From Isoetes taiwanensis (lineage: Eukaryota > Streptophyta > Lycopodiopsida > Isoetales > Isoetaceae), in NCBI GenBank assembly GCA_021234155.1, contig JAJEKV010000064.1:188001-252000 (forward strand): a stretch of DNA of 64,000 nucleotides, given 5' to 3'. Position 1 is the stretch's first letter; each line of letters opens with the position of its first letter. The notes under the pieces are model-generated. The model was given only the letters and a program-made list of their open reading frames with translations, ran no database searches and was not told the origin of the DNA. The position numbers were made by a program, and so were the translations under genes. Below are positions 1 to 64,000 of the stretch, piece after piece.

Positions 1-156
1 TATGGAGCCATTATCACCACTGTATTATCTGACCAGAGGGAGAAGAACAGAGAGAGAGAGACGGTGTATTGAGGAAGGTTATTTTCTTGATCTAGCTATG
101 GAGATGATGATTCTTTTGTTGTGCATTGCCTTGTTCTGATAGATTGAGCTGATAGG

Positions 157-1343
157 TTGAGCTTGTATTGTTGGGTTTTTCATCCTTCTTGCAAGGTTAG
201 AGTTCAGGCTCTAACAGTGCCATTGAAGTTTTCAAAAGGAGATTCAAGCTTTCAAGTGTGGAAGGAAAAGGTGAAGCATGTGCTTCAAGTGGAGGATCTT
301 TGGGATCTCATTGAGCTTACTGATGGTGTAAGCAGAAGAATTGTGACTAGGACTTCTAATGTTGTGGGAGAGGTAGTTCATCAACAAATGGAGAGCAGAC
401 AATTGGTGGTCAAACTAGGAAAGTAAATCTAGCTTCTGGAGGTGAAGTGAACAGTGAAAATAATGCAAAATTGAGATATGCACGAGGTATAATCATGAGT
501 GAAATGAGCTTCAGTATCGTTCTAAAATTGGGAAGGCTGCATCCTAGAAAAATGTGAAATTATATGTTGATGACATATGAGCAGAAAACTTCCTCTCAGA
601 TTGATGTTCTTGAGAACGAGTTGAGAAGTTTAAGACTGGTGGATAAAATAATGTAAATGAATTTCTTCAAACATTTGATAACATTATTCCAGATTTAGAG
701 GGGGTTGGAGTGATGTACACTCAACAATAACAGGTACTTGTAATTTCCAGAGGGGTAACTAATCTTGAAAATATTGCTATGCTCATAAGGATAATTGCAA
801 AGACTAGACTTGATGCTAGGAGAATGCTGAAAACTGAGGTTGAGTAAAGTAGAATTGATGAAGAAGAGGAAACAAGTCAAATCCTATTCACTAAGAGCAA
901 GCATAAAGGGTAAGGTCGCCAAGGAGGCAAGGTTGACCCTTGCTTTAACTGTAGAATACATTAAGGTGAACTGCCCTAATTTGTCTAAAGATATAAACTG
1001 CTATAACTGTGGTGGAAGGGGGCATTATGCCTCTACTTGCTCGACACCTAAAGATGGTTCTAAGGATAGAGGCAAAGGAGGAAGATCAAGCAACAATTTT
1101 AGAGGCAGAGGTAGGGGAAGGGGAAGAGGCAGTACCTATAAGGCAAATGTGGCAGGAGAAGCAAGTCTGGAGGAAGGTACAACTGAAGATGGTGATGAGG
1201 TAAGGAATTCTAGAATTTTTTCTATTGATGCAAAGGTCAATACTGATAATTTGATCATTCTAGATAGTGGAGCAGAAAAAACCATAACTTGTAATTCAAA
1301 TCTTTTGAAGGAGTACCAAGGAAGCAAAGGAGGGCACATCTAA
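157..1343 (+). pseudogene. Ty1/copia-type gag-protease remnant
   Basis: This is the front part of a copia polyprotein: the nucleic-acid-binding Gag protein and the start of the aspartic protease. A first open stretch (about 199-426) has the copia Gag N-terminal look (a KFSKGDSSFQVWKEKV segment followed by LWDLIE). A later stretch (840-1343) holds a CCHC zinc knuckle, CYNCGGRGHYASTC, near 999-1040, then an RG-rich linker, then the protease motif LDSGAEKTIT near 1258-1290. Reading is interrupted between about 430 and 840 and ends at 1343, where integrase and reverse transcriptase should follow but do not. No LTR pair is visible. I see a truncated, decayed insertion; family assignment is secure from knuckle plus protease order. 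Confidence 0.8.
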
Positions 1344-1984
1344 GTTGTCAATAGAGATTTACAGAGAATTTCTATCCTTTATCTGACAAGAACCCAAATT
1401 GCTCTTGTTATTCTTGAAAAAAACTATCGTGTGTATGAGACTTTGCTACAGCCAAGCCAACCATTACACGTGATATATCGACATTATAAATCACCAGGTT
1501 GTAGCCCATTATTTTCCAGTTAAATCCACCTTAGTTTAATTTTGACGTTCTTCAGGCCCTATCATGATACATCCCTTATCAATAGCATCTCCCGTCTGCT
1601 CAGATGGAAAACTCCCAATCAACAATTTTGAACAAAAGCATGTGCAAATCGATTATTGGCAGCTTATGCAAATCTTAACTGATCCATAGAATTCAAAACC
1701 CTATCTGAAAAAAGAAGATTGATGCAGTCTCTTCAAGCTTTTGCCTCCACATCACCACAAAGCTCCAAAAACCTCTCTTGCAAAAACTCCCTTTTTGTAA
1801 ACCCTTTGTTTATGGATATATGTCATGCACATATTCCCATTATCAAGTAAATGCATTATATGCAAATATTATACAATTGTTGGCCTCTTACTGCCTATGA
1901 CCATTATAATTTTGCATGGCATAGCTTCTTCATCATTTATCATTTGGTAGAAAAATTAGTGCTTACCACCACCTCCACTATGCT
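1344..1984. other. Intergenic, no gene recognised
   Basis: AT-rich sequence without a convincing ORF. I see no domain or terminal repeat here. Confidence 0.5.
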
Positions 1985-2196
1985 GATGTCTCGGGAACGT
2001 CCTATAATAGGCACATTTCGAGATTCGAATATTCAAGCGGACTCCCATGGGCCAGTTGCAATCTCTCCCACTAAGACTATACTCATCCTTGATGTCTCGG
2101 AAACATCCCACAATAGACACATTTTGAGATTCGAATATTTGAACGGTCTACCATGGCCCCTTACAATTTCTCCCACTAAGACTATGCTCATCCTCG
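1985..2196 (+). repeat. Tandem duplication, two 106-bp units
   Basis: Two diverged copies start with GATGTCTCGG at 1985 and 2091 and both end near CTCCCACTAAGACTAT followed by CTCATCCT. They differ by scattered substitutions, so the duplication is not recent. A 120-aa ORF spans them but looks incidental. Confidence 0.85.
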
Positions 2197-2217
2197 AGCA
2201 TTCAAAACTATGATGTT

Positions 2218-2366
2218 CCCCCTTGTTTGGTTTAGTGGCTAGTCCATTGAGTTAGCAATTAAGGGATCTTGTGTTCAAGTCTCTGGGGGTCCGTCATATG
2301 TCCTCATGGATGCTGCCAATGTGGCATGACGTAAAAATACTATCTATCTATCTATCTATCTATCTA
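2218..2366 (+). mobile_element. tRNA-like SINE with 3' hairpin and (TATC)n tail
   Basis: Short non-coding retroelement. Sequences resembling the RNA polymerase III A box (TAGTGGCTAG, about 2233) and B box (TGTGTTCAAGTCTC, about 2270) lie some 40 bp apart, as in tRNA-derived SINEs. The 3' part has a 5-bp stem with a 3-nt loop (TGCCA-ATG-TGGCA, 2314-2326), then TGACGTAAAAATAC and a (TATC)n microsatellite from 2340 to 2366. The same end design closes the LINE at 47711-47781 and a minus-strand copy at 8541-8660. I infer that this SINE borrows that LINE's replication machinery. It is not a functional tRNA gene: the cloverleaf cannot be drawn. Confidence 0.6.
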
Positions 2367-2399
2367 CTAAGACTATGCCGCTGTGATTACCAAGGTTAC

Positions 2400-2740
2400 A
2401 CAACAAGAAAATGGCCATTTAACGACATGAGGTAGCGACGCTGGGTCATGCGACGTCACTTTTGACGTGACCAGGTCACGCCAATGTCATTAGTAATGTC
2501 ATAAGTGTGGCCTCACATCACGACATTTGCCACCACGTTGCTATGACGAAGCCACATTTGTCACGTCAGCTGGCCTTTCGACGATGTCATGTCGCAATAC
2601 TGGGTGCGCCACGTGTTATTACTTTGAGCTCACGTGGCGCAATGACCACACCGTGACATGGCTACTGATCGTTTTGACATCACATGCGACGTCATATCGA
2701 CAGTGACATAAAACCAACTCTATATAACTAGCCCCGCCAG
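2400..2740. other. ACGTCA-rich non-coding stretch
   Basis: Repeated GCGACGTCA/TGACGT words in both orientations (for example near 2440-2480 and 2680-2700) suggest remains of a short inverted-repeat DNA element. I could not define its ends. Confidence 0.3.
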
Positions 2741-3016
2741 TTTCATTGTTGTTTTTTTGCTCCTCTTTATCGCCTAATGCCTTTGTTGCTTTTCTTCTAC
2801 CATTTCCTATACTTCGTATTGCAACCTATATGGATTGCCATGCTCGTAGACTAACTCCTGACCGGCATCTGGAGATGGCCAAGGGGCGGATTAACGCTGA
2901 CTTGCCACCAGAGAAATCGTCGCATGTGAATGAATGACTTGTATTTAGTAGTCTAGATGTATGTGAATTAGTAGAATGGAAAAAAAAAAAAAAGCAAGGA
3001 TTTTGGTCAAGAACAC

Positions 3017-3290
3017 AGTCGACTCCACCTTGAGTGGAAGGACCAGGTGCGCTGGGTCCAAACTCACTTTTATACCTTTCTGAGTACAAAGTAGATTACA
3101 AAACTGAGGTGTCGCTTAGTCAACATCATATGTAAACTTCACCTTGAGTAGAGAGGACTCCATATGTACCGGGTCTAAGCGCATTTCTAAACTCTTTGTT
3201 GCAATAGAAACTTAAGGGTCGTACTTGGAAAAGGAGATGGTTGACTCCACCTTGAGTGGAGAGAACCAGGTGAACGGGCCCAATTCTGTC
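3017..3290 (+). repeat. Three tandem copies of a double-hairpin motif, period about 111 bp
   Basis: Copies near 3019, 3135 and 3241 share CTCCACCTTGAGTGGAG or a close variant (a CTCCAC/GTGGAG mini-hairpin), followed by GGACCAGGTG...GGGTCC, which forms a second small hairpin. The middle copy changes both sides of the second stem loosely (GGACTC and GGGTCT). No coding sequence is associated. Confidence 0.65.
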
Positions 3291-4677
3291 CATTTTATTT
3301 TATTAGATGTATATATCACTAATGTTCAAACCAACATGAAGTATATGATACTTAACATTTTGTAATTAGCAGAGGGACAACATAGTTTGCGATTGTAAAA
3401 GATGTGCGGGGATGAAGCGGTGAATTATAATGTTTGTTGATGACCATCTGATAAGATTTGATAGATCTGAACAACCCAGCAAATCTGATGCTCGTCATTT
3501 TCCCTTTTTTTTTTCTGGTACAACATCTCTCTCATCTCAAGCGTATATTCCTACATTTTATGATATTTAACTATGTAGGTAGATGATGCTGATGTCTTCT
3601 CCAAACTAGATGTGGATTTTGGTTTAATGTTGTTCATAGAGGCATATGAAACTGAAGCAGTCAATGTGGATGGTAGTCGTTCAACGTTAAGTGTTCCTCT
3701 CCATCTCCGTGAAAGAACATGAAGGGCTATTACGTTTACAAATGATCTTTACAAGTTTTTTGTTTTTGGGAAAAAGTTTTACTAAAAAATAGGGTTTTTT
3801 TTTTAAGAACCAACTTTTTGTAGCTTTTTTTAATGCAAGGTCATGGCGTGGAGTTTTGATCTGACAATAATCTTTTGCCCCATTTACATTTGTATTTTGC
3901 CCAGGGTGCTTCAACCGAGTCTAACGTTTTTGGAGTTTAGGAAGTGGTAGATTGTAGTTCTCGGAGGGCATTCTATAGAGCAGAAAGACTAAAGGGATGA
4001 AACACATCTAGCTTGTTGTAGTAAGAACAAATCATACTATACCATTCAAAACCTGCAAAGGTATTGGGTGTTCTATGCAGGATCTCAGCTCCATCTTCTT
4101 CCATACTCATTTCGATAAATCTGCATGCCCATCTAAGCCCGTTTCTAGAAGATCTAGCCACCTCACACTGCCTGACTCGTGAAAAAGGCATATCGCTCTT
4201 TTATGGCATGCATTTCCCCTTCGCCTCAAGGATTGTGAATGCAGATACTTGTGCCAGTGCTTTGAGATACAAGAGTAAATTAAACATATTAGTTACATTG
4301 TCCAGCAAGAGTATCACAATCTCCAGGATATCGTCTGACAGCTATGATGATTCAGTTTCCACTTGAGAATTGATGTTACTTACAGCTACAAAACACAGCA
4401 ACTATGGCAGGCCTTTGTCTTTGGACTATCCTTATGGCAGAAATACTCCGATATGTGAGATAATTGCAAGGAAAATGTTTCCAAGGAAAGAGCATTTCAA
4501 ATATGCAGATCGACAGCCAAAGTTTAAGGCTGACACCATTTTTTGCTGGCTTTGCACTTGGTTTGTAGCTTTGGATTTTGTTGGGAATGAAGCTCACCCT
4601 AGAGGCAGGTAATAAATCTACAAAGTTCCTGTTGCGAAGTCTTATATGTCTGTTCTTGTTGCAAACTATACGCTTGT
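3291..4677. other. Intergenic, no gene recognised
   Basis: Poly-T/poly-A runs and short ORFs only. A stretch at 4370-4612 is open (80 aa) and may be a decayed exon of the SET fragment downstream, but nothing in it can be recognised. Confidence 0.4.
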
Positions 4678-4932
4678 ATGGAGTTGCAACTAGTCGCTTT
4701 GAATGCTATGGAGTTTACATACCTGAACGAGATGGAGCATGAGTTTGCAAATTTCTGTTATTGTTGGAAGACATTTACATTTTCTAATATATCAATTGAT
4801 GCAGCTAGATGTGAAACCGTGGTAAGGTTCATAAACCATAGCTATAATCCTAACATTTGTGCAGTGTGTGTTTCCTTATCTTATGATACTTGCCATGGAC
4901 TGAAGCCTTTCACAGAGTTCAGCTATGGCTAG
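4678..4932 (+). pseudogene. SET-domain fragment (SUVH-like histone methyltransferase)
   Basis: The 84-aa reading frame contains IDAARCETVVRFINHSYNPN, which matches the SET-domain core of plant H3K9 methyltransferases of the SUVH group (family pattern ID-A-R-G-N-RFINHSC-PN, the S-adenosylmethionine-binding and knot region). It ends with FTEFSYG, the expected place of the ELTYDYG motif, then stops. The conserved Gly-Asn before RFINHS is changed to Glu-Thr, the Cys after NHS is Tyr, and the stretch between the two motifs is shorter than usual. No pre-SET, post-SET or SRA domain is visible nearby. I read this as a broken copy or retro-fragment, not an active enzyme. Confidence 0.7.
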
Positions 4933-5675
4933 TTACAGCATTGGTAATGGGTTATGAGTTTCATATGCAAGTATTCAATGTTGTGGCAACAATTACAAGT
5001 TAAATGTATTTATTCTATGTCAAAAGGGATATTATTTCCCTCACAGGAAGTAGGCTATCAAATTGGGTTCTTCGCAGCATGTTTATTGAGGTAAGAGAAG
5101 CATGCTAGTACCCAATTGAGTTTGGTGGGGTTCAAATCCCCATGCTTCCTTTGTTTTATATGCTTCATTTTGGATTGCCTCGTGTCATGAGCAGGCAATT
5201 TGATGTGCTTATGGCTGTGTGGCTGATTCTCATTCTCATTTCCTTGGCTCGAAAGTTTCTGCAGCGCCATGTCGTGGAATGCACTATTTCAGTTGGAATA
5301 CTAATAGATTAGGCTATGTGTTGTGTTGCAGCTTAGTTCATGACGTAGCGTTTGTTTAGTCCATTGTTTCAGAGAGCATATTATGGATTGTACTGTAATG
5401 GAGCTATCTCTTATTATGGCCATGTTGCAATGGAGCTCTCTACCTAGATGCTACTTTCCTTCGCAAGCTCTGGGATGCAGATGCTCTGACGCACGTTAAG
5501 CTGACACACTATCAGCAGCAAGTCAACCCTAGGCTCACGAGAGGCCCACACCAGGCAAAGAGATCCATTAATTTTACAGGCAAAGAGAAACCTATCATCA
5601 TGAATTTTGAGCTAGAGCCCACCAATATGAAGATGTTGCATATGATCAATGTGAAGAGGATGATCCTATTGATAA

Positions 5676-6095
5676 CCGAGAACAAAGTCTCTCATGACGA
5701 GCCTATGCTCGATAAGCTGCACGCTTTTCAAGAATTACTTGATATTGATTTAGATGACATCGAGGATAGTGGTGGAGAGGACATAGCAGAAGGTGTTCAA
5801 TACCATTCGAGGACTAGTCGTCTCGATGATGACCCTATATTGTCATCGAAGTAGAAACACATTTGTATTTTGCCTCTCAAACCTCTCTGTCGGCATGCCT
5901 GCTAATTCTCACACTCCAAACTAAGTTCAAGTGGATGAACCCGAGAACGAGGTCTTTATGATGAGCCAATGCTCGATATGTTGTATGTTGTTCAAGAATT
6001 ACCCGATATTAATTTAGATGACGTCGAGGATGGTGGTGGAGAGGACACGGCATAAGGTGTGCGATACCATTCGAGGACTAGTTTTTCCGACGATG
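5676..6095 (+). repeat. Direct duplication of about 155 bp (5676-5835 and 5938-6095)
   Basis: Both copies run from ACCGAGAAC through GAGGATAGTGGTGGAGAGG (or a close variant) to CCATTCGAGGACTAGT. The first lies in an 84-aa ORF (5600-5854) ending in an acidic stretch (LDIDLDDIEDSGGEDIAEG); the second is frame-damaged. The acidic tail could be the end of a transposase-like protein, but I do not recognise it. Confidence 0.7.
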
Positions 6096-7360
6096 ATCCT
6101 GGAGGAGATCATTAAGGGTTTGGAGTTGATTTGGTGTTTCACAGCAAAGTTGTCTCTTGTGGGTCACATTACAGTGACCAAGTCAATCCTTAGTAGTACC
6201 CATGTCTATATGGCATCCTTACTGCTAGCCCCACAGACCAAAGTACGTGAGCTCATTGCACTAGTTTGGAACTTTATATGGGCGGGTACTGAGAATGGTG
6301 TTGTGATTAAGATGGCTTGGTCGAAGTGCATCCTTCCAAAATGGGCATGTGGTCTGGGCATGACGGACTTCTTGCTGCAGAGCGAAGTCCTTATTTCAAA
6401 GTTCATTTGGAGACTCATGAATGGTGAATATGACTCTCATAGTTTATGCCTTCTTAGACAAGCCCTTGGTCACTGTATTCCTCTAGGCAAGAAGGCAGTC
6501 AAACCAGTCCAATCTTGGACATTATTTCACCCTCTGTAGCTTTTTCCAAGTGCTTCTCCATTTCTGCATGGATTGTTGACAGCATGGGAGGTAGTCAAAC
6601 ACCTTTTTTGGCCATGCCCTTCCATCCACACCTTATTGGAGACTCCATGGTGGTGGGCACCACTGCCTCCAAACCCCTCAGCACCTCCACTGTTAGCATC
6701 AGTTCATTCCCTTACACATAGACGATGGATTCTTGCAGGTGTTGTCTCTATTCAAGCATGGTATGAAGCCGGTCGCCTACTGTCTTGGCCTGAATTTCAG
6801 ATAAAGTTCATGATCTCTTGTTGCGATGTGTCTGTATGGGAGAAGGTCGCAGAAAATTTGCCTCTTATGGTGTAGGTTGGTGTTATCGAAAGGGTGCCTT
6901 GGGACTGTCATGAAAATATTCACAAAGGCAAGCACTTTGTGTTAAATCAGTATATCGCCTTCTTTTAGCACCACAACCCCTCCATTTGCCAGATGGGTGG
7001 CACCTACAGGATCCACAGCCCACTTTGCATCGTACATGGCGATGGATTTGGGATAAATTGCTCCACCCTAAAGTCTCTGTACTATAGTGCCAGGTTAATC
7101 CACAGGTCCCTGCGTGTTAATGCCTTCCGACATCGTTATGATCCTCACATATCTGCAATATGCCCATTTTGCCTTTCAGACGTTGAGATTCTTGAGCATT
7201 GTCTCTTCAAATTGTCTAGAGGTTCAGACGGTGTGGTCCTGGCTACAAGGTTTGTTTAACAGTGCATTGGACTGCCGATGCATCCTCTTGGCATCCTATC
7301 CCAATACATGGCCCCCAGCTAAACATAGGGCATTCCAACTTAGTTCTAGTTGGCTCCTGT
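6096..7360 (+). pseudogene. L1-type LINE ORF2 C-terminal fragment
   Basis: This is the part of a LINE reverse-transcriptase protein that lies after the RT core. Near 6145-6420 the translation reads KLSLVGHITVTKSILSS, then a W-F-W-G-like segment (VWNFIWAG), then WSKCILPKWACGLGMTDFLLQSEVLISKFIWRL; this order is typical of plant L1 ORF2 downstream of the thumb. Near 7140-7220 a zinc-ribbon-like motif, ICPFCLSDVEILEHCLF, matches the C-terminal zf-RVT motif. Several stops and frame changes separate the blocks. Endonuclease and RT palm are missing, so it is a 5'-truncated, decayed copy. Confidence 0.75.
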
Positions 7361-8540
7361 GATTGATATGGGAGCGTCGCAGACACCACACTTTGAGGGC
7401 ATGTATTCATCTACACATGGTGTTATTACGATGGCTCAGAAAAAGATACTGACAGCTTACAAGTGTTCCTCCCTTGAGTTAGAAATGGCGAAATGCATCT
7501 GGATTCGGTATCTTTAAATTAATTCTTATCGTTTCCAGTTGGCAGATCGCAAAGATCCCGTGTGTGATTGTCAATCAGGGATGCACATTTTGGTCTAAGG
7601 AGTAGATAAGGAAAACACATCTATTAGGAACTCCTTTGAAAGAAAGTTACATATCACCCGCTGCAAAAGAAGTTTTGTGCTAAGTCGAATAGAACTCAAT
7701 TCGGGACATCCTTGAGATGCAAAAGAACATGAAGGAAACCAAGTGCCTAGCTCCATTCAGTCGAGTCATGCCCTAGACGTCATCTCTGAAATTCTTCCAA
7801 GATTCCCTTAGATTATGTGCAAATTCTCTTCATATTCTATTAGATTCCTTCAAAATTCCTAACATTTCAAAAGATAGGGGCCTACTTGGAATTTGAGCTT
7901 GATTCACTAGCCAGTCATAGTTAATTATCCCTTTCCATCTTTATCTTATTTAGTTTGTAATACACATATTTATCCCACATCCTTGAAATACATATGCAAT
8001 GCACTCTTATAAAGAAAAATCTATACGTATTTTAAAGTTCATAGATAATTTGGAATGTTCAGTTTTGTTACAGATTATATTGCTTACAGGAAACACGTCA
8101 CACTATAGCAAATGCCCAAAACCTTGAATCTTTGAACATGACATTTAATGAGAAGCTTGGCAAGACTTGAAGCAAGCAGTGTGAAACATGGTGGACATTA
8201 AAAGTACTCCAACAGCTGCAGCAAGGTCTGTGCCAAAGCTTTTGTAACTGGTGCATGTGCATAAATGACTCAGTACATTTTTAGACCAAGAATGATGCTG
8301 CAGAATATAATAGTTTATATATATGTATTTGATACAAATAGATTACAGTGTATACAAATTTGTAAATAATGAAGCATACAAATTCCATTGGATAGGTTAT
8401 GCAAACGTGCATCTGTGAAAAACTCATGTCTGGAGCTCAGGTTATTTTAGTTGCTTTGCATGACTTGCTCGAACGGAAAGGCCCTAGAAATTTCTTGAGA
8501 ATAATGTGTCGTAGCAGCTAATGATGAATACCCAGTGACT
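7361..8540. other. Intergenic, AT-rich, no gene recognised
   Basis: Only short random ORFs and AT-rich stretches. No terminal repeats seen. Confidence 0.5.
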
Positions 8541-8660
8541 AATAAGATAAGATAAGATAAGATAAGATGAATTTTTACGTCCACGGGAACCCAACGGGTT
8601 ATGGGACGGCACATGCAAGGGCAACAACCCATCTAAAACTTGGGGACTAGGCCCCATCAC
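8541..8660 (-). mobile_element. LINE/SINE 3' end with hairpin and (TTATC)n tail
   Basis: Read on the minus strand, this segment has GCATGTGCCGTCCCATA, then a 5-bp stem with a 3-nt loop (AACCC-GTT-GGGTT, plus-strand 8588-8600), then CCCGTGGACGTAAAAAT and a tail of (CTTAT)n at 8541-8568. It aligns with the end of the LINE at 47711-47781, where the stem reads AGGCC-TTT-GGCCT: most paired positions differ but pairing is kept. The 5' part beyond about 8660 is unclear, so this may be a truncated LINE or a SINE. Confidence 0.65.
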
Positions 8661-9674
8661 CAAACACAATAACCAAATATTAAAAGAATAGATCTTAAAA
8701 GAATAGTCATCGTTAACTTCAATCTCATTTTCGGTACATTGCATGTAGATGCACAATTTCCTTGTTTGCCCTGGTGTCAAGATTTGTGTTAAGGAACCTT
8801 TCCATAATTAAGTGTTATGCCATTGGAAGCAACCATATAACTCTATGTAACACAAGGATAAGTTCAACAGGCTAGAAGAGCATGTGGTTGGTCCTGTCAA
8901 CAGTATTATAAAACAGAAGCATTGTGTGGCACACACAGGCCATGAACTATACTGACTAGGACTACAGATAGTACTATCATTTCTATGTACTCTCAAGTCT
9001 GTCCAAATATCACCACACAAATGCAAAGCATATCTTTACCTTTTCAAGCAGCCCAAAGGCATAAGCGAAACCGGACTAATGGAAGTAACATCTTTAAACC
9101 TAACAACCGTGATATTTTCGGCCTTCTTTTCTCCAATAAGCCTGGCTACTTCTTCCCAGCCATAAGTCCTTTATACATCAAGACCCCACATGAGAACCGC
9201 TTCAAAAACCCTCTCATCAGATGTAACCAAAAGATCGAAATGCTGCACAAAATCAATCGTTATTTACAGTAAAATTTACTGTGAAGAAGATGGGGACCAA
9301 TTGTGGGCTCCAGCTCTTTGAATTCTCTTGCATTGATCGCTATATATTAAGATAATATACTGGGCGAAAACTTTGACCTGTATTGCCAAGACTAAAACAA
9401 AACAATCAACATGAAGAAGACAACAAACTTTTAGTGCAACAAACTGTACGAATTTGTGTAACCTTTTCAATAAGATCATCGAAGAAAAGCATAGAGAAAG
9501 ATAAACTTACCCATGAAAAAACTTCATCTACTAAGAACTGTTGCATGGCACTCCAGAAATGTTTTCAAACTACAAACTATAGCTTTTAACACGGAATAAA
9601 TCTTTCCACGTACCTATACACTTTCAAGATTTTATAATCACATCTGCATATCCGAAATGATGGGAAGGAGCAAG
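8661..9674. other. Intergenic, no gene recognised
   Basis: AT-rich sequence with only short, unconvincing ORFs. It ends at the target site (GCAAG, 9670-9674) of element 1. Confidence 0.5.
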
Positions 9675-10204
9675 CTTTTACGAATAAGGGCAAAAAGGCA
9701 ATTGAAAGAAGGATATATTTGGCAGACACAAGCGCGAAAATGGATTGTTTATTCAATAAAGGTAATACAGAGAACAACAGGAGTAAAGAAATAGTCTAAC
9801 CACCCGACCATGGAACTAGCACTTCAAAACAATGAAGAAAACTAGGAGCCTCCAAGACTCCGCCGCTAGTCCCTCCCCTGAACTATGATGCAATCCGAGC
9901 AAAGCCAATCTTTTAGGAGACAACCAATGATGCCACATTATTCCCCAACATGTTCTTATAAACCATCAAGGATCTATTCTCGTCCTCTCATCTATTATTA
10001 GCTCTGGCTCCTGTAATACACCAAACTAAGATTAGCATCATCTATTCTTTAAACTCCTCCAATCATAGATAACCAATAATAGAGTAGCTAATTCTATTTC
10101 TATGGTGCACTATGATTGACATGACAATTAGAATAGCTAATTCTAATGCCATGGTTGTATAAACGTCTGGACTTTCTCATAACATTCTAACTTTTAGAAT
10201 GTAT
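9675..10204 (-). repeat. Element 1, 3' LTR
   Basis: Near-identical to 25235-25773. The minus-strand LTR starts (T)GTTACGAATAC and ends TATTCGTAAAAG, so its ends are inverted repeats. A purine-rich GAGGGGCT precedes it on the minus strand (about 10205-10212), the expected polypurine tract. Confidence 0.85.
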
Positions 10205-11256
10205 TCGTAACAGCCCCTCGGGGTAAAGAATCAACTGTCCTCAGTTGGCAAAGTAGATGAACCCCCTGGAATAATATAGGCCTGTTACATTCACTGCGCA
10301 GATAGACTTCCCTGTAAGCTTCCAGCAGAGGTAAGTAATGCTCGAAATAATCTTCTGATTTCCATTCTGCTTCAGTATGTGGCACGTCCTTATACTTTAC
10401 CAAATATCTGCGTTTAATGCCACGACCCTTATGCCTCATAATCATCTCAGGTTGGTATACTGTATTATCATCCATTAACACTGGTTCTGATGCTTGCGGC
10501 ACTAATTGTGGGTTAACTCCTTTAAATGGCTTGAGATATTCCACATTAAAAGAATTATGCATCTTCCAAGTATCGGGCAATTCCAACCTGTAAACATTAT
10601 CATTTATCTTTTCAATGATCCTAAAAGGTCCATAAAACCTGGTAAGAAGCTTGTGCTTTTTCTGTTAGGAAAGAGCACGTCTTTCCTTAATGTTTCGAAT
10701 GAATACCCAATCATCCACTTGATATAGAACCTGTCTGCGTTTCCTGTTCGCTTGACGAGTGTACCTTTCATGTGCAACAGTGAGTGCTGCCCTGGTAGAT
10801 TCTAAAACAACATCCATATCCTTAGCAACTCGATCTGCCTCCATCACACCTTCTGCCACTTTAATAACAGGATTTGGAGGTAAATGTCTCTGTATAACAT
10901 AAAAAGGTGATAAACCTGTGGCTGAGTGTGTGGCCATATTATAAGCAAATTGAACCACTGGCAGATACCGCTCCCAATCAGAAACCTGCTCATGTACAAA
11001 ACTGCGTAACATGCTTAGAAGAGTTCTATGAGTAACTTCTGTCTGCCCATCCGTCTGAGCATGGAAAGCTGTGGAGAAATGCATCCTTGTACCTAAATTT
11101 GTAAACAATGCTCTCCAAAACTTGCTGCAAAACTTTGAATCTCTGTCAGAAATTATTACCTCTGGCAATCCATGGTTCTTAAATACTTCTTTCAAAAATA
11201 ATCGTGCAGCATCATGAGCTTTTAATGTCTTTTTGCAAGGAATAAAGATTGCATAC
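10194..11256 (-). pseudogene. Element 1 integrase core C-half, GPY/F module and chromodomain
   Basis: Minus-strand continuation of the integrase begun at 23176-23500. Visible are the second catalytic aspartate in ISDRDSKF and the glutamate in QTDGQTE, the AYN-A-H-A-G-SPF block, then a GPY/F module (RFYGPFRIIEK followed by YRLELP). At the C-terminus is a chromodomain-like segment with YLVKYKDVPHTEAEW. A stop at 10665, just before the GPY/F module, breaks the frame. The chromodomain places the element among chromoviruses, where this module reads chromatin marks to choose the insertion site. Confidence 0.9.
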
Positions 11257-12970
11257 TGTGACGTTCCAGCACAGTATACGCTCCCAGGACGTATATTGTA
11301 CTGCCACGTCACGCGTACACGCCACCCCGACTGACGTGTACGCCAACGTGTAGCCAAGTGGGTAGCCCCTAGGGGGAAACTTGCTAAGAATGTGCATTAG
11401 TATTAATGTGCACATTTTCCAATGTACACATTAATGTGGGCACACATTTCCATGTGGCCACTTGATGCCAAGTGGGCCATACCCATAGGTGCAATTAATG
11501 TGCACATTTTCCAATGTACACATTCATTAATGTGCACACATTTCCATGTGAGCACATTTGGGTGCACACATTTCCATGTGGGCACATTTGGCCACCTAGC
11601 CCTTAAAGGCAAGTGGGCCCTTTCCCAATTATCCCACATGCCTAAAGGGGATAATTGGAAACCCTAGCCAACCCCCTTGTCTATTTAAGTAGGAGAACCC
11701 TAACTTGCCCATTTTTCGTTTCTAGGGTTTTAGAGCTCTGTTTTGACTGCCCCAAGGGTCAAAACCGCCTCCCAGACTCTGTCTGAGAGAATTGCATCAT
11801 TAGTTTTCCTTGATTCGAGCATCTCAGCAGGATGGTCGAGCTCAGGTCAGGAGGAGGAACTCAAGGATCAGGTATTTAGGCAATTTAGTAGTCTAAACCC
11901 CATTTCAGCCATCGAATCAGTAGGTTTAGCCTCTTAAATTGCCCATAGCAGCCCTCTAGATCTCTAGATAGTGGTGATTCTAACTAAAGAACCTAACTCT
12001 ATGATATAGATTAGATCTTGTTCTTTAGTTCTTCCGTGATGTATATGGATGATGTATCTCTATGAACTCTTTGTATTGGGAAGGGGGTAGAGACCTAAAA
12101 GCTTGGTAGTAGATGCTCCTAGATTAGCCTCTCTAGCACACTATAGATGCCCCTCAGTGCAAAGAGCCACACCTGGTTGTGGGTGAAGGGCGACCGGCTT
12201 ATAAGGAGGTTCGTGTTCGACTCTTGAACGATCCCTATGGTGTGTTAGTGCTACCGGGATCATTGTGACTAGGTCTAATGGCTTGCCACCGCTGCGGTGG
12301 GCAAGGCATGGGCTCGACACTCGTGAGGTGGTGAATATGACCTTCCATTGAGTTCAAGTCGAATACGGGCAAAGGGCCCTCTAGTCACCTTGAGTCAAAG
12401 ATGGAGATCTCTCGAGGGAGTGATCCCTACCGCCCCATCGGAACCGGGAGATGCAACCGGGGATATAGCCCCTTGGCTATGCATCCGGCCGGCTCTGATC
12501 CAGTCCCAACACTTTTCACCTACTACTCGCAAAGTGTGCACAGGAGGGCGGATGGAGTGGACAACCCTATGCCATGTTCTTATGCCAGCCCAAATCCATT
12601 GCCATGAATTTCATGCCGCAATGAACTCGAGACCCAAGCCCGCCGGGCCATCCCTTTGAGTCCGAGCCTTGGGTAGGATTCCCTATGTGATGTGCTGATC
12701 TTTGTCTATGCAGATATGTGGGAGGACCCTCCTTCGTGATGGTCATATGATGTTGATGTATGTGCTACCGACATGTATGTTTACGCTTCAGCAGCCTAGG
12801 TAGGCCCCGAGGGAGATCGGGGTGCAATGACCCTTCCACTCTTCCCACTTTGAACCCGCCACGGTTGCGGTCATGTGGAGGGCCCCAGTATTAGCATGGA
12901 GCTGGTATGGGGGATGAACTCCTGTTTGTATACCGGTGAGGGCACCGAGTATGCGAGTAGGGGACGTCCA
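11257..12970 (+). repeat. Element 2, 5' LTR
   Basis: About 1714 bp, partner of 21467-23175. A TATA-like CTATTTAAG lies near 11690, followed by the conserved GTTTCTAGGGTTTTAGAG segment. It holds several imperfect copies of AATGTGCACATTTTCCAATGT and related words at 11405-11600. Many differences from the 3' LTR fall at CTG/CAG sites. Confidence 0.9.
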
Positions 12971-12973
12971 TAA

Positions 12974-12985
12974 AGGTATCGAGCA
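12974..12985 (+). promoter_or_regulatory. Element 2 primer-binding site (damaged)
   Basis: GGTATCGAGC corresponds to TGGTATCAGAGC, the complement of the initiator tRNA-Met 3' end, which is intact in element 3 at 32540-32551. Here CAGAG has become CGAG and the preceding bases are changed. Confidence 0.7.
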
Positions 12986-13218
12986 ATGTTCTTGGAGACC
13001 AAGAGCAAAGCACCCACCATGCTCCCAAAGTACTAACTTGATAGGATCCTCAAACCTCGAGAAATGGGAAATTTTTTCTCATTTTTGTAGTATATGCTAA
13101 GCTAGCAAATGCTTAAAGTGAATTAGTAGCAATTAAAGTGAATTAATAGCGCTTAAAGAAGCAGTTAAAGTGAATTAGTAGCAGTTAAAGAAAAAAAATT
13201 AGTGAGCCAAATAGGATG

Positions 13219-13285
13219 GTCTCACACGTCGCGCCAGAGCCGATTTCTAAAATGTAGAAACCTGTCTGGGCGCAACGTGTGAGAC
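13219..13285 (+). repeat. 67-nt hairpin, element 2, copy 1
   Basis: Arms GTCTCACACGT and ACGTGTGAGAC pair over 11 bp, then a C/A mismatch, then GCGCC/GGCGC and a CAGA/TCTG extension with one bulge. The tip is TTTCTA-AAATG-TAGAAA. The same 67-nt architecture recurs at 14300 and 14498 and, with different arm sequence, in element 3. Confidence 0.85.
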
Positions 13286-13640
13286 ATTGATCTGAAAACA
13301 GTTCAAAAAGTCAAAAAAATTTAGAAAAGTAACTTAGTAATTCGAATTTCAGCCTAGGTAGAAATGTAGAAACCCGCCAGAGCCGATTTCTAAAATGTAG
13401 AAACCCAGGCATAACGTCTCAAAGGTAACGTGTGAGACATTGATCCGAAAACAGTTCAAAAAGTCAAAAAAAAAATTTAGAAAAGTAACTTAGTAATTCG
13501 AATTTCAGCCTTTCAGCCTAGGTAGAAATGTAGAAACCTGTCTGGGCGCAACGTGTGAGACATTGATCTGAAAACAGTTCAAAAAGTCAAAAAAATTTAG
13601 AAAAGTAACTTAGTAATTCGAATTTCAGCCTAGGAATTAG
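13240..13640 (+). repeat. Tandem partial copies of the hairpin 3' half plus spacer
   Basis: The segment AACGTGTGAGACATTGATC, followed by an A-rich spacer ending AATTCGAATTTCAGCC, occurs at about 13275, 13429 and 13551. Only the first is preceded by a complete left arm; the others are truncated or rearranged hairpins. Confidence 0.8.
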
Positions 13641-13659
13641 CTAGATTAGCTTTCTAATC

Positions 13660-13667
13660 TATTTAAA
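13660..13667 (+). promoter_or_regulatory. TATA-like box upstream of the element 2 histone-like ORF
   Basis: TATTTAAA lies 254 bp before the ATG at 13914 and after the first hairpin group. Element 3 has TATAAATAG in the equivalent place (33100). Function is inferred from position. Confidence 0.4.
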
Positions 13668-13913
13668 CCTCATCTTAAAAGAATTCCCACAGTAGCGAGA
13701 ATTGAACCTCCCACCCACAGGGTTGAACCCCCCCCAAACCCCCCCGTGCCAACCACTGAGGGCGGGCATCGTTTGTGTTTGAATTATAATCCTTAATTAG
13801 ATTTAAGCTGTAATAATGTTAGATAATATTAATGGCCAAGCCTTAGACTTAGAACCAAGACCCTTAAGCTAGATAGAGTCATCATCCTGATAGACACCAA
13901 GCCTCCGATCGAC

Positions 13914-14204
13914 ATGACGCGCACCAAATGCACCCACTCGACTCCCTCGACAAGGCGAAATAGCCGAGGCCAAGGAGGTCAAGGAAACAAGAAGAGGAGA
14001 GGGCGTAACGAGAGCGGGAGGCCAGGGTCAAGAAGCAAGCAGAGCGTAAAGGGTCCAACATTTTGAAGACTCAACAGCCGCACAGTACACACTAAGGGAG
14101 TAACTCTAATGAAGAAAGATATGCACTTACCAATCATATCAAAGGAGAACCTTATTAATTTCGTAAATGATAAAATTTGTTTAATACAACGTGTTTTAGA
14201 GTAA
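13914..14204 (+). pseudogene. Histone H3-like ORF of element 2 (internally shortened, frame-damaged)
   Basis: The ORF starts MTRTKCTHSTPSTRR, like the canonical H3 tail (family start ARTKQTARKS), followed by a basic Gly/Arg/Lys-rich stretch. From about 14030 the translation reads QEASRA, a stop, then VQHFEDSTA, matching helix 2 of H3 (QEASEA...FED). After a one-base loss at 14068-14074 it continues VHTKGVTLMKKDM, matching the IHAKRVT-M-KD segment of loop 2 and helix 3. The lost base turns the element 3 sequence AGCCTGCAC into AGCCGCAC. Helices N and 1 are missing. I read it as a decayed, shortened relative of ORF-A of element 3. The 3' end is uncertain because the frame continues past the usual H3 end. 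Confidence 0.7.
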
Positions 14205-14299
14205 ATTATAACTCATAAAAGTTACTTAATTAAGTTAAGTTATAGAATTCTAGCTTTTGTTTTAGTCAAATTGGAGCTTTTGAGCAAAATTGAGACGAT

Positions 14300-14366
14300 G
14301 TCTCACACGTCAGCCGAGGACAGATTTCTAGATTTTAGGAATCGGGCTGGGCGCAACATGTGAGAC
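14300..14366 (+). repeat. 67-nt hairpin, element 2, copy 2
   Basis: Left arm GTCTCACACGT, right arm ACATGTGAGAC (one G-to-A change in the arm), inner GGGCGC. It lies about 100 bp downstream of the histone-like ORF and exactly 198 bp before the next copy. Confidence 0.85.
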
Positions 14367-14497
14367 CATGCCCAAAAATGCCCAAAACAGCTCCAAATCG
14401 ACCAAGTAAGGGGTCATTCTGCCTAACTCGATGAGTTTAGTGGAATTACAGCCTTAGATCACTTAAATTGAGTAAGCCTAGCCCAATTAGGACCCAT

Positions 14498-14564
14498 GTC
14501 TCACACGTCGCGCCAGGACAGATTTCTACATTCTCAAAATCGGTCTGGGCGCAACGTGTGAGAC
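14498..14564 (+). repeat. 67-nt hairpin, element 2, copy 3
   Basis: Arms GTCTCACACGT/ACGTGTGAGAC are perfect, with the same C/A mismatch and GCGCC/GGCGC inner stem as copy 1; the apical sequence is different. The equivalent pair in element 3 is spaced 199 bp (34570 and 34769). Confidence 0.9.
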
Positions 14565-14970
14565 CTCCAAATTTTGAACCTCCATAACTTGAGCTACAGA
14601 GCTCCAAATCGCCTGAAATTTGTTGCGTTAGGACTGTTAGACAGCCTAAAATCCATTTATGACCTCAAATTAGGATAGAAATGTCAAACCCCATCTCAAA
14701 ATGACCAAAATTGCTCAAACCCTTGAATTGCTTTCCCAAACTGTAGTTTGTTTGTAGATAGAAGCATACCCCATTAGTAGCTAGCTCGCAGCACGCTCTC
14801 GCTCAAAGCTGATGCCTTACTCCTAGGTAGAAGTGCTCAGGAACACCCCTTTGTTATAGTCATCTAGACCTTAGCATAGCAACCCAAGTCCAACTGTTGG
14901 TACACCACCTCTGCTCGAGCCAAAGGCATAAACCTTGACCTAATTTCAGTCCTTCTAATAGAGTTTGACT

Positions 14971-14977
14971 TATATAG
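14971..14977 (+). promoter_or_regulatory. TATA-like box after the second hairpin pair, element 2
   Basis: TATATAG follows the hairpin pair at 14300/14498, as TATAAATAG follows the pair at 34570/34769 in element 3. The next ATG in an open frame is near 15114 and gives only a short peptide, so the downstream gene seems lost. Confidence 0.4.
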
Positions 14978-15169
14978 CCGCCACATTGACACTCCCTATT
15001 GCCAGGATACCTAGAAAGGAGCTAGAGCCTAGAGCTGCCCAAGTCATTCCATGTGTAGAGATTGGACCCCCCCAAACCAACTTTGCTAGGACCTTAGAGT
15101 ATACCTCAAACACCATGAGGGCTTTGCAAAACAACCCTCATGTCATGCCATACCACACGCCCTAATGTC

Positions 15170-18100
15170 CATAGACTTGTAGATTATAGATATGTCTCTA
15201 GTAATGCCGCCGCCGAGCCATCTTGCTTGCTTATAGAGCCCGAATATTGTAGGAGAGCCCTTCAAGTAGACTCTTAGACTCTAGGATACACGAAGCTTTT
15301 TCGGGGACGGGGCCAGAGCCACGACGAGCTAAGGGCGCAACTTCTTGAAGACATCAAGGTCCCAGCCAATGCACAAACAGATAAGGAGAGGAGACCGAAA
15401 AGGCGTACCCAAGAGGGGAAGCACAACGACAAACACCTCAACCGACAAACGAGTAGAACAGACACCACCGCCTATCATCAATCTCCATCAAATGGGAAGA
15501 ATATTGGTAACCAACGGCACCAAGAATGTTCTAGATGTCAACCTCCCCGCTACCACGCCCACGAGCTCACAAAGCGAAAGAGGATCTCAACGCCTTCACC
15601 AACTCGACGCACATGAGTTTCAAATGGAAGAACGCTGAGACAACAAAATACGTGTACAGAAGATGTTAGGCATCGATGTCGCGTTAGCATCACGAAGCTA
15701 GGGCCGAGGGGCATAATCTTCCGTCGAGGAGACAACTCATGGCGACACAGGAGCCGATAGAAACCGGAGGGAAGATCACCACGACCTTGCAGCCCAAAGA
15801 GCTCAAGCGCCAACGCCAACAAAAGGAGTAAACCAAGCTAGGCAACCACAAAGCACCTAAAGGCTGACCAAGATGAGCCTCCAGCTCCCTTGCACCAGCA
15901 GAGAACTTTCATCGGTTCCAAAAGGTAGGAGACCATGAGAGGGAGGAGACGATATCAAGGAACATTTCCGACTGGCCTCAGACGGCACTAGGGGCAAGAC
16001 CAAGGAGGAGAATATTCTGCTCAAACAGAATTCCGGACCCGAACACCTAGAAACCAAAGGAAGGACGGCTTTACTACGCCGCCAAGGAGTGCACTTCGAA
16101 TGGTTAGGACCCAAAGGACGGAGGAGACGACCTAGCCAAAGGTACAAATCACGCAAAGGCGACCGAAGGAGCCATGGTAGGGGCAATGGAGATGACCACA
16201 CTTCCGTGCACGGAGAGCCACCTCTAATAAAGCAAAGCCCAAGCAAATGTGAGTCGCGACTTTCCGAAATTCAACTGCCGGGGGAATGACAATGCCCGCC
16301 ATCGACCACGATCTCGTGAGCTTCAAGACATTCAAGAATGCCCGACCGCAACAGCCGTGACCCTACTCAAGCTCGATCAATGGCACCGCAAAATCAGCAA
16401 TCTTGCAACGATACAATCGCATGTAGGGACGTGAGCGGTTACCGCATTCCTCGCTCGCTGACGAATATACACAATAAGGAGGAGCATCTTTTCAAGGGAT
16501 CACATCGACGAACACTCTTCGCAACTTGAGGTGATCAGCTCGGATCGACATGAAGCTCAACAATAGTAGCAAAGATCTCAAGAAATCCCTGAGTCAACCT
16601 CGAACGAAGAAGATGCAAAGAAACCAAGAATCAAATGCGATAGGAGGAAGGGAAAACCTAGAGGAGTATAAATAAGTAGGTAGATCTTCGTAGTTGTTTT
16701 GCAAAAGTGGATGAATTAAAATCCCAATGTAAATGCGTATATGTCTATTGTATATCTAGGGTGTCCACATATATAGTGGAGAAACATGAGTTTAGAGTCA
16801 TGTTTTACGGATTTAGCGCTTAGATCAGGAAGCTCCTTCACTTCGACTACCAAAGGAGGAAGCAAGGAGGCACAACTATAGCCCAAGATCAAAATGGAAG
16901 AGCAACTACGAGGGAGAAACGACTAGAGGCCAAGCAAACCTTCAACTCCAAATACTTCGGGAAATGCCCTCAAGCAGAAGACTGCTCGGCCACCCAATGT
17001 TAGAATAAGAGACAACACCGATCATGTCAAGATCATCAACGCGCACCGTGACATCGCCGTGGCGCAACACTACCTCTTGTAGCAGTGGCAGCACTTGACG
17101 AACTTATGACATGAGTGGCCTCAACAATGGAAGGAGGAACGCCCCAACATCAACAAGCCAACTAAGAAGGCAACATCTCGACAACCATAATTCCAACTTG
17201 TGGTAATATAGGGGGATGTGCTATGACACGTGTATTAGATGGAGATGCACTTACGAAAGGCACCGCGACGAGGGAGATATGCCCCCAACAACTAGGTGAT
17301 GGCTTCACAAAATCCTACCAAGAATTAGAAGAGAAGAAGCCGACCATATCTCCGACATGTGGCACGCCAAACGCCAAGGTAGAAGCATTCGACGCCTTTA
17401 ACGACAAGGATAGCAAACTCAAGCACCTTCGGCGAAAAGAGAGTTCAAGATAATAGCCAGGCTATTCAACGACAAGAGTATATCTAAGGCAGGTACTTCT
17501 TCAACGCAAGGGTCAAGCTGCGCAGAGATAAGGATCCATCATCCCGACAACGGAGCCATCAGGGAGGAGAGTCATGATGCCTTACTTGCCAAAGAGACCC
17601 AAATGCATAGAAGGACAAAGGTCGAACTGAAAGATGGAGAAGTGCTAGCAACCGACTTCTTCCACGAAGCTTCCCGCAGGCAACAGAGGATCAAAACCGA
17701 CGAGCACAATCAAAGTCACCGGAGGGTACCTCAAGACAAGAAGTCGGCATATAGCACCGTGGAACGTGACAACGTCCAAGCCATGTGATCGAGGGGATCA
17801 AACGAAGAAGTTTGGAAGCTCGATGGAGAACCAACTAGGTGAGGCGAGCCGATGACTTGCACGCGGCCTTGCATGCAACTTGGTGAACCCAAGGATGAAC
17901 GATTCAAAGAACAATCAGAAGAGAACAACCCGCAGGAGTATAGCCAAAGGAATCGCAAGACACCTCAAGAGACGCCTTCAAATAGCTTCAAGTATCATGA
18001 AGGGGGGAACAATTATTGCCCGAGAACAGGATCAGGAAGCAGACCGAAATGTCGAAGCATCAACGACCAGCACACCTTTCGTTGGAATGTGAATGCAAAG

Positions 18101-20300
18101 CGTGTTGTGCCAGAGTCGACAAACATCGGAGGGCCCAAGTATATAAACAAGTTACCCCGGAGTACGAGCCGACGTACAAATAGGAGGATATAAATCGTCA
18201 ACACCATTGCACCGGGAGGAACACCGATGACATTGCCAAGGAGTAGGTGCGCAACTCGAAGGGAGGCACAAGGGAGACCTAATAGCTCTAGTAGTATAAT
18301 TGTAATTATGTAAGCTATATGTTTTGCATGTATAGTTCCCTTGTTATTCCTTCCCTCCCATAGCGTAACAGATCAAAGGAAGAGATGTTATGCAAGTTGC
18401 AGGGGTGAAGCAATCAACATCGTCAACACTCTTCGGGCAACACGATAACGACAAGAGGACTCGACGTATGAGACATCGATGGAGTCGAAGAAACAATATC
18501 GGATACTGAGTCGTCCTTTAGCTGCCAAGACAAAGAGTTCAAGATGAAAGATCTCTTTCAACGGCGCCACCTTCAGGCTTTTGAAAAGCGGCATGAAAGA
18601 TTTCAAGTGATCAACTACACCATCAAGCCACCAGCAATGAGAGGCTTCTAGCGAACAAAGTCAACCTCTACTTCAAAGAGCATCCACCGTCAAGGAGACT
18701 GAAGTATCGAGCGACTCGGAAGAACGTTACCTTGCTCCTTCAAGCAGGCAACAAGTGGATGAGCTCTAGCAAGCTCAAGGATCTAAGGCCACGGGGCCTA
18801 GTAGGTTAAATGTATGGATGGTAACATCCATATTGGGATTAGAAGGCATTTCCAGATATTCTCGCTGAAAGGATTGCCCCAATATTGAGCTAAGCGTCAA
18901 GATTGGGAAGGAAATGCATAGGAGTAACTATAATTATACACGATTGTTAACAGACATCCAATGTATTGAAACCACTTGGTGAGATTGATCTCCTCACTAA
19001 GAAGGAATCATTACTAGGATAATTGTTGACCATGTATAAATCTAGTATCTCCTAAAGAATAATCCAACTGAAAGAAAAGAAGTAATCTAACAAGTCCGGC
19101 CAACTTGTTACGATGACATCAATTCGATTGGTAGGAATATTCCAAGAGTTTAAATAACTAAGAAAGGGGGAATCTCTAGAATAATAAAATAATAGTACAT
19201 GCAAGGTACATCTAAAATAAGAATTATAGTAATCAAATAGTCTTTTGAGACAAAAGGAATTGTCGTCATGACAAAACCTTGTGGTTTAGAATCGTTCTAA
19301 CTAAGTAGATAACCCATAACTATATTGAAATAAATGATAACATAATATGTGCATCCATCTTAGATGGTTATATATGTTAGCTAAGGCTAGTAACTTAATG
19401 CGCTAAGTAAGAAGCGTATAACCTCTTAAGGGGAGAGAATAGATATGACGTTGTGTGCAATGTCATTGAAGGGGTGCAGGACCATTTTCTTTTCGAAGAA
19501 AGTGGGAGGGCTCAATCTTATGATTGAACGTACTTGCACCGAATTGACTGACCCGTAGAATAGAGTTCACTCCGGCCGAAGCGAATAGAGCGTAAGATAG
19601 ATAGATAGATAGCTCAGGAGGCCTTCAACGTGCGAGACTGACGTAGTAGCGAACTACACCAACGAAGTGGAGCAAAACTATGGGAGCAATGAACGACCAA
19701 GTCACCTCCAAACTACTCCACGCCGGCTCAATGAGTGGATGCGTTTTAGCCTTAGGTAAGGTATGCGCATGTATTATAAGCCTTAATGTGTCTTATTGAT
19801 AAGTTAAATATAGACCCTAATAACTGCATAGAAATTGTTGTACGTATATGTATCATAGGGAAATAAGTTAAATAACAACGATAATGTGAAGTAGCATGTT
19901 AATTAATCCTTCAAGGGATGCAATTCCTTCCAAGGATAGCTATAGGTCCTTATAAATATAAATAGAAAATAGAATTGATATACTTAAGTGCATCTTAGGG
20001 ATATACTTCCAAGGGTAATGCAGGACCCAAGGAAGAGAATAAGAAGCACATCTAATTCTTGTGTATGATAATTAAAACCTTGTCTATGTAACAATAGGTC
20101 TAAATCAGGGTTATTGTTTAAATAATCGCGATCTAAAAGTGGTCAAATATTGCAAAGCTTAGAGTAAATATAATTGTACTATCGGAAGTAATGTATCCGA
20201 TACTATGATAATGTTAATTCATAAATATTACCTTAGGGTAATTATGTTAATCACATGCATTAAGGGAGCCGAAAAAAAAAAAAAAAATTGGCTCGTGCAT
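15170..20300. other. Element 2 internal region without recognisable coding
   Basis: About 5 kb with many short ORFs in all frames, no gag, protease, RT, RNase H or integrase motif, and a shift to AT-rich sequence after about 18800. The 15250-18700 part is GC-richer and purine-rich and could be an eroded coding region, but no motif survives. A (GATA)n microsatellite sits near 19592-19612. Confidence 0.6.
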
Positions 20301-20319
20301 GTCGATTTGTGTTTAGATT

Positions 20320-20860
20320 AGTTTCATGTGTAGTTAAGATTAATCATGCGATGCAACCTATGCTTGGTATGGATTGCATGCGTTGTTACCGATGATGAGA
20401 CCACTACGGTGATCTCTAGGGCGGGTGTAATGTCAATGTAGGCATGACCGCGTTTCACCGACGAAAGTGGAAGGTAGATTAGAAAGTCTACTGTCCCCAC
20501 GGAAGTAGACGCGACCTCGAGAAAAGGAGGTCATTAAGGAATGCATTGATAGGAAAGGCACCTTTAGCCCCATATATGCTTTGATAGGAGGAATCTATCC
20601 TTCACGCCCCCACGCGAAGGATATCCTCCACGCCGGGCAACTAGAGGTGTAGGCATGAGCTGCATATAGGCATATAGGCTCCTCCACGGCCATAATGGAA
20701 GATCCACCCTCTTCCTACGGAGATTAGCCATGCATCCATGTAGATAGGTGGGTGGTCACCATATAACCAAAATTTTTTTGTAATAATTAATAATAGGTAG
20801 TGTCGACCAAGCAGCCAATAGAGCGCCCGGAGGGCAAGGAGGTCGAACTCCATTTAAAGG
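20320..20860 (+). repeat. Element 2 3' region shared with element 3
   Basis: This segment aligns with 41640-42200 of element 3, including GTTGTTACCGATGATGAGAC followed by CACTACGGTGATCTCTAGGG. It lies after pol in element 3, so element 2 keeps the non-coding 3' end of the family while lacking pol. Confidence 0.85.
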
Positions 20861-20895
20861 CTTGCAACACAAATTTTGTTATAATGTGTTGCAAG
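20861..20895 (+). repeat. 3' hairpin, element 2, copy 1
   Basis: Arms CTTGCAACACA and TGTGTTGCAAG, 11 bp, enclose a T-rich loop. A second copy lies at 21139-21170 and the element 3 counterpart at 42204-42237. Confidence 0.85.
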
Positions 20896-21138
20896 GGATG
20901 AAGGGTACCTTAGAAGTGTAAATTTTGTATGAAATTGATAAACTTTGATAAACTTAAATGTTGTATTAAGTAAGGTTAATAATTACCTTATGTGGATTAA
21001 GTTATGATGTGATAAGTTAATAGGATAACGAAATAGTAATGTCTTAAACATTACCTTAGAGTAATTCTAATAATTAAGATAGTAAGTATGTAATTATAGA
21101 TATTGTAAAATTAATGCAGGATTTTAAGGTGTGAGACC

Positions 21139-21170
21139 GCAACACAAATTTTGTTGGAATGTGTTGCAAG
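21139..21170 (+). repeat. 3' hairpin, element 2, copy 2
   Basis: GCAACACA and TGTGTTGC arms around AATTTTGTTGGAA; near-identical loop to the element 3 copy. It sits about 300 bp before the 3' LTR. Confidence 0.8.
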
Positions 21171-21452
21171 GAATGAAGAGTACCTTAAATAATAATTGTA
21201 TATGAAAGTGTTAAATTGTGATAAACTAAATGTTGTGATAATAGAAACTAATAAGTACCTTATTTTAGTAGAAGTTACTTAATTGACAACTTATTTGATA
21301 ATGTAATGGCGTAATAATGATTTAAAAATATTATCTTAAGGTAATCGTAATAAATGTGTAAGTATTATAGTAGTATATCGTATGCATCGGGTTGATTGCG
21401 GTTAGGAAGATTCCAAGGTGGGAGAACCACCATGCCGCGACAAAGATCATTT

Positions 21453-21466
21453 CAAGGTGGGGAGAA
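21453..21466 (+). promoter_or_regulatory. Element 2 polypurine tract
   Basis: AAGGTGGGGAGAA directly precedes the 3' LTR, and the identical sequence precedes the element 3 3' LTR. It primes plus-strand synthesis in LTR elements. Confidence 0.8.
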
Positions 21467-23175
21467 TGTGATGTTCCAAAGACGCGATATCGCCCCCGTG
21501 ACGTATATTGTAATCGCCACGCCACGCCATACACGCCACCCCGACCGACGGTGCGCCGTGTAGCCAAGTGGGTAGCCCCTAGGGGAAACTTGCTAAGAAT
21601 GTGCATTAGTATTAATGTGCACATTTTCCAATGTACACATTAATGTGGGCACACATTTCCATGTGGCCACTTGATGCCAAGTGGGCCATACCCATAGGTG
21701 CAATTAATGTGCACATTTTCCAATGTACACATTCATTAATGTGCACACATTTCCATGTGAGCACATTTGGGTGCACACATTTCCATGTGGGCACATTTGG
21801 CCACCTAGCCCTTAAAGGCAAGTGGGCCCTTTCCCAATTATCCCACATGCCTAAAGGGGATAATTGGAAACCCTAGCCAACCCCCTTGTCTATTTAAGTA
21901 GGAGAACCCTAACTTGCCCATTTTTCGTTTCTAGGGTTTTAGAGCTCTGTTTTGACTGCCCCAAGGGTCAAAACCGCCTCCCAGACTCTGTCTGAGAGAA
22001 TTGCATCATTAGTTTTCCTTGATTCGAGCATCTCAGCAGGATGGTCGAGCTCAGGTCAGGAGGAGGAACTCAAGGATCAGGTATTTAGGCAATTTAGTAG
22101 TCTAAACCCCATTTCAGCCATCGAATCAGTAGGTTTAGCCTCTTAAATTGCCCATAGCAGCCCTCTAGATCTCTAGATAGCAGATTCTAACTAAAGAACC
22201 TAACTCTATGATATAGATTAGATCTTGTTCTTTAGTTCTTCTGTGATGTATATGGATGATGTATCTCTATGAACTCTTTGTATTGGGAAGGGGGGTAGAG
22301 ACCTAAAGCTTGGTAGTAGATGCTCCTAGATTAGCCTCTCTAGCACACTATAGATGCGGCCTGTGCACAAGAGCCACACCTGGTTGTGGGTGAAGGGGCC
22401 AGACTGGCTTATAAGGAGGTTCGTGTTCTGACTCTTGAACGATCCCTATGGTGTGTTAGTGCTACCGGGGATCATTGTGACTAGGTCTAATGGCTTGCCA
22501 CTGCGTGTGGGCAAGGCATGGGCTCGACACTCGTGAGGTGGTGAATATGACCTTCCATTGAGTTCAAGTCGAATACGGGCAGTGGCCCTCTAGTCACCTT
22601 GAGTCAGCATGGAGATCTCTGGAGGGAGTGATCCCTACCTGCCCCATCGGAACTGGGGAGATGCAACCCAGGATATAGCCCCCTTGGCTATGCATCCGGC
22701 GGGCTACAGTCAGGTCCCAACACTTTTCAGCCTACTCTGCAAAGTGTGCACAGGAGGGGCGGATGGAGTGGACAACCCTATGCCATGTTCTTATGCCAGC
22801 CAAATCCATTGCCATGAATTCTGTCTGCAATGAACTCTGGAGACCCAAGCCCGTCAGTCATCCCTTTGAGTCTGAGCCTTGGGTAGGATTCCCTATGTGA
22901 TGTGCTGATCTTTGTCTATGCAGATATGTGGAGGACCATCCTTCGTGATGGTCATATGATGTTGATGTATGTGCTACTGACATGTATGTTTACGCTTCCG
23001 CAGCTAGGTAGGCCCTGAGGGAGACGGGGTGCAATGACCCTTCCACTCTTCCCACTGGAACCCGTCACGGTTGCAGTGTCATGTGGAGGGCCCTGTATTA
23101 GCATGGAGCTGGTATGGGGGATGAACTCCTGTTTGTATACGGTGAGGGCACCGTATGCGAGTAGGGGACGTCACA
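21467..23175 (+). repeat. Element 2, 3' LTR
   Basis: About 1709 bp, ending GACGTCACA followed by target duplication CATAC. It keeps CTG/CAG words that are altered in the 5' LTR, for example CCTGCCCC near 22638 against CCGCCCC near 12430. Confidence 0.9.
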
Positions 23176-24363
23176 CATACTTACTGAGACGGTCCACAAT
23201 GGTCCAAACCTAATCATTACCTTGTCTGCTCCGTGGAACACTAACAAAGTCCATACTGACATGTCGAAAAGGTTTTTCTGGAATACTTAGTGCCATCAAT
23301 AATCCTAATACCTTGGCATGAGAATCTTTGATTTTCTGACACACAAAACATCTTTCCACAAATGCAACAACATCATTTCTCATAGTTTTCCAATAGAAAT
23401 ACTTTGAAACCAAATCATGAGTATTAAAAATACCCCTATGACCTGCTATTGGTACCTCATGACATTCTCGTAGAACCGTTTCCCTGAATTGTGGAGCAAC
23501 ACAAAGACAATGTTTGAAAAACAAATATCCTTTGCGTAAATAGAAATTGTCAATAATACGTTGCTGGCTTTCATGCAACTCAATCCAAACACTACCAAAT
23601 TCATCATCTTGCTCATACATACCCTTCATTGCCTCAAATGTGCTTTCCCGCCAAAGGGAAAAATTATTCACCTGAATAATGTCATCTGGATGACGCATGC
23701 GACTAAGAGCATCAGCAACTTTATTCTGTGGACCTTTGAAGGTTACTCCATCGACAGTGACTTCGAGAGTCTTGTAATTTACTATAGGATCAATTTGTCT
23801 CCACCATGGAATTCCAACTACGATGTCCACTTTCCTCAAATTTGGAACCACCATAAAATCATGAGTCGTGACATAATCACCAAGTGCAATTTTTTGATGT
23901 GGCACTTTTGCTGATCAAGAACCAAACATGTTAGTACAAATGCCTGCCACTGTACGATTAGGAAAACGAACAGTAGGCAATCCCAAACGTTGAACAAGTT
24001 CTGAAGAAATGAGATCATGCGAGGCGCCATTGTCCAATTGTACAATCACATGAGTGTGACCAATATGTCCATCAAACAACAATAGGTCATGAGAATCAAG
24101 GCCCCTCGATCTCTACAGTCTTAAGGTATTGACCTTTTCCTTATCACCAACTCTCTTGTCATCACGTCCACCATGGTCACTACCACGGCTAGATCTTCCC
24201 CGCTTACCAACACGGCAATCACGAGCATAGTGACCTTAACGGCCACACTAATAACATGCATCAGCTTCAGAGGTAGCAGGACGTGGTCGTTTGCCCAATC
24301 GATCAAATACAGATCTTCTGGGACCATCAGATCTTCTTGGACCATCCTGATCACGAACCATGT
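23176..24363 (-). pseudogene. Element 1 zinc knuckle, protease and integrase N-half; RT-RNase H deleted
   Basis: Minus strand. A CCHC knuckle (about 24258-24216) is interrupted by TAG and TAA at positions that would be Gln or similar in relatives. The protease motif is QLDNGASHDLIS near 24030, with Asn replacing the usual Ser after the catalytic Asp. The protease-linker frame then passes near 23735 directly into PQNKVADALSRM, normally found at the end of RNase H, so some 450 residues are missing. The integrase zinc-binding HHCC part (H-VPIAGHRG through ERCFVCQKIK) and the first core aspartate (HVSMDFVSVP) follow before element 2 interrupts. The precise join suggests a clean internal deletion. 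Confidence 0.85.
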
Positions 24364-25193
24364 CTACATGGTTTGCACGCATTTGAGGTGAAAACCTTCG
24401 CCTTTGTTGCTGCTGGCGCTGCCGTGAATTTGAACCTCGAGCAAGATCATCCTTCTCCAAATGAAACGAGTCTTAATCTCCCTTTTTGTTAATCCCGCCA
24501 TTTGACTTAACAAGGTGTTAAATCTATTGGCGAAATCATCCACTGATTCATCAGCACGCTGCTTCATGGTTCGCCACTGCTCCTGGACAAAGTCCTTATA
24601 ATTGTCTGGCATAAATTCAGACCTCATAAGTTTCTTCATTCTAGTCCAAGTATTGATGGGTTTATTTGCTGCATTAGCAGCATCCACCTTCTGCTGCCAC
24701 CATAATATAGGGTCCCCTTTTAATTGAGCCCGCGCCCAATACAATTTTCGCTGGTCAGAGTACTCATGCTCGGAGAAGAAACTCTCCATCTTAGCGAGCC
24801 ATCAGAGTAAGGATGCACCATCGCGCTTCCCATAGAAGTAATCCAACTTTACTTTGGATCCTTAGGCTTTTTCTCCTTCATAGTGCCATCATCATTGTCT
24901 TGGTCCAACTTTTGCACTAAAAGCTTTTGTAATAACTAATTTTGCTTCACAAGCAAACGAGTCAGGCTATCTCGAGATGTTTTCTTCTTAGCTTTTTTCA
25001 TCATAGTTTTAGCAAGATTAAAAGGTTTCAAAACTTGCTCTCCTGACTCTCCATCGTCATCCAAATTATCGTTCATAGGAAGAACATCTTCTCCCTCAAC
25101 AGAATTATCTTCCTCAATCGGAATTCCATCCAAATCTTCTTCCACAATCTTCTCGACAACAGCACGCTTCAGACTTTTTGCCTTCTTCGCCAT
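24364..25193 (-). pseudogene. Element 1 gag
   Basis: The N-terminal part (25193-24936, 85 aa) is Lys-rich then acidic. The second part (24789-24364) has the retrotransposon Gag core: YWARAQLKGDPILWWQQK, then MRSEFMP, then RTMKQRADESVDDFANRF. One or more frame changes separate the two. Gag would form the particle around the element RNA. The zinc knuckle follows in another frame. Confidence 0.85.
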
Positions 25194-25234
25194 ATCCGCT
25201 CACCGTCAAGATGGATTCACGTCAGGTTCACCAC

Positions 25235-25773
25235 TTTTACGAATAAGGGCAAAAAGGCACTTGAAAGAAGGATATATTTGGCAGACACAAGCGCGAAAAT
25301 GGATTGTTTATTCAATAAAGGTAATACAGAGAACAACAGGAGTAAAGAAATAGTCCAACCACCCGATCACGGAACTAGCACTTCAAAACAATGAAGTAAA
25401 CCGCTAGGAGCCTCCAAGACTCCGCCGCTAGTCCCTCCCCTGAACTATGATGCAATCCGAGCAAAGCCAATCTTTTAGGAGACAACCAATGATGCCACAT
25501 TATTCCCCAACATGTTCTTATAAACCATCAAGGATCTATTCTCGTCCTCTCATCTATTATTAGCTCTGGCTCCTATAATACACCAGACTAAGATTAGCAT
25601 TATCTATTCTTTAAACTCCTCCAATCATAGATAACCAATAATAGAGTAGCTAATTCTATTTCTATGGTGCACTATGATTGACATGACAATTAGAATAGCT
25701 AATTCTAATGCCATGGTTGTATAAACGTCTGGACTTTCTCATAACATTCTAACTTTTAGGATGTATTCGTAAC
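25235..25773 (-). repeat. Element 1, 5' LTR
   Basis: Partner of 9675-10204, with few substitutions and small indels. On the minus strand it is followed by GTGGTGAACCTGACG, the likely primer-binding region; I could not assign a tRNA. The first T of the expected TGTTACG is missing here, leaving CGTTACG, which would fit loss of T from a CTG. Confidence 0.8.
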
Positions 25774-26440
25774 GCAAGCATATCTGCATATCTGAAAAAA
25801 TAGGCTGGAATATCTCCCTGTGTTGCTAGCAGCGGACTTGCATCAATTCCATAACTCATCAATGGCCTGTATTCCAGCTCCATCTCATTCTCCTTTACAA
25901 ATCCCGGTAACTCAATTTGGTTTTTCTCATATGTTCCCATGAAAATTCCACCCTGCTCACATACTTAATCTTCCAATACAGCCTAGCATACACAATTTTC
26001 TTTGTTCTGTCAAGATTTTAGAAAGATTATCACCAAGTATTTTTAAAGATTGAGATGATCTTATATCACTAAGTATTTTTACAGATTGAGATGATCTTAC
26101 CCTTCATTTGGCGAAAATCAGACCTAGCATGCAAAGCCAAACCCTAGATTGCAGCCTTGGATGCACAAAATATACAGCTTCCAAGTTTTGCTTTAAATCC
26201 CTTGGTAATCCATCGTAAATCCATCCTAAAATTCCTAAGTCGTATTTAATTAAAGTGGGACAAATCTTGAATTTTGGGACTCGGACTGAAAATGGGACTC
26301 ACACACCATAAAGAATTACACATGACACACATAGAATTGGGTTACTTGTTTTCCTCATAAATTTTACAAACCACTAGTTGAGATAGTTTTCAAACTTCTC
26401 AATATTATGTGCCCTCATACAATGATATAGCATGGAGGTT
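25774..26440. other. Flank of element 1, no gene recognised
   Basis: Starts with the GCAAG target duplication. AT-rich; one imperfect 40-bp tandem repeat (TTAAAGATTGAGATGATCTT-like words near 26040 and 26085). No domain seen. Confidence 0.5.
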
Positions 26441-26442
26441 GC

Positions 26443-29087
26443 TCATGGCCTTGTCCATCTCCCTTCTTGGGATCTTGTGTGTGTTGTCCTTTGCAACGTG
26501 AGAACTTGGATATGACCATACCACACACTCCACCAATTCCCTCCTTTGAGGGTCAGCATAATTTGCCTCCACTTCTTCTCCCAAAGCCGCGATTGTATTG
26601 CTCCTTTAAGTTGTTGCCCTTCTTGTGTCTCCCAATGGGCTCCCAATATTGAATTTGGAATCCAGACGCAACTCCTCTCCATCAGGCATAGTGGTGGTTA
26701 CATCGAGAGTGCCACCCCTAACCATATTGGACAGTCCTCATCATCATCAGGCCTTACTAGCACAAAGTATCCTTCCTTGATGTCCTCAAAGGGATCCCAC
26801 TGGGAAGATCAAACCACTTCGGCTTTGAGGCCTTACTTCCCAAAACCACTTGGAACCCTTGTTGGGACCCAAGTGAGCATTCTTAGACGTGCTTGCACCT
26901 TGAGAACCCTCCCATCTTGACTCACGCAAGAACCCGCCTCTTAGCTCCCTCCCACATGGTCGTTCGGGTTTCTAAGCATGTCACAACTTTCTCCCAAAGA
27001 TTTGATTAGGGAGTCCATTTGATTTTTCTTAAGAGTGGAGGTGTGCTTTCCATTTGAACATCATCCCAAAGGTCGTTATGTAATCCTTGATGCCCTTCAC
27101 CCGGTTGGCTAGAGTCTTTGACCTGCCTTGAAGGGAGGTATTGGTTTTGGCTGCCCTTTAGGAATGAGAACTTCACCAAGCAAAGACCCCTTTGCCACAA
27201 CTTCGATACCTTGTACAGGCATCCACAACTTGTCACCTGGTCTCCACTTATATTGCATGATTGGTATTCCATCCCTAACCCAAAACTTGAACTGAAGTGG
27301 CTTTGTGTGTCCCGTCAACCGGTCCTTACCATCTAGCAAGTATCCTTCTACAAATGATTTCCAATCTGCAACCTCATCCATCAAGAAAGCCATTGGGTTG
27401 GGGTCAATGCAGCTCTTAAACACATCCATTAGTTCGGGGAGAGTGGTCACGTTTTCTCTCTTGAGCTTGGTGGAGAAAGTTTCAAAGAATCCATCTATAT
27501 CATCATCGATGCCCAACCATCATGAATCCCACTTTCACAACTTTGAATACTCCCACTTTGTCCAAGTATGACATAGCCCCAAACATCCATCTATTCTTGT
27601 TTTCTTTCCAACAGTTGTCCAACTCGAACACATAGCTCCTCGGGCGTGATTTCTCAAGTAAGGGGAAATCATCCCAAGTCCTCCTTGATTCACGGACACC
27701 TTGGATGTGAGCTTTTTTTAGTCTGCCTTTGGTAACAAAGCTGTTGATCATCCATCAAAGCCTCAAAAATGGGTGTTGAAGGGGAATACCTCCTCCCTTC
27801 TATCGATCCTTTCTCTAGTGTTCTCGTGCACTTGAAAATAGAGCTCACATGGAAGTTTGGATCATCTCTCCATAGATCAAGCACAAAATGACCATATGTT
27901 CCAGTTCCATGACCATGTGTTAATACACCCGCCACTTACTTTCATCCGAAAAGCGCTTTTGACAACGCTTGGGTAAAGGATCTAGCTTTGGCAAGAAAGT
28001 CTTGTGTTGGTCCATCTTATCATGAATTATACACAAAAATTTGTCCGGGTCGCATCTCGAAAAATGTTCTCCATTGCCAATACAACTTGTCTACATGATA
28101 TTTGGTCCCTTTGGTGATCTCGCAAATTGCTCCCTAATTGCCATTCTTTCTTTCTCTATTGCAGTTGATGCAAGTGTATCCTTGAGTTGAATGCAAGTGT
28201 TGCACTTTGAGAATGGCATGTGTTGTAGGACACTCACGCCCGAGAAGTGAGTGCTCCATAACTTGCTGAAATGTGATTGAGAAAGAGGCCTACCTCCAAG
28301 AGTTTCCAGGATGGAGTTGACCTCCTTAAGGCACTCCTTTTGGATATAGTGTTGTGGCAACACTTTTGCACCACTCGCACACCGTGCTCGCTCACCTTCG
28401 ACTTGTGGGGCATAGATTGAGACATGTATCTCACAAAGCTCTCAAGACCGCAATGGCCTTGAGAGTATTTGCTCTAGGTTTCAAAGTGAGTGCATTACCA
28501 TGTTGGAACAAATCGTGCCCTTTTCTAACCTCGCTCCCAAAGATCACAGAAAATGAAGACTTGCTCACCCCAAGAATCCATCTCAATGCTCTCATACATA
28601 CCTTCATGCCCCTCAATTGATATAGTAGCCGTCCTGTGTTTTCATCATAGCTGGAATTCCTACACAAGGAGTAAATGAAATTAATCCTATCTTTTTGAAG
28701 CTGTCCAATGTATTGGGACCTTATCTCAAGACGAGGTCATCCACATTGTAATCTTGCCTTTGTGCAATCTAGGTTGCAACACTCTTGTCCCCTAATTGCC
28801 TCCGTGTTTTCTCCGGTTGGTGCCATACTTTCCATCCTTTCTAAATATTTGTCACTTCTAGGCCTCTTGGGCACCCTTGGCTGCCTTCTATGAAAGACAT
28901 AGCGTATCTTCCTTGTGATCAAAGAATGCTCATCGACCACCAAATCTTCCACATGGCCTTGGGTGGGCCTTGGGGTGTGTAGTTCAGTAGGGCATTCTAG
29001 AGTATCACCATTCTTGTGTGTAATATATCTAATTGGCCATCTCAACCGAGCTTGGGACTCCAAAGCAGCCCCGAGCACACAATGCAA
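26443..29087 (-). pseudogene. Broken transposase-like gene (GHRHEDIDGFF-motif, DUF7869-type)
   Basis: Several minus-strand ORFs line up as one decayed protein: 28737-29087 (basic N-part), 28431-28667 (CRNSSYDENTGRLLYQLRGM... helix-rich part), 28091-28363 (a C-x2-C motif, SKCNTCIQLKDTL), 27503-27751 and 27109-27516. The join of the last two gives VFELDNCWKENKNRWMFG, then VVKVGFMMVGHRHEDIDGFF. This pair, LDN-KENKN and GH-HEDID, is the hallmark of a large family of mobile-element proteins labelled DUF7869 in databases, suspected to be RNaseH-fold transposases. At least four frame breaks are present. No terminal inverted repeats were found. The 26443-26682 ORF may be a C-terminal remnant. Assignment is from memory of the motif. 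Confidence 0.6.
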
Positions 29088-29354
29088 TCACTAGAGCTTC
29101 CTCGACATGATTGTATCAACTTCGATAAGAAGCTTCACAATGCCAACTCCAAGATGTTCATCTCCCAGCCTCTCATCATTCACACTATCAAATGGATCAA
29201 CTGCAGTTATTATGCCCTCTGCAAATACCGTTTGGTTGCAAGAGTGCAACAAAAGGCAACCCTTCTTCCTCCATTGGAGCCTAGGGCAATGGCCTCTGGA
29301 CTTCCTTGGCTCCATTTTACTCATCTCACATGCTCCCTGAATGAAAAAGCTCAC

Positions 29355-29610
29355 ATTAAAACCATATAGCCCCAAACACCACAAATATGACCATGTGAAC
29401 CATATAAAACCATACAAACATATTAAATATAACCATATTAAATCATACAACCATATTAACTAAAATCATATAACCATATTAAACCATACAACCATACTCA
29501 TTCTAAACCATATGTAAACATTGTAACCATATATAACCATTGAAACTATTCAACCATTGAAACCATATTAAATATATAAGGTAACATATATAAACATATA
29601 ACCCTACCTT
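29355..29610. repeat. Degenerate satellite of ATTAAACCATATAACC-like words
   Basis: Repeated ACCATAT, AACCATATTAAA and similar words fill about 250 bp with no fixed period. It separates the transposase-like gene from the LINE 5' region. Confidence 0.8.
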
Positions 29611-29846
29611 TCATATCTTGTCATGGCCGGTAACGCCTCCTCGAGGCTGAAAGCGTGGCCATGTCAAGAACTTCCGCTGCCGCCACGCCATGGAGGGCAT
29701 GGCCCTGCGTGATGTAAGTTTATTATTGCACTTTTACGAGGTTCGAGGGTGCAGCCAGAATTAACTGCACCCTCTTCCTCTCCCCCCCGACCATTCTTCC
29801 TCCCCTGTTTTAGTCGACGGAATCCACCTGACAGTCCCGGCCCTCT

Positions 29847-30978
29847 ATGGCCACCCCCGACAAAGATGCATGCGTTGAAGAAAAGAGCGCAATTTGGATA
29901 CCTCGTCCCCATCGGAAAGGTGTATCACAGCTGAGGCAATTAGGGTTGTACAGGAACAGGCCGGTTCCCTCCAGGCTAAGCTGGCAAGCTTGGAGGCATC
30001 ACGGGACAATTTGCCAGGGGCTGCGCTCAAGAAGCAGCTTCTCCAACAGAAGGAGCGAATTTCCCTTGTGGAAGTTCGGCTTGGGGATTATGATTGCAGG
30101 GGAGCCCAAAAGGCTGATGACCGATATAAGAGAGGAGATACAAGCAACAACGCAGCCTAGTCACGAGATGGGGCACCGCTTGGATAAGGTCCACCAAAGA
30201 ATGGATGGAAGACATGGCGCAAGCACGGGCCGACATGAAGGGGTTGCTCCAAAGAGATTGTACAAGTCACAAGCATGGCTGGTCGGATAGATGCTAAGGA
30301 AAAGGATGTGGAAGCGGTGCGGGCGTGCTCCAATTCCTTGATGAAGCAAAGGCGCATGTGGCGGATGTGTCGAAGATGCTCACATATAGAGAACCATATG
30401 GCCCACTTGGCAAAGAAGAGATGCAGACCTCTCGAATGGAGGTGCAACGAGTCCCGAGTACACCACGGTCGCTCAGACCAAAGCACCCCCATACCGAGGC
30501 CGAGGTGGCTCGGGAATCAGCGTACTTCGTGAGGAGCAAGACATCCGTGCACGCCTCAACCTTATTGTGCGGGATTGCCTGAGAGGAGCAAGGCGAGGAT
30601 TTGCCAGTAAGCTTACCACCCTGGTACTTGCAAAGCTCCAATTACATTTTTGGTTATCAAGAGTCCAATCGTATTCGGAGGACCGAGCATGAGACCTCGG
30701 CTAGTTAAGTTTGCGCCTTTGGATTGGGAGGCAAAATCTTTGTTGTTGCAACGCACTGGGCCGCTTGAAAGGTACGCCCATATACCGATCCGATCTCACG
30801 CCACCGCAACAACGGAAAGAAGCCAAGAGTTGGTCAAGATAAGAGAGATTCGACAAGCCGGAGGGGCTGCTGGTTTGGTTAATGGCAAGATGAAGGTATA
30901 TGTGCCTCCTCGCCGACGCTTCGCGAGGCAAAGATTCCCACGAAAACAGCCGCGCCGCGCCGCGCGCGAGCGATCCAG
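29847..30978 (+). pseudogene. LINE ORF1 (RNA-binding chaperone), interrupted
   Basis: ORF1 proteins of L1 elements coat the element RNA. The likely start is the ATG at 29847; a frame change near 29900 leads to a coiled-coil-like stretch with AEAIRVVQEQAGSLQAKLAS. After further frame changes, the 30650-30960 part reads RPRLVKFAPLDWEAKSLLL and, later, ELVKIREIRQAGGAAGLVNGK, the pattern of the L1 ORF1 RRM and C-terminal domain. The frame is cut by the 5' LTR of element 3 at 30979. Confidence 0.7.
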
Positions 30979-32538
30979 TGTGACGTTCCAAAGACAAAGA
31001 TACGCCCCCGGACGTACATTGTAATCGCCACGCCACGCCATACACGCCACCCCGATTGACGGTAATGCCAACGATAGCCGTAAGTAGCCCTAGGGGCAAC
31101 TTACTAGGAGTGTTCATATATTATTAATGTGCACATGTGCACATTAATGAGGGCACACCTTTCCATGTTGGCATATTTTGCCACCTAGCCACTAAAGGCA
31201 AGTGGGGCCTTTCCAATTATCCCACATGCCAAATTGGGTAATTGGAAACCCTAGCCTAAACCCCCATGTCTATTTAGGGTAGGAAAACCCTAGCTTGCTA
31301 GTTTTCGGCCCTTAGGGTTTTAGAGCTCAGTTTGGCTGCCCCAGAGCCAAAACCGCCTCCCGACACGCCCAAGCCAATTGCGCCATCGGGCTTCCACTGA
31401 ATTCGATCAGCTCAAAGCCAGGATGGTTGAACTCAGTCGAGGAGCCACTCAAGGATCAGAGTTTGGTCAATTTAATAGCTTAAACCGCCTTCTAGTCATA
31501 GAATCAGTAGGGTTTAGACTATTAAATTGCCCATAGTAGCTATCTAGATCTTAGATCTCGGACACTAACTAAAGAACCTAACTCTATGATTAGATCTAGT
31601 TCTTTAGCTCTTTCCAGGATATATTTGGATGATGTATTTCTGTGAACTCCTTGTATTGGGAAGGGGGTAGAGGCCCCAAAGCTTGTAGTTGATGCTCCTA
31701 GAGTAGCCTCCCTAGCACACTTGTAGATTCGGCCTGCGGTACAAGAGCCACACCTGGTTGTGGGTGAAGGGGCCGACCGCTAAGAAGGAGATTCATGTCC
31801 TGATTCTTGAACGATCCCCCTGGTGTGTAAAGCCTACCGGGATCATTGTGACTAGGTCCGATGGCTTACCACCGAGTGCGGGTAAGGCATGGGCTCGACA
31901 CCCGTGGAAGTGGTGTACACTTTCCGTGGGGTTCAATTTAATACGGCAAAGGCCCTCTAGTCACCTTGAGTTAGCATGTAGATCTCCGGAGGGAGTGATC
32001 CCTACCGCCCCATCGAACTGGGAGGATGAGACCGGAATAGCCCCTTCGGCTATGCATCCGTGCGGGCTCTGATCAGTCCCGACACTTTTCAACCTACTCG
32101 CAAAGTGTGCACGTGGGGGGCGGATGGAGTGGACAACCCTATGCCATGTTCTTATGCCCGGCCAAATCCATTGCCATGAATTCTCGTCCCTTAGCGAACT
32201 CACGGAGACCCAAGCCGGGGATCATCCTTTGAGTCTGAGCCTTGGGTAGAATCCCCTATGTGATGTGCTGATCTTTGTCTATGCAGATATGAGGAGGACC
32301 ATCCTTCGAGATGGTCACAGGATGTTGATGTATGTGCTACTGACATGTATGTTTACGCTTCCGCAGCTAGGTAGGCCCTGAGGGAGACGGGGTAGAATGA
32401 CACCTTCACTCTTCCCACTGAGACTCGTTACGGGTGCAGTGATATGTGGAGGGCCTTGTATCAGCATGGAGCTGGTGTGGGGGAAGAACTCCTGTTTGTA
32501 TACGGTGAGTGCACCGTATACGAGTAGGGGACGTCACA
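30979..32538 (+). repeat. Element 3, 5' LTR
   Basis: About 1560 bp, partner of 42522-44095. The 3' half is clearly similar to the element 2 LTRs (for example CCACACCTGGTTGTGGGTGA). Several CTG/CAG words of the partner are altered here, for example ACTCGCAAAG near 32096 against ACTCTGCAAAG near 43648. Confidence 0.9.
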
Positions 32539-32539
32539 G

Positions 32540-32551
32540 TGGTATCAGAGC
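32540..32551 (+). promoter_or_regulatory. Element 3 primer-binding site, tRNA-Met
   Basis: TGGTATCAGAGC, complementary to the 3' end of initiator tRNA-Met, begins two bases after the LTR end. Confidence 0.9.
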
Positions 32552-32742
32552 AATGTTCTTGGAGACCAAGAGCAAAGCACTGACCATGTTCCCAGTAGTA
32601 CTAACTTGATAGGATCCTCAAGCCTCGAAAAGTGGGAAAAATTTTTTTCTCACCTTTGTAGTTATGCTAAGCTAGTAACAATTAAGTGAATTGGAATTTA
32701 ACAAGATTAAAAAGAATGAGCCAAAATTTTCCAAGTGAGGTG

Positions 32743-32809
32743 GTCTCACAGCTCGCGCCTGGTCGCAAAACTAACTTTTTGTTTTGAAGCGAGGCGCAAG
32801 CTGTGAGAC
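32743..32809 (+). repeat. 67-nt hairpin, element 3, copy 1
   Basis: Arms GTCTCACAGCT and AGCTGTGAGAC pair over 11 bp; a C/A mismatch follows, then GCGCCT/AGGCGC, CGC/GCG and AAAAC/GTTTT at the tip. Compared with element 2, ACGT/ACGT in the arms is replaced by AGCT/AGCT, so both sides changed together. Confidence 0.9.
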
Positions 32810-32930
32810 ATCGAGTCAAGAACACCAAAACATGATGAATTTGAGATAAATAATGTGGTAAGGCTAATTCTAAGATAGGAATTAGTTAGAATAGCATGTT
32901 TTAATTACCTAAAAACCCTAGAAATGTATG

Positions 32931-32997
32931 AGATTCTCCCTCGCGCCTGGTCGCAAAACTAAACATTAGTATTGGAACGAGGCGCAAGCTGTGAGAC
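32931..32997 (+). repeat. 67-nt hairpin, element 3, copy 2 (left arm decayed)
   Basis: The right half GGCGCAAGCTGTGAGAC and inner GCGCC-GGTCGC are intact; the outer left arm has decayed. It lies 188 bp after copy 1. Confidence 0.75.
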
Positions 32998-33099
32998 CAA
33001 TAGGTAGAAAAAGTCTGAAATAAGTATAAGTTTTAGATAAATTGGTGCCTTAGCATGTTAAACAGAGCAACTTGAGTTTTGACCTAAAATTCCCCAAGC

Positions 33100-33108
33100 T
33101 ATAAATAG
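33100..33108 (+). promoter_or_regulatory. TATA box upstream of ORF-A
   Basis: TATAAATAG, preceded by AAGC, lies 114 bp before the ATG of ORF-A. The identical nonamer stands 122 bp before ORF-B. I infer internal promoters separate from the LTR. Confidence 0.6.
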
Positions 33109-33213
33109 ATGTAGAACCCACTCATTTTTTTCGTCCAAGCCCTAGAAATCCGGGCTTCTTCCCAACTTAGGCGATCTTTCGGGCGCTTTCATCCGATTGA
33201 CGATCCGTAAAAC

Positions 33214-34422
33214 ATGGCCCAACCAAACAGATCGCGAAGGAAGCGCCGCCTGCTAAACCACCAGCCACCGGTGACAGAGATCATTCGGAAGATGCTTCGT
33301 GAGAGGCTCGCAAGAGGGGATCGTTCGCCTTCGGACGAAGAGCAAGACACCTCTGATTTGATCGATGTCTTCAACCAGCAGGTGGAGGACGAGGCCACAT
33401 CACCAAACTCCATGGACGATTTAGACGAGGGAGGTGTATGAAGAAATAGAGCGAGATCCCAAAGAGGAACAAGCAGATGAGCAAGTGATTTGGGTTTGGA
33501 GCCAAATGGAGGTAGCAGACCTTAGAAGATTCATCAGGAAGTACGAGCGCCGGCAGAAGAGAAGGGAGGACAAAAAGAGGAAAAGGAAGGAGGAGGAACA
33601 AAAGACAGCAGAAGAAAAGAAGGAAGCAAAAGGGAAGTTCGTGGCTGGCATAAGGAGAACAAAGGATCGCCGCCAAGGAAGAGGGCCGAACCCCAACATT
33701 ATCATCAAGGAGCGCAACCCCGACGAACCCCCAAACCCTTCCGACGACTTCTTCCGATGGGGACTTCAACCCTAACGCTGCGGTGGAAGCTCTTCCAAGA
33801 ATCCAGGTGACGAAGCAAGAAGTACCCGAAAGCAGCCGCACTGAAAGCAACCCCAAAGAAGACCAAGTGCGTAAGCCCCCGAAAATCTCGCATGGGATAG
33901 AAAGAAGCAACCACGACCCGCCCGGGAAGCCTACGTCACCGACAGGGTGAAGATTTATGAGAGAAAGATGAGGGAGCACGAGGCCTACATGAAGAAATGG
34001 GAGGCCTATAACAAATATTATGAAGAAAACAGAGTTAAGTTCATCGAGGGAGGGCGACCAACGGCAAAGAAACCTTAAGGCCGCCACCACCGGCCCAAGG
34101 TTCCCAAGCCGCCACCCAGGAAGAAAGCGGATAGGAAGGAGGTAGAGAGAAGAGCGTTAAGGGAGATTAGACACTTCCAGCGCAGCTTCGGTCTCCTAAT
34201 CCCCCGTGCCCCCTTCGCTCGGTTGGTGCGTGAAGTTATGCAGGCCTATAGAACAGACTTTAGAGTCACGCATCGAGGCCGCTAGCAATGCAAGAGGCGG
34301 CTGAGGCAAAGATAGTACAACATTTTGAAGATTCAACAGCCTGCACTATCCACGCCAAGCGGGTAACCTTGATGCGACAAGACATGAGTCTTGCGACCCG
34401 CATTAAGGGAGAACGCCCTTAG
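33214..34422 (+). CDS. ORF-A: long-tailed histone H3/CENH3-like protein carried by element 3
   Basis: About 400 codons with at least four frame breaks (33441, 33775, about 33950, 34283). The N-terminal 300 residues are highly charged: [12 protein letters not shown], then acidic stretches, then a Lys/Glu coiled-coil-like region (33530-33640) and a [12 protein letters not shown] region near 34000. The C-terminal 100 residues form a near-complete H3 histone fold. Helix N reads [11 protein letters not shown] (34154 on), helix 1 [15 protein letters not shown], loop 1 [10 protein letters not shown], helix 2 [16 protein letters not shown] (34288 on), then [19 protein letters not shown], ending GERP. 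EIRHFQ, LLIP, QEAAE, FEDS and VTLMR-D are CENH3-like choices, whereas loop 1 has canonical H3 length. H3/CENH3 proteins form nucleosomes; CENH3 marks centromeres. A start at 33214 fits the ATG after the TATA box. Role in the element is unknown; centromere targeting is inferred. Confidence 0.8.
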
Positions 34423-34569
34423 AAACTTTTGTTGTAAATAATTAAAAATTTTGTAATATAGAGCAATTTTGTCTACTTTGATGACATAAACTTGACTAAT
34501 TAGAGCAAATTAATAAGTTTTAGCTTTTATTTCAGTAAAATAGGACATTTGGGAGCCGAGAGACATGAT

Positions 34570-34636
34570 GTCTCACAGCTCGCGCCTCGTCGCGAAACAA
34601 AAAGTTAGGATTGAAGCGAGGCGCAAGCTGTGAGAC
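34570..34636 (+). repeat. 67-nt hairpin, element 3, copy 3
   Basis: GTCTCACAGCT/AGCTGTGAGAC arms, C/A mismatch, then an eight-base-pair GCGCCTCG/CGAGGCGC stem. It lies 147 bp downstream of the ORF-A stop. Confidence 0.9.
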
Positions 34637-34768
34637 CTCGCCCAAACTTGACCAAAACAGCTCCAAATCGACCAAATAAGGGGTCGATTCTGCCTAATTT
34701 GATGAGCCCATCACCCTTACACCATTAGTTTACCCAAATTGGACACCTTTAATCGAAATGGGACTGAT

Positions 34769-34836
34769 GTCTCACAAATCGCCATGCCGTCATAAAACAA
34801 AAAGTTAGGATTGAAGCGAGGCGCAAGCTGTGAGAC
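34769..34836 (+). repeat. Hairpin, element 3, copy 4 (left arm partly decayed)
   Basis: Left GTCTCACA is kept, the rest of that arm has drifted; the right arm AGGCGCAAGCTGTGAGAC is intact. Spacing from copy 3 is 199 bp, matching 198 bp in element 2. Confidence 0.8.
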
Positions 34837-35026
34837 CTCTTACCAATTCTTCACCAGGACTTGTTAAAGTCACCTTCAACCTACTGCATAGCATCTTTTA
34901 GGTAACCTAGCCTTGTTCAAGCATCTCCTATAGTCCTCAAACTCCTATTTTGACCTCAGATAGGCTAGAATTACCCAACCCTAGGAAATTTTCAAGTCAT
35001 CCAAAAATTAGGGTTTTCCCCTTTTC

Positions 35027-35035
35027 TATAAATAG
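35027..35035 (+). promoter_or_regulatory. TATA box upstream of ORF-B
   Basis: TATAAATAG after TTTTC, 122 bp before the ATG at 35149. Identical to the box before ORF-A. Confidence 0.6.
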
Positions 35036-35148
35036 ACCCCTCACTTCTCAGAAAGCACCCTACAAATCTGCTCCTGCCCTTCTAGCCGATTTCCCAACTC
35101 CCTGAGGCGCTCTTGCAACCGTTTGTTACCCTCTTCTGCAATTAATCA

Positions 35149-36622
35149 ATGGCAACTTCTGATTTCCAGAGATGGTACAGCGCCAGCGCTCATGCTGCTG
35201 AGGCCGACGTCGACCAAATCTTCCAGATCTTCAGGAAGGAGGTAGACGTCCAAGCAACCTTGCACGCGACCCCAGCTTATAGTAGAGTCCTGACTGAGTT
35301 TCAAGCTAGGGTAGAACCAGCGCTAGTGCAACTCCCCCCTTGTGTAGGATATTTTGTTCCTAGACAGTCCCTGCAGGCAGCATTAGACGATGTCCCGAGC
35401 ATCGCCAAATACCTCACAAACAAAGCGCACCGCACACCTGAGCCAATGGTCCTAACTGTCAACAGGACCAAGTACTTCTCTTTCAACACCGCCACGGCAA
35501 TCTTTCTCACCCACCGCGTCGAGAACATCGGGGGAAACCTCCATTCCCCATGGACGTAGATCCATTAGCCGTGCTTGTGAGAACAACGGCTCCTCACACA
35601 AAGACTGAACGGGAGCAGAAGGGAAGGAAGAAGACTTCGGATGAACAGAACTCAGGAGGAGGAGGAAGAAGATGTTGAGCTCGACCTAGCGAGGAGCAAA
35701 TGACAAGCGGAGCGAGAGTGGCAAGACTTCGAAGAAGCCGGCAGACTCTCGTGAGTCGCGCCACCCCGGGTTAGGCATCACAAGCCTAGCTCCCATTATA
35801 ATCGAAGGTGAGGAGTTTCTGCTCCTAAGCGACATTCAAAACCTCCCGAGTGCGAGGAAAGGGAATACCGACCGAAGAGTTGCTGCACCAACTCCGAAGA
35901 ACGGACTTGGACGACTTCATCGCGTCAGGAGAGTCCCGACTTCCCCCCAAGTAAGGGAAGCCGACACTTACGGGAGAGTTTACCTCCGACATCCAAGCCT
36001 ACAAACAACATCAGGCAGATCATGGAGGCGGCATAAGGCCGAGAACAAGCTACCGACGGAGGAAGAGTTCCTTGCTCTCCAGAAACGATGGGGATCCGTT
36101 ATGCGACCTCAAACATCCTAACGGCAAGCTCGGCCCAGCAAAGACCTCCCCGGATAGACAGCGACCGACCTCGGAGGGCTTCAAAGAATGATCAATGACT
36201 ACAGGAGCTCACCACCTGGAGGTTGATGATTTCGAAGCGCATTAACCGAGCCGGATACCGCGGTAGCCGAGACCCATCTCGCAAATCCACAAATTACGCT
36301 TATTACCGCCATTGCTGATGGATGGAAGAATAGCGGTTATCCACCGCAAATTCACCCCCGCAGGCGAGGAAGGAGTATCGCTGATTGCACTCTCGTGATT
36401 CTACAGGCATGCACGGTTACCCCTAACACCGAAAGTATGCAATCCTCGTGAAAAGAGCGGTAGCACTCGACGCCTTCGACTTCGCCATACCTTACAAAGC
36501 GGCGGCAAGACCTGCCGGATGGCAGCCTTTATACCTCCCACCGCAGAATAGAAGATTTAGCAAGAGCATTACAGGTGGATCTCCACTAATGTCCTTAGGA
36601 ACTTGGGCCATTCAAAGGGAAC
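35149..36622 (+). CDS. ORF-B: unrecognised protein between histone-like ORF and gag
   Basis: The first 136 residues (35149-35559) are intact from MATSDFQRWYSASAHAAEAD and are rich in short helices; after a frame change the translation continues with DPLAVLVRTTAPHTKTE, a Lys-rich and then acidic stretch, and further open segments to about 36622. I do not recognise any domain. It has its own TATA box and a good start context (TCAATGG). A splice-like acceptor (TATGCAG) at 36862, just before gag, allows the idea that ORF-B is spliced to gag. It could be an accessory protein acting with ORF-A or an extended gag N-terminus. Confidence 0.5.
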
Positions 36623-36862
36623 AGCCCAAGTGAAAAAGTTCCCGGAGGATAATCCATCTTACCCAATCAACAATGTAAATGATTAGCAGTAGTTGCAAGT
36701 TCTTGTATTAGTGTAATATAAAATATAAATATAACATTCTCTTGCACTATAAATGTTTTTGTGATATATTTTGTGTCCCCTCAACCATGCCAACAAACAT
36801 AAATAAAGCAAGAAAGCAAGGAAAACTAACCATGTAGATATGAACCACTTGTGTATGCAGCT

Positions 36863-37764
36863 AGAGGCCTGAGCGCAGGAGAACGACAACTGCGGGAACT
36901 TACAGGGGAACAGAGCCCGCCCAGGCCACGCCCGGCAAGAAACCTGCTTGAAGAATTTGGACAAATGACCCCAGAAGAAGAAATATCGCAAATGAGGACG
37001 GACCTCGAGCAGATAAAGGCTTTGCTAGCCGCACAAGCAGGAGCAGGTTCGGTGGGTAACGCTCAACTGCCGCAAGCATCAGCTCGGAGAACAGGTAGAG
37101 ACAAGAAGAGGAGCAAGAGAGGAAGGTCCCCCAGCTCGGACTCCTCCGACTCAAGCTCAGATTCAGACTCCGATTCTGAGGAAGAAGAAGAGCAGAACCA
37201 AGTCCGAAAGCGCATCGAAAAGGCGTAGGAACCACCCGGAGGGACGACAAAGGGACACAAGAACCTCTGACTACCAGAAGAAAGTAGACTCTGCATTGGG
37301 AAATGTTTGGAAGGCCAGGAAGCTCGAGCAATTCTCAGGCGAGAACAGGTCAGGCATGGAAGCAGAGGCTTGGCTTGACGAGATGAGCGAATACGGCAAT
37401 GCCTATGGTATGAAGGATAAGGATAAAGGCAGGGTGGCAACAAATAACCCGGGGAGCAAAGACGCATTTGTGGAAGGGCTATGCCAAGGCTCATGGCTTA
37501 AGCAGGGATGCTTGCAGGTTCAAGAAGTTTGCTAAAGCCTTCAAGCGCCATTATGTCCCAAGAGAGCACAAGTCCAGTATGATGCAGCAGTTCTACAGGT
37601 TGCAGCAAGGCAACAAGTCAGTACAGAAATACACAGAGGAATTTATGAGGCTAAGGCTGTATGTGCCAAAGTTAGGAGAGAAGCACGCAGTGGAAAGCTA
37701 CATTGAAGGTCTGAATGAGGAGATCCGCAAGCTTGTAAGGGCAATAAACCCAAGAACGATTTAG
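36863..37764 (+). pseudogene. Element 3 gag
   Basis: The first stretch (to 37228) has a coiled-coil-like part (EEEISQMRTDLEQIKALLAA) and then a Ser/Asp/Glu-rich tail. After frame changes, 37296-37764 carries the Gag core: ARKLEQFSGENRSGMEAEAW, FKRHYVPREHKSSMMQQF, RLQQGNKSVQKYTEEF. The beginning follows a splice-like acceptor and has no ATG in frame, so the start is uncertain. Confidence 0.8.
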
Positions 37765-38610
37765 AGCGAGTCCAAGGCAATAAGTTTGCAAGGAAAAGGA
37801 CCTCGTAGAATAGTAGGGGGAGGCAGCAGCATTACCAAGATAAAGGCAAAGGCGTGAGGCGCGCTTCAGCCCGAGAACGGCCAGCCCAGTGACCAGCCCA
37901 GAGCCCCATATAGTGGCAATCAAGGGAAGCAGCAGGAGAAGAAGCAGGTATCTTTCAAAGACAAACAGGAAGGGTCAAACTACTCCAAAGCAGTGCGATC
38001 CTTTCTGCAGGCCATGCCCAAGGAAAAGAGACAGGAGTGCATAGAAAAGCAGCTTTGCTTCCGTGTGTTTCCAGCCAAAGCCATAGAACAAATGAATCGC
38101 CCATATGTCATGAGTGCAAATACTAGCAGAGTTGGGAGATTGGGACACTTTGACCGACGATCGGCGGCGGGAGGCCCGCGACTACATTCAGGGTGAGTGT
38201 CATATCTTTGCCGCAATAGATACAGAGCAAGCAGAGAGCCAGTATAAAGTAATTTCCACAGTGGGAAAGGCCAAGGCCAAGTCATTTATAGTCCTAATAG
38301 ATTCGGGAAGTAGCCATAACTTTGCATCTCCCAGAATGGTTCAAATGTTGAAGTTGAAACCATTAAAGTCAAAGCCAAGGCCCGCTTGTCTTAGCAAGTG
38401 GAGCAAAGAAAGGCGGCGGGCGTGTAAAAAGAATCAACTTTGACATCGACTTGCCGGGGATTAAGATCCAGATGGGGGCGGAGGTAATGGGCATCGGCAA
38501 GTACGACTTGATAATAGGTATGGAGTACCTTGGACCAGCAGGGGCCATTATTGATTGTGGAAAGCGGAAGGTGACCTTCCCAACACCCGACGGCAAGATC
38601 ATTGAGATAA
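37765..38610 (+). pseudogene. Element 3 zinc-knuckle region and aspartic protease
   Basis: A knuckle-like segment near 38050-38110 (LCF, then a C and H pattern) is frame-damaged. The protease follows: FIVLIDSGSSHNFAS near 38285-38330 contains the catalytic D-S-G triad. The downstream GMEYLGPAGAIIDC segment near 38517-38560 is the flap and second-half region of gypsy proteases. It cleaves the polyprotein. Confidence 0.8.
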
Positions 38611-38699
38611 TGTAAAGAAGTTGTTCCCATCATGCGCAGTATGTCTTCTAAACGGTCGCTCAAGTGCATCAAGAGTGAGCGTAGCATACATCTTCAAGC

Positions 38700-40130
38700 T
38701 TGAGATTAGCGAGCCGGAATTGGAAGGAAGCAAAGAAGACAAGATGCTCGCCAAGTTGCCGGTGGCAAATAGCTAAGTTGATCACGGAGTTCCACGATCT
38801 CTTTCCAGATGAGATCAAGCAGCTCCCTCCTTATAGGGGAGTCGAGTGCGAGATAGCACTCGAACCAGGAACAAAGCCCACAAGCAAGGCTCCATATAGA
38901 ATGACAACGCAGGAATTGTCGGAGCTAAAGAAGCGAGCTAGGAGCTGCCGACCTAGGTTTCATTAGACCTAGTGTCTCACCGCTCGGAGCCCCCATTCTT
39001 TTGTCAAGAAGAAGGATGGATCTTTGAGGATGTGCATAGACTATAGACAGCTTGAATAAGCACACCATTAAGAACAAGTATGCGCTCCCAAGATCGAGAT
39101 GACTTGATGGATCAGCTTCAAGGAGCAAAGATCTTCTCCAAAATTGACTTAAGGTCGCTTATCATCGATAAGGATAAAGGAGGAGGATATCCACAAGACC
39201 GCCTTCGGGACGCTTGTATGGGCATTACGAAGTTCACAAAGTGATGCCTTTCGCTTATCAAATGCTCCCGCAACGCTCATGAGGCTCATGAACGATATCT
39301 TCGTGGAGTTCCCCGGACACCTTTGTGATTGTTTTCTTTGATGACATTTTGGTGTATAGCAGATCCCTTGAAGGGCACGCGGCAACACTTGAGAAGGGTG
39401 CTAGAGAAGTTGAGAAGACACCGGTTATGCGCCAAGTTGTCGGTGCCACCATAATGAGAAGGTGGAATACCTTGGTCATGTGATCTCGCAGAAGGCATCT
39501 CGACGGACCCCGCCAAGATTGAAGCGGTGATTCGATTGGCGGCACCAAGAATGTGCACGCAGGTCAAGTTTTCTCGGTCTAGCGGTACTACAGAAGTTCA
39601 AAGAACTTTGCTAAGATAGCAGCCCGTTAATGCACCCTACGAGGCGAGAAGGTGAAAGATTGGGTAGAGCATTGGCACAAGAAAGCCCAAAAGGGGTTTG
39701 AATTGTTGAAGGAAGCTTTAACAACAGCCCCAGTCTTAACCCTGCCGGACCCGGAGAAGGATAAGCTTGTAGCAACAGATGCGAGTAAGATAGCTACAAA
39801 AAGTGCTTATGCAAGAAGAACGGTGGTAGCGTATGATTCCGTGAAGATGAACGACGCCGAGACGCCACCCCCAACGCACGATCGAGAGTTGCTTTGCAGT
39901 TGTCAGGGCATTAAGAATATGGAGGCACTACCTCTTGGGAAGGAAGTTCCAATTGGATACCGACCATCAGAGCCTCCAATATGTATTCACGCAACCACAC
40001 CTCAATCTGAGGCAGCGGAGATGGATGGAGTTCCTCGAAGAATATGACTTTGATATAGTCTACAAGCCGGGGAAGCTCAATGTGGTAGCAGATGCGCTTT
40101 CAAGGCACCCCCTGACAACTAGAGTGCATT
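38700..40130 (+). pseudogene. Element 3 reverse transcriptase and RNase H
   Basis: RT begins with ELKQLPPYRGVE-like text (as EIKQLPPYRGVECEIALEPG) near 38810, followed by KKDGSLRMCIDYRQL near 39010 and the catalytic FFDDILVYSRS near 39337-39370. RNase H follows with KAQKGFELLKEALTTAPVL near 39685, the ATDAS motif near 39775, HDREL and [10 protein letters not shown] near 39955, ending [10 protein letters not shown] near 40085. Many short indels break the frame between 38930 and 39650. The domain order is complete, so the ancestor was autonomous. Confidence 0.9.
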
Positions 40131-41570
40131 GCAACGCAATTTCAACGCTCTCCAGCGACTTTGGTAAGAAGATTGAAGAGTCCTTGCCAATGGATGTGGA
40201 TTTCGGGGAAGTATGGGTAAGCCTCTCTAAGGAGGCTAGAACAGATAAAGAACGGGAGGCCTTCAAGCATTATAAGAAGGAAGGCAACCTGTTATACCAT
40301 AAGAACAAGTTGTGCGTACCCGAATCATCAGGTGTAAGGAAGTTGATCCTCCATGACACGCACAACAGCCCAATAGCCGGCCATGCGGATTCATGAAAAC
40401 ATATTTCAAAGTCGCAGCGGCTATTATTGGCCAGAATGAAGAAGCAAATAGCTCGCTACATCAAGGAATGTCACTATGCCGCCAGACGGCGCGAGCAGCG
40501 GCAATTCCGGGGGCATTAGAGCCGTTAGCGAGTACAAACGCTAAGTGGGAGGTAATCAGCATGGATTTCATCACAGGACTCCCAAGAACAAATGAGAGGC
40601 AAGGATGCCTTGATGGTAGTGGTCGACAAGTTGTCAAAGATGGCACATTTTGTGCCTTGCGACCACGAGATACAGCTATGGATACAAAGAAAGCTCTTCA
40701 CCAAAGAGATCTTCGTGCTTCATGGCATGCCAAGGGAGATTATCTCCGGCAGAGATCCGGTTCATGAGTGCCTTTTGGCAAGACCTCTTTCGCGACGATT
40801 CGCACCAAGCTATCCATGAGCACGCTACAGATCATCCTCAGACGGATGGCCAAACGGAGCGGACCAACAGGATCTTAGAAGACATGCTACGAAACTATGT
40901 CTGGAATAAGCAAAGTATGTGGGAAGAATTCATTCACTTGGTGGAGTTTGCATACAATAGCACCAAGCAGGAATCGTCCCAGATGTCGCCATTTATGATC
41001 AATTATGGCTATCGTTTAACTCCGCACACTAATTTGGCACAACCCCGTCAAAAGTAGAAGTTTCGCAGCAGATGTTGGCCGATATGCAGCAGCTCGTGGA
41101 AGAAGTTCGAGGTTATCTGCTAGCAGCAAGAAGTCGTCAGAAGAGCATCGCCGACAAGCATCGAACAGTCAGAGAGTTCAAAGTTGGAGATGATGTTTGG
41201 CTCAAGATCAAGGTAAAGCAGGCGAAGCTCAGGATTGGGAATTGCAAGAAGCTTGCTCCAAGGTGGGCTGGACCCTTCAGAATAATCAAGAGAGTAGGTA
41301 ATCAATCCTACAAGTTGGAATTGCCAGCACACCTAAAGATTCATAAGGTCTTCCACGTGAGTTTGTTGAAGAAGCATACTCCAAACCCAGACGAAGTCTT
41401 GGACACTCCAACGTTGTTGGAAATGACGGAGGAGCAGCTGGAAATAGTTCCAGAAATGATTCTTGATAGAGCTTTTAAGAAGACAAGGAGGTCCGAATTC
41501 CTCCAGTATTTGGTCAAGTGGAAACACTTACCAGTGGAAGACGCCACGCGGGGTACTTAAGAAAGATTTA
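40131..41570 (+). pseudogene. Element 3 integrase with GPY/F module and chromodomain
   Basis: The zinc-binding part has [11 protein letters not shown] and, after a frame break, KECHYCRQTARA. The core has the first Asp in ISMDFITGLP, the second near 40750 (frame-damaged) and the Glu in HPQTDGQTERTNR. The AYNSTKQESSQMSPF block follows. Then come VGDDVWLKIK, APRWAGPFRIIKRVGNQSYK (GPY/F) and FHVSLLKKHTP. The chromodomain (about 41455-41560) contains FLQYLVKWKHLPVEDATR and stops at 41560, where an aromatic residue would be expected. The chromodomain directs integration to marked chromatin in this group. Confidence 0.9.
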
Positions 41571-41639
41571 GTAAAGCAGTACCCACAATTTATGGAGCAA
41601 TGGGACGGCAAGGTCATCTCCGAAGAAATCGGCTCAGGC

Positions 41640-42521
41640 ATGTCGATTTGTGTAGGTTAATTCTTGTATAGATTAATCTACGCATGCAACCCATGCTTGG
41701 TATGGATCGCATGCGTTGTTACCGATGATGAGACCACTACGGTGATCTCTAGGGCGTGGTGTAATGTCAATGTAGGCATGACCGCGTTTCCGCTTGGGCG
41801 AGTGGAAGGTAGATTAGAAAGTCTACTTCTGTCCCACGGAAGTAGACGACCTCGAGAGAAAAGAGGTCATTAAGGAATGCATTGATAGGGAAAGCACCTT
41901 TAGCCCCATATATGTTTTGATAGGAGGAATCCATCCTTCACGCCCCCCACGCGAGAAGGATATCCTCCACGCTGGGCAACTAGAGGTGTAGGCATGAGTG
42001 GCATATAGGCATATAGGCGCTATCTCCACGGCCATTATGGAAGATTCATCCTCTTCCTACGCCGGGAGATTAGCCATGCATTCATGTAGATAGGTGGGTT
42101 GGTCACCATATAACCAAAATTTATTAAAAAATTAAAACGGTACTAACGTAGTGTCGACTGCCGCAGCCGAGAGAGCCCCGAGGGCAAGGAGGTCGAAGAA
42201 AGACTTGCAACACAAGTTTTGTTGGAATGTGTTGCAAGGAATGAAGAGTACCTCGGACAATAATTATAGATATGAAATGTTGAAATTTTGTCTAACTTAA
42301 GATAGTGAATAACTTGTTAATGGTGTTATGAATTGATAAGTATTTCATAATATAATGACGAATAATGTTCTAAAAAATAATTACCTTAGAGTAATCGTGA
42401 TAAATGTATAAAGATTATATTGTAGGCATCACGCTGATTGCAGGTTGCGCGTGTTAGGAAGATCCCAAGGCGGGGAGACCCACGATGTTTGCGGACAAAG
42501 ATCATTTCAAGGTGGGGAGAA
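41640..42521 (+). other. Element 3 3' non-coding region
   Basis: Shared with 20320-21466 of element 2. It holds the hairpin at 42204-42237 (arms CTTGCAACACA/TGTGTTGCAAG) and ends in the polypurine tract AAGGTGGGGAGAA just before the 3' LTR. Conservation in the pol-less element 2 suggests a cis-acting role, for example packaging or priming. Confidence 0.8.
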
Positions 42522-44095
42522 TGTGACGTTCCAAAGACAAGATATACGCCCCGGGACGCACATTGTATCGCCACGCCACGCCAGCACGCCACCCCGATTG
42601 ACGGTAACGCCAACGGATAGCCGGTGTAAGTAGCCCTAGGGGGCAACTTACTAGGAGTGTTCATATATTATTAATGTGCACATGTGCACATTAATGAGGG
42701 CACACCTTTCCATGTTGGCATATTTTGCCACCTAGCCACTAAAGGCAAGTGGGGCCTTTCCAATTATCCCACATGCCAAATTGGGTAATTGGAAACCCTA
42801 GCCTAAACCCCCATGTCTATTTAGGGTAGGAAAACCCTAGCTTGCTAGTTTTCGCCCCTTAGGGTTTTAGAGCTCGGTTTTGGCTGCCCCAGAGCCAAAA
42901 CCGCCTCCCGACGCACGCCCCAAGCCGAATTGCGCCATCGGTTTCCCACAGATTGATCAGCTCCAAAGCAGGATGGTTGAACTCGTGTCGAGGAGCCACT
43001 CAAGGATCAGGTATTTGGTCAATTTAATAGCTTAAACCGTCTTCTAGTCATAGAATCAAGAGGTTTAGACTATTAAATTGCCCATAGTAGCTATCTAGAT
43101 CTTAGATCTCGGACACTAACTAAAGAACCTAACTCTATGATTAGATCTAGTTCTTTAGCTCTTTCACGGATATATTTGGATGATGTATTTACGTGAACTC
43201 CTTGTATTGGGAAGGGGGTAGAGGCCCTAAAGCTTGTAGTTGATGCTCCTAGAGTAGCCTCCCAGCACACCGTGAGATTCGGCCTGTGGTACAAGAGCCA
43301 CACCTGGTTGTGGGTGAAGGGGCCAGACTGGCTAAGAAGGAGATTCATGTCCTGATTCTTGAACGATCCCCCGGTGTGTAAAGCCTCACAGGGATCATTG
43401 TGACTAGGTCTGATGGCTTACCACCGAAAGGGTAAGGCATGGGCTCGACAAGTGAAGTGGTGTACACTTTCCAAAGGTTCGATCGAATACAGGCAAAGGG
43501 CCCTCTAGTCACCTTGAGTTAGCATGTAGATCTCTGGAGGGAGTGATCCCTACCTGCCCCATCGGAACTGGGAGGATGAGACCCAGGAATAGCCCCTTCG
43601 GCTATGCATCCGGCGGGCTACAGTCAGGTCCCGACACTTTTCAACCTACTCTGCAAAGTGTGCACAGGAGGGGCGGATGGAGTGGACAACCTAATGCCAT
43701 GTTCTTATGCCAGCCAAATCCATTGCCATGAATTCCGGCCCCCGAACGAACTCTGGAGACCCAAGCCGTCAGTCATCCTTTGAGTCTGAGCCTTGGGTAG
43801 AATCCCCTATGTGATGTGCTGATCTTTGTCTATGCAGATATGAGGAGGACCATCCTTCGAGATGGTCACAGGATGTTGATGTATGTGCTACTGACATGTA
43901 TGTTTACGCTTCCGCAGCTAGGTAGGCCCTGAGGGAGACGGGGTAGAATGACACCTTCACTCTTCCCACCGGAGACTGGAATTACGGGTGCAAAGATATG
44001 TGGAGGGCCTTGTATCGCGATGGAGCTGGTGTGGGGAAGAACTCCTCGCTTGTATACGGTGAGTGCACCGTGATCTCGCAGTAGGGGACGCCACA
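42522..44095 (+). repeat. Element 3, 3' LTR
   Basis: About 1574 bp, partner of 30979-32538. Ends GACGCCACA and is followed by CCAGG, resuming the LINE. Confidence 0.9.
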
Positions 44096-44229
44096 CCAGG
44101 GGCATCGTGCCGCGTGCCGCCGTGGAGGGGGGCGGATTGAGGCCTTCCACCACTGCAGCACATCCATCAGGGTCCCGTGAGCAGGCTGCCCAAGTTATTC
44201 CAACCACAGCAGCGTCCTCAGGCACTCAG

Positions 44230-45420
44230 ATGGGTCCACAGCCGCAGTCAGCATAGGGAAAGTGTCTTCGCATTCTTTCCTGGAATTGTAGGGGCTTCCC
44301 GTGGGCGTAAGGGCGCGGGCTTGAATGGGATCGCGACAGACATGGACATCGTCTTCCTGCAGGAGACATGGGAGTATGAAGGGCATCGATTGCCAGACAT
44401 TCGAGGATATCAGCATTTCTCACTTACTAATGAGCGCCATGGCAGACGCGGGTACGGTGGAGTGGCTTGCTACTTTAGGGATGCCTTAGCATGCAAGATC
44501 ACACTTCAGAAGTCTGATGCATTTAATCGCTACATGTGGGTAATGGTATTAGAGCCTGGTCATGTCCCATTGTTTCTTGCTAGCTGCTACATTCCCCATG
44601 CAGGCTCTAAGGTCTACTGGTACATGATGCGGAATTACGGATGTCCGTGATGCAGATAGGGATCTCGTATGATGACATAGACCGCTATAGACAGCAGGGA
44701 CATGTGTTTTTGCTTGGAGATTTCAATGCTCGTACGGCGCAGTTGCAGTCGGTGACCTTCCAAGGTGACGATAATGCTGATCCGCTTTGGCTTGAGACAG
44801 CCGCTATTCAGCATACACGGCACTCCCAGGATATGGTGGCTAGACCATTTGGCAGGCAGCTGGTCCAGCTCTGCCAGGTTTTTGACATGGTAATTTGTAA
44901 TGGTATGCAGCGATGGCCACACTCAGGGGGTGTTACTTGCAGGAGTGATAGGCGTGATGGGGAGCTAGTGTGTTGGATTACCTTCTCGCCCCCCGTGCGC
45001 ACTTGACATGGTTACACACTTCTCCATTGGCACAAGCACAGGGGATGAGGAGGCTTTGTCAGATCATTACCCGCTTTATGTCACGCTGAATTGGGAGCAC
45101 TCAATAGTGGAGACACCGCAAAGGGGGCATGGAGGGTTACCGTACATCCCACGCTATCAGAAGCAGGGACAGTATGAATCTGTGTTGGTGCGGGAGTTAC
45201 AGGGGTTTGATAGCTTCTACACACTGCAAGACAGGTGTGCATGGCTGGTGAGGGCGCTGCTTGCAGCTGCTGAGGCTTCCTTTGCAGTGAAGGGCCCTCC
45301 AAGGAGGGACACCGCACATTTTCCTGAGAACCCGTGGTTTGATGCTGATTGCAAGGCTCTAAAGAGCCGGGGCTGGCGCTTTGGTAATAGATCCACGCTA
45401 GGCCACAGCCCTGCAAGACT
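44230..45420 (+). pseudogene. LINE ORF2, APE-type endonuclease
   Basis: The target-nicking domain of the LINE. It starts near 44270 with RILSWNCRGLP, has the catalytic-site block VFLQETWEYEGH near 44350, GYGGVACYFRDAL near 44455, FLLGDFNART near 44705 and, after a frame break, LSDHYPLYVTL near 45057 (the SDH motif). Blocks are in the right order, with two or three frame breaks. Confidence 0.85.
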
Positions 45421-47515
45421 ATAAGATCTTCCTAAAAGCCAAGAAGGGGAGATACATGGCAGAAACCCAGGAGCGCCTGTTTGACATGCTTATGGCAGAG
45501 CCAAAAGCTTTTTGGCGTAAGGTGTTATACAAGAAGCGCCAGGTGGCTGGTAATGTAAGTGTGGAGCAATGGATGCACCGCTTGCAGGAGTTATATGACC
45601 CCCGAGAGCTAATGCCAGGGTCCCGGATCAGGTAGGAGAGGTGCTGCAGCTCACGCCGAGGATGTCCAAAGGGTCTCGTGCATCCGGGCGAATGGCAAGG
45701 CAAAGGATTTACAGGGGCTGCAGGCCGAGCTGTTGAAGTGGGGTGGCCCATCTATAGTAGGGCCCCTGACGGTGATCATTAACCAGGCTCTGAGCGAGGG
45801 CCTCCCCCAGGAGTGGATGGTTAGTAAGGTTGTTCCTGTTCATAAAGCTGGTAATACGGATGAGCCGGCGAATTACCGGATGATTATGGTAAGCTCGCTC
45901 TTTGCAAAGCTCCTGGCAGGGGTGGTGGAGAAGAAACTCACTAAGTGGGCCGAGGAGGCAGGGGTGCGGGCAATTGGCCAGGCAGGCTTTCGCCCAGCTC
46001 ACTCCACGACCGACCATATCTTCACTTTGAGAGTGTTGATGGAGGCAAGCCGCAATGCGCGACAGGACTTGTATTGCTGCTTTGTAGATTTTAAGACTGC
46101 ATATGATACCGTCCCCAGAGACATGCTGTGGCAGAGGTTGCAAGAATTGCGAGTTCCACAGGAGTTGCAGAATGTGGTGCACCAGCTTTATGATGGGATT
46201 TATGCTGCGCTGCCTTATGAAGATCGGCGGGTAGCTAGCACTATGGGAGTTAAGCAGGGCTGCCCGTTGTCTCCAACGCTTTTTGGGTTGTACATTGATA
46301 GCTTGGAGACGTGGATACAGCACCATGGGGGAGCCGGGGTGCAATTATCTGATGCGACCTCTGTGGGCCAGTTACTATATGCGGATGATGTAGCTTTGCT
46401 AGCCCACACGGCCAGCGATATCAAAGCAAAGATTTGGATGCCCTCGATGGGTTACGTGGGGCAACGGGAATGACAAAGAACTTGCACAAAACTAAGCTTC
46501 TCGCGATCCCGGTCCTCGCAACACCCTATCCCTGAGTTATATTACGAGGGGGCGGGAAGTGGAGATGGTGCGGAGCTTCAAGTATCTGGGAATTGATTTC
46601 ACTACTAACATCTTTGTGGGATGAGTGTGTGGAGAGGAGAGCCGGTCTTGGTCGGAAGGCTTTATATGCGATTAAAAACGCGTGTTGCGGATAGATCTCG
46701 CGGATCGGGCGAGGAGAGCACACCTGTTTAGAGCTTTGGTCGAGCCGTCTTTGCTATATGGGGTGGAGGTTTGGGGCCCAAAGCCGGTTAGCAAAAATAC
46801 ATGGGATAGGTTGGAAAGGGTGCGTAAAGCTTTCTTGACATATAGCTTGGGAGTGAAGGACACCGCATCGTATCGATTTTTGTTGTATGAGGCGGGTTCG
46901 CCCTTTACAAAGATTCGCTATCGCGCAGCATCTTACTTGCTTCCATAAGGTGGATGGGATGGATGAGCATCGCTTGCCCCCACAAAATGCCGTTGTTGTT
47001 AACGGAGGCCCCCAAATGGCTGAAGAGGGTATGGCACGAGCAATCGTAAGGGATGGTTTAGGAGGTGGTCTATGGATTACCAACGGATGGTGGCACCGGC
47101 GATTCTCGATCGCGAGAATGGGCAATTGGATGCGGGCTATGCTTTGCCACCACCGTGGATGCCTCTACTCTTGCAAAGCCCAAGACAAAGCACTATCACG
47201 CCAGATTAATCTCGCCTTGAGCATGGACCCCATCGGTACTTGAAAGCACACATCTCGGAAGAAGAAACGGAGAGCTATTGCTGCCATAAGGACGGGTTCC
47301 CATTACCTCAAATTGAAACAGTCGGCCGGGGTTGAATGGCGGCACGGGATCCCCTGGGAGGAAAAAGATATGTCGGTGTTGTGAGATGCACGTGATAGAG
47401 GATGAGCACCATGCCCTCCAACGATGCCCAAAGATATGCCCATGTCCGAAAGCGGTAATAATCGATCTTAGATGCTCGACACACCGCTACATCGATTACT
47501 TGCATCACCTATGGT
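45421..47515 (+). pseudogene. LINE ORF2, reverse transcriptase and C-terminal zinc motif
   Basis: The 45733-46473 frame carries the RT fingers and palm: SKVVPVHKAGNTDEPANYR, AIGQAGFRPAHSTTDH, CCFVDFKTAYDTVPRDML, GVKQGCPLSPTLF and the catalytic YADDVALLA near 46380. The thumb and connection follow in 46680-46950 (LFRALVEPSLLYGVEVWG). A C-terminal CCHC motif, CRCCEMHVIEDEHHALQRC, lies near 47370-47430. Frame breaks occur near 45430, 46473 and 46950. Confidence 0.88.
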
Positions 47516-47710
47516 AGCGGTACCGGAGCTTACATCCCGCAGATTTCGGCCGTCGGACTTGCTCTTCGGGGCATGGTATTTGAGAGCCTACTTGCTAGGG
47601 TTTTTCCTCCCAAGTGGCGGTTTTTCATCCCGTTAGTAGGGGGTTCTACTTTGTCTGATTACATTGTTTGTTTTTGGTGTTGGGGTTTTTGGCTTTTTGG
47701 CCTGTTCTCT

Positions 47711-47781
47711 GCATGTACCGTCTCATAGGCCTTTGGCCTCCGTGGACGTTAAAATAAACTTCCTTCCTTCCTTCCTTCTTC
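47711..47781 (+). repeat. LINE 3' end: hairpin plus (TTCC)n tail
   Basis: GCATGTACCGTCTCATA, stem AGGCC-TTT-GGCCT (47727-47739), CCGTGGACGTTAAAAT, then TTCC repeats at 47759-47778. A microsatellite tail in place of poly(A) suggests stringent recognition of this end by the LINE RT. Shared with 2314-2366 and 8541-8616. Confidence 0.85.
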
Positions 47782-48600
47782 GAGCTCTGTATTTTCCTTA
47801 AGCGCCCGCTTTTCCGATCAAAGATCGATCGAACCGAGCCATTCCAAGGCCATCTTATGACAAAAGTAGCTTGGTCGACGGATCGGGGCGCTTCCAAATA
47901 CCGGGTTCTCGCCTTGATTGAGTGTTCGAAGGGCGTTCGCGCCTCGAAGAAAGTGAGGCCCTTTTTAGTCTTTGCTTTTTAGTTTTCGTAAGTCCTTTCT
48001 TGCATTTTTACTTATATTCTGTTGTTAGAGGCTCTTATTAATCTCTGATACAATTTACAGCCCGACAAATCCTTATTCACGCTTTTAAACGACTATACCC
48101 ACATGGAATCGAACACGGAAGCCTCCTCCTCATCCAAAGAAATCCGGTATGTTTTGTAATATCATACCCTTTTTAATCTCATTTCTCAGACTGTTCTCTG
48201 TTTTCTCATTAATCTCATTTGTCTCCACTGTTCTGCTTTTCTCATTAATCTCACTAATCTCTCATTATCCGTTTTCCTTTTGTATTGTTTTCTGTTTTTG
48301 TTATCTTTTTCTTGCTTGTGGTTGAATTGAATACATTGTACAGGCAAAAGTGAGAATAGTGGTTAGAGTAGTAGCAAGCAACCGAGATGTCACTCATCAG
48401 AGACAGGTTTTAGGAAGTAAGATATTGCAGAGCATTAACAGAAGAGATTCACAAAAAGATATAGCTAAACTGCCTAAGAATATTTCATAACGAACATAAC
48501 TAGGAATGTTTTTCTCCCAAGAAGAACTAAGAATAGGAATTGCTTCACGACCGCATTTCTAACTCACAAAGATATCCTCCACCTGCGGGAGACATGCGGG
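47782..48600. other. Possible 5' leader and short first exon (48103-48146)
   Basis: After the LINE tail comes GC-rich then T-rich sequence. An ATG at 48103 (CACATGG context) opens MESNTEASSSSKEIR and meets a good donor (GTATGT at 48147); an acceptor TTGTACAG at 48336-48343 gives only two more codons before a stop. It may be a leader or a decayed gene start. Confidence 0.3.
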
Positions 48601-48657
48601 GAGTGGCGAAGTTGAGAATACTTCAGCTTGCCAGCGGTCCGTGTTGTACAGGCCTTC

Positions 48658-49655
48658 TTCTCGACTCGCCCGAGTCGAGAACTTCTCGATCATGAGGCGA
48701 GAAGAGGGAGGTACACTCCGGACTGTTGGCCCGGTTGAGGGATTCTCGACCGCTGATCCGGATTGCACACGGCTACCCAATGTCTTCACATTCTTTTAAG
48801 CTCGCTGCAGCCTTCTCGACTTCGTTAGTCGAGAATGTCATACCCCGTCAATGGCCCTTTGTGCAGTCAAGAGTGCCTCCACCCACCGAGTCACTCTCCT
48901 TCGAACCATGCTCATCGAATATTGGGCGAAGAGGACCGGGTTCGACCGGGTGGAGGCCTCCGCGATTAACCAACTTTCTCGACTTCGTGAGTCGAGAAAA
49001 CGCAGCTCTAGTGCACTCTAGAGCTGGCTCCGCAGACGGCCTTAACCACTCTCCTTCTATCTTCCTCTGACATTGCGAAGGGAAGTGGTTTTGACTGGTC
49101 TCATAGCCAACTCTAGCAACCCAATTCTCCCCGTATTGTGGTCAGCAGCGGCCTCTACCCAATCAAAGACCGTCTCCTTCGAACCATCTTCGTCGAATTT
49201 TGCGAAGGGGATGGGCTCTGATTGGGTGGAGGCCTCTACAACTAACCACAGGGAAACCACAGAGCTTGCTGTATGCATTCTCGCTCCATGAAGTGAATGC
49301 CTTTACCCAACCGGCACTCCATGTGTACCATCCGGAGTTCTCGATGGCTAAGGCATTCTCGACTTGCGAGTCGAGAATGTAGATACGAAGCCAACAGTCG
49401 CATTCTCGACTCGCTAGTCGAGAATCCTCTAGCCAGCCAATTCTCCTGTGTGTGGTCGCAGTGGCCTCTACCCAGTCAGAGCCACTCTCCTTCGAACCAT
49501 CTTCGACGAATATCGCGAAGGGGAGGGGCTCGGACTGGGTGGAGGCCTCTACAACTAACCACAGGGAAACCACAGAGCTTGCTGTCTGCATTCTCGACTT
49601 GCGAGTCGAGAATGTAGACAGGAAGCCAAGCATTCTCGACTCGCAAGTCGAGAAT
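48658..49655. repeat. Cluster of TTCTCGACT-type palindromes
   Basis: Near-perfect short palindromes with arms of the form (A)TTCTCGACT/AGTCGAGAA(T) occur at 48658-48681, 48813-48835, 48975-48999, 49354-49379, 49402-49425, 49589-49614 and 49632-49655. The arms are constant; the 2-5 central bases vary. Half-copies lie at about 48742 and 49669. The same palindrome recurs in the introns at 52049-52303 and 53936-54071. Confidence 0.9.
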
Positions 49656-49835
49656 CCCTTACAGCCAATTCTCCTGTCGAGAATCCCTTACAGCCAAGGC
49701 TTGCATTCTCTACAACTACTGCACTTTCTGTTCTCCTGTTTTTAGTCCCAAGTGCCTCTAGCCTGTCTGAGCCACTCTCCTTCGAACCATCTTCCTCGAA
49801 TATTGCGAAGAGGAGTGGTTCCGACTGGGTGGAGG
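48876..49835. repeat. Four 81-82-bp hairpins in a loose tandem array
   Basis: Units at 48876-48956, 49152-49232, 49464-49545 and 49755-49835 begin CCTC-ACCCA or a close variant and end TGGGTGGAGG or CGGGTGGAGG. Arms of about 30 bp pair with few mismatches around a conserved loop region CGAACCATCTTCGTCGAAT. Arms co-vary between units: unit 2 has ACCCAATCA against TGATTGGGT, unit 3 has ACCCAGTCA against GGACTGGGT. Units 2 and 3 share the following CCTCTACAACTAACCACAGG, so a segment of about 300 bp was duplicated. Confidence 0.85.
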
Positions 49836-50760
49836 CCCCTCCGACTAACTACAAGAGGATGCATTTGAACCGCATCTCCTGGGCCTTAGACCTAGCCTGA
49901 TCTATGTACAACATTCCAAGATAACATCCTAATAGTCCAAGAAAAAATACACCTAAAACGGAACTGTTCTTTACCCCCGATCCATTGTTTCCTAGCCGAG
50001 CATCTCTCAACCCAGAGAGTAAATCATCTCTCGAAGCTGAAAAATGTTGGACAAGGAAACGATGAATCCGTCGAGCTTATCAGCAGTTCCATTATTTAAA
50101 CACGGTTTACATGTTCTACAAGCTAAATAACATAGGCATCTCTCAAACTCACCTCTTCACGCAGAATTCCTTGGGCCATCAGTATCACGGATCCCGCACC
50201 TCACCTAGAGTCTTTGCTTCTTAATCGGTCTCATCAAGAGTGTATTCGCATCTAATACTTGTGTCACTGCGATTCTCGCGTATCCCCGTTCCATGGCGCA
50301 GCAGTGTAGAGTTCCCGTGTCTGGCAGCTCCTCTCCGCTTCCTACCTTAGCTCCGTGCTCATCGATCAAATCAACTGCTTGCAATAGGACGCGCGGTCAG
50401 GAAAAACACACATATGCAAGGCGCCAGTAGCGACTTACGTCGCAAGGCCATTCCGGAAGTCGCTTACAGTCGATGCTCGCCTCCGAACTCAAGGTCGCCA
50501 ATGCCGCAGTCAAGATAAACTACGCTCCGCTCACTAAGTCCCTTGATGTGATTAAATTTCGAAATAGTGTTTGGGCGGGCTAAAGGCGACCGTGCTGTAC
50601 CCTTAGCCCGCTTTTTTTCATAAATGATTGCATGTCCTTAAATTCAAACTAAAGAACACGCCCGATCTTTTTTACATGCAGTCCTAAAACTCACAACGCG
50701 CGGAGGAAACTTAATTTACAGAAGGGTCCGATCAGGAAGAGGATGAGGGGGCATACAGAC
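49836..50760. other. Region upstream of the DGQH gene
   Basis: No ORF of note. A GGGCGGGCTAAAG/CTTAGCCCGC inverted repeat lies at about 50573-50612. No clear TATA box was identified. Confidence 0.5.
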
Positions 50761-53700
50761 ATGGCGACTCCGTCCAAGAAGCGAGGCGCCGGAGGGGATG
50801 CTAGTTCTAGCGGCACCAAGAAGAAGAAGACAAACACCCCAGGTGAGCTCTGAGGTTTATCTTTTGTCGGAATACCTTAACTGATCCATCCTTTCTTCTT
50901 GCAGCATTCACCGCGGACTCACTAGTGATCACTGGCCGAACTCCGTTCTTCGTCATCGAGGGACTGGAGACAGAGCTTCTTGACACACCAGCAGATTCTT
51001 GGTGGTATGTCGAGGTATCAACAAGTGGGAAGGAGAAAGATCTGTTTCTCCACCAAAGAGACAAGAAGAGCTCCGGAGACAAGTACAAGAAAATCGGTGT
51101 TGTGCTCTCCGTCTCAGCGCCAGATTCGAAGCATTTAACACTACATGTCGAGGACTGCCAGAAGAGTAAGTTCTATCACACCAAAAAATTATCAGTTTCA
51201 AATTATTCTCACTCTTCCATGAGCAAGGCGAAGGGCACCGAAAAAAGGCAGGCGCCTTTAAATTGTCAGAACCTTGGGTGGAAGGATCCGAAGGGATGAA
51301 GGAGGGCGGAACCCTAACATCCGGGGAGCTTGGAATGGAGATTTCCGTCGAGTCGGAAAAACTGCTCAATACGGGGAGCTTCACTTCTACCGCTCAAGAC
51401 TCTACAACACTCTGCATTAGGGGAAATGAAGTTGTGGTTCATACAGAAAAAAGTCCGCCAAAGACCAAAGATGGAGAAGATGACACCACACGGGAGGAAT
51501 CAGATGACGAAGGAGACGAAGATATGGTCGAGTCCCCAATAATGGATCCAGATGATCAGATCAGGATTTCACAGAGAGGGGCACAGAAAATGGAGCGGCT
51601 GGCTCAGTATTATCCGTTGGGAATATCACACAAAAGCTTCTTTGGACATTAGGCGGCTGAAGGTTTGCACGGGAGATGCCGTCTTGTTCAACCACAGGGA
51701 ATTTAATCCAGCACACATGCTGGAGATTCTGAACCTGATGGTGCGACATCCTGTTGCAGATCCAATGCCTGCGGATGTCATACCTTTTAGCAGATCGACC
51801 GGTCAGTTGTTCAGCTGGAAGTCTGAGGAAGACCTGAAGGGAAAAGACGTCCGGTTCTGGGTAGTGGACGGTCAGCATTCAGTGAGGGCGGCGCAAGTAT
51901 TGCAGACGGAGAAGGAGGTGCCGCAAAGGATCAAGGATAGATATGCCAGGCGAGAGTGCAGAGTTCTTTCAGCGGAGACGCCAGCAACCGAACTGGCCAG
52001 CATTAGTCACTGCCAGAACACAATAGCAGCGAGTGCCAGCTACGTGAGGTAAATAACTCTGATTCTTTCCATTCTCGACTCGCGAGTCGAGAAAGCCATA
52101 CCATCCTAACATTTCCCGATTATCACTGGGGTTTCTCGACTCGCGAGTCGAGAAAGCCAGGGGAACACAGAAAATCAAAGGATGCAGAGCTTTCTCGACT
52201 CGCGAGTCGAGAAAACCTAGAGAAAATTAGACATTCAAGGGACTTTCTCACTGAAATCGAGAAACCCGGGCTACTATTTACTGTTTATTTCGGGTGTTTG
52301 TAGATACTATCATGCTCGACATTGGTACATTGACCAATGCAGCCCTTATCCCCGACCAGATCATACACGCTAGGACTCGATGGAAAGCATTGGGTTGTCC
52401 TCGGCCCTAAAGGAAACAGGGCTCCTTCCGGATAAGTGGAAGACCTTTGAGAAACTATGCAGATATGTTCTCACTGAGGGCCGAAGATGATGAGGGAGAG
52501 GATGAAGAAGAGAAGAAGAAGAGAACACCAAGGAAAGGCGGGGAGTCTCTCTCGACCAATATGACCTCATTCTTAGCAATCGAGGCGGCCTGGGAGAAAT
52601 GGACCCCGATATGGGCTCAATGGACAAGAGACAAGCCAAGGACAGCAATGGAGAATTTCCATCCGTGCCGGACCCCAAGTTGTTTGACAAGCGGTTCATG
52701 AAGAGGATACAGGGGCCTCACGGACAAAGAAACGCTTGACTGCAAAGGCGAATCTTGGATGGAACAATCCTGCTAAGGAAGACTAGGAGTTCTAAAATGC
52801 GGGGCCGCAAAGGATTATGCCACGATCCTAAAGCGGCGGCGTGCGTTAGAAGAAGGCATCACGGGAGTTCTCAACGTTGCATCTAATGAATACCATGACT
52901 TTGATTTTTCCAAGGAAAAGGCTGCCCTTGATGAAGAAGACATGAAGGAATTGAACCGTCTATGTCAACCCTACATCAACACCAAGCTGAAGCGTAACGT
53001 CAAAACCCTTCCTTTCCCTGAACGTGCTATGGCAATTCTGAAGAGGAAGCTTGGATTCGGGGTGGTCCCATTTAAGGCCGACGATAGCTCCCCCCCATTT
53101 CTGGTAACTTTGGGACACAAGGGATTTGGTGGTCCGAACTCGCACTGGACCAGGTGGCACTATTTGTCATCAATATGATCGAAGACCCCACCCTTTTTAT
53201 GACAAAGCCGACATAGAGCAAAGGGTACAAGGCGTGTCCGACATGACCGACCTGGATACTTTCAGTTTCCTTGTCTTTTGCATGCCGGGCAATCAGACAA
53301 CTGCTGTCTCCCAATGGGCAGCTGATATTAACTTCACCAACAAGATCATGTACTCCATATACGAACTTGATCATGAGTGTAGACTTGGCTTGCCGAAGGC
53401 ACCAAACTTTGCCAACATAGTTTTGGTTTTGATTTCAAGATCGGCCAGACCGGATAAGTGGTGGTCTAGCGAGCATCATTATCTCGACAGTTTCATGATC
53501 TCTCAAGAGCGTATGGAACCCCGGAAGGGGCAGATTTATGGAGGATGTTCCATCGATGGACAAGGTCAGCAAAGATGGTGCGACAGGTCCTATTCATAGA
53601 ATTCCTATCCGCCAAGAGTTATCAAGTACTTCATAACCAGCCCCGGGTCGAGGAAGATCAAATTGTATCGCGAAAGTGGTACATGAATGGCCTGTTCTCT

Positions 53701-54289
53701 CGGGGGCTATCTTTGTTTGGAATGAAACCTATATCCGTGGTTGGAAATAAGGACATGGTTGAAACCATTCGGTCATACCCGGATCTGCTTCATGAGCATT
53801 TCAAGGGGAGGAAGACAAATGGAAGCAAAGAAAGACGGCGAGGGCGACGGGGAGACCAAGCCGACGTGAGACGTGAATGTCGAAGGTTTAGACAAGGATG
53901 CTTTGCGAACACATTCTTGAGAATCTGAGATTGAGGTGAGTTTACTTTGCTATCGGTGTTTCTCGACTCGCGAGTCGAGAAAACTCGTTTCCTTTCAATA
54001 CCTTTTCTTTTCATTCTCGACTCACGAGTCGAGAAAACTCGTTTCCTTTATGACAGATGTCATCATTTCAGGGAGTTCCATGTCAACGACTCCGGATCAT
54101 TGTCATTGGATACCGGCGGTTCACGTCGCGAGGAGGAGAGTGCACTCCACAAAGACAATCCAGAGCAAGACACTGCTCACAGCCAGAAAGGACCCGAAAA
54201 GATAATGATCCCGCATTTGGATCCCGATGAACCGGAAATATGGTCAGAGCCAAACTCCGGATTGTTTTTGCCGGTTACATAAGACTCGA
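50761..54289 (+). CDS. Multi-exon gene with DGQH (ParB/DndB-like) motif, frame-damaged
   Basis: Exon 1 is 50761-50842 (start GACATGGCG; MATPSKKRGAGG, then a Lys run), donor GTGAGC, acceptor CTTGCAG, exon 2 50905-51165, donor GTAAGT, exon 3 from 51270; both first junctions keep frame. Exon 3 is acidic and passes, with a one-base frame change near 51640, into RRLKVCTGDAVLFNHREF and RFWVVDGQHSVRAAQVLQ (about 51849-51900). DGQH-V-AA resembles the nuclease-fold motif of ParB and DGQHR/DndB proteins. A donor GTAAAT at 52049 and acceptor TTTGTAG at 52303 bound an intron with three palindromes. Later blocks (52304-53930) include DIGTLTNAALIPDQIIHART, an acidic run, PFPERAMAILKRKLGFGVV and FCMPGNQTTAVSQWAADI in shifting frames. 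A last intron (53936 to 54056 or 54071) holds two palindromes. The product is unknown; the real exon set cannot be fixed by eye. Confidence 0.6.
52072..52264. repeat. Palindromes inside intron 3 of the DGQH gene
   Basis: Perfect palindromes TTCTCGACTCG plus its complement at 52072-52093, and one base longer at each end at 52132-52155 and 52191-52214; a decayed copy at 52244-52264. Spacing is about 60 bp. Confidence 0.95.
53959..54035. repeat. Palindromes inside the last intron of the DGQH gene
   Basis: A 24-bp perfect palindrome at 53959-53982 and a 22-bp near-perfect one at 54014-54035; each is followed by AACTCGTTTCCTTT, so the pair arose by local duplication. Confidence 0.95.
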
Positions 54290-55291
54290 AATAGACCACC
54301 ACAAAGCTCATATCCATACATTCGTGCCGGATTTTGCAGGCCATAAACTGGAGAAGCCGCTTCTTGCAAATAATATTCTCTAAAATACACAGAAAGAAAC
54401 ACATATTTCTGAAAATCAGAGAAAATGTTACATATTTTAAGTTGCTAGGAATGAAAACTGATTTACTTCCAACCAGAAAAGGATTTTCTGGAAATGGCAT
54501 GAATTAGCCTCCCCTGCTTGTGTCGAGGCCATGAAATCTTAGGAAATTCAGCTTTTCCAGATTCAATTCAAATATCAAAGATCTTAGTAATCTGCATTGC
54601 GATATAAGAAGAAAATTTAGGACTTTTATAGGTGCCCAAGAATCGAATAGAAATCACAGGCTTTGCTTCCAAGCAAAGCTTCCACCGGAAGATCAAAACC
54701 TGGCGCCTTAATATAAGACGAAATAGTCTGGCCATAGCCACTTATTCGTCCAGCTCCCATAGCTTTAGGATGCCGGAACAGGACGTAAGAGCAGAATAGT
54801 TTAGATTTAAAGATAGATAGAATAGAGCAAAACCCACCTATAGATGAAAGTCCAAGTAGCAATAGAATAGACAGGCCTGCTCCAAATTTGAAGAGCTCCA
54901 AAGTTGATGCCGGTGAGCGGTCGCCCTAGCTTGCGCAGCGGATCCACGAAGATCTACTGCAATTCCGGAAGGAACAGGGTGTAGAACATGGCCATTTTTT
55001 CCTTTCCTCATTTTTTCCTTTCCTTGAAGCCCCTATTTTTTCCTTCCGGAAAAACGTGGCAGTTTCAGAACGAAGTATCAATATTGAATATTCCAAAAGC
55101 ATCTTGCCCTTGAGATTTACATATGTTAAGATAGTTAGACATTTATATATTTAACATATGCGTTTTAGTTCATACAAAATAAGGCCCAATGTGCAAGAAA
55201 AAGCATATTTGGTCATGTAGTTTAAAAATTCGTTAAAGTTCCATTGATCTTACAAAAACATTAAATTCTAGGGATAATTGATAACATGTAT
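54290..55291. other. Intergenic, no gene recognised
   Basis: Low-complexity TTTTTTCCTTTCC repeats near 54997-55040; otherwise AT-rich, with a 91-aa minus-strand ORF at 54626-54901 (hydrophobic, Leu/Ser-rich) that I do not trust as a gene. Confidence 0.45.
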
Positions 55292-55819
55292 CTAGAAATA
55301 TTCACATGGAGGATCAACAAGGATGAACCTAGTTTGGGCTCCACGTCGATCCACATCAACATATTTAATTTGGGATAAAACATTTACTTCACGCTTTATT
55401 GCTTGAAACTCATCAAGAGCGAGTGATTGTTTAGCATAATGTTCACCCAATCCCTTTGTAAGAGTTTCTGTAACTTTGAGGACGATAAACTTGTTCTTAT
55501 CTATGGAAAGCTTTTCATTTCCATCATATTGCACGATGGAGTAAACACGTTTATCCCAGGCCTCCCTACTTATTAAGGCGAGACTAACCTTGTCATCACT
55601 ACAAGCTGCAACAGAACCAAGTGCCATAACTGTGTCGGCTATTATGCGACCCCCACCACGAAAATCATATTCATACTCAGATCCACCATGGTTCAAGTAT
55701 TCATCCATGAAGTCTTTGTTTACTTCAAAATCACCACCCCACGAATTTTTTACAAAAATAAGTGCATCTTTGTTCTCGTCAAAAACTACAGTGTTTGAGC
55801 GGAGGATAACCCTAGTCAT
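55292..55819 (-). CDS. Intact 175-aa protein of unknown function
   Basis: An uninterrupted minus-strand ORF from MTRVILRSNTVVFDENKDAL to VDPPCEYF. It has mixed alpha/beta-like composition, a Gly-rich turn (FRGGGRIIAD), no signal peptide, no long membrane segment and no motif I recognise. A TATA box (TATATAAT, 55855-55862) lies about 36 bp upstream of the ATG, and A-rich sequence lies between them. It is one of the few undamaged ORFs here, which argues for a real or recent gene. Divergent plus-strand leader-like sequence begins near 55980. Confidence 0.6.
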   Translation of the reverse strand: MTRVILRSNTVVFDENKDALIFVKNSWGGDFEVNKDFMDEYLNHGGSEYEYDFRGGGRIIADTVMALGSVAACSDDKVSLALISREAWDKRVYSIVQYDGNEKLSIDKNKFIVLKVTETLTKGLGEHYAKQSLALDEFQAIKREVNVLSQIKYVDVDRRGAQTRFILVDPPCEYF

Positions 55820-55854
55820 GCTTTTTTTTACGGTTGAAGAAAGAATCGCAGCAT

Positions 55855-55862
55855 ATTATATA
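55855..55862 (-). promoter_or_regulatory. TATA box of the 175-aa ORF
   Basis: Minus-strand TATATAAT, 36-43 bp before the start codon. So close a spacing would give a very short leader, so the true start of transcription is uncertain. Confidence 0.4.
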
Positions 55863-56069
55863 GTAAGCTCACCTTTTTTGTCATCTGCTGACCTTTTTTC
55901 CATCTTTTATTTTTAGCGGTTTTTTCTTCGGCTTCTCAGAAAGCCGTGAAGGGAGGGAGCTCGGGAAGGATCTCCTTTTTATTGCAGTATCTCTCCCTCT
56001 CTTTCAACAGTTTCCGCTTCCCGGTAGCGATTTTCATCTCTTTCTGCGTGAAGGTAAGGAGCTCTTTTC

Positions 56070-56245
56070 ATTGCAGTATTTCTTAGATGATTTGCTTTGT
56101 TTTCTTCTGTTTATGCAGATTATTACTACTTTTACGTTTTTCTCTTATGCATGTAGCGAGCTTTTTTAATTGCAATATTTCTTGGATGATTTTGATTTGT
56201 TTTCTTCTGTTTATGCAGATTATTACTTACTTTTACTTTTCCTCT
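56070..56245 (+). repeat. Tandem duplication of about 88 bp with splice-like ends
   Basis: Two copies (56070 and 56158) share ATTTCTT-GATGATTT and TTTTCTTCTGTTTATGCAG followed by ATTATTACT. The repeated TTTATGCAG looks like a splice acceptor, so this may be an intron of a 5' leader. Confidence 0.75.
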
Positions 56246-57125
56246 TGTGCATATAGCTCAGAGCATAGCAGATATTAAGCTGTCATGTCATGAACAAGCT
56301 GTGCAAACAAACAGTTTCGAATCTTCCAATAATCATCTAGCTGTGCAGGTGCATCATACTTTTTACCTTTCCTATTCTATATAATTCATGTCTCCTTGAA
56401 GGAATTTGATTATGACCATGAGGTTGTAGTACATTCCATGACCGTCTCTGTCATTTATTGCAAAAGGTATATTGTACAATGCTAATAACTGTTGACCTAG
56501 AAAACTCTTTCTGCACTGCTTTCTTATGAATTCCCTTCTTGCAGTGGCCTTGATTCATCAGGGATAGTATACGTGTGAAAGCTCTTGTTGTCCAACACTC
56601 AGCAGAGAAAAGGACCTAAGAGCAAGAGAAATACGGTCGAAGGATATCCAGCAGTTTGTAGCAAAAAACTGCAAGCTGTGAATATGCTATTTGAAGTTTG
56701 TACAATAAGGTGTGTTGAGGGGTGCTTTAGAAGAAGAATCTAACTCTTCCTCTATGGATATAATGCCAGATAATCCATTTTTTTTCCAGTGATGAATGGT
56801 GATGATGATAGATTAGATGCATACATGAATTTAAGCCATGCGTTTATAGCCATGTTTTTTTCATACATACAGGAGGGGCTCGATTATGCAAGGAAGCATA
56901 CATCTAAAGAGAGTGAAATGGATTCAGAATATAAGGTATTCTATTTTGAAATGTACAATCGCCCATCCTAGCAATAGCAAAGATGCCAAGTTTTGCACAA
57001 AAATTCTAGAGAAACATGACTAGTTCAAAGCTTTTTGAATTATGTGTTTTGTTAAAATATACGATTTTATATAAACTTTGAATTCCATCAATCTTGATTA
57101 GTGAAGAAAGATGAGGGAACCACAA

Positions 57126-57330
57126 GCAGAGGAAGGTGTAGGCATGACAAAAGATGAGGAACACGTAAGGCGGCAGTAGAGGAAGGTGTAGGTGTGACAC
57201 AAGATGAGGAACAAGAAGAGGAAGGTGTAGGCGTGACAAAAGATGAGGAACACGAAGAGGCAGGAGATGAAGGTGTAGGTGTAGGTGTGACACAAGATGA
57301 ACAAGAAGAGGAAGACTATGTTCAGAATTT
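57126..57330 (+). repeat. Minisatellite encoding acidic GVGVT-DEE repeats
   Basis: Units of about 40-55 bp with AAGGTGTAGG-GTGACA and AAGATGAGGAACA words repeat four to five times. In the frame of 57194-57469 they encode GVGVTKDEEHEE-like acidic repeats. Part of an unrecognised ORF with stops before 57194. Confidence 0.75.
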
Positions 57331-57649
57331 TTTTACATCTAAAACTCATCAGCAAATGGCATGTCTCTATCATATAAGCATTACTAAAGATACAATCCAT
57401 CTCCTTCATGTTTTATTCTTCATTTGCTCATCAGGAATTGTGTTTCTTGCCTACGAAACGAATAAATAAATGTCGTCTTTCGGACAATGATAAGCCTTCA
57501 CCAACAAATGCTTTAAAGGTCTTTTGTAATACAATGGAATCAGTTTCAGCTGTTGAAACCAATACCTTGGTAGATCCATTTTTTTGTTTTTATTGTACTC
57601 GTATGCAAAACTATCCATTTTGTTTTGGAGCATCTTCAATCTAAATGGC

Positions 57650-58596
57650 GAAATGAAAGAATAACAATATCACATGCATCATATAACGTGATACAACGTG
57701 GTGTAATGTAACGGACTTGTATAATCTACGGAGTTGGTTACGATGGCAGTCCATATAGGATACTTGAATAGAGTAATACATGTGCTTGTATTTGGAGACT
57801 TAACTTTCACTTATAATTTTGCAGGAAGGCTATACAATCGTTGTTGCATGAAGCATATCAAGAAGGGTAAAGAGAAGCATCAATTGCAAGGTATCAGATT
57901 GTAACATGTGAATATTATGTAGACGGAATGGGGCAGCATCCTCATTAATATATGCCTAATATTAGCATATCTTTGTTTTGAATCATATTAGGCCTCCACC
58001 TCTTCTTCCAACAATCAACATAGTTATTAGATAGTTATTAGGATAAGCTATAACCTTCCTATTGTCAGGCTCCCACCAAGAGACATACACCTCTTTGTAG
58101 TGAGGTTCTTTAGGTTTCTATGGGGTTTTCTTCTACATAAGTTAACCATGTAGGGTAGCTATCATGTAGTTACAGGGACATCTAAATCCAGCAAGATAAA
58201 TTATAGTTCTTTTTTTAAAGCAATGATGCTTGTGGAGCCAAAACTTAATGTTACTCCATTTTAGTAATGCTTTATGGTATTCCTAAAGTTCTGCAACATG
58301 TTAGAGTTGTGCCTTCGATCTGACAAAGGCATCAACGCCACACTTGGATGTACTGATACACATTTATGCATATGCTTTTTAGACTAATTTGATCGTAAGA
58401 CACAATTTGCAATGTGTGTTAGATCCAACCATTTGTTTTTTTTTTTTTTCATCTCTTAATAAAAGATTTGATTAGAGGTTCACCAAGGTACTATAGTCTA
58501 AAAGACAAAAACGCCACTTCTAACCAGTTAACTTTGCCTCACATTCTAAACATGTATAATTTTTTTAAGGATATAGACCTTATTAGAAAGAACAAC
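57650..58596. other. Intergenic, no gene recognised
   Basis: AT-rich with a T16 run near 58436; no domain seen. Confidence 0.5.
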
Positions 58597-58910
58597 CTTT
58601 TTTTTTTTTTTTTGAGGGCAAGGGTGTTTTTATATTTCATTTAAGAAAAATACATAGTGCAAAAAGAGGCATTCTGCATCAAACCATGGGGATCTCCCTG
58701 GCTGAGGCAGATTCCTGTACCAGGAGTACTGCTATACATCATATCAACATATAATTTAGCTGATCTTATAATGATCAGTCTTAATCCAAAAATAATCCAA
58801 AAATTCATGGCCATTGTATACAGAGGCTGATTTATTGTCTGAAAACCAAGTAAGATCAGAGCCAACTTAGGATACATCCACCAAGTATTGGATAGTGAGG
58901 TCATCTACTT
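58597..58910 (-). mobile_element. Possible poly(A)-tailed retro-insert
   Basis: On the minus strand an 87-aa ORF (58641-58904) is followed by non-coding sequence and a run of about 16 A (plus-strand T at 58598-58612). This fits a short retroposed transcript or LINE 3' end. No flanking duplication was found and the peptide is not recognised. Confidence 0.35.
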
Positions 58911-59199
58911 TTGAATTTATTATTTTTCTATGTATTATTTATAACTTATTTTTCTATGTATTATAATGATTTTTTATTTAATGGGTATGCCATGTGACGA
59001 TATTTAATTAGTTATTAATAGTGCTTTTTAATTTTAAAGGTTTGCCACATGTTAATATTTCATTGGTTAAAGGCACGTTAGAAACACCACTTATTATTAT
59101 TATTTTTTTTTTTTGTAGTTAGGAGCATTAAAAACAATAGCTTATTTGACATTGGTTAAAAGCCATGTTAGAAACACCACCTACTTTTTTCTATGTGTT

Positions 59200-61545
59200 A
59201 TAGTTAGAGGGGAGTTCGAGTTTTCTTTGTGTATGCCTTGCATGGTCGGAAATAGCAGGGCTTCTGTTCACGGGGGCTACTAAGAACAGCCCGATGGAGG
59301 CGGCCAGACCAGCTGGAGGCCTGTGCAAATGGTGGCTGGCGATGGCGTCTTCGGCGTCTGGTGGCTAGCGGGGTGTGGAGATGGTTGCTTCCTGTGCCTT
59401 GCCTGAACCGGCATGTCATTAGGTTCTCTTCCAAGCGATTTGGTGATGCAGGGGAAGCATGAGGTGTTGAATTCTTTGGTTTTGTTGCGGTCTGATTCTG
59501 CTTGTTGTGAACTGGAAGGGCTCAGCGCACTGAAAATTGGCTTGTTGGGTGTTCTTCGGAGTAGGATTTTGGTGTGTTGTCTGTATTTGTTGGTGTTTTG
59601 GGAGTAGCAGCCAGTGCTTCAGATGGGACTCCCACTGTCACAATTTTACAGGGTGCTTGCTTGCCAGGTGGAGTTTTTTGTATATTCAAGAAGGAATATG
59701 TCGGTGATTCGAGTTTTGTAGCGTGTGGATTGATTGAGGATTCCTCAGCTGTGTTATTTGATTTCCTGATTGTAGAACGATTTCTTCCGGAGTCTGTGTT
59801 CTCTGTGCTAGAGACGGTAGAGAGGCATCAATCATTTGTTGTATCCATGGACTTGCTTGGAAAGTACATCGACTGTGCGGCTGCTGTTCTAATTGCTACT
59901 GTGTGGATGGAGATATGGCTGTTAGAGGGTCAAGGCGAGGTGGAGTTATACAATTGGAGTAGTTGAAATGCTTTAGGATGGGGCAGGTTTTGCAGGGATG
60001 GTGTGCTTCCTGCACTTGGGAAGCCGTGTAAATGTTTTTTTGGTTTGTTGTTTTGTGAGCCCACGGCTATGTTCTATCAGTGTAAAAATTTATAGTCTTT
60101 ATGTGTGACTTGGAGTTCGCATAATGTTTGTGTAATGTGGATCTATTGTTTATTTTGTATGCGTTGTTGTTGTTGTACGTATGTGAGGCGTATGGGAAGC
60201 GTGTTGATATACGGGGGTGTGAGGTGTAAAATCTGACACCGTTGATTTAGCATATTCGGAGGATCATACCTTCATCCGATGCTCATTAAAACACATTAAC
60301 ACATATAGGCATTAACACATATAGGCCTATATGTGTTAATAACACATAACACATATAGGCCTATATGTGTTAATACATATGTGTTAATATATGTGTTAAT
60401 GTCTATATGTGTTAATGTGTTTTTATGAGCATCGGATGAAGGTATGATCTTCAAAATATGCTAGGTCAACGGTGTCAGATTTTACACCTCACACCTCCGT
60501 ATATCAACATGCTCCCCATATGCCTTACATACGTACAACAAAAACAATGCATACAAAATACACAATAGATCTACATTACACAAATATTTGCAGCAGGAAA
60601 AGACATCAAATTACATATGTGAACTCCAAGTCACATATATAAAGACTATAAATTTTTACATTGATAGAACACAGCCGTGGGCTCATAAAACAGCAAACTA
60701 AAACACATTTACATGGTTTCGAAGCACACCATCCCGGCAAAACCTGCCCCATCCTAAAGCATTTCAATTACTCCAGCAGTACAACTCCACCTCGCCTCGA
60801 CCCTCTAACAGCCACATCTCCATCCACACAGTAGCAATTGGAACAGCAGTCGCACAGCCGATGTATTTTCCAAGCAAGTCCGTGGATGCAACAAATGATT
60901 GATGCGTCTCTACCGTCTCCAACACAGAGAACACAGACTCCGGAAGAAATCGTTCCACAATCAGGCAATCGAATAACACAGTTGAAGAACCCTCAATCAA
61001 TCCACACATCACAAAACTCGAATCACCGACATATTCTTTCTTGAATATACAGAAAAATTTCTTCACCTGGCAAGCAAGCATCCTGCAAAATTCTGACAGT
61101 GGGAGTCCCATCTGAAGCCCGAGAGTTGCTGGCAGCTACTCCCAAAACACCAATAAATACGGACGACACACCAAAATCCTACTCCAAAGAACACCCAACA
61201 GGCCAATCTTCAGTGCGCTGAGCCCTTCCAGTTCACAACAAGCGAAATCAGACAGCAACAAAACCAAGGAATTCAACACCTCATGCTTCCTCTGCATCAT
61301 CAAATCGCTTGGAAGAGAACCTAATGACATGCCAGTTCTGGCAAGGCACATGGAGCAACCATCTCCACACCCCGCTAGCCACCGTGACGCCAAGACGCCA
61401 TTGCCACCACCATTTTGCACAGCCTCCAAATTGGTCCTGGTCGCCTCCATCTGGTCGTTCTTAGCAGCCCCCGAACGAGGTCCCGCTATTTCCCACCATG
61501 CAAGGCATACACAGAGAAAACTCCTACTCCCCTCAAACCATACAA
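59200..61545. repeat. Long inverted repeat, two arms of about 1.15 kb with almost no spacer
   Basis: The plus arm (about 59200-60355) aligns base for base with the complement of 60356-61545; the axis is near 60355. GCATGTCATTAGGTTCTCTT (59411) reappears on the minus strand near 61330, and ATACGGGGGTGTGAGGTGT-like text appears inverted near 60480-60505. I estimate roughly 10 percent divergence by eye. Both arms hold related ORFs (59574-59966 plus; 60764-61111 minus) with the shared segment FCIFKKEYVGDSSFV, not recognised. The transcript would fold into a very long hairpin. Confidence 0.9.
60311..60372. repeat. Perfect palindromes at the centre of the long inverted repeat
   Basis: ATTAACACATATAGG plus its complement (60311-60340, 30 bp) and TAACACATATAGG plus its complement (60347-60372, 26 bp) lie side by side at the axis. 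Confidence 0.95.
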
Positions 61546-62130
61546 AAACAAAAATGATGCCCTCTTTTTCCGGCCCACCTAGGCCAAAATCATAGAAATC
61601 TGATATTTTCGGGACGTAATTAGGAGCATTACAAAAATAGCTAGATTTAAGTAAACACATATGACACTTAAATTTTTTTAAAAATCATTTTATTTTGATG
61701 TTGTAATTTTATTTTCCATGTATAGTAATATCCAAACCTACATATGTTATTTGCAAGAAAAACAACGCTTGGTTTTGCTAAAAATTACAAGTAGAGAAGA
61801 AAATATACATACATGGAAAAAAGAAAAAGAATTGTGTGTACCAATATTCAAACTTACATGTGCTTTTTAGAAGATAAACAACGCGTGGATCTTTCAAAAA
61901 ACAATAGTTAAGAAAAAATCACACGTTGACAAAAATTTGCAAAAAACAATAAAATAAAATGACACATTGACAAAAAAAATAAAATAAAAGGTCCCAAAAT
62001 TATTGTAGGAAAATTATATCAAAAGTCAACTGTAACAAATTTGGATAAAATGATCATGTGATCACGTGTTCTTTCCGTTTAACCTGTCCTTGTTGAATGG
62101 TCCTGAGCTAGTTCTTATGTTTCCTGAAGC
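61546..62130. other. AT-rich spacer
   Basis: A-rich sequence with repeated TTGACAAAAA and ACATTGACAAA words near 61920-61975. No gene seen. Confidence 0.5.
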
Positions 62131-62138
62131 CCCTCTCT

Positions 62139-62450
62139 TTGCTCAATATTGCAGGATTCACCAATAGGGTCCTTCATCTGCTCATCCAGCACTCTATGCT
62201 CCTAGATCAGCTCCCACCTCAATGGATATCTCTCACATCCGCCCCTGCTCTTTTTCGGTTTGCAGCTCCCCCACCTCAGTCTCTGGATCACCAAATGTTA
62301 CCTCAGTCTCTGGATCACCAAATGTTAAGACTGACTGAAATTCAGAGATCGCAAGAGCAAATTGAAGAGGCTCGTGGACAGTATATGGACATTGATCGGT
62401 GTGGCATCCACCCACCACCAAAACATCCATCGGCTCTTCGTCAACTATGA
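62139..62450 (+). pseudogene. Unrecognised 103-aa ORF with a 27-bp in-frame duplication
   Basis: The ORF starts MLNIAGFTNRVLHLL. CCTCAGTCTCTGGATCACC and the eight bases after it occur twice (62274-62300, 62301-62327), repeating nine residues in frame. It lies ahead of LINE endonuclease sequence and may be LINE ORF1-ORF2 linker or leader. Confidence 0.4.
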
Positions 62451-62749
62451 AAATTAGCAAAAGGATCTAATTCCTCTGCATCTCAGCCCTCAGTTCCTGC
62501 TTCATGTAGCACTGCTCCTCCCATTGCATCCCAATGTGGTCGCTTTGATCCATTTCAGTGGGCTGGTTTGGTTGATGAGGTTACTGCCATGCCAGATGCC
62601 CAGGAAACATCCTCAAATTCCCGTGAGACACCAACGGTCTCATCTGAATTGGCCCCATCACAAGGTCAATGCAGTTACTTTCATAGAATGTTCAGGGGGT
62701 AGCCTCCTCCCCCCTCAAATGGAGTCGTATTTCTTTCTATTTATCTAGA

Positions 62750-63800
62750 TTGGATGCTTAGTTTATACGTCTTCAAGAGCACAAGAAGGGAGATGTATCA
62801 AAGCTTGCAGACATGATTGGTCGAAGGTTTAATGTTCTTATCGCAGCAGCTGATTCTGCCAGTGCAGGGGTGGTGATAGCATGGCTTCCTTCGTTGCTCC
62901 TCATCTTCACTCAGGCTGATCGTTTTGGTCATTGGGCCCTAATTGTATGGCAGAACAAGGGATTAAATATGGTCTAATTAATGTTTACACCCACAAACAG
63001 GCCCCATCGAGAGCTTCACCGCGGGGCCCTCCTTGCGCTGAAGATGCTCAAATTTGGGCTACCACATTTCATGGCTTCTTGTTGGGGATATGGTGGAAAT
63101 GGAGTCTGATCGGTTGGGGGCTACTTCTACACAGATGTCTGGTTTTGAACGCCAGTAGTGGCTCTGCTTATTCCATAACTGCAACCTCTCGGAGATTGAT
63201 GGTGAAGGTGCCTTTACTTGGTACAATGGTCAAGTTGGTGGGGGTCATGCAAGCTCTCGGTTGGATAGAGCTTACCGGAATGCGATGTAGTTGTGGCACT
63301 TCCGTGTCTTTTTTCGGTTCCTCGGCCGCCTCGAGACAACCTCGCCGCACCACCATCCGCAATTCATTTCAGACGAGCCTCTGCAGCCGACGGCGCCCCG
63401 ACGGGACGGACGTTCTCGCTTGAATGTAACGCTCTTATGCCGACTTTCGAAAGGCCGCAAGAACACTTGGACAATTGCCTTCAACCGACGCCGAGGCATG
63501 ACCGCATAGTGGATGCAATTGCGGCACCAAAGGTTTTGCCAAAACAAGGGGGTGAGTCCGCAAATGCAGGTCGTGCTTTATTGGACACCTTGTATCAGGA
63601 CCTGCTCCATTCTTGACAGAGACGTCTTTCAGGTGTTCATGATCGTGATATTTTGGCATAGATCCAAGCATTGGAGGAGGAGCAAATTTAGCAGGCAAAG
63701 ACGAAGGCAGGTCTGCAGTGTTTTCGTGATGGAGACCGTTGTACAAACTTCTTTTTTCCAGCGGCGGCTAAGAGGCATCGCATGAGGCAGCACTGACAAA
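62750..63800 (+). pseudogene. L1-type LINE ORF2 endonuclease fragment
   Basis: In shifting plus-strand frames: QGIKYGLINVYT near 62960, METESDR-like text with DRLGATSTQMSGFE near 63105-63150, CNLSEIDGEGAFTWYNGQVG near 63185-63240, ASSRLDRAY near 63250, a degraded SDHHP region near 63345, and GDRCTNFFFPAAKRHRM near 63730-63785, which is the block before the RT domain. Order and spacing match plant L1 ORF2. The RT itself is absent before the window ends. Confidence 0.75.
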
Positions 63801-64000
63801 GCCTGCCCTGGCGTGCCTCCCCAATTCATCTGCCCATCTCAATTATGAGGCGATGTGTCCATATGCGAAATGAAACGATGAGTCTGTGCTTTTACATAAT
63901 TCGTATTGTAACCTTGATTCATTTGAATGAAAATTCATATTCAATTATATGTTATTTAGCTGGATTTGTCAAAAATAAAGCATCAAGTGTTCAAAAGAAT

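Follow-up and report, generated by a model that had tools for sequence, protein, structure and literature searches.

An LTR Retrotransposon with Two Additional ORFs

The window, that is, the whole stretch of 64,000 nucleotides of Isoetes taiwanensis DNA that was analysed, contains a chromodomain Ty3/Gypsy LTR retrotransposon at positions 30979-44095. Its features are as follows:

30979..32538, plus strand: 5' LTR (TGTGACGTTC...GACGTCACA), 92.3% identical to 42522-44095 (75 mismatches, 48 gap letters)
32540..32551, plus strand: primer binding site TGGTATCAGAGC, read from the sequence
33214..34422, plus strand: ORF-A, an N-terminal extension and a C-terminal H3 domain, with several frame changes in the window copy
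33214..33250, plus strand: broken H3 tail start (MARTKQTARK in near copies), recognised by comparison with near copies
34079..34282, plus strand: H3 domain, helices N and 1 to loop 1, plus some linker ahead (PF00125, 40.2 bits, E 4.8e-10, profile positions 25-77)
34285..34419, plus strand: H3 domain, helices 2 and 3 to the C-terminus (PF00125, 44.3 bits, E 2.6e-11, profile positions 82-122)
35149..35556, plus strand: ORF-B, first open part, family unassigned, without a Pfam match
37414..37761, plus strand: gag (capsid; PF03732, E 3.9e-15)
38114..38612, plus strand: protease pieces (RVP_2, 22.0 bits, above the cut-off of 20.3, and 18.2 bits, below it)
39292..39480, plus strand: reverse transcriptase fragment (RVT_1, 16.3 bits, under the cut-off of 29.6)
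39631..40393, plus strand: RNase H pieces (PF17919, E 1.3e-15; PF17917, E 1.7e-15)
41033..41557, plus strand: integrase C-terminus with chromodomain (SH3_Tf2-1, 80.5 bits; Chromo, 27.0 bits, cut-off 25.1)
42522..44095, plus strand: 3' LTR, pairing with the 5' LTR at 30979..32538

The LTR termini are TG...CA, a purine tract precedes the 3' LTR, and the 4 bases CCAG flank the element on both sides (30975-30978 and 44096-44099). We take the primer binding site, TGGTATCAGAGC, to be of the plant initiator-Met type. The domain order gag, RVP_2, reverse transcriptase, RNase H, SH3_Tf2-1 and Chromo is that of a Ty3/Gypsy chromovirus, and TG...CA LTRs, a primer binding site and a 5-bp target duplication, by which chromoviruses are also recognised, were found in the family as well, the 5-bp duplication being that of the second element described below; Pfam gave no integrase core in the two broken pieces tried (40556-40816 and 40620-41054). 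In other words, the family shares the Gag-PR-RT-RH-IN-chromodomain order, the LTRs and the 5-bp target duplication with the chromoviruses, including the plant centromeric CRM elements. Upstream of gag, the element has two additional reading frames, ORF-A (33214-34422) and ORF-B (from 35149); we know of no described chromovirus with a histone gene. ORF-A, ORF-B and the gag-pol region are all frame-broken in the window copy, which is a decayed example of a larger family.

A second element of this family lies upstream in the same window:

11257..23175, plus strand: second element of the family, with the same LTR type and CATAC at both ends (5-bp duplication)
13914..13955, plus strand: H3-tail-like start (MTRTKCTHSTPSTR), with the pattern M.RTK.T, reading MTRTKCT
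about 14053..14152, plus strand: histone 3' end, the same histone as in ORF-A of 30979-44095

Pfam found neither gag nor pol in the six plus-strand pieces of this element that were tested, and it is probably a non-autonomous relative that still holds a histone remnant. The pattern M.RTK.T was seen once, against 0.017 expected per window. When the histones of the two elements are compared over 32 gap-free, stop-free codons, pS is 0.77 and pN is 0.11 (Fisher 1.6e-8), a pattern absent from the two other frames. The mismatches fall at 7/32, 4/34 and 16/34 of the three codon positions (permutation P 0.0015).

ORF-A Ends in a Histone H3 Domain

Histone H3 is the protein around which DNA winds. The preliminary description, which was made from the sequence alone, held that ORF-A ends in an almost complete H3 fold, and the profile search confirms this: both halves of the domain lie above the cut-off of 26.4 bits for the Pfam Histone profile, which covers the core-histone family. 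The halves are in different frames, separated by a single frame change near loop 1/helix 2. Among the best solved chains, the first half matches H3 and CENP-A (cnp1; best 60 of 173) and the second half matches H3 (best 60 of 176). The fold is identical to canonical H3 at 50/92 residues, with one X at the break. In a set of 129 H3 relatives, biased because it was gathered by similarity to the query, the window histone keeps 37/45 of the sites conserved in at least 90% of the sequences, 16/41 of those conserved in 50-90%, and 0/14 of those conserved in less than 50%. The window copy also keeps all eight four-helix-bundle residues and 7/10 DNA contacts, and it is identical at only 13/24 H3-H4 core positions.

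Searched against proteins, ORF-A matched nine, all H3-like or CENP-A-like, none of which was taken as an element protein. At E 1e-10, the histone core matched 1005 proteins (of the 120 listed, the best scored 106 bits), and the RNase H piece of pol matched 1076, the best being 75% identical and lying on a 612-base contig. Neither the histone nor the RNase H piece gave any match among viral contigs.

Copies and Relatives across the Host Genome

A DNA search with the window ORF-A gave 1883 first-look candidates, which are not copy counts, and 40 were scored: the window copy and 39 others, with 84-93% identity across nearly the full length. Twenty of the 39 near copies were fetched. The histone is open in one frame in seven of these (L030, L031, L033, L038, L042, L046 and L048) and not in the other 13. 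L031 has a single open frame from MARTK to the stop, and L038 and L046 are mostly open but in another frame at the start; the last few residues of L046 are altered. The exact 30-base DNA for MARTKQTARK stands at the start of 6/20 near copies, and its first 18 bases (MARTKQ) at the start of 15/20; in L031, ARTKQTARK is followed by R in place of S10. In this window subtype, ORF-A thus reads as an H3 with about 300 amino acids between the start of its tail and its fold. Because ORF-A opens with an H3 tail in the window subtype, the tail-like start in 11257-23175 is accounted for.

The histone itself was also searched against the host assembly (1,658,258,908 bases in 1110 contigs), which gave 8704 first-look candidates, again not copy counts; scores were computed for 150. 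Eight of the loci extracted in this way (L001-L008) are canonical H3 genes, and many other listed matches sit within frames of 400-494 amino acids. From the 150, 20 relatives were fetched for their long frames, and so do not form a random sample; all 20 have an open frame of 401-494 amino acids with H3 at its end. Their N-termini fall into the types PRFK (15), KQVY (4) and NTK (1). An LTR start motif is present in 19/20, a primer site in 16/20 (one mismatch allowed), and a stretch resembling the window LTR, mostly of 58-160 bases, in 20/20. Within 10 kb, gag-pol-like sequence was found in 16/20 and ORF-B-like sequence in 19/20. L010 keeps the histone and lacks ORF-B; its RVT_1, RVP_2, RNase H, H2C2 and Chromo (32.9 bits) matches exceed the Pfam cut-offs, and rve reaches 29.6 against 32.6. 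Repeats of 5 bp stand at the element ends in L022, L031 and L038, and the LTR pairs of L010, L022, L025, L031 and L038 are 92-97% identical over the matched pieces; in L028, no 3' LTR was found within the fetched stretch.

An H3-domain protein is therefore encoded at numerous loci within a single genome, in several subtypes and with intact frames. The earlier claim of a retrotransposon with an H3 gene is strongly supported, both by the PF00125 match and by the histone in further copies of the family, so that neither of the two outcomes named beforehand as refuting it came about. We conclude that a chromodomain Ty3/Gypsy lineage is predicted to encode, upstream of gag-pol, a protein of 400-460 amino acids that consists of an element-specific N-terminus and a C-terminal H3. 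Its histones differ greatly in their distance from the host: L010, L025 and L028 share 83-85% of 102 residues with host H3 (86-89% of the 88 fold residues), and the window subtype is 56% identical. For the N-terminal part, no known fold was recognised: a structural model of ORF-A from 17 rows reached a pLDDT of 55.2 and matched nothing in the PDB at E 0.001 or better.

ORF-B (35149-36640; L022:3606-5015; L028:3623-5089) is open at 470-489 amino acids in L022 and L028, and would be a second protein of the lineage, without an assigned family. The window ORF-B matches that of L022 at E 8e-8 in a single comparison, and that of L028 at only E 0.053. A Pfam search of ORF-B gave no match, so no second histone was seen there, and its structure prediction on its own was poor (pLDDT 44.9).

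As a side observation, a window-type histone piece at L024:752-958 lies upstream of a KQVY-type element, the two subtypes standing side by side.

Selection on ORF-A

Between subtypes, or between an element and host H3, the dN/dS of the histone is 0.01-0.06 (7/16 pairs computable, the rest being saturated). For the N-terminal part it is 0.10-0.16 between relatives (4/12 pairs, the rest again saturated). In one window-type pair, the N-terminal dN/dS is 0.30 and the histone has no amino-acid change. Among the seven open window-type copies, a selection of open frames that favours a low dN, 10/21 pairs differ by 1-9 synonymous changes and by no amino acid. All of the remaining 11/21 pairs include L033, with two residues changed, or L046, whose end is altered; the changes lie near the C-terminus. 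These values show strong, histone-like purifying selection on ORF-A, strongest in the H3 domain, and we read them as signs that the H3 gene was kept working for a long time.

They bear directly on a further alternative, namely that a host H3 transcript was picked up and has since been carried without function. LTR elements are described as capturing host genes in the part of PMC7264820 considered here, and many of the near copies are broken. However, the dN/dS of 0.01-0.06, together with histones in L010, L025 and L028 that are still 83-85% identical to host H3, is not the pattern of a passive fragment; frames are intact in several subtypes, and the histone is kept in both window elements. Conversion by host H3 is an unlikely source of the low dN/dS, because about 0.9 of the synonymous sites differ between element and host H3 in 4/4 pairs. 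On these grounds, passive capture appears close to refuted and is extremely improbable.

H3 or CENH3?

The preliminary description had further called the histone CENH3-like, and on this point the evidence is divided. Three plant CENH3 and host H3 can be told apart at 27 positions. Of these, the window subtype is CENH3-like at 12, H3-like at 3 and neither at 12, and four relatives are H3-like at 19-20. The binomial P for the CENH3-like count is 0.003 or 0.01, depending on the background rate, and no background row reaches this count: of the 106 that have eight or more changes, P0033 comes next with 10. As a fraction of the changed sites, however, the window subtype (0.50) is exceeded by the H3-like protein P0033 (0.53) and equalled by the salmon CENP-A P0094 (0.50). 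The residues shared with plant CENH3 (HTR12) are those of EIRHFQ, LLIP, T-x-EAL and VTLMR, and 2/3 plant rows have the MARTK start seen in the window subtype.

On the other hand, loop 1 of CENH3/CENP-A is longer by at least one residue and has Trp where H3 has Phe84. Both the Trp and the extra residue are present in the plant CENH3 rows of the alignment, which have a GG-type end. The window subtype, judged from its open copies, has Val at the Trp site, a loop 1 of canonical length and the end RIKGERP. In a 50-row tree, it forms a long branch (1.29) without a supported place; the remaining 12 element histones cluster together next to canonical H3, with support of 100/97. Constraining the window subtype with the three plant CENH3 gave a tree 1.3 log units above the free one (AU 0.54), constraining it with the other element histones gave one 7.1 log units worse (AU 0.33), and with CENH3 plus a Volvox protein 5.7 log units worse (AU 0.33). 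In a separate tree of the joined window pieces, AU was 0.44 for plant CENH3, 0.47 for fish CENP-A and 0.13 for H3. The earlier claim thus stands in part: the window subtype seems to lean toward CENH3 in its residues, it lacks the loop-1 hallmarks and would not be a CENH3, and the trees do not separate the origins.

CRM elements are characterised by insertion into centromeres only. For the present family, a centromere-biased insertion, as had been proposed, is unsupported: the 40 scored window-type copies are spread over 34 contigs, and for the 23/40 on contigs of known length a uniform spread is not rejected (KS P 0.24), in what is a weak test without centromere positions. The idea that a CENH3-derived histone loads at centromeres, or builds centromere-type chromatin, draws on the 12 CENH3-like against 3 H3-like positions and on the slight gain from grouping with plant CENH3. 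It has against it the Val and the canonical loop-1 length, the cost of adding the Volvox protein, the place of all 12 other element histones beside canonical H3, and a distribution of copies in which that weak test saw no centromere-like clustering. We regard such a centromere role as quite improbable and place it last among the functional readings that we weighed.

Comparison with Known Systems

Large plant Gypsy elements with an acquired host-type domain have a precedent. According to the parts of PMC9289625 considered here, Ty3/Gypsy elements of Phalaenopsis carry a conserved AlkB-type domain in an additional ORF; they encode an RNA (m6A) demethylase, thought to counter host control, whereas the lineage in the window encodes a histone. 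In the same study, 15 unusual domains passed the filter among the LTR elements of 121 angiosperm genomes, and the part examined, which does not name all 15, mentions no histone among them. The passages of PMC12786077, a review of additional ORFs, that were examined do not mention an element-coded histone. In term searches, the word histone was absent from the main text of PMC7264820, PMC3726574 and PMC5408684, and from PMC8566536, the genome paper of I. taiwanensis. More generally, no title or abstract opening in the literature searched, which left preprints and most subscription journals outside, describes a retrotransposon-borne histone.

A likeness is also found in viruses. As described in part of PMC9145170, single H3s occur in xenomavirus, DSLPV1 and others; they too are an H3 alone, and some have longer N-terminal tails. 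The helix-2 chaperone site is altered in both cases, reading SAIL or TAIL in three of the viral H3s and FAIL or HAIL in the relatives described here (PMC9145170, in the same part, for the viral sequences). The viral H3s belong to DNA viruses, occur sporadically and are 73-87% identical to a possible host H3 (PMC9145170, likewise), whereas here an LTR lineage has the histone at many genomic places and about 300 amino acids ahead of the H3. Reverse-transcribing elements would in this way join the mobile and viral systems that bear histones.

Retrotransposons are usually viewed as targets of host chromatin, and here one appears to supply a chromatin part. This makes testable the question of whether a mobile element alters its own silencing or target choice by means of a histone variant. 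Such elements may also be a source from which new H3 variants, perhaps of CENH3-like form, could emerge independently of the host's own H3 genes. Taken as they stand, the sequences suggest that these elements shape the chromatin they inhabit.

What Might the Element Histone Do?

The explanation that we find best overall, and somewhat likely to be right, is that the H3 of ORF-A joins nucleosomes of the element and hampers its silencing. The ORF-A protein would pair with host H4 and enter nucleosomes on the element's own DNA, in new copies or in copies being transcribed. There, the foreign tail and the extension would stand in for the normal H3 tail and alter how the chromatin is read. Such a copy would be harder to silence and would remain open to the transcription or integration machinery.

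We think that protection from H3K9/H3K27-type silencing would be the likeliest benefit, because ARKS, which forms the K9 and K27 contexts of H3, is absent throughout 19/20 open relatives, L010 included. The sole ARKS among the 20 is that of L028, in the linker before the H3 fold (within VARKSGSQYK), and is possibly a K27-like remnant. Outside the window subtype, traces of the tail are limited to a possible M.R.K.T and RTK..STGGK; the PRFK types may retain MPRFKLT at the start, and RTK..STGGK lies ahead of the fold in L009 and L027. This distribution suggests that escape from K9 and K27 methylation matters in most subtypes. A general loss of the K9 context was considered and rejected, as the window subtype retains ARTKQTARK. 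Since that subtype keeps ARTKQTARK and L028 has ARKS, escape from K9 methylation cannot account for everything. Also counting against the preferred explanation are the identity at only 13/24 H3-H4 core positions in the window copy, the 13/20 near copies in which the histone is not open in one frame, and the N-terminal part without a recognised fold.

Chromodomains read the ARTKQTARK peptide when K9 is methylated. The retention of this peptide by the window subtype would therefore suit a landing pad, in which the element histone sits in chromatin and its tail or extension is read by the chromodomain integrase that the element encodes, so as to guide new copies. The chromodomain that this needs is present both in the window and in L010. 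However, ARKS is missing in 19/20 of the other open relatives, chromodomain-bearing L010 among them, and the window-type copies lie on many contigs, with the 23 testable ones fitting a uniform spread. A landing pad is second in our order of preference, and we consider it unlikely.

The histone might instead compact the element's cDNA or RNA in the particle or the pre-integration complex, as viral histones do. The basic H3 domain is strongly constrained, and there is a precedent in accounts of some giant viruses, whose DNA is organised by histones. Against this, H3 alone requires H4, and Pfam found no second histone in ORF-B; the single viral H3s are themselves thought, in the part of PMC9145170 considered, to act with host histones. 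Packaging comes third, ahead of the centromere role, and seems improbable.

Returning to nucleosomes that hamper silencing, a bolder form of this preferred reading is that the lineage builds its own chromatin: an H3 variant joined to a domain of the element's own and held under histone-grade selection across several deeply diverged subtypes, one subtype moving toward a CENH3-like form, and copies wrapped in element-made nucleosomes. This broader picture is conceivable, and we incline slightly against it.

Hairpins around ORF-A, Sequence Quality and Other Features

Hairpins of about 67 nt flank ORF-A in both window elements:

32743..32809, plus strand: hairpin 1 before ORF-A (-43.8 kcal/mol, z -9.6)
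32931..32997, plus strand: hairpin 2 before ORF-A, 5' arm decayed (z -3.5)
34570..34636, plus strand: hairpin 1 after ORF-A (z -8.0)
34769..34836, plus strand: hairpin 2 after ORF-A (z -3.9)
13219-13285, 14300-14366 and 14498-14564: hairpins in 11257-23175, before and after ORF-A

Exact outer arms were found six times, against 0.01 expected. Folding of nine stretches gave z of -6 or below for five, -3.5 and -3.9 for two others, and weak values (-2.1 and -0.35) for the last two. The stem cores of the two window elements, AGCT and ACGT, differ by paired changes, and two stem pairs vary between C-G and G-C among seven aligned copies. The covariation score was reached by 1/500 shuffles, a value drawn from related copies with few events behind it, and the number of pairs changed on both sides is not unusual (343/500 shuffles). 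Rfam at its gathering threshold gave no match in 30500-45000. The 20 other relatives showed no hairpin with exact arms, so the hairpins seem to be markers of the window subtype that the histone does not need; perhaps they serve translation or packaging.

The LTR pairs also bear on the quality of the sequence. The pair 11279-12968 and 21491-23172 differs by 45 gap events and 33 mismatches, and the pair 30979-32538 and 42522-44095 by 51 gap events and 58 mismatches; one gap, CTACC[T]GCCCC, recurs in both. Part of the frame breaks and LTR gaps may be sequence error of the nanopore-based assembly rather than purely biological decay.

Two other features of the window should be mentioned. An ORF at 45613-46473 encodes a reverse transcriptase (RVT_1, 85 bits) that we label LINE-type. 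At 59199-61542, there are nested long inverted repeats, with arms of up to 336 nt that are 92% complementary, perhaps a foldback element.
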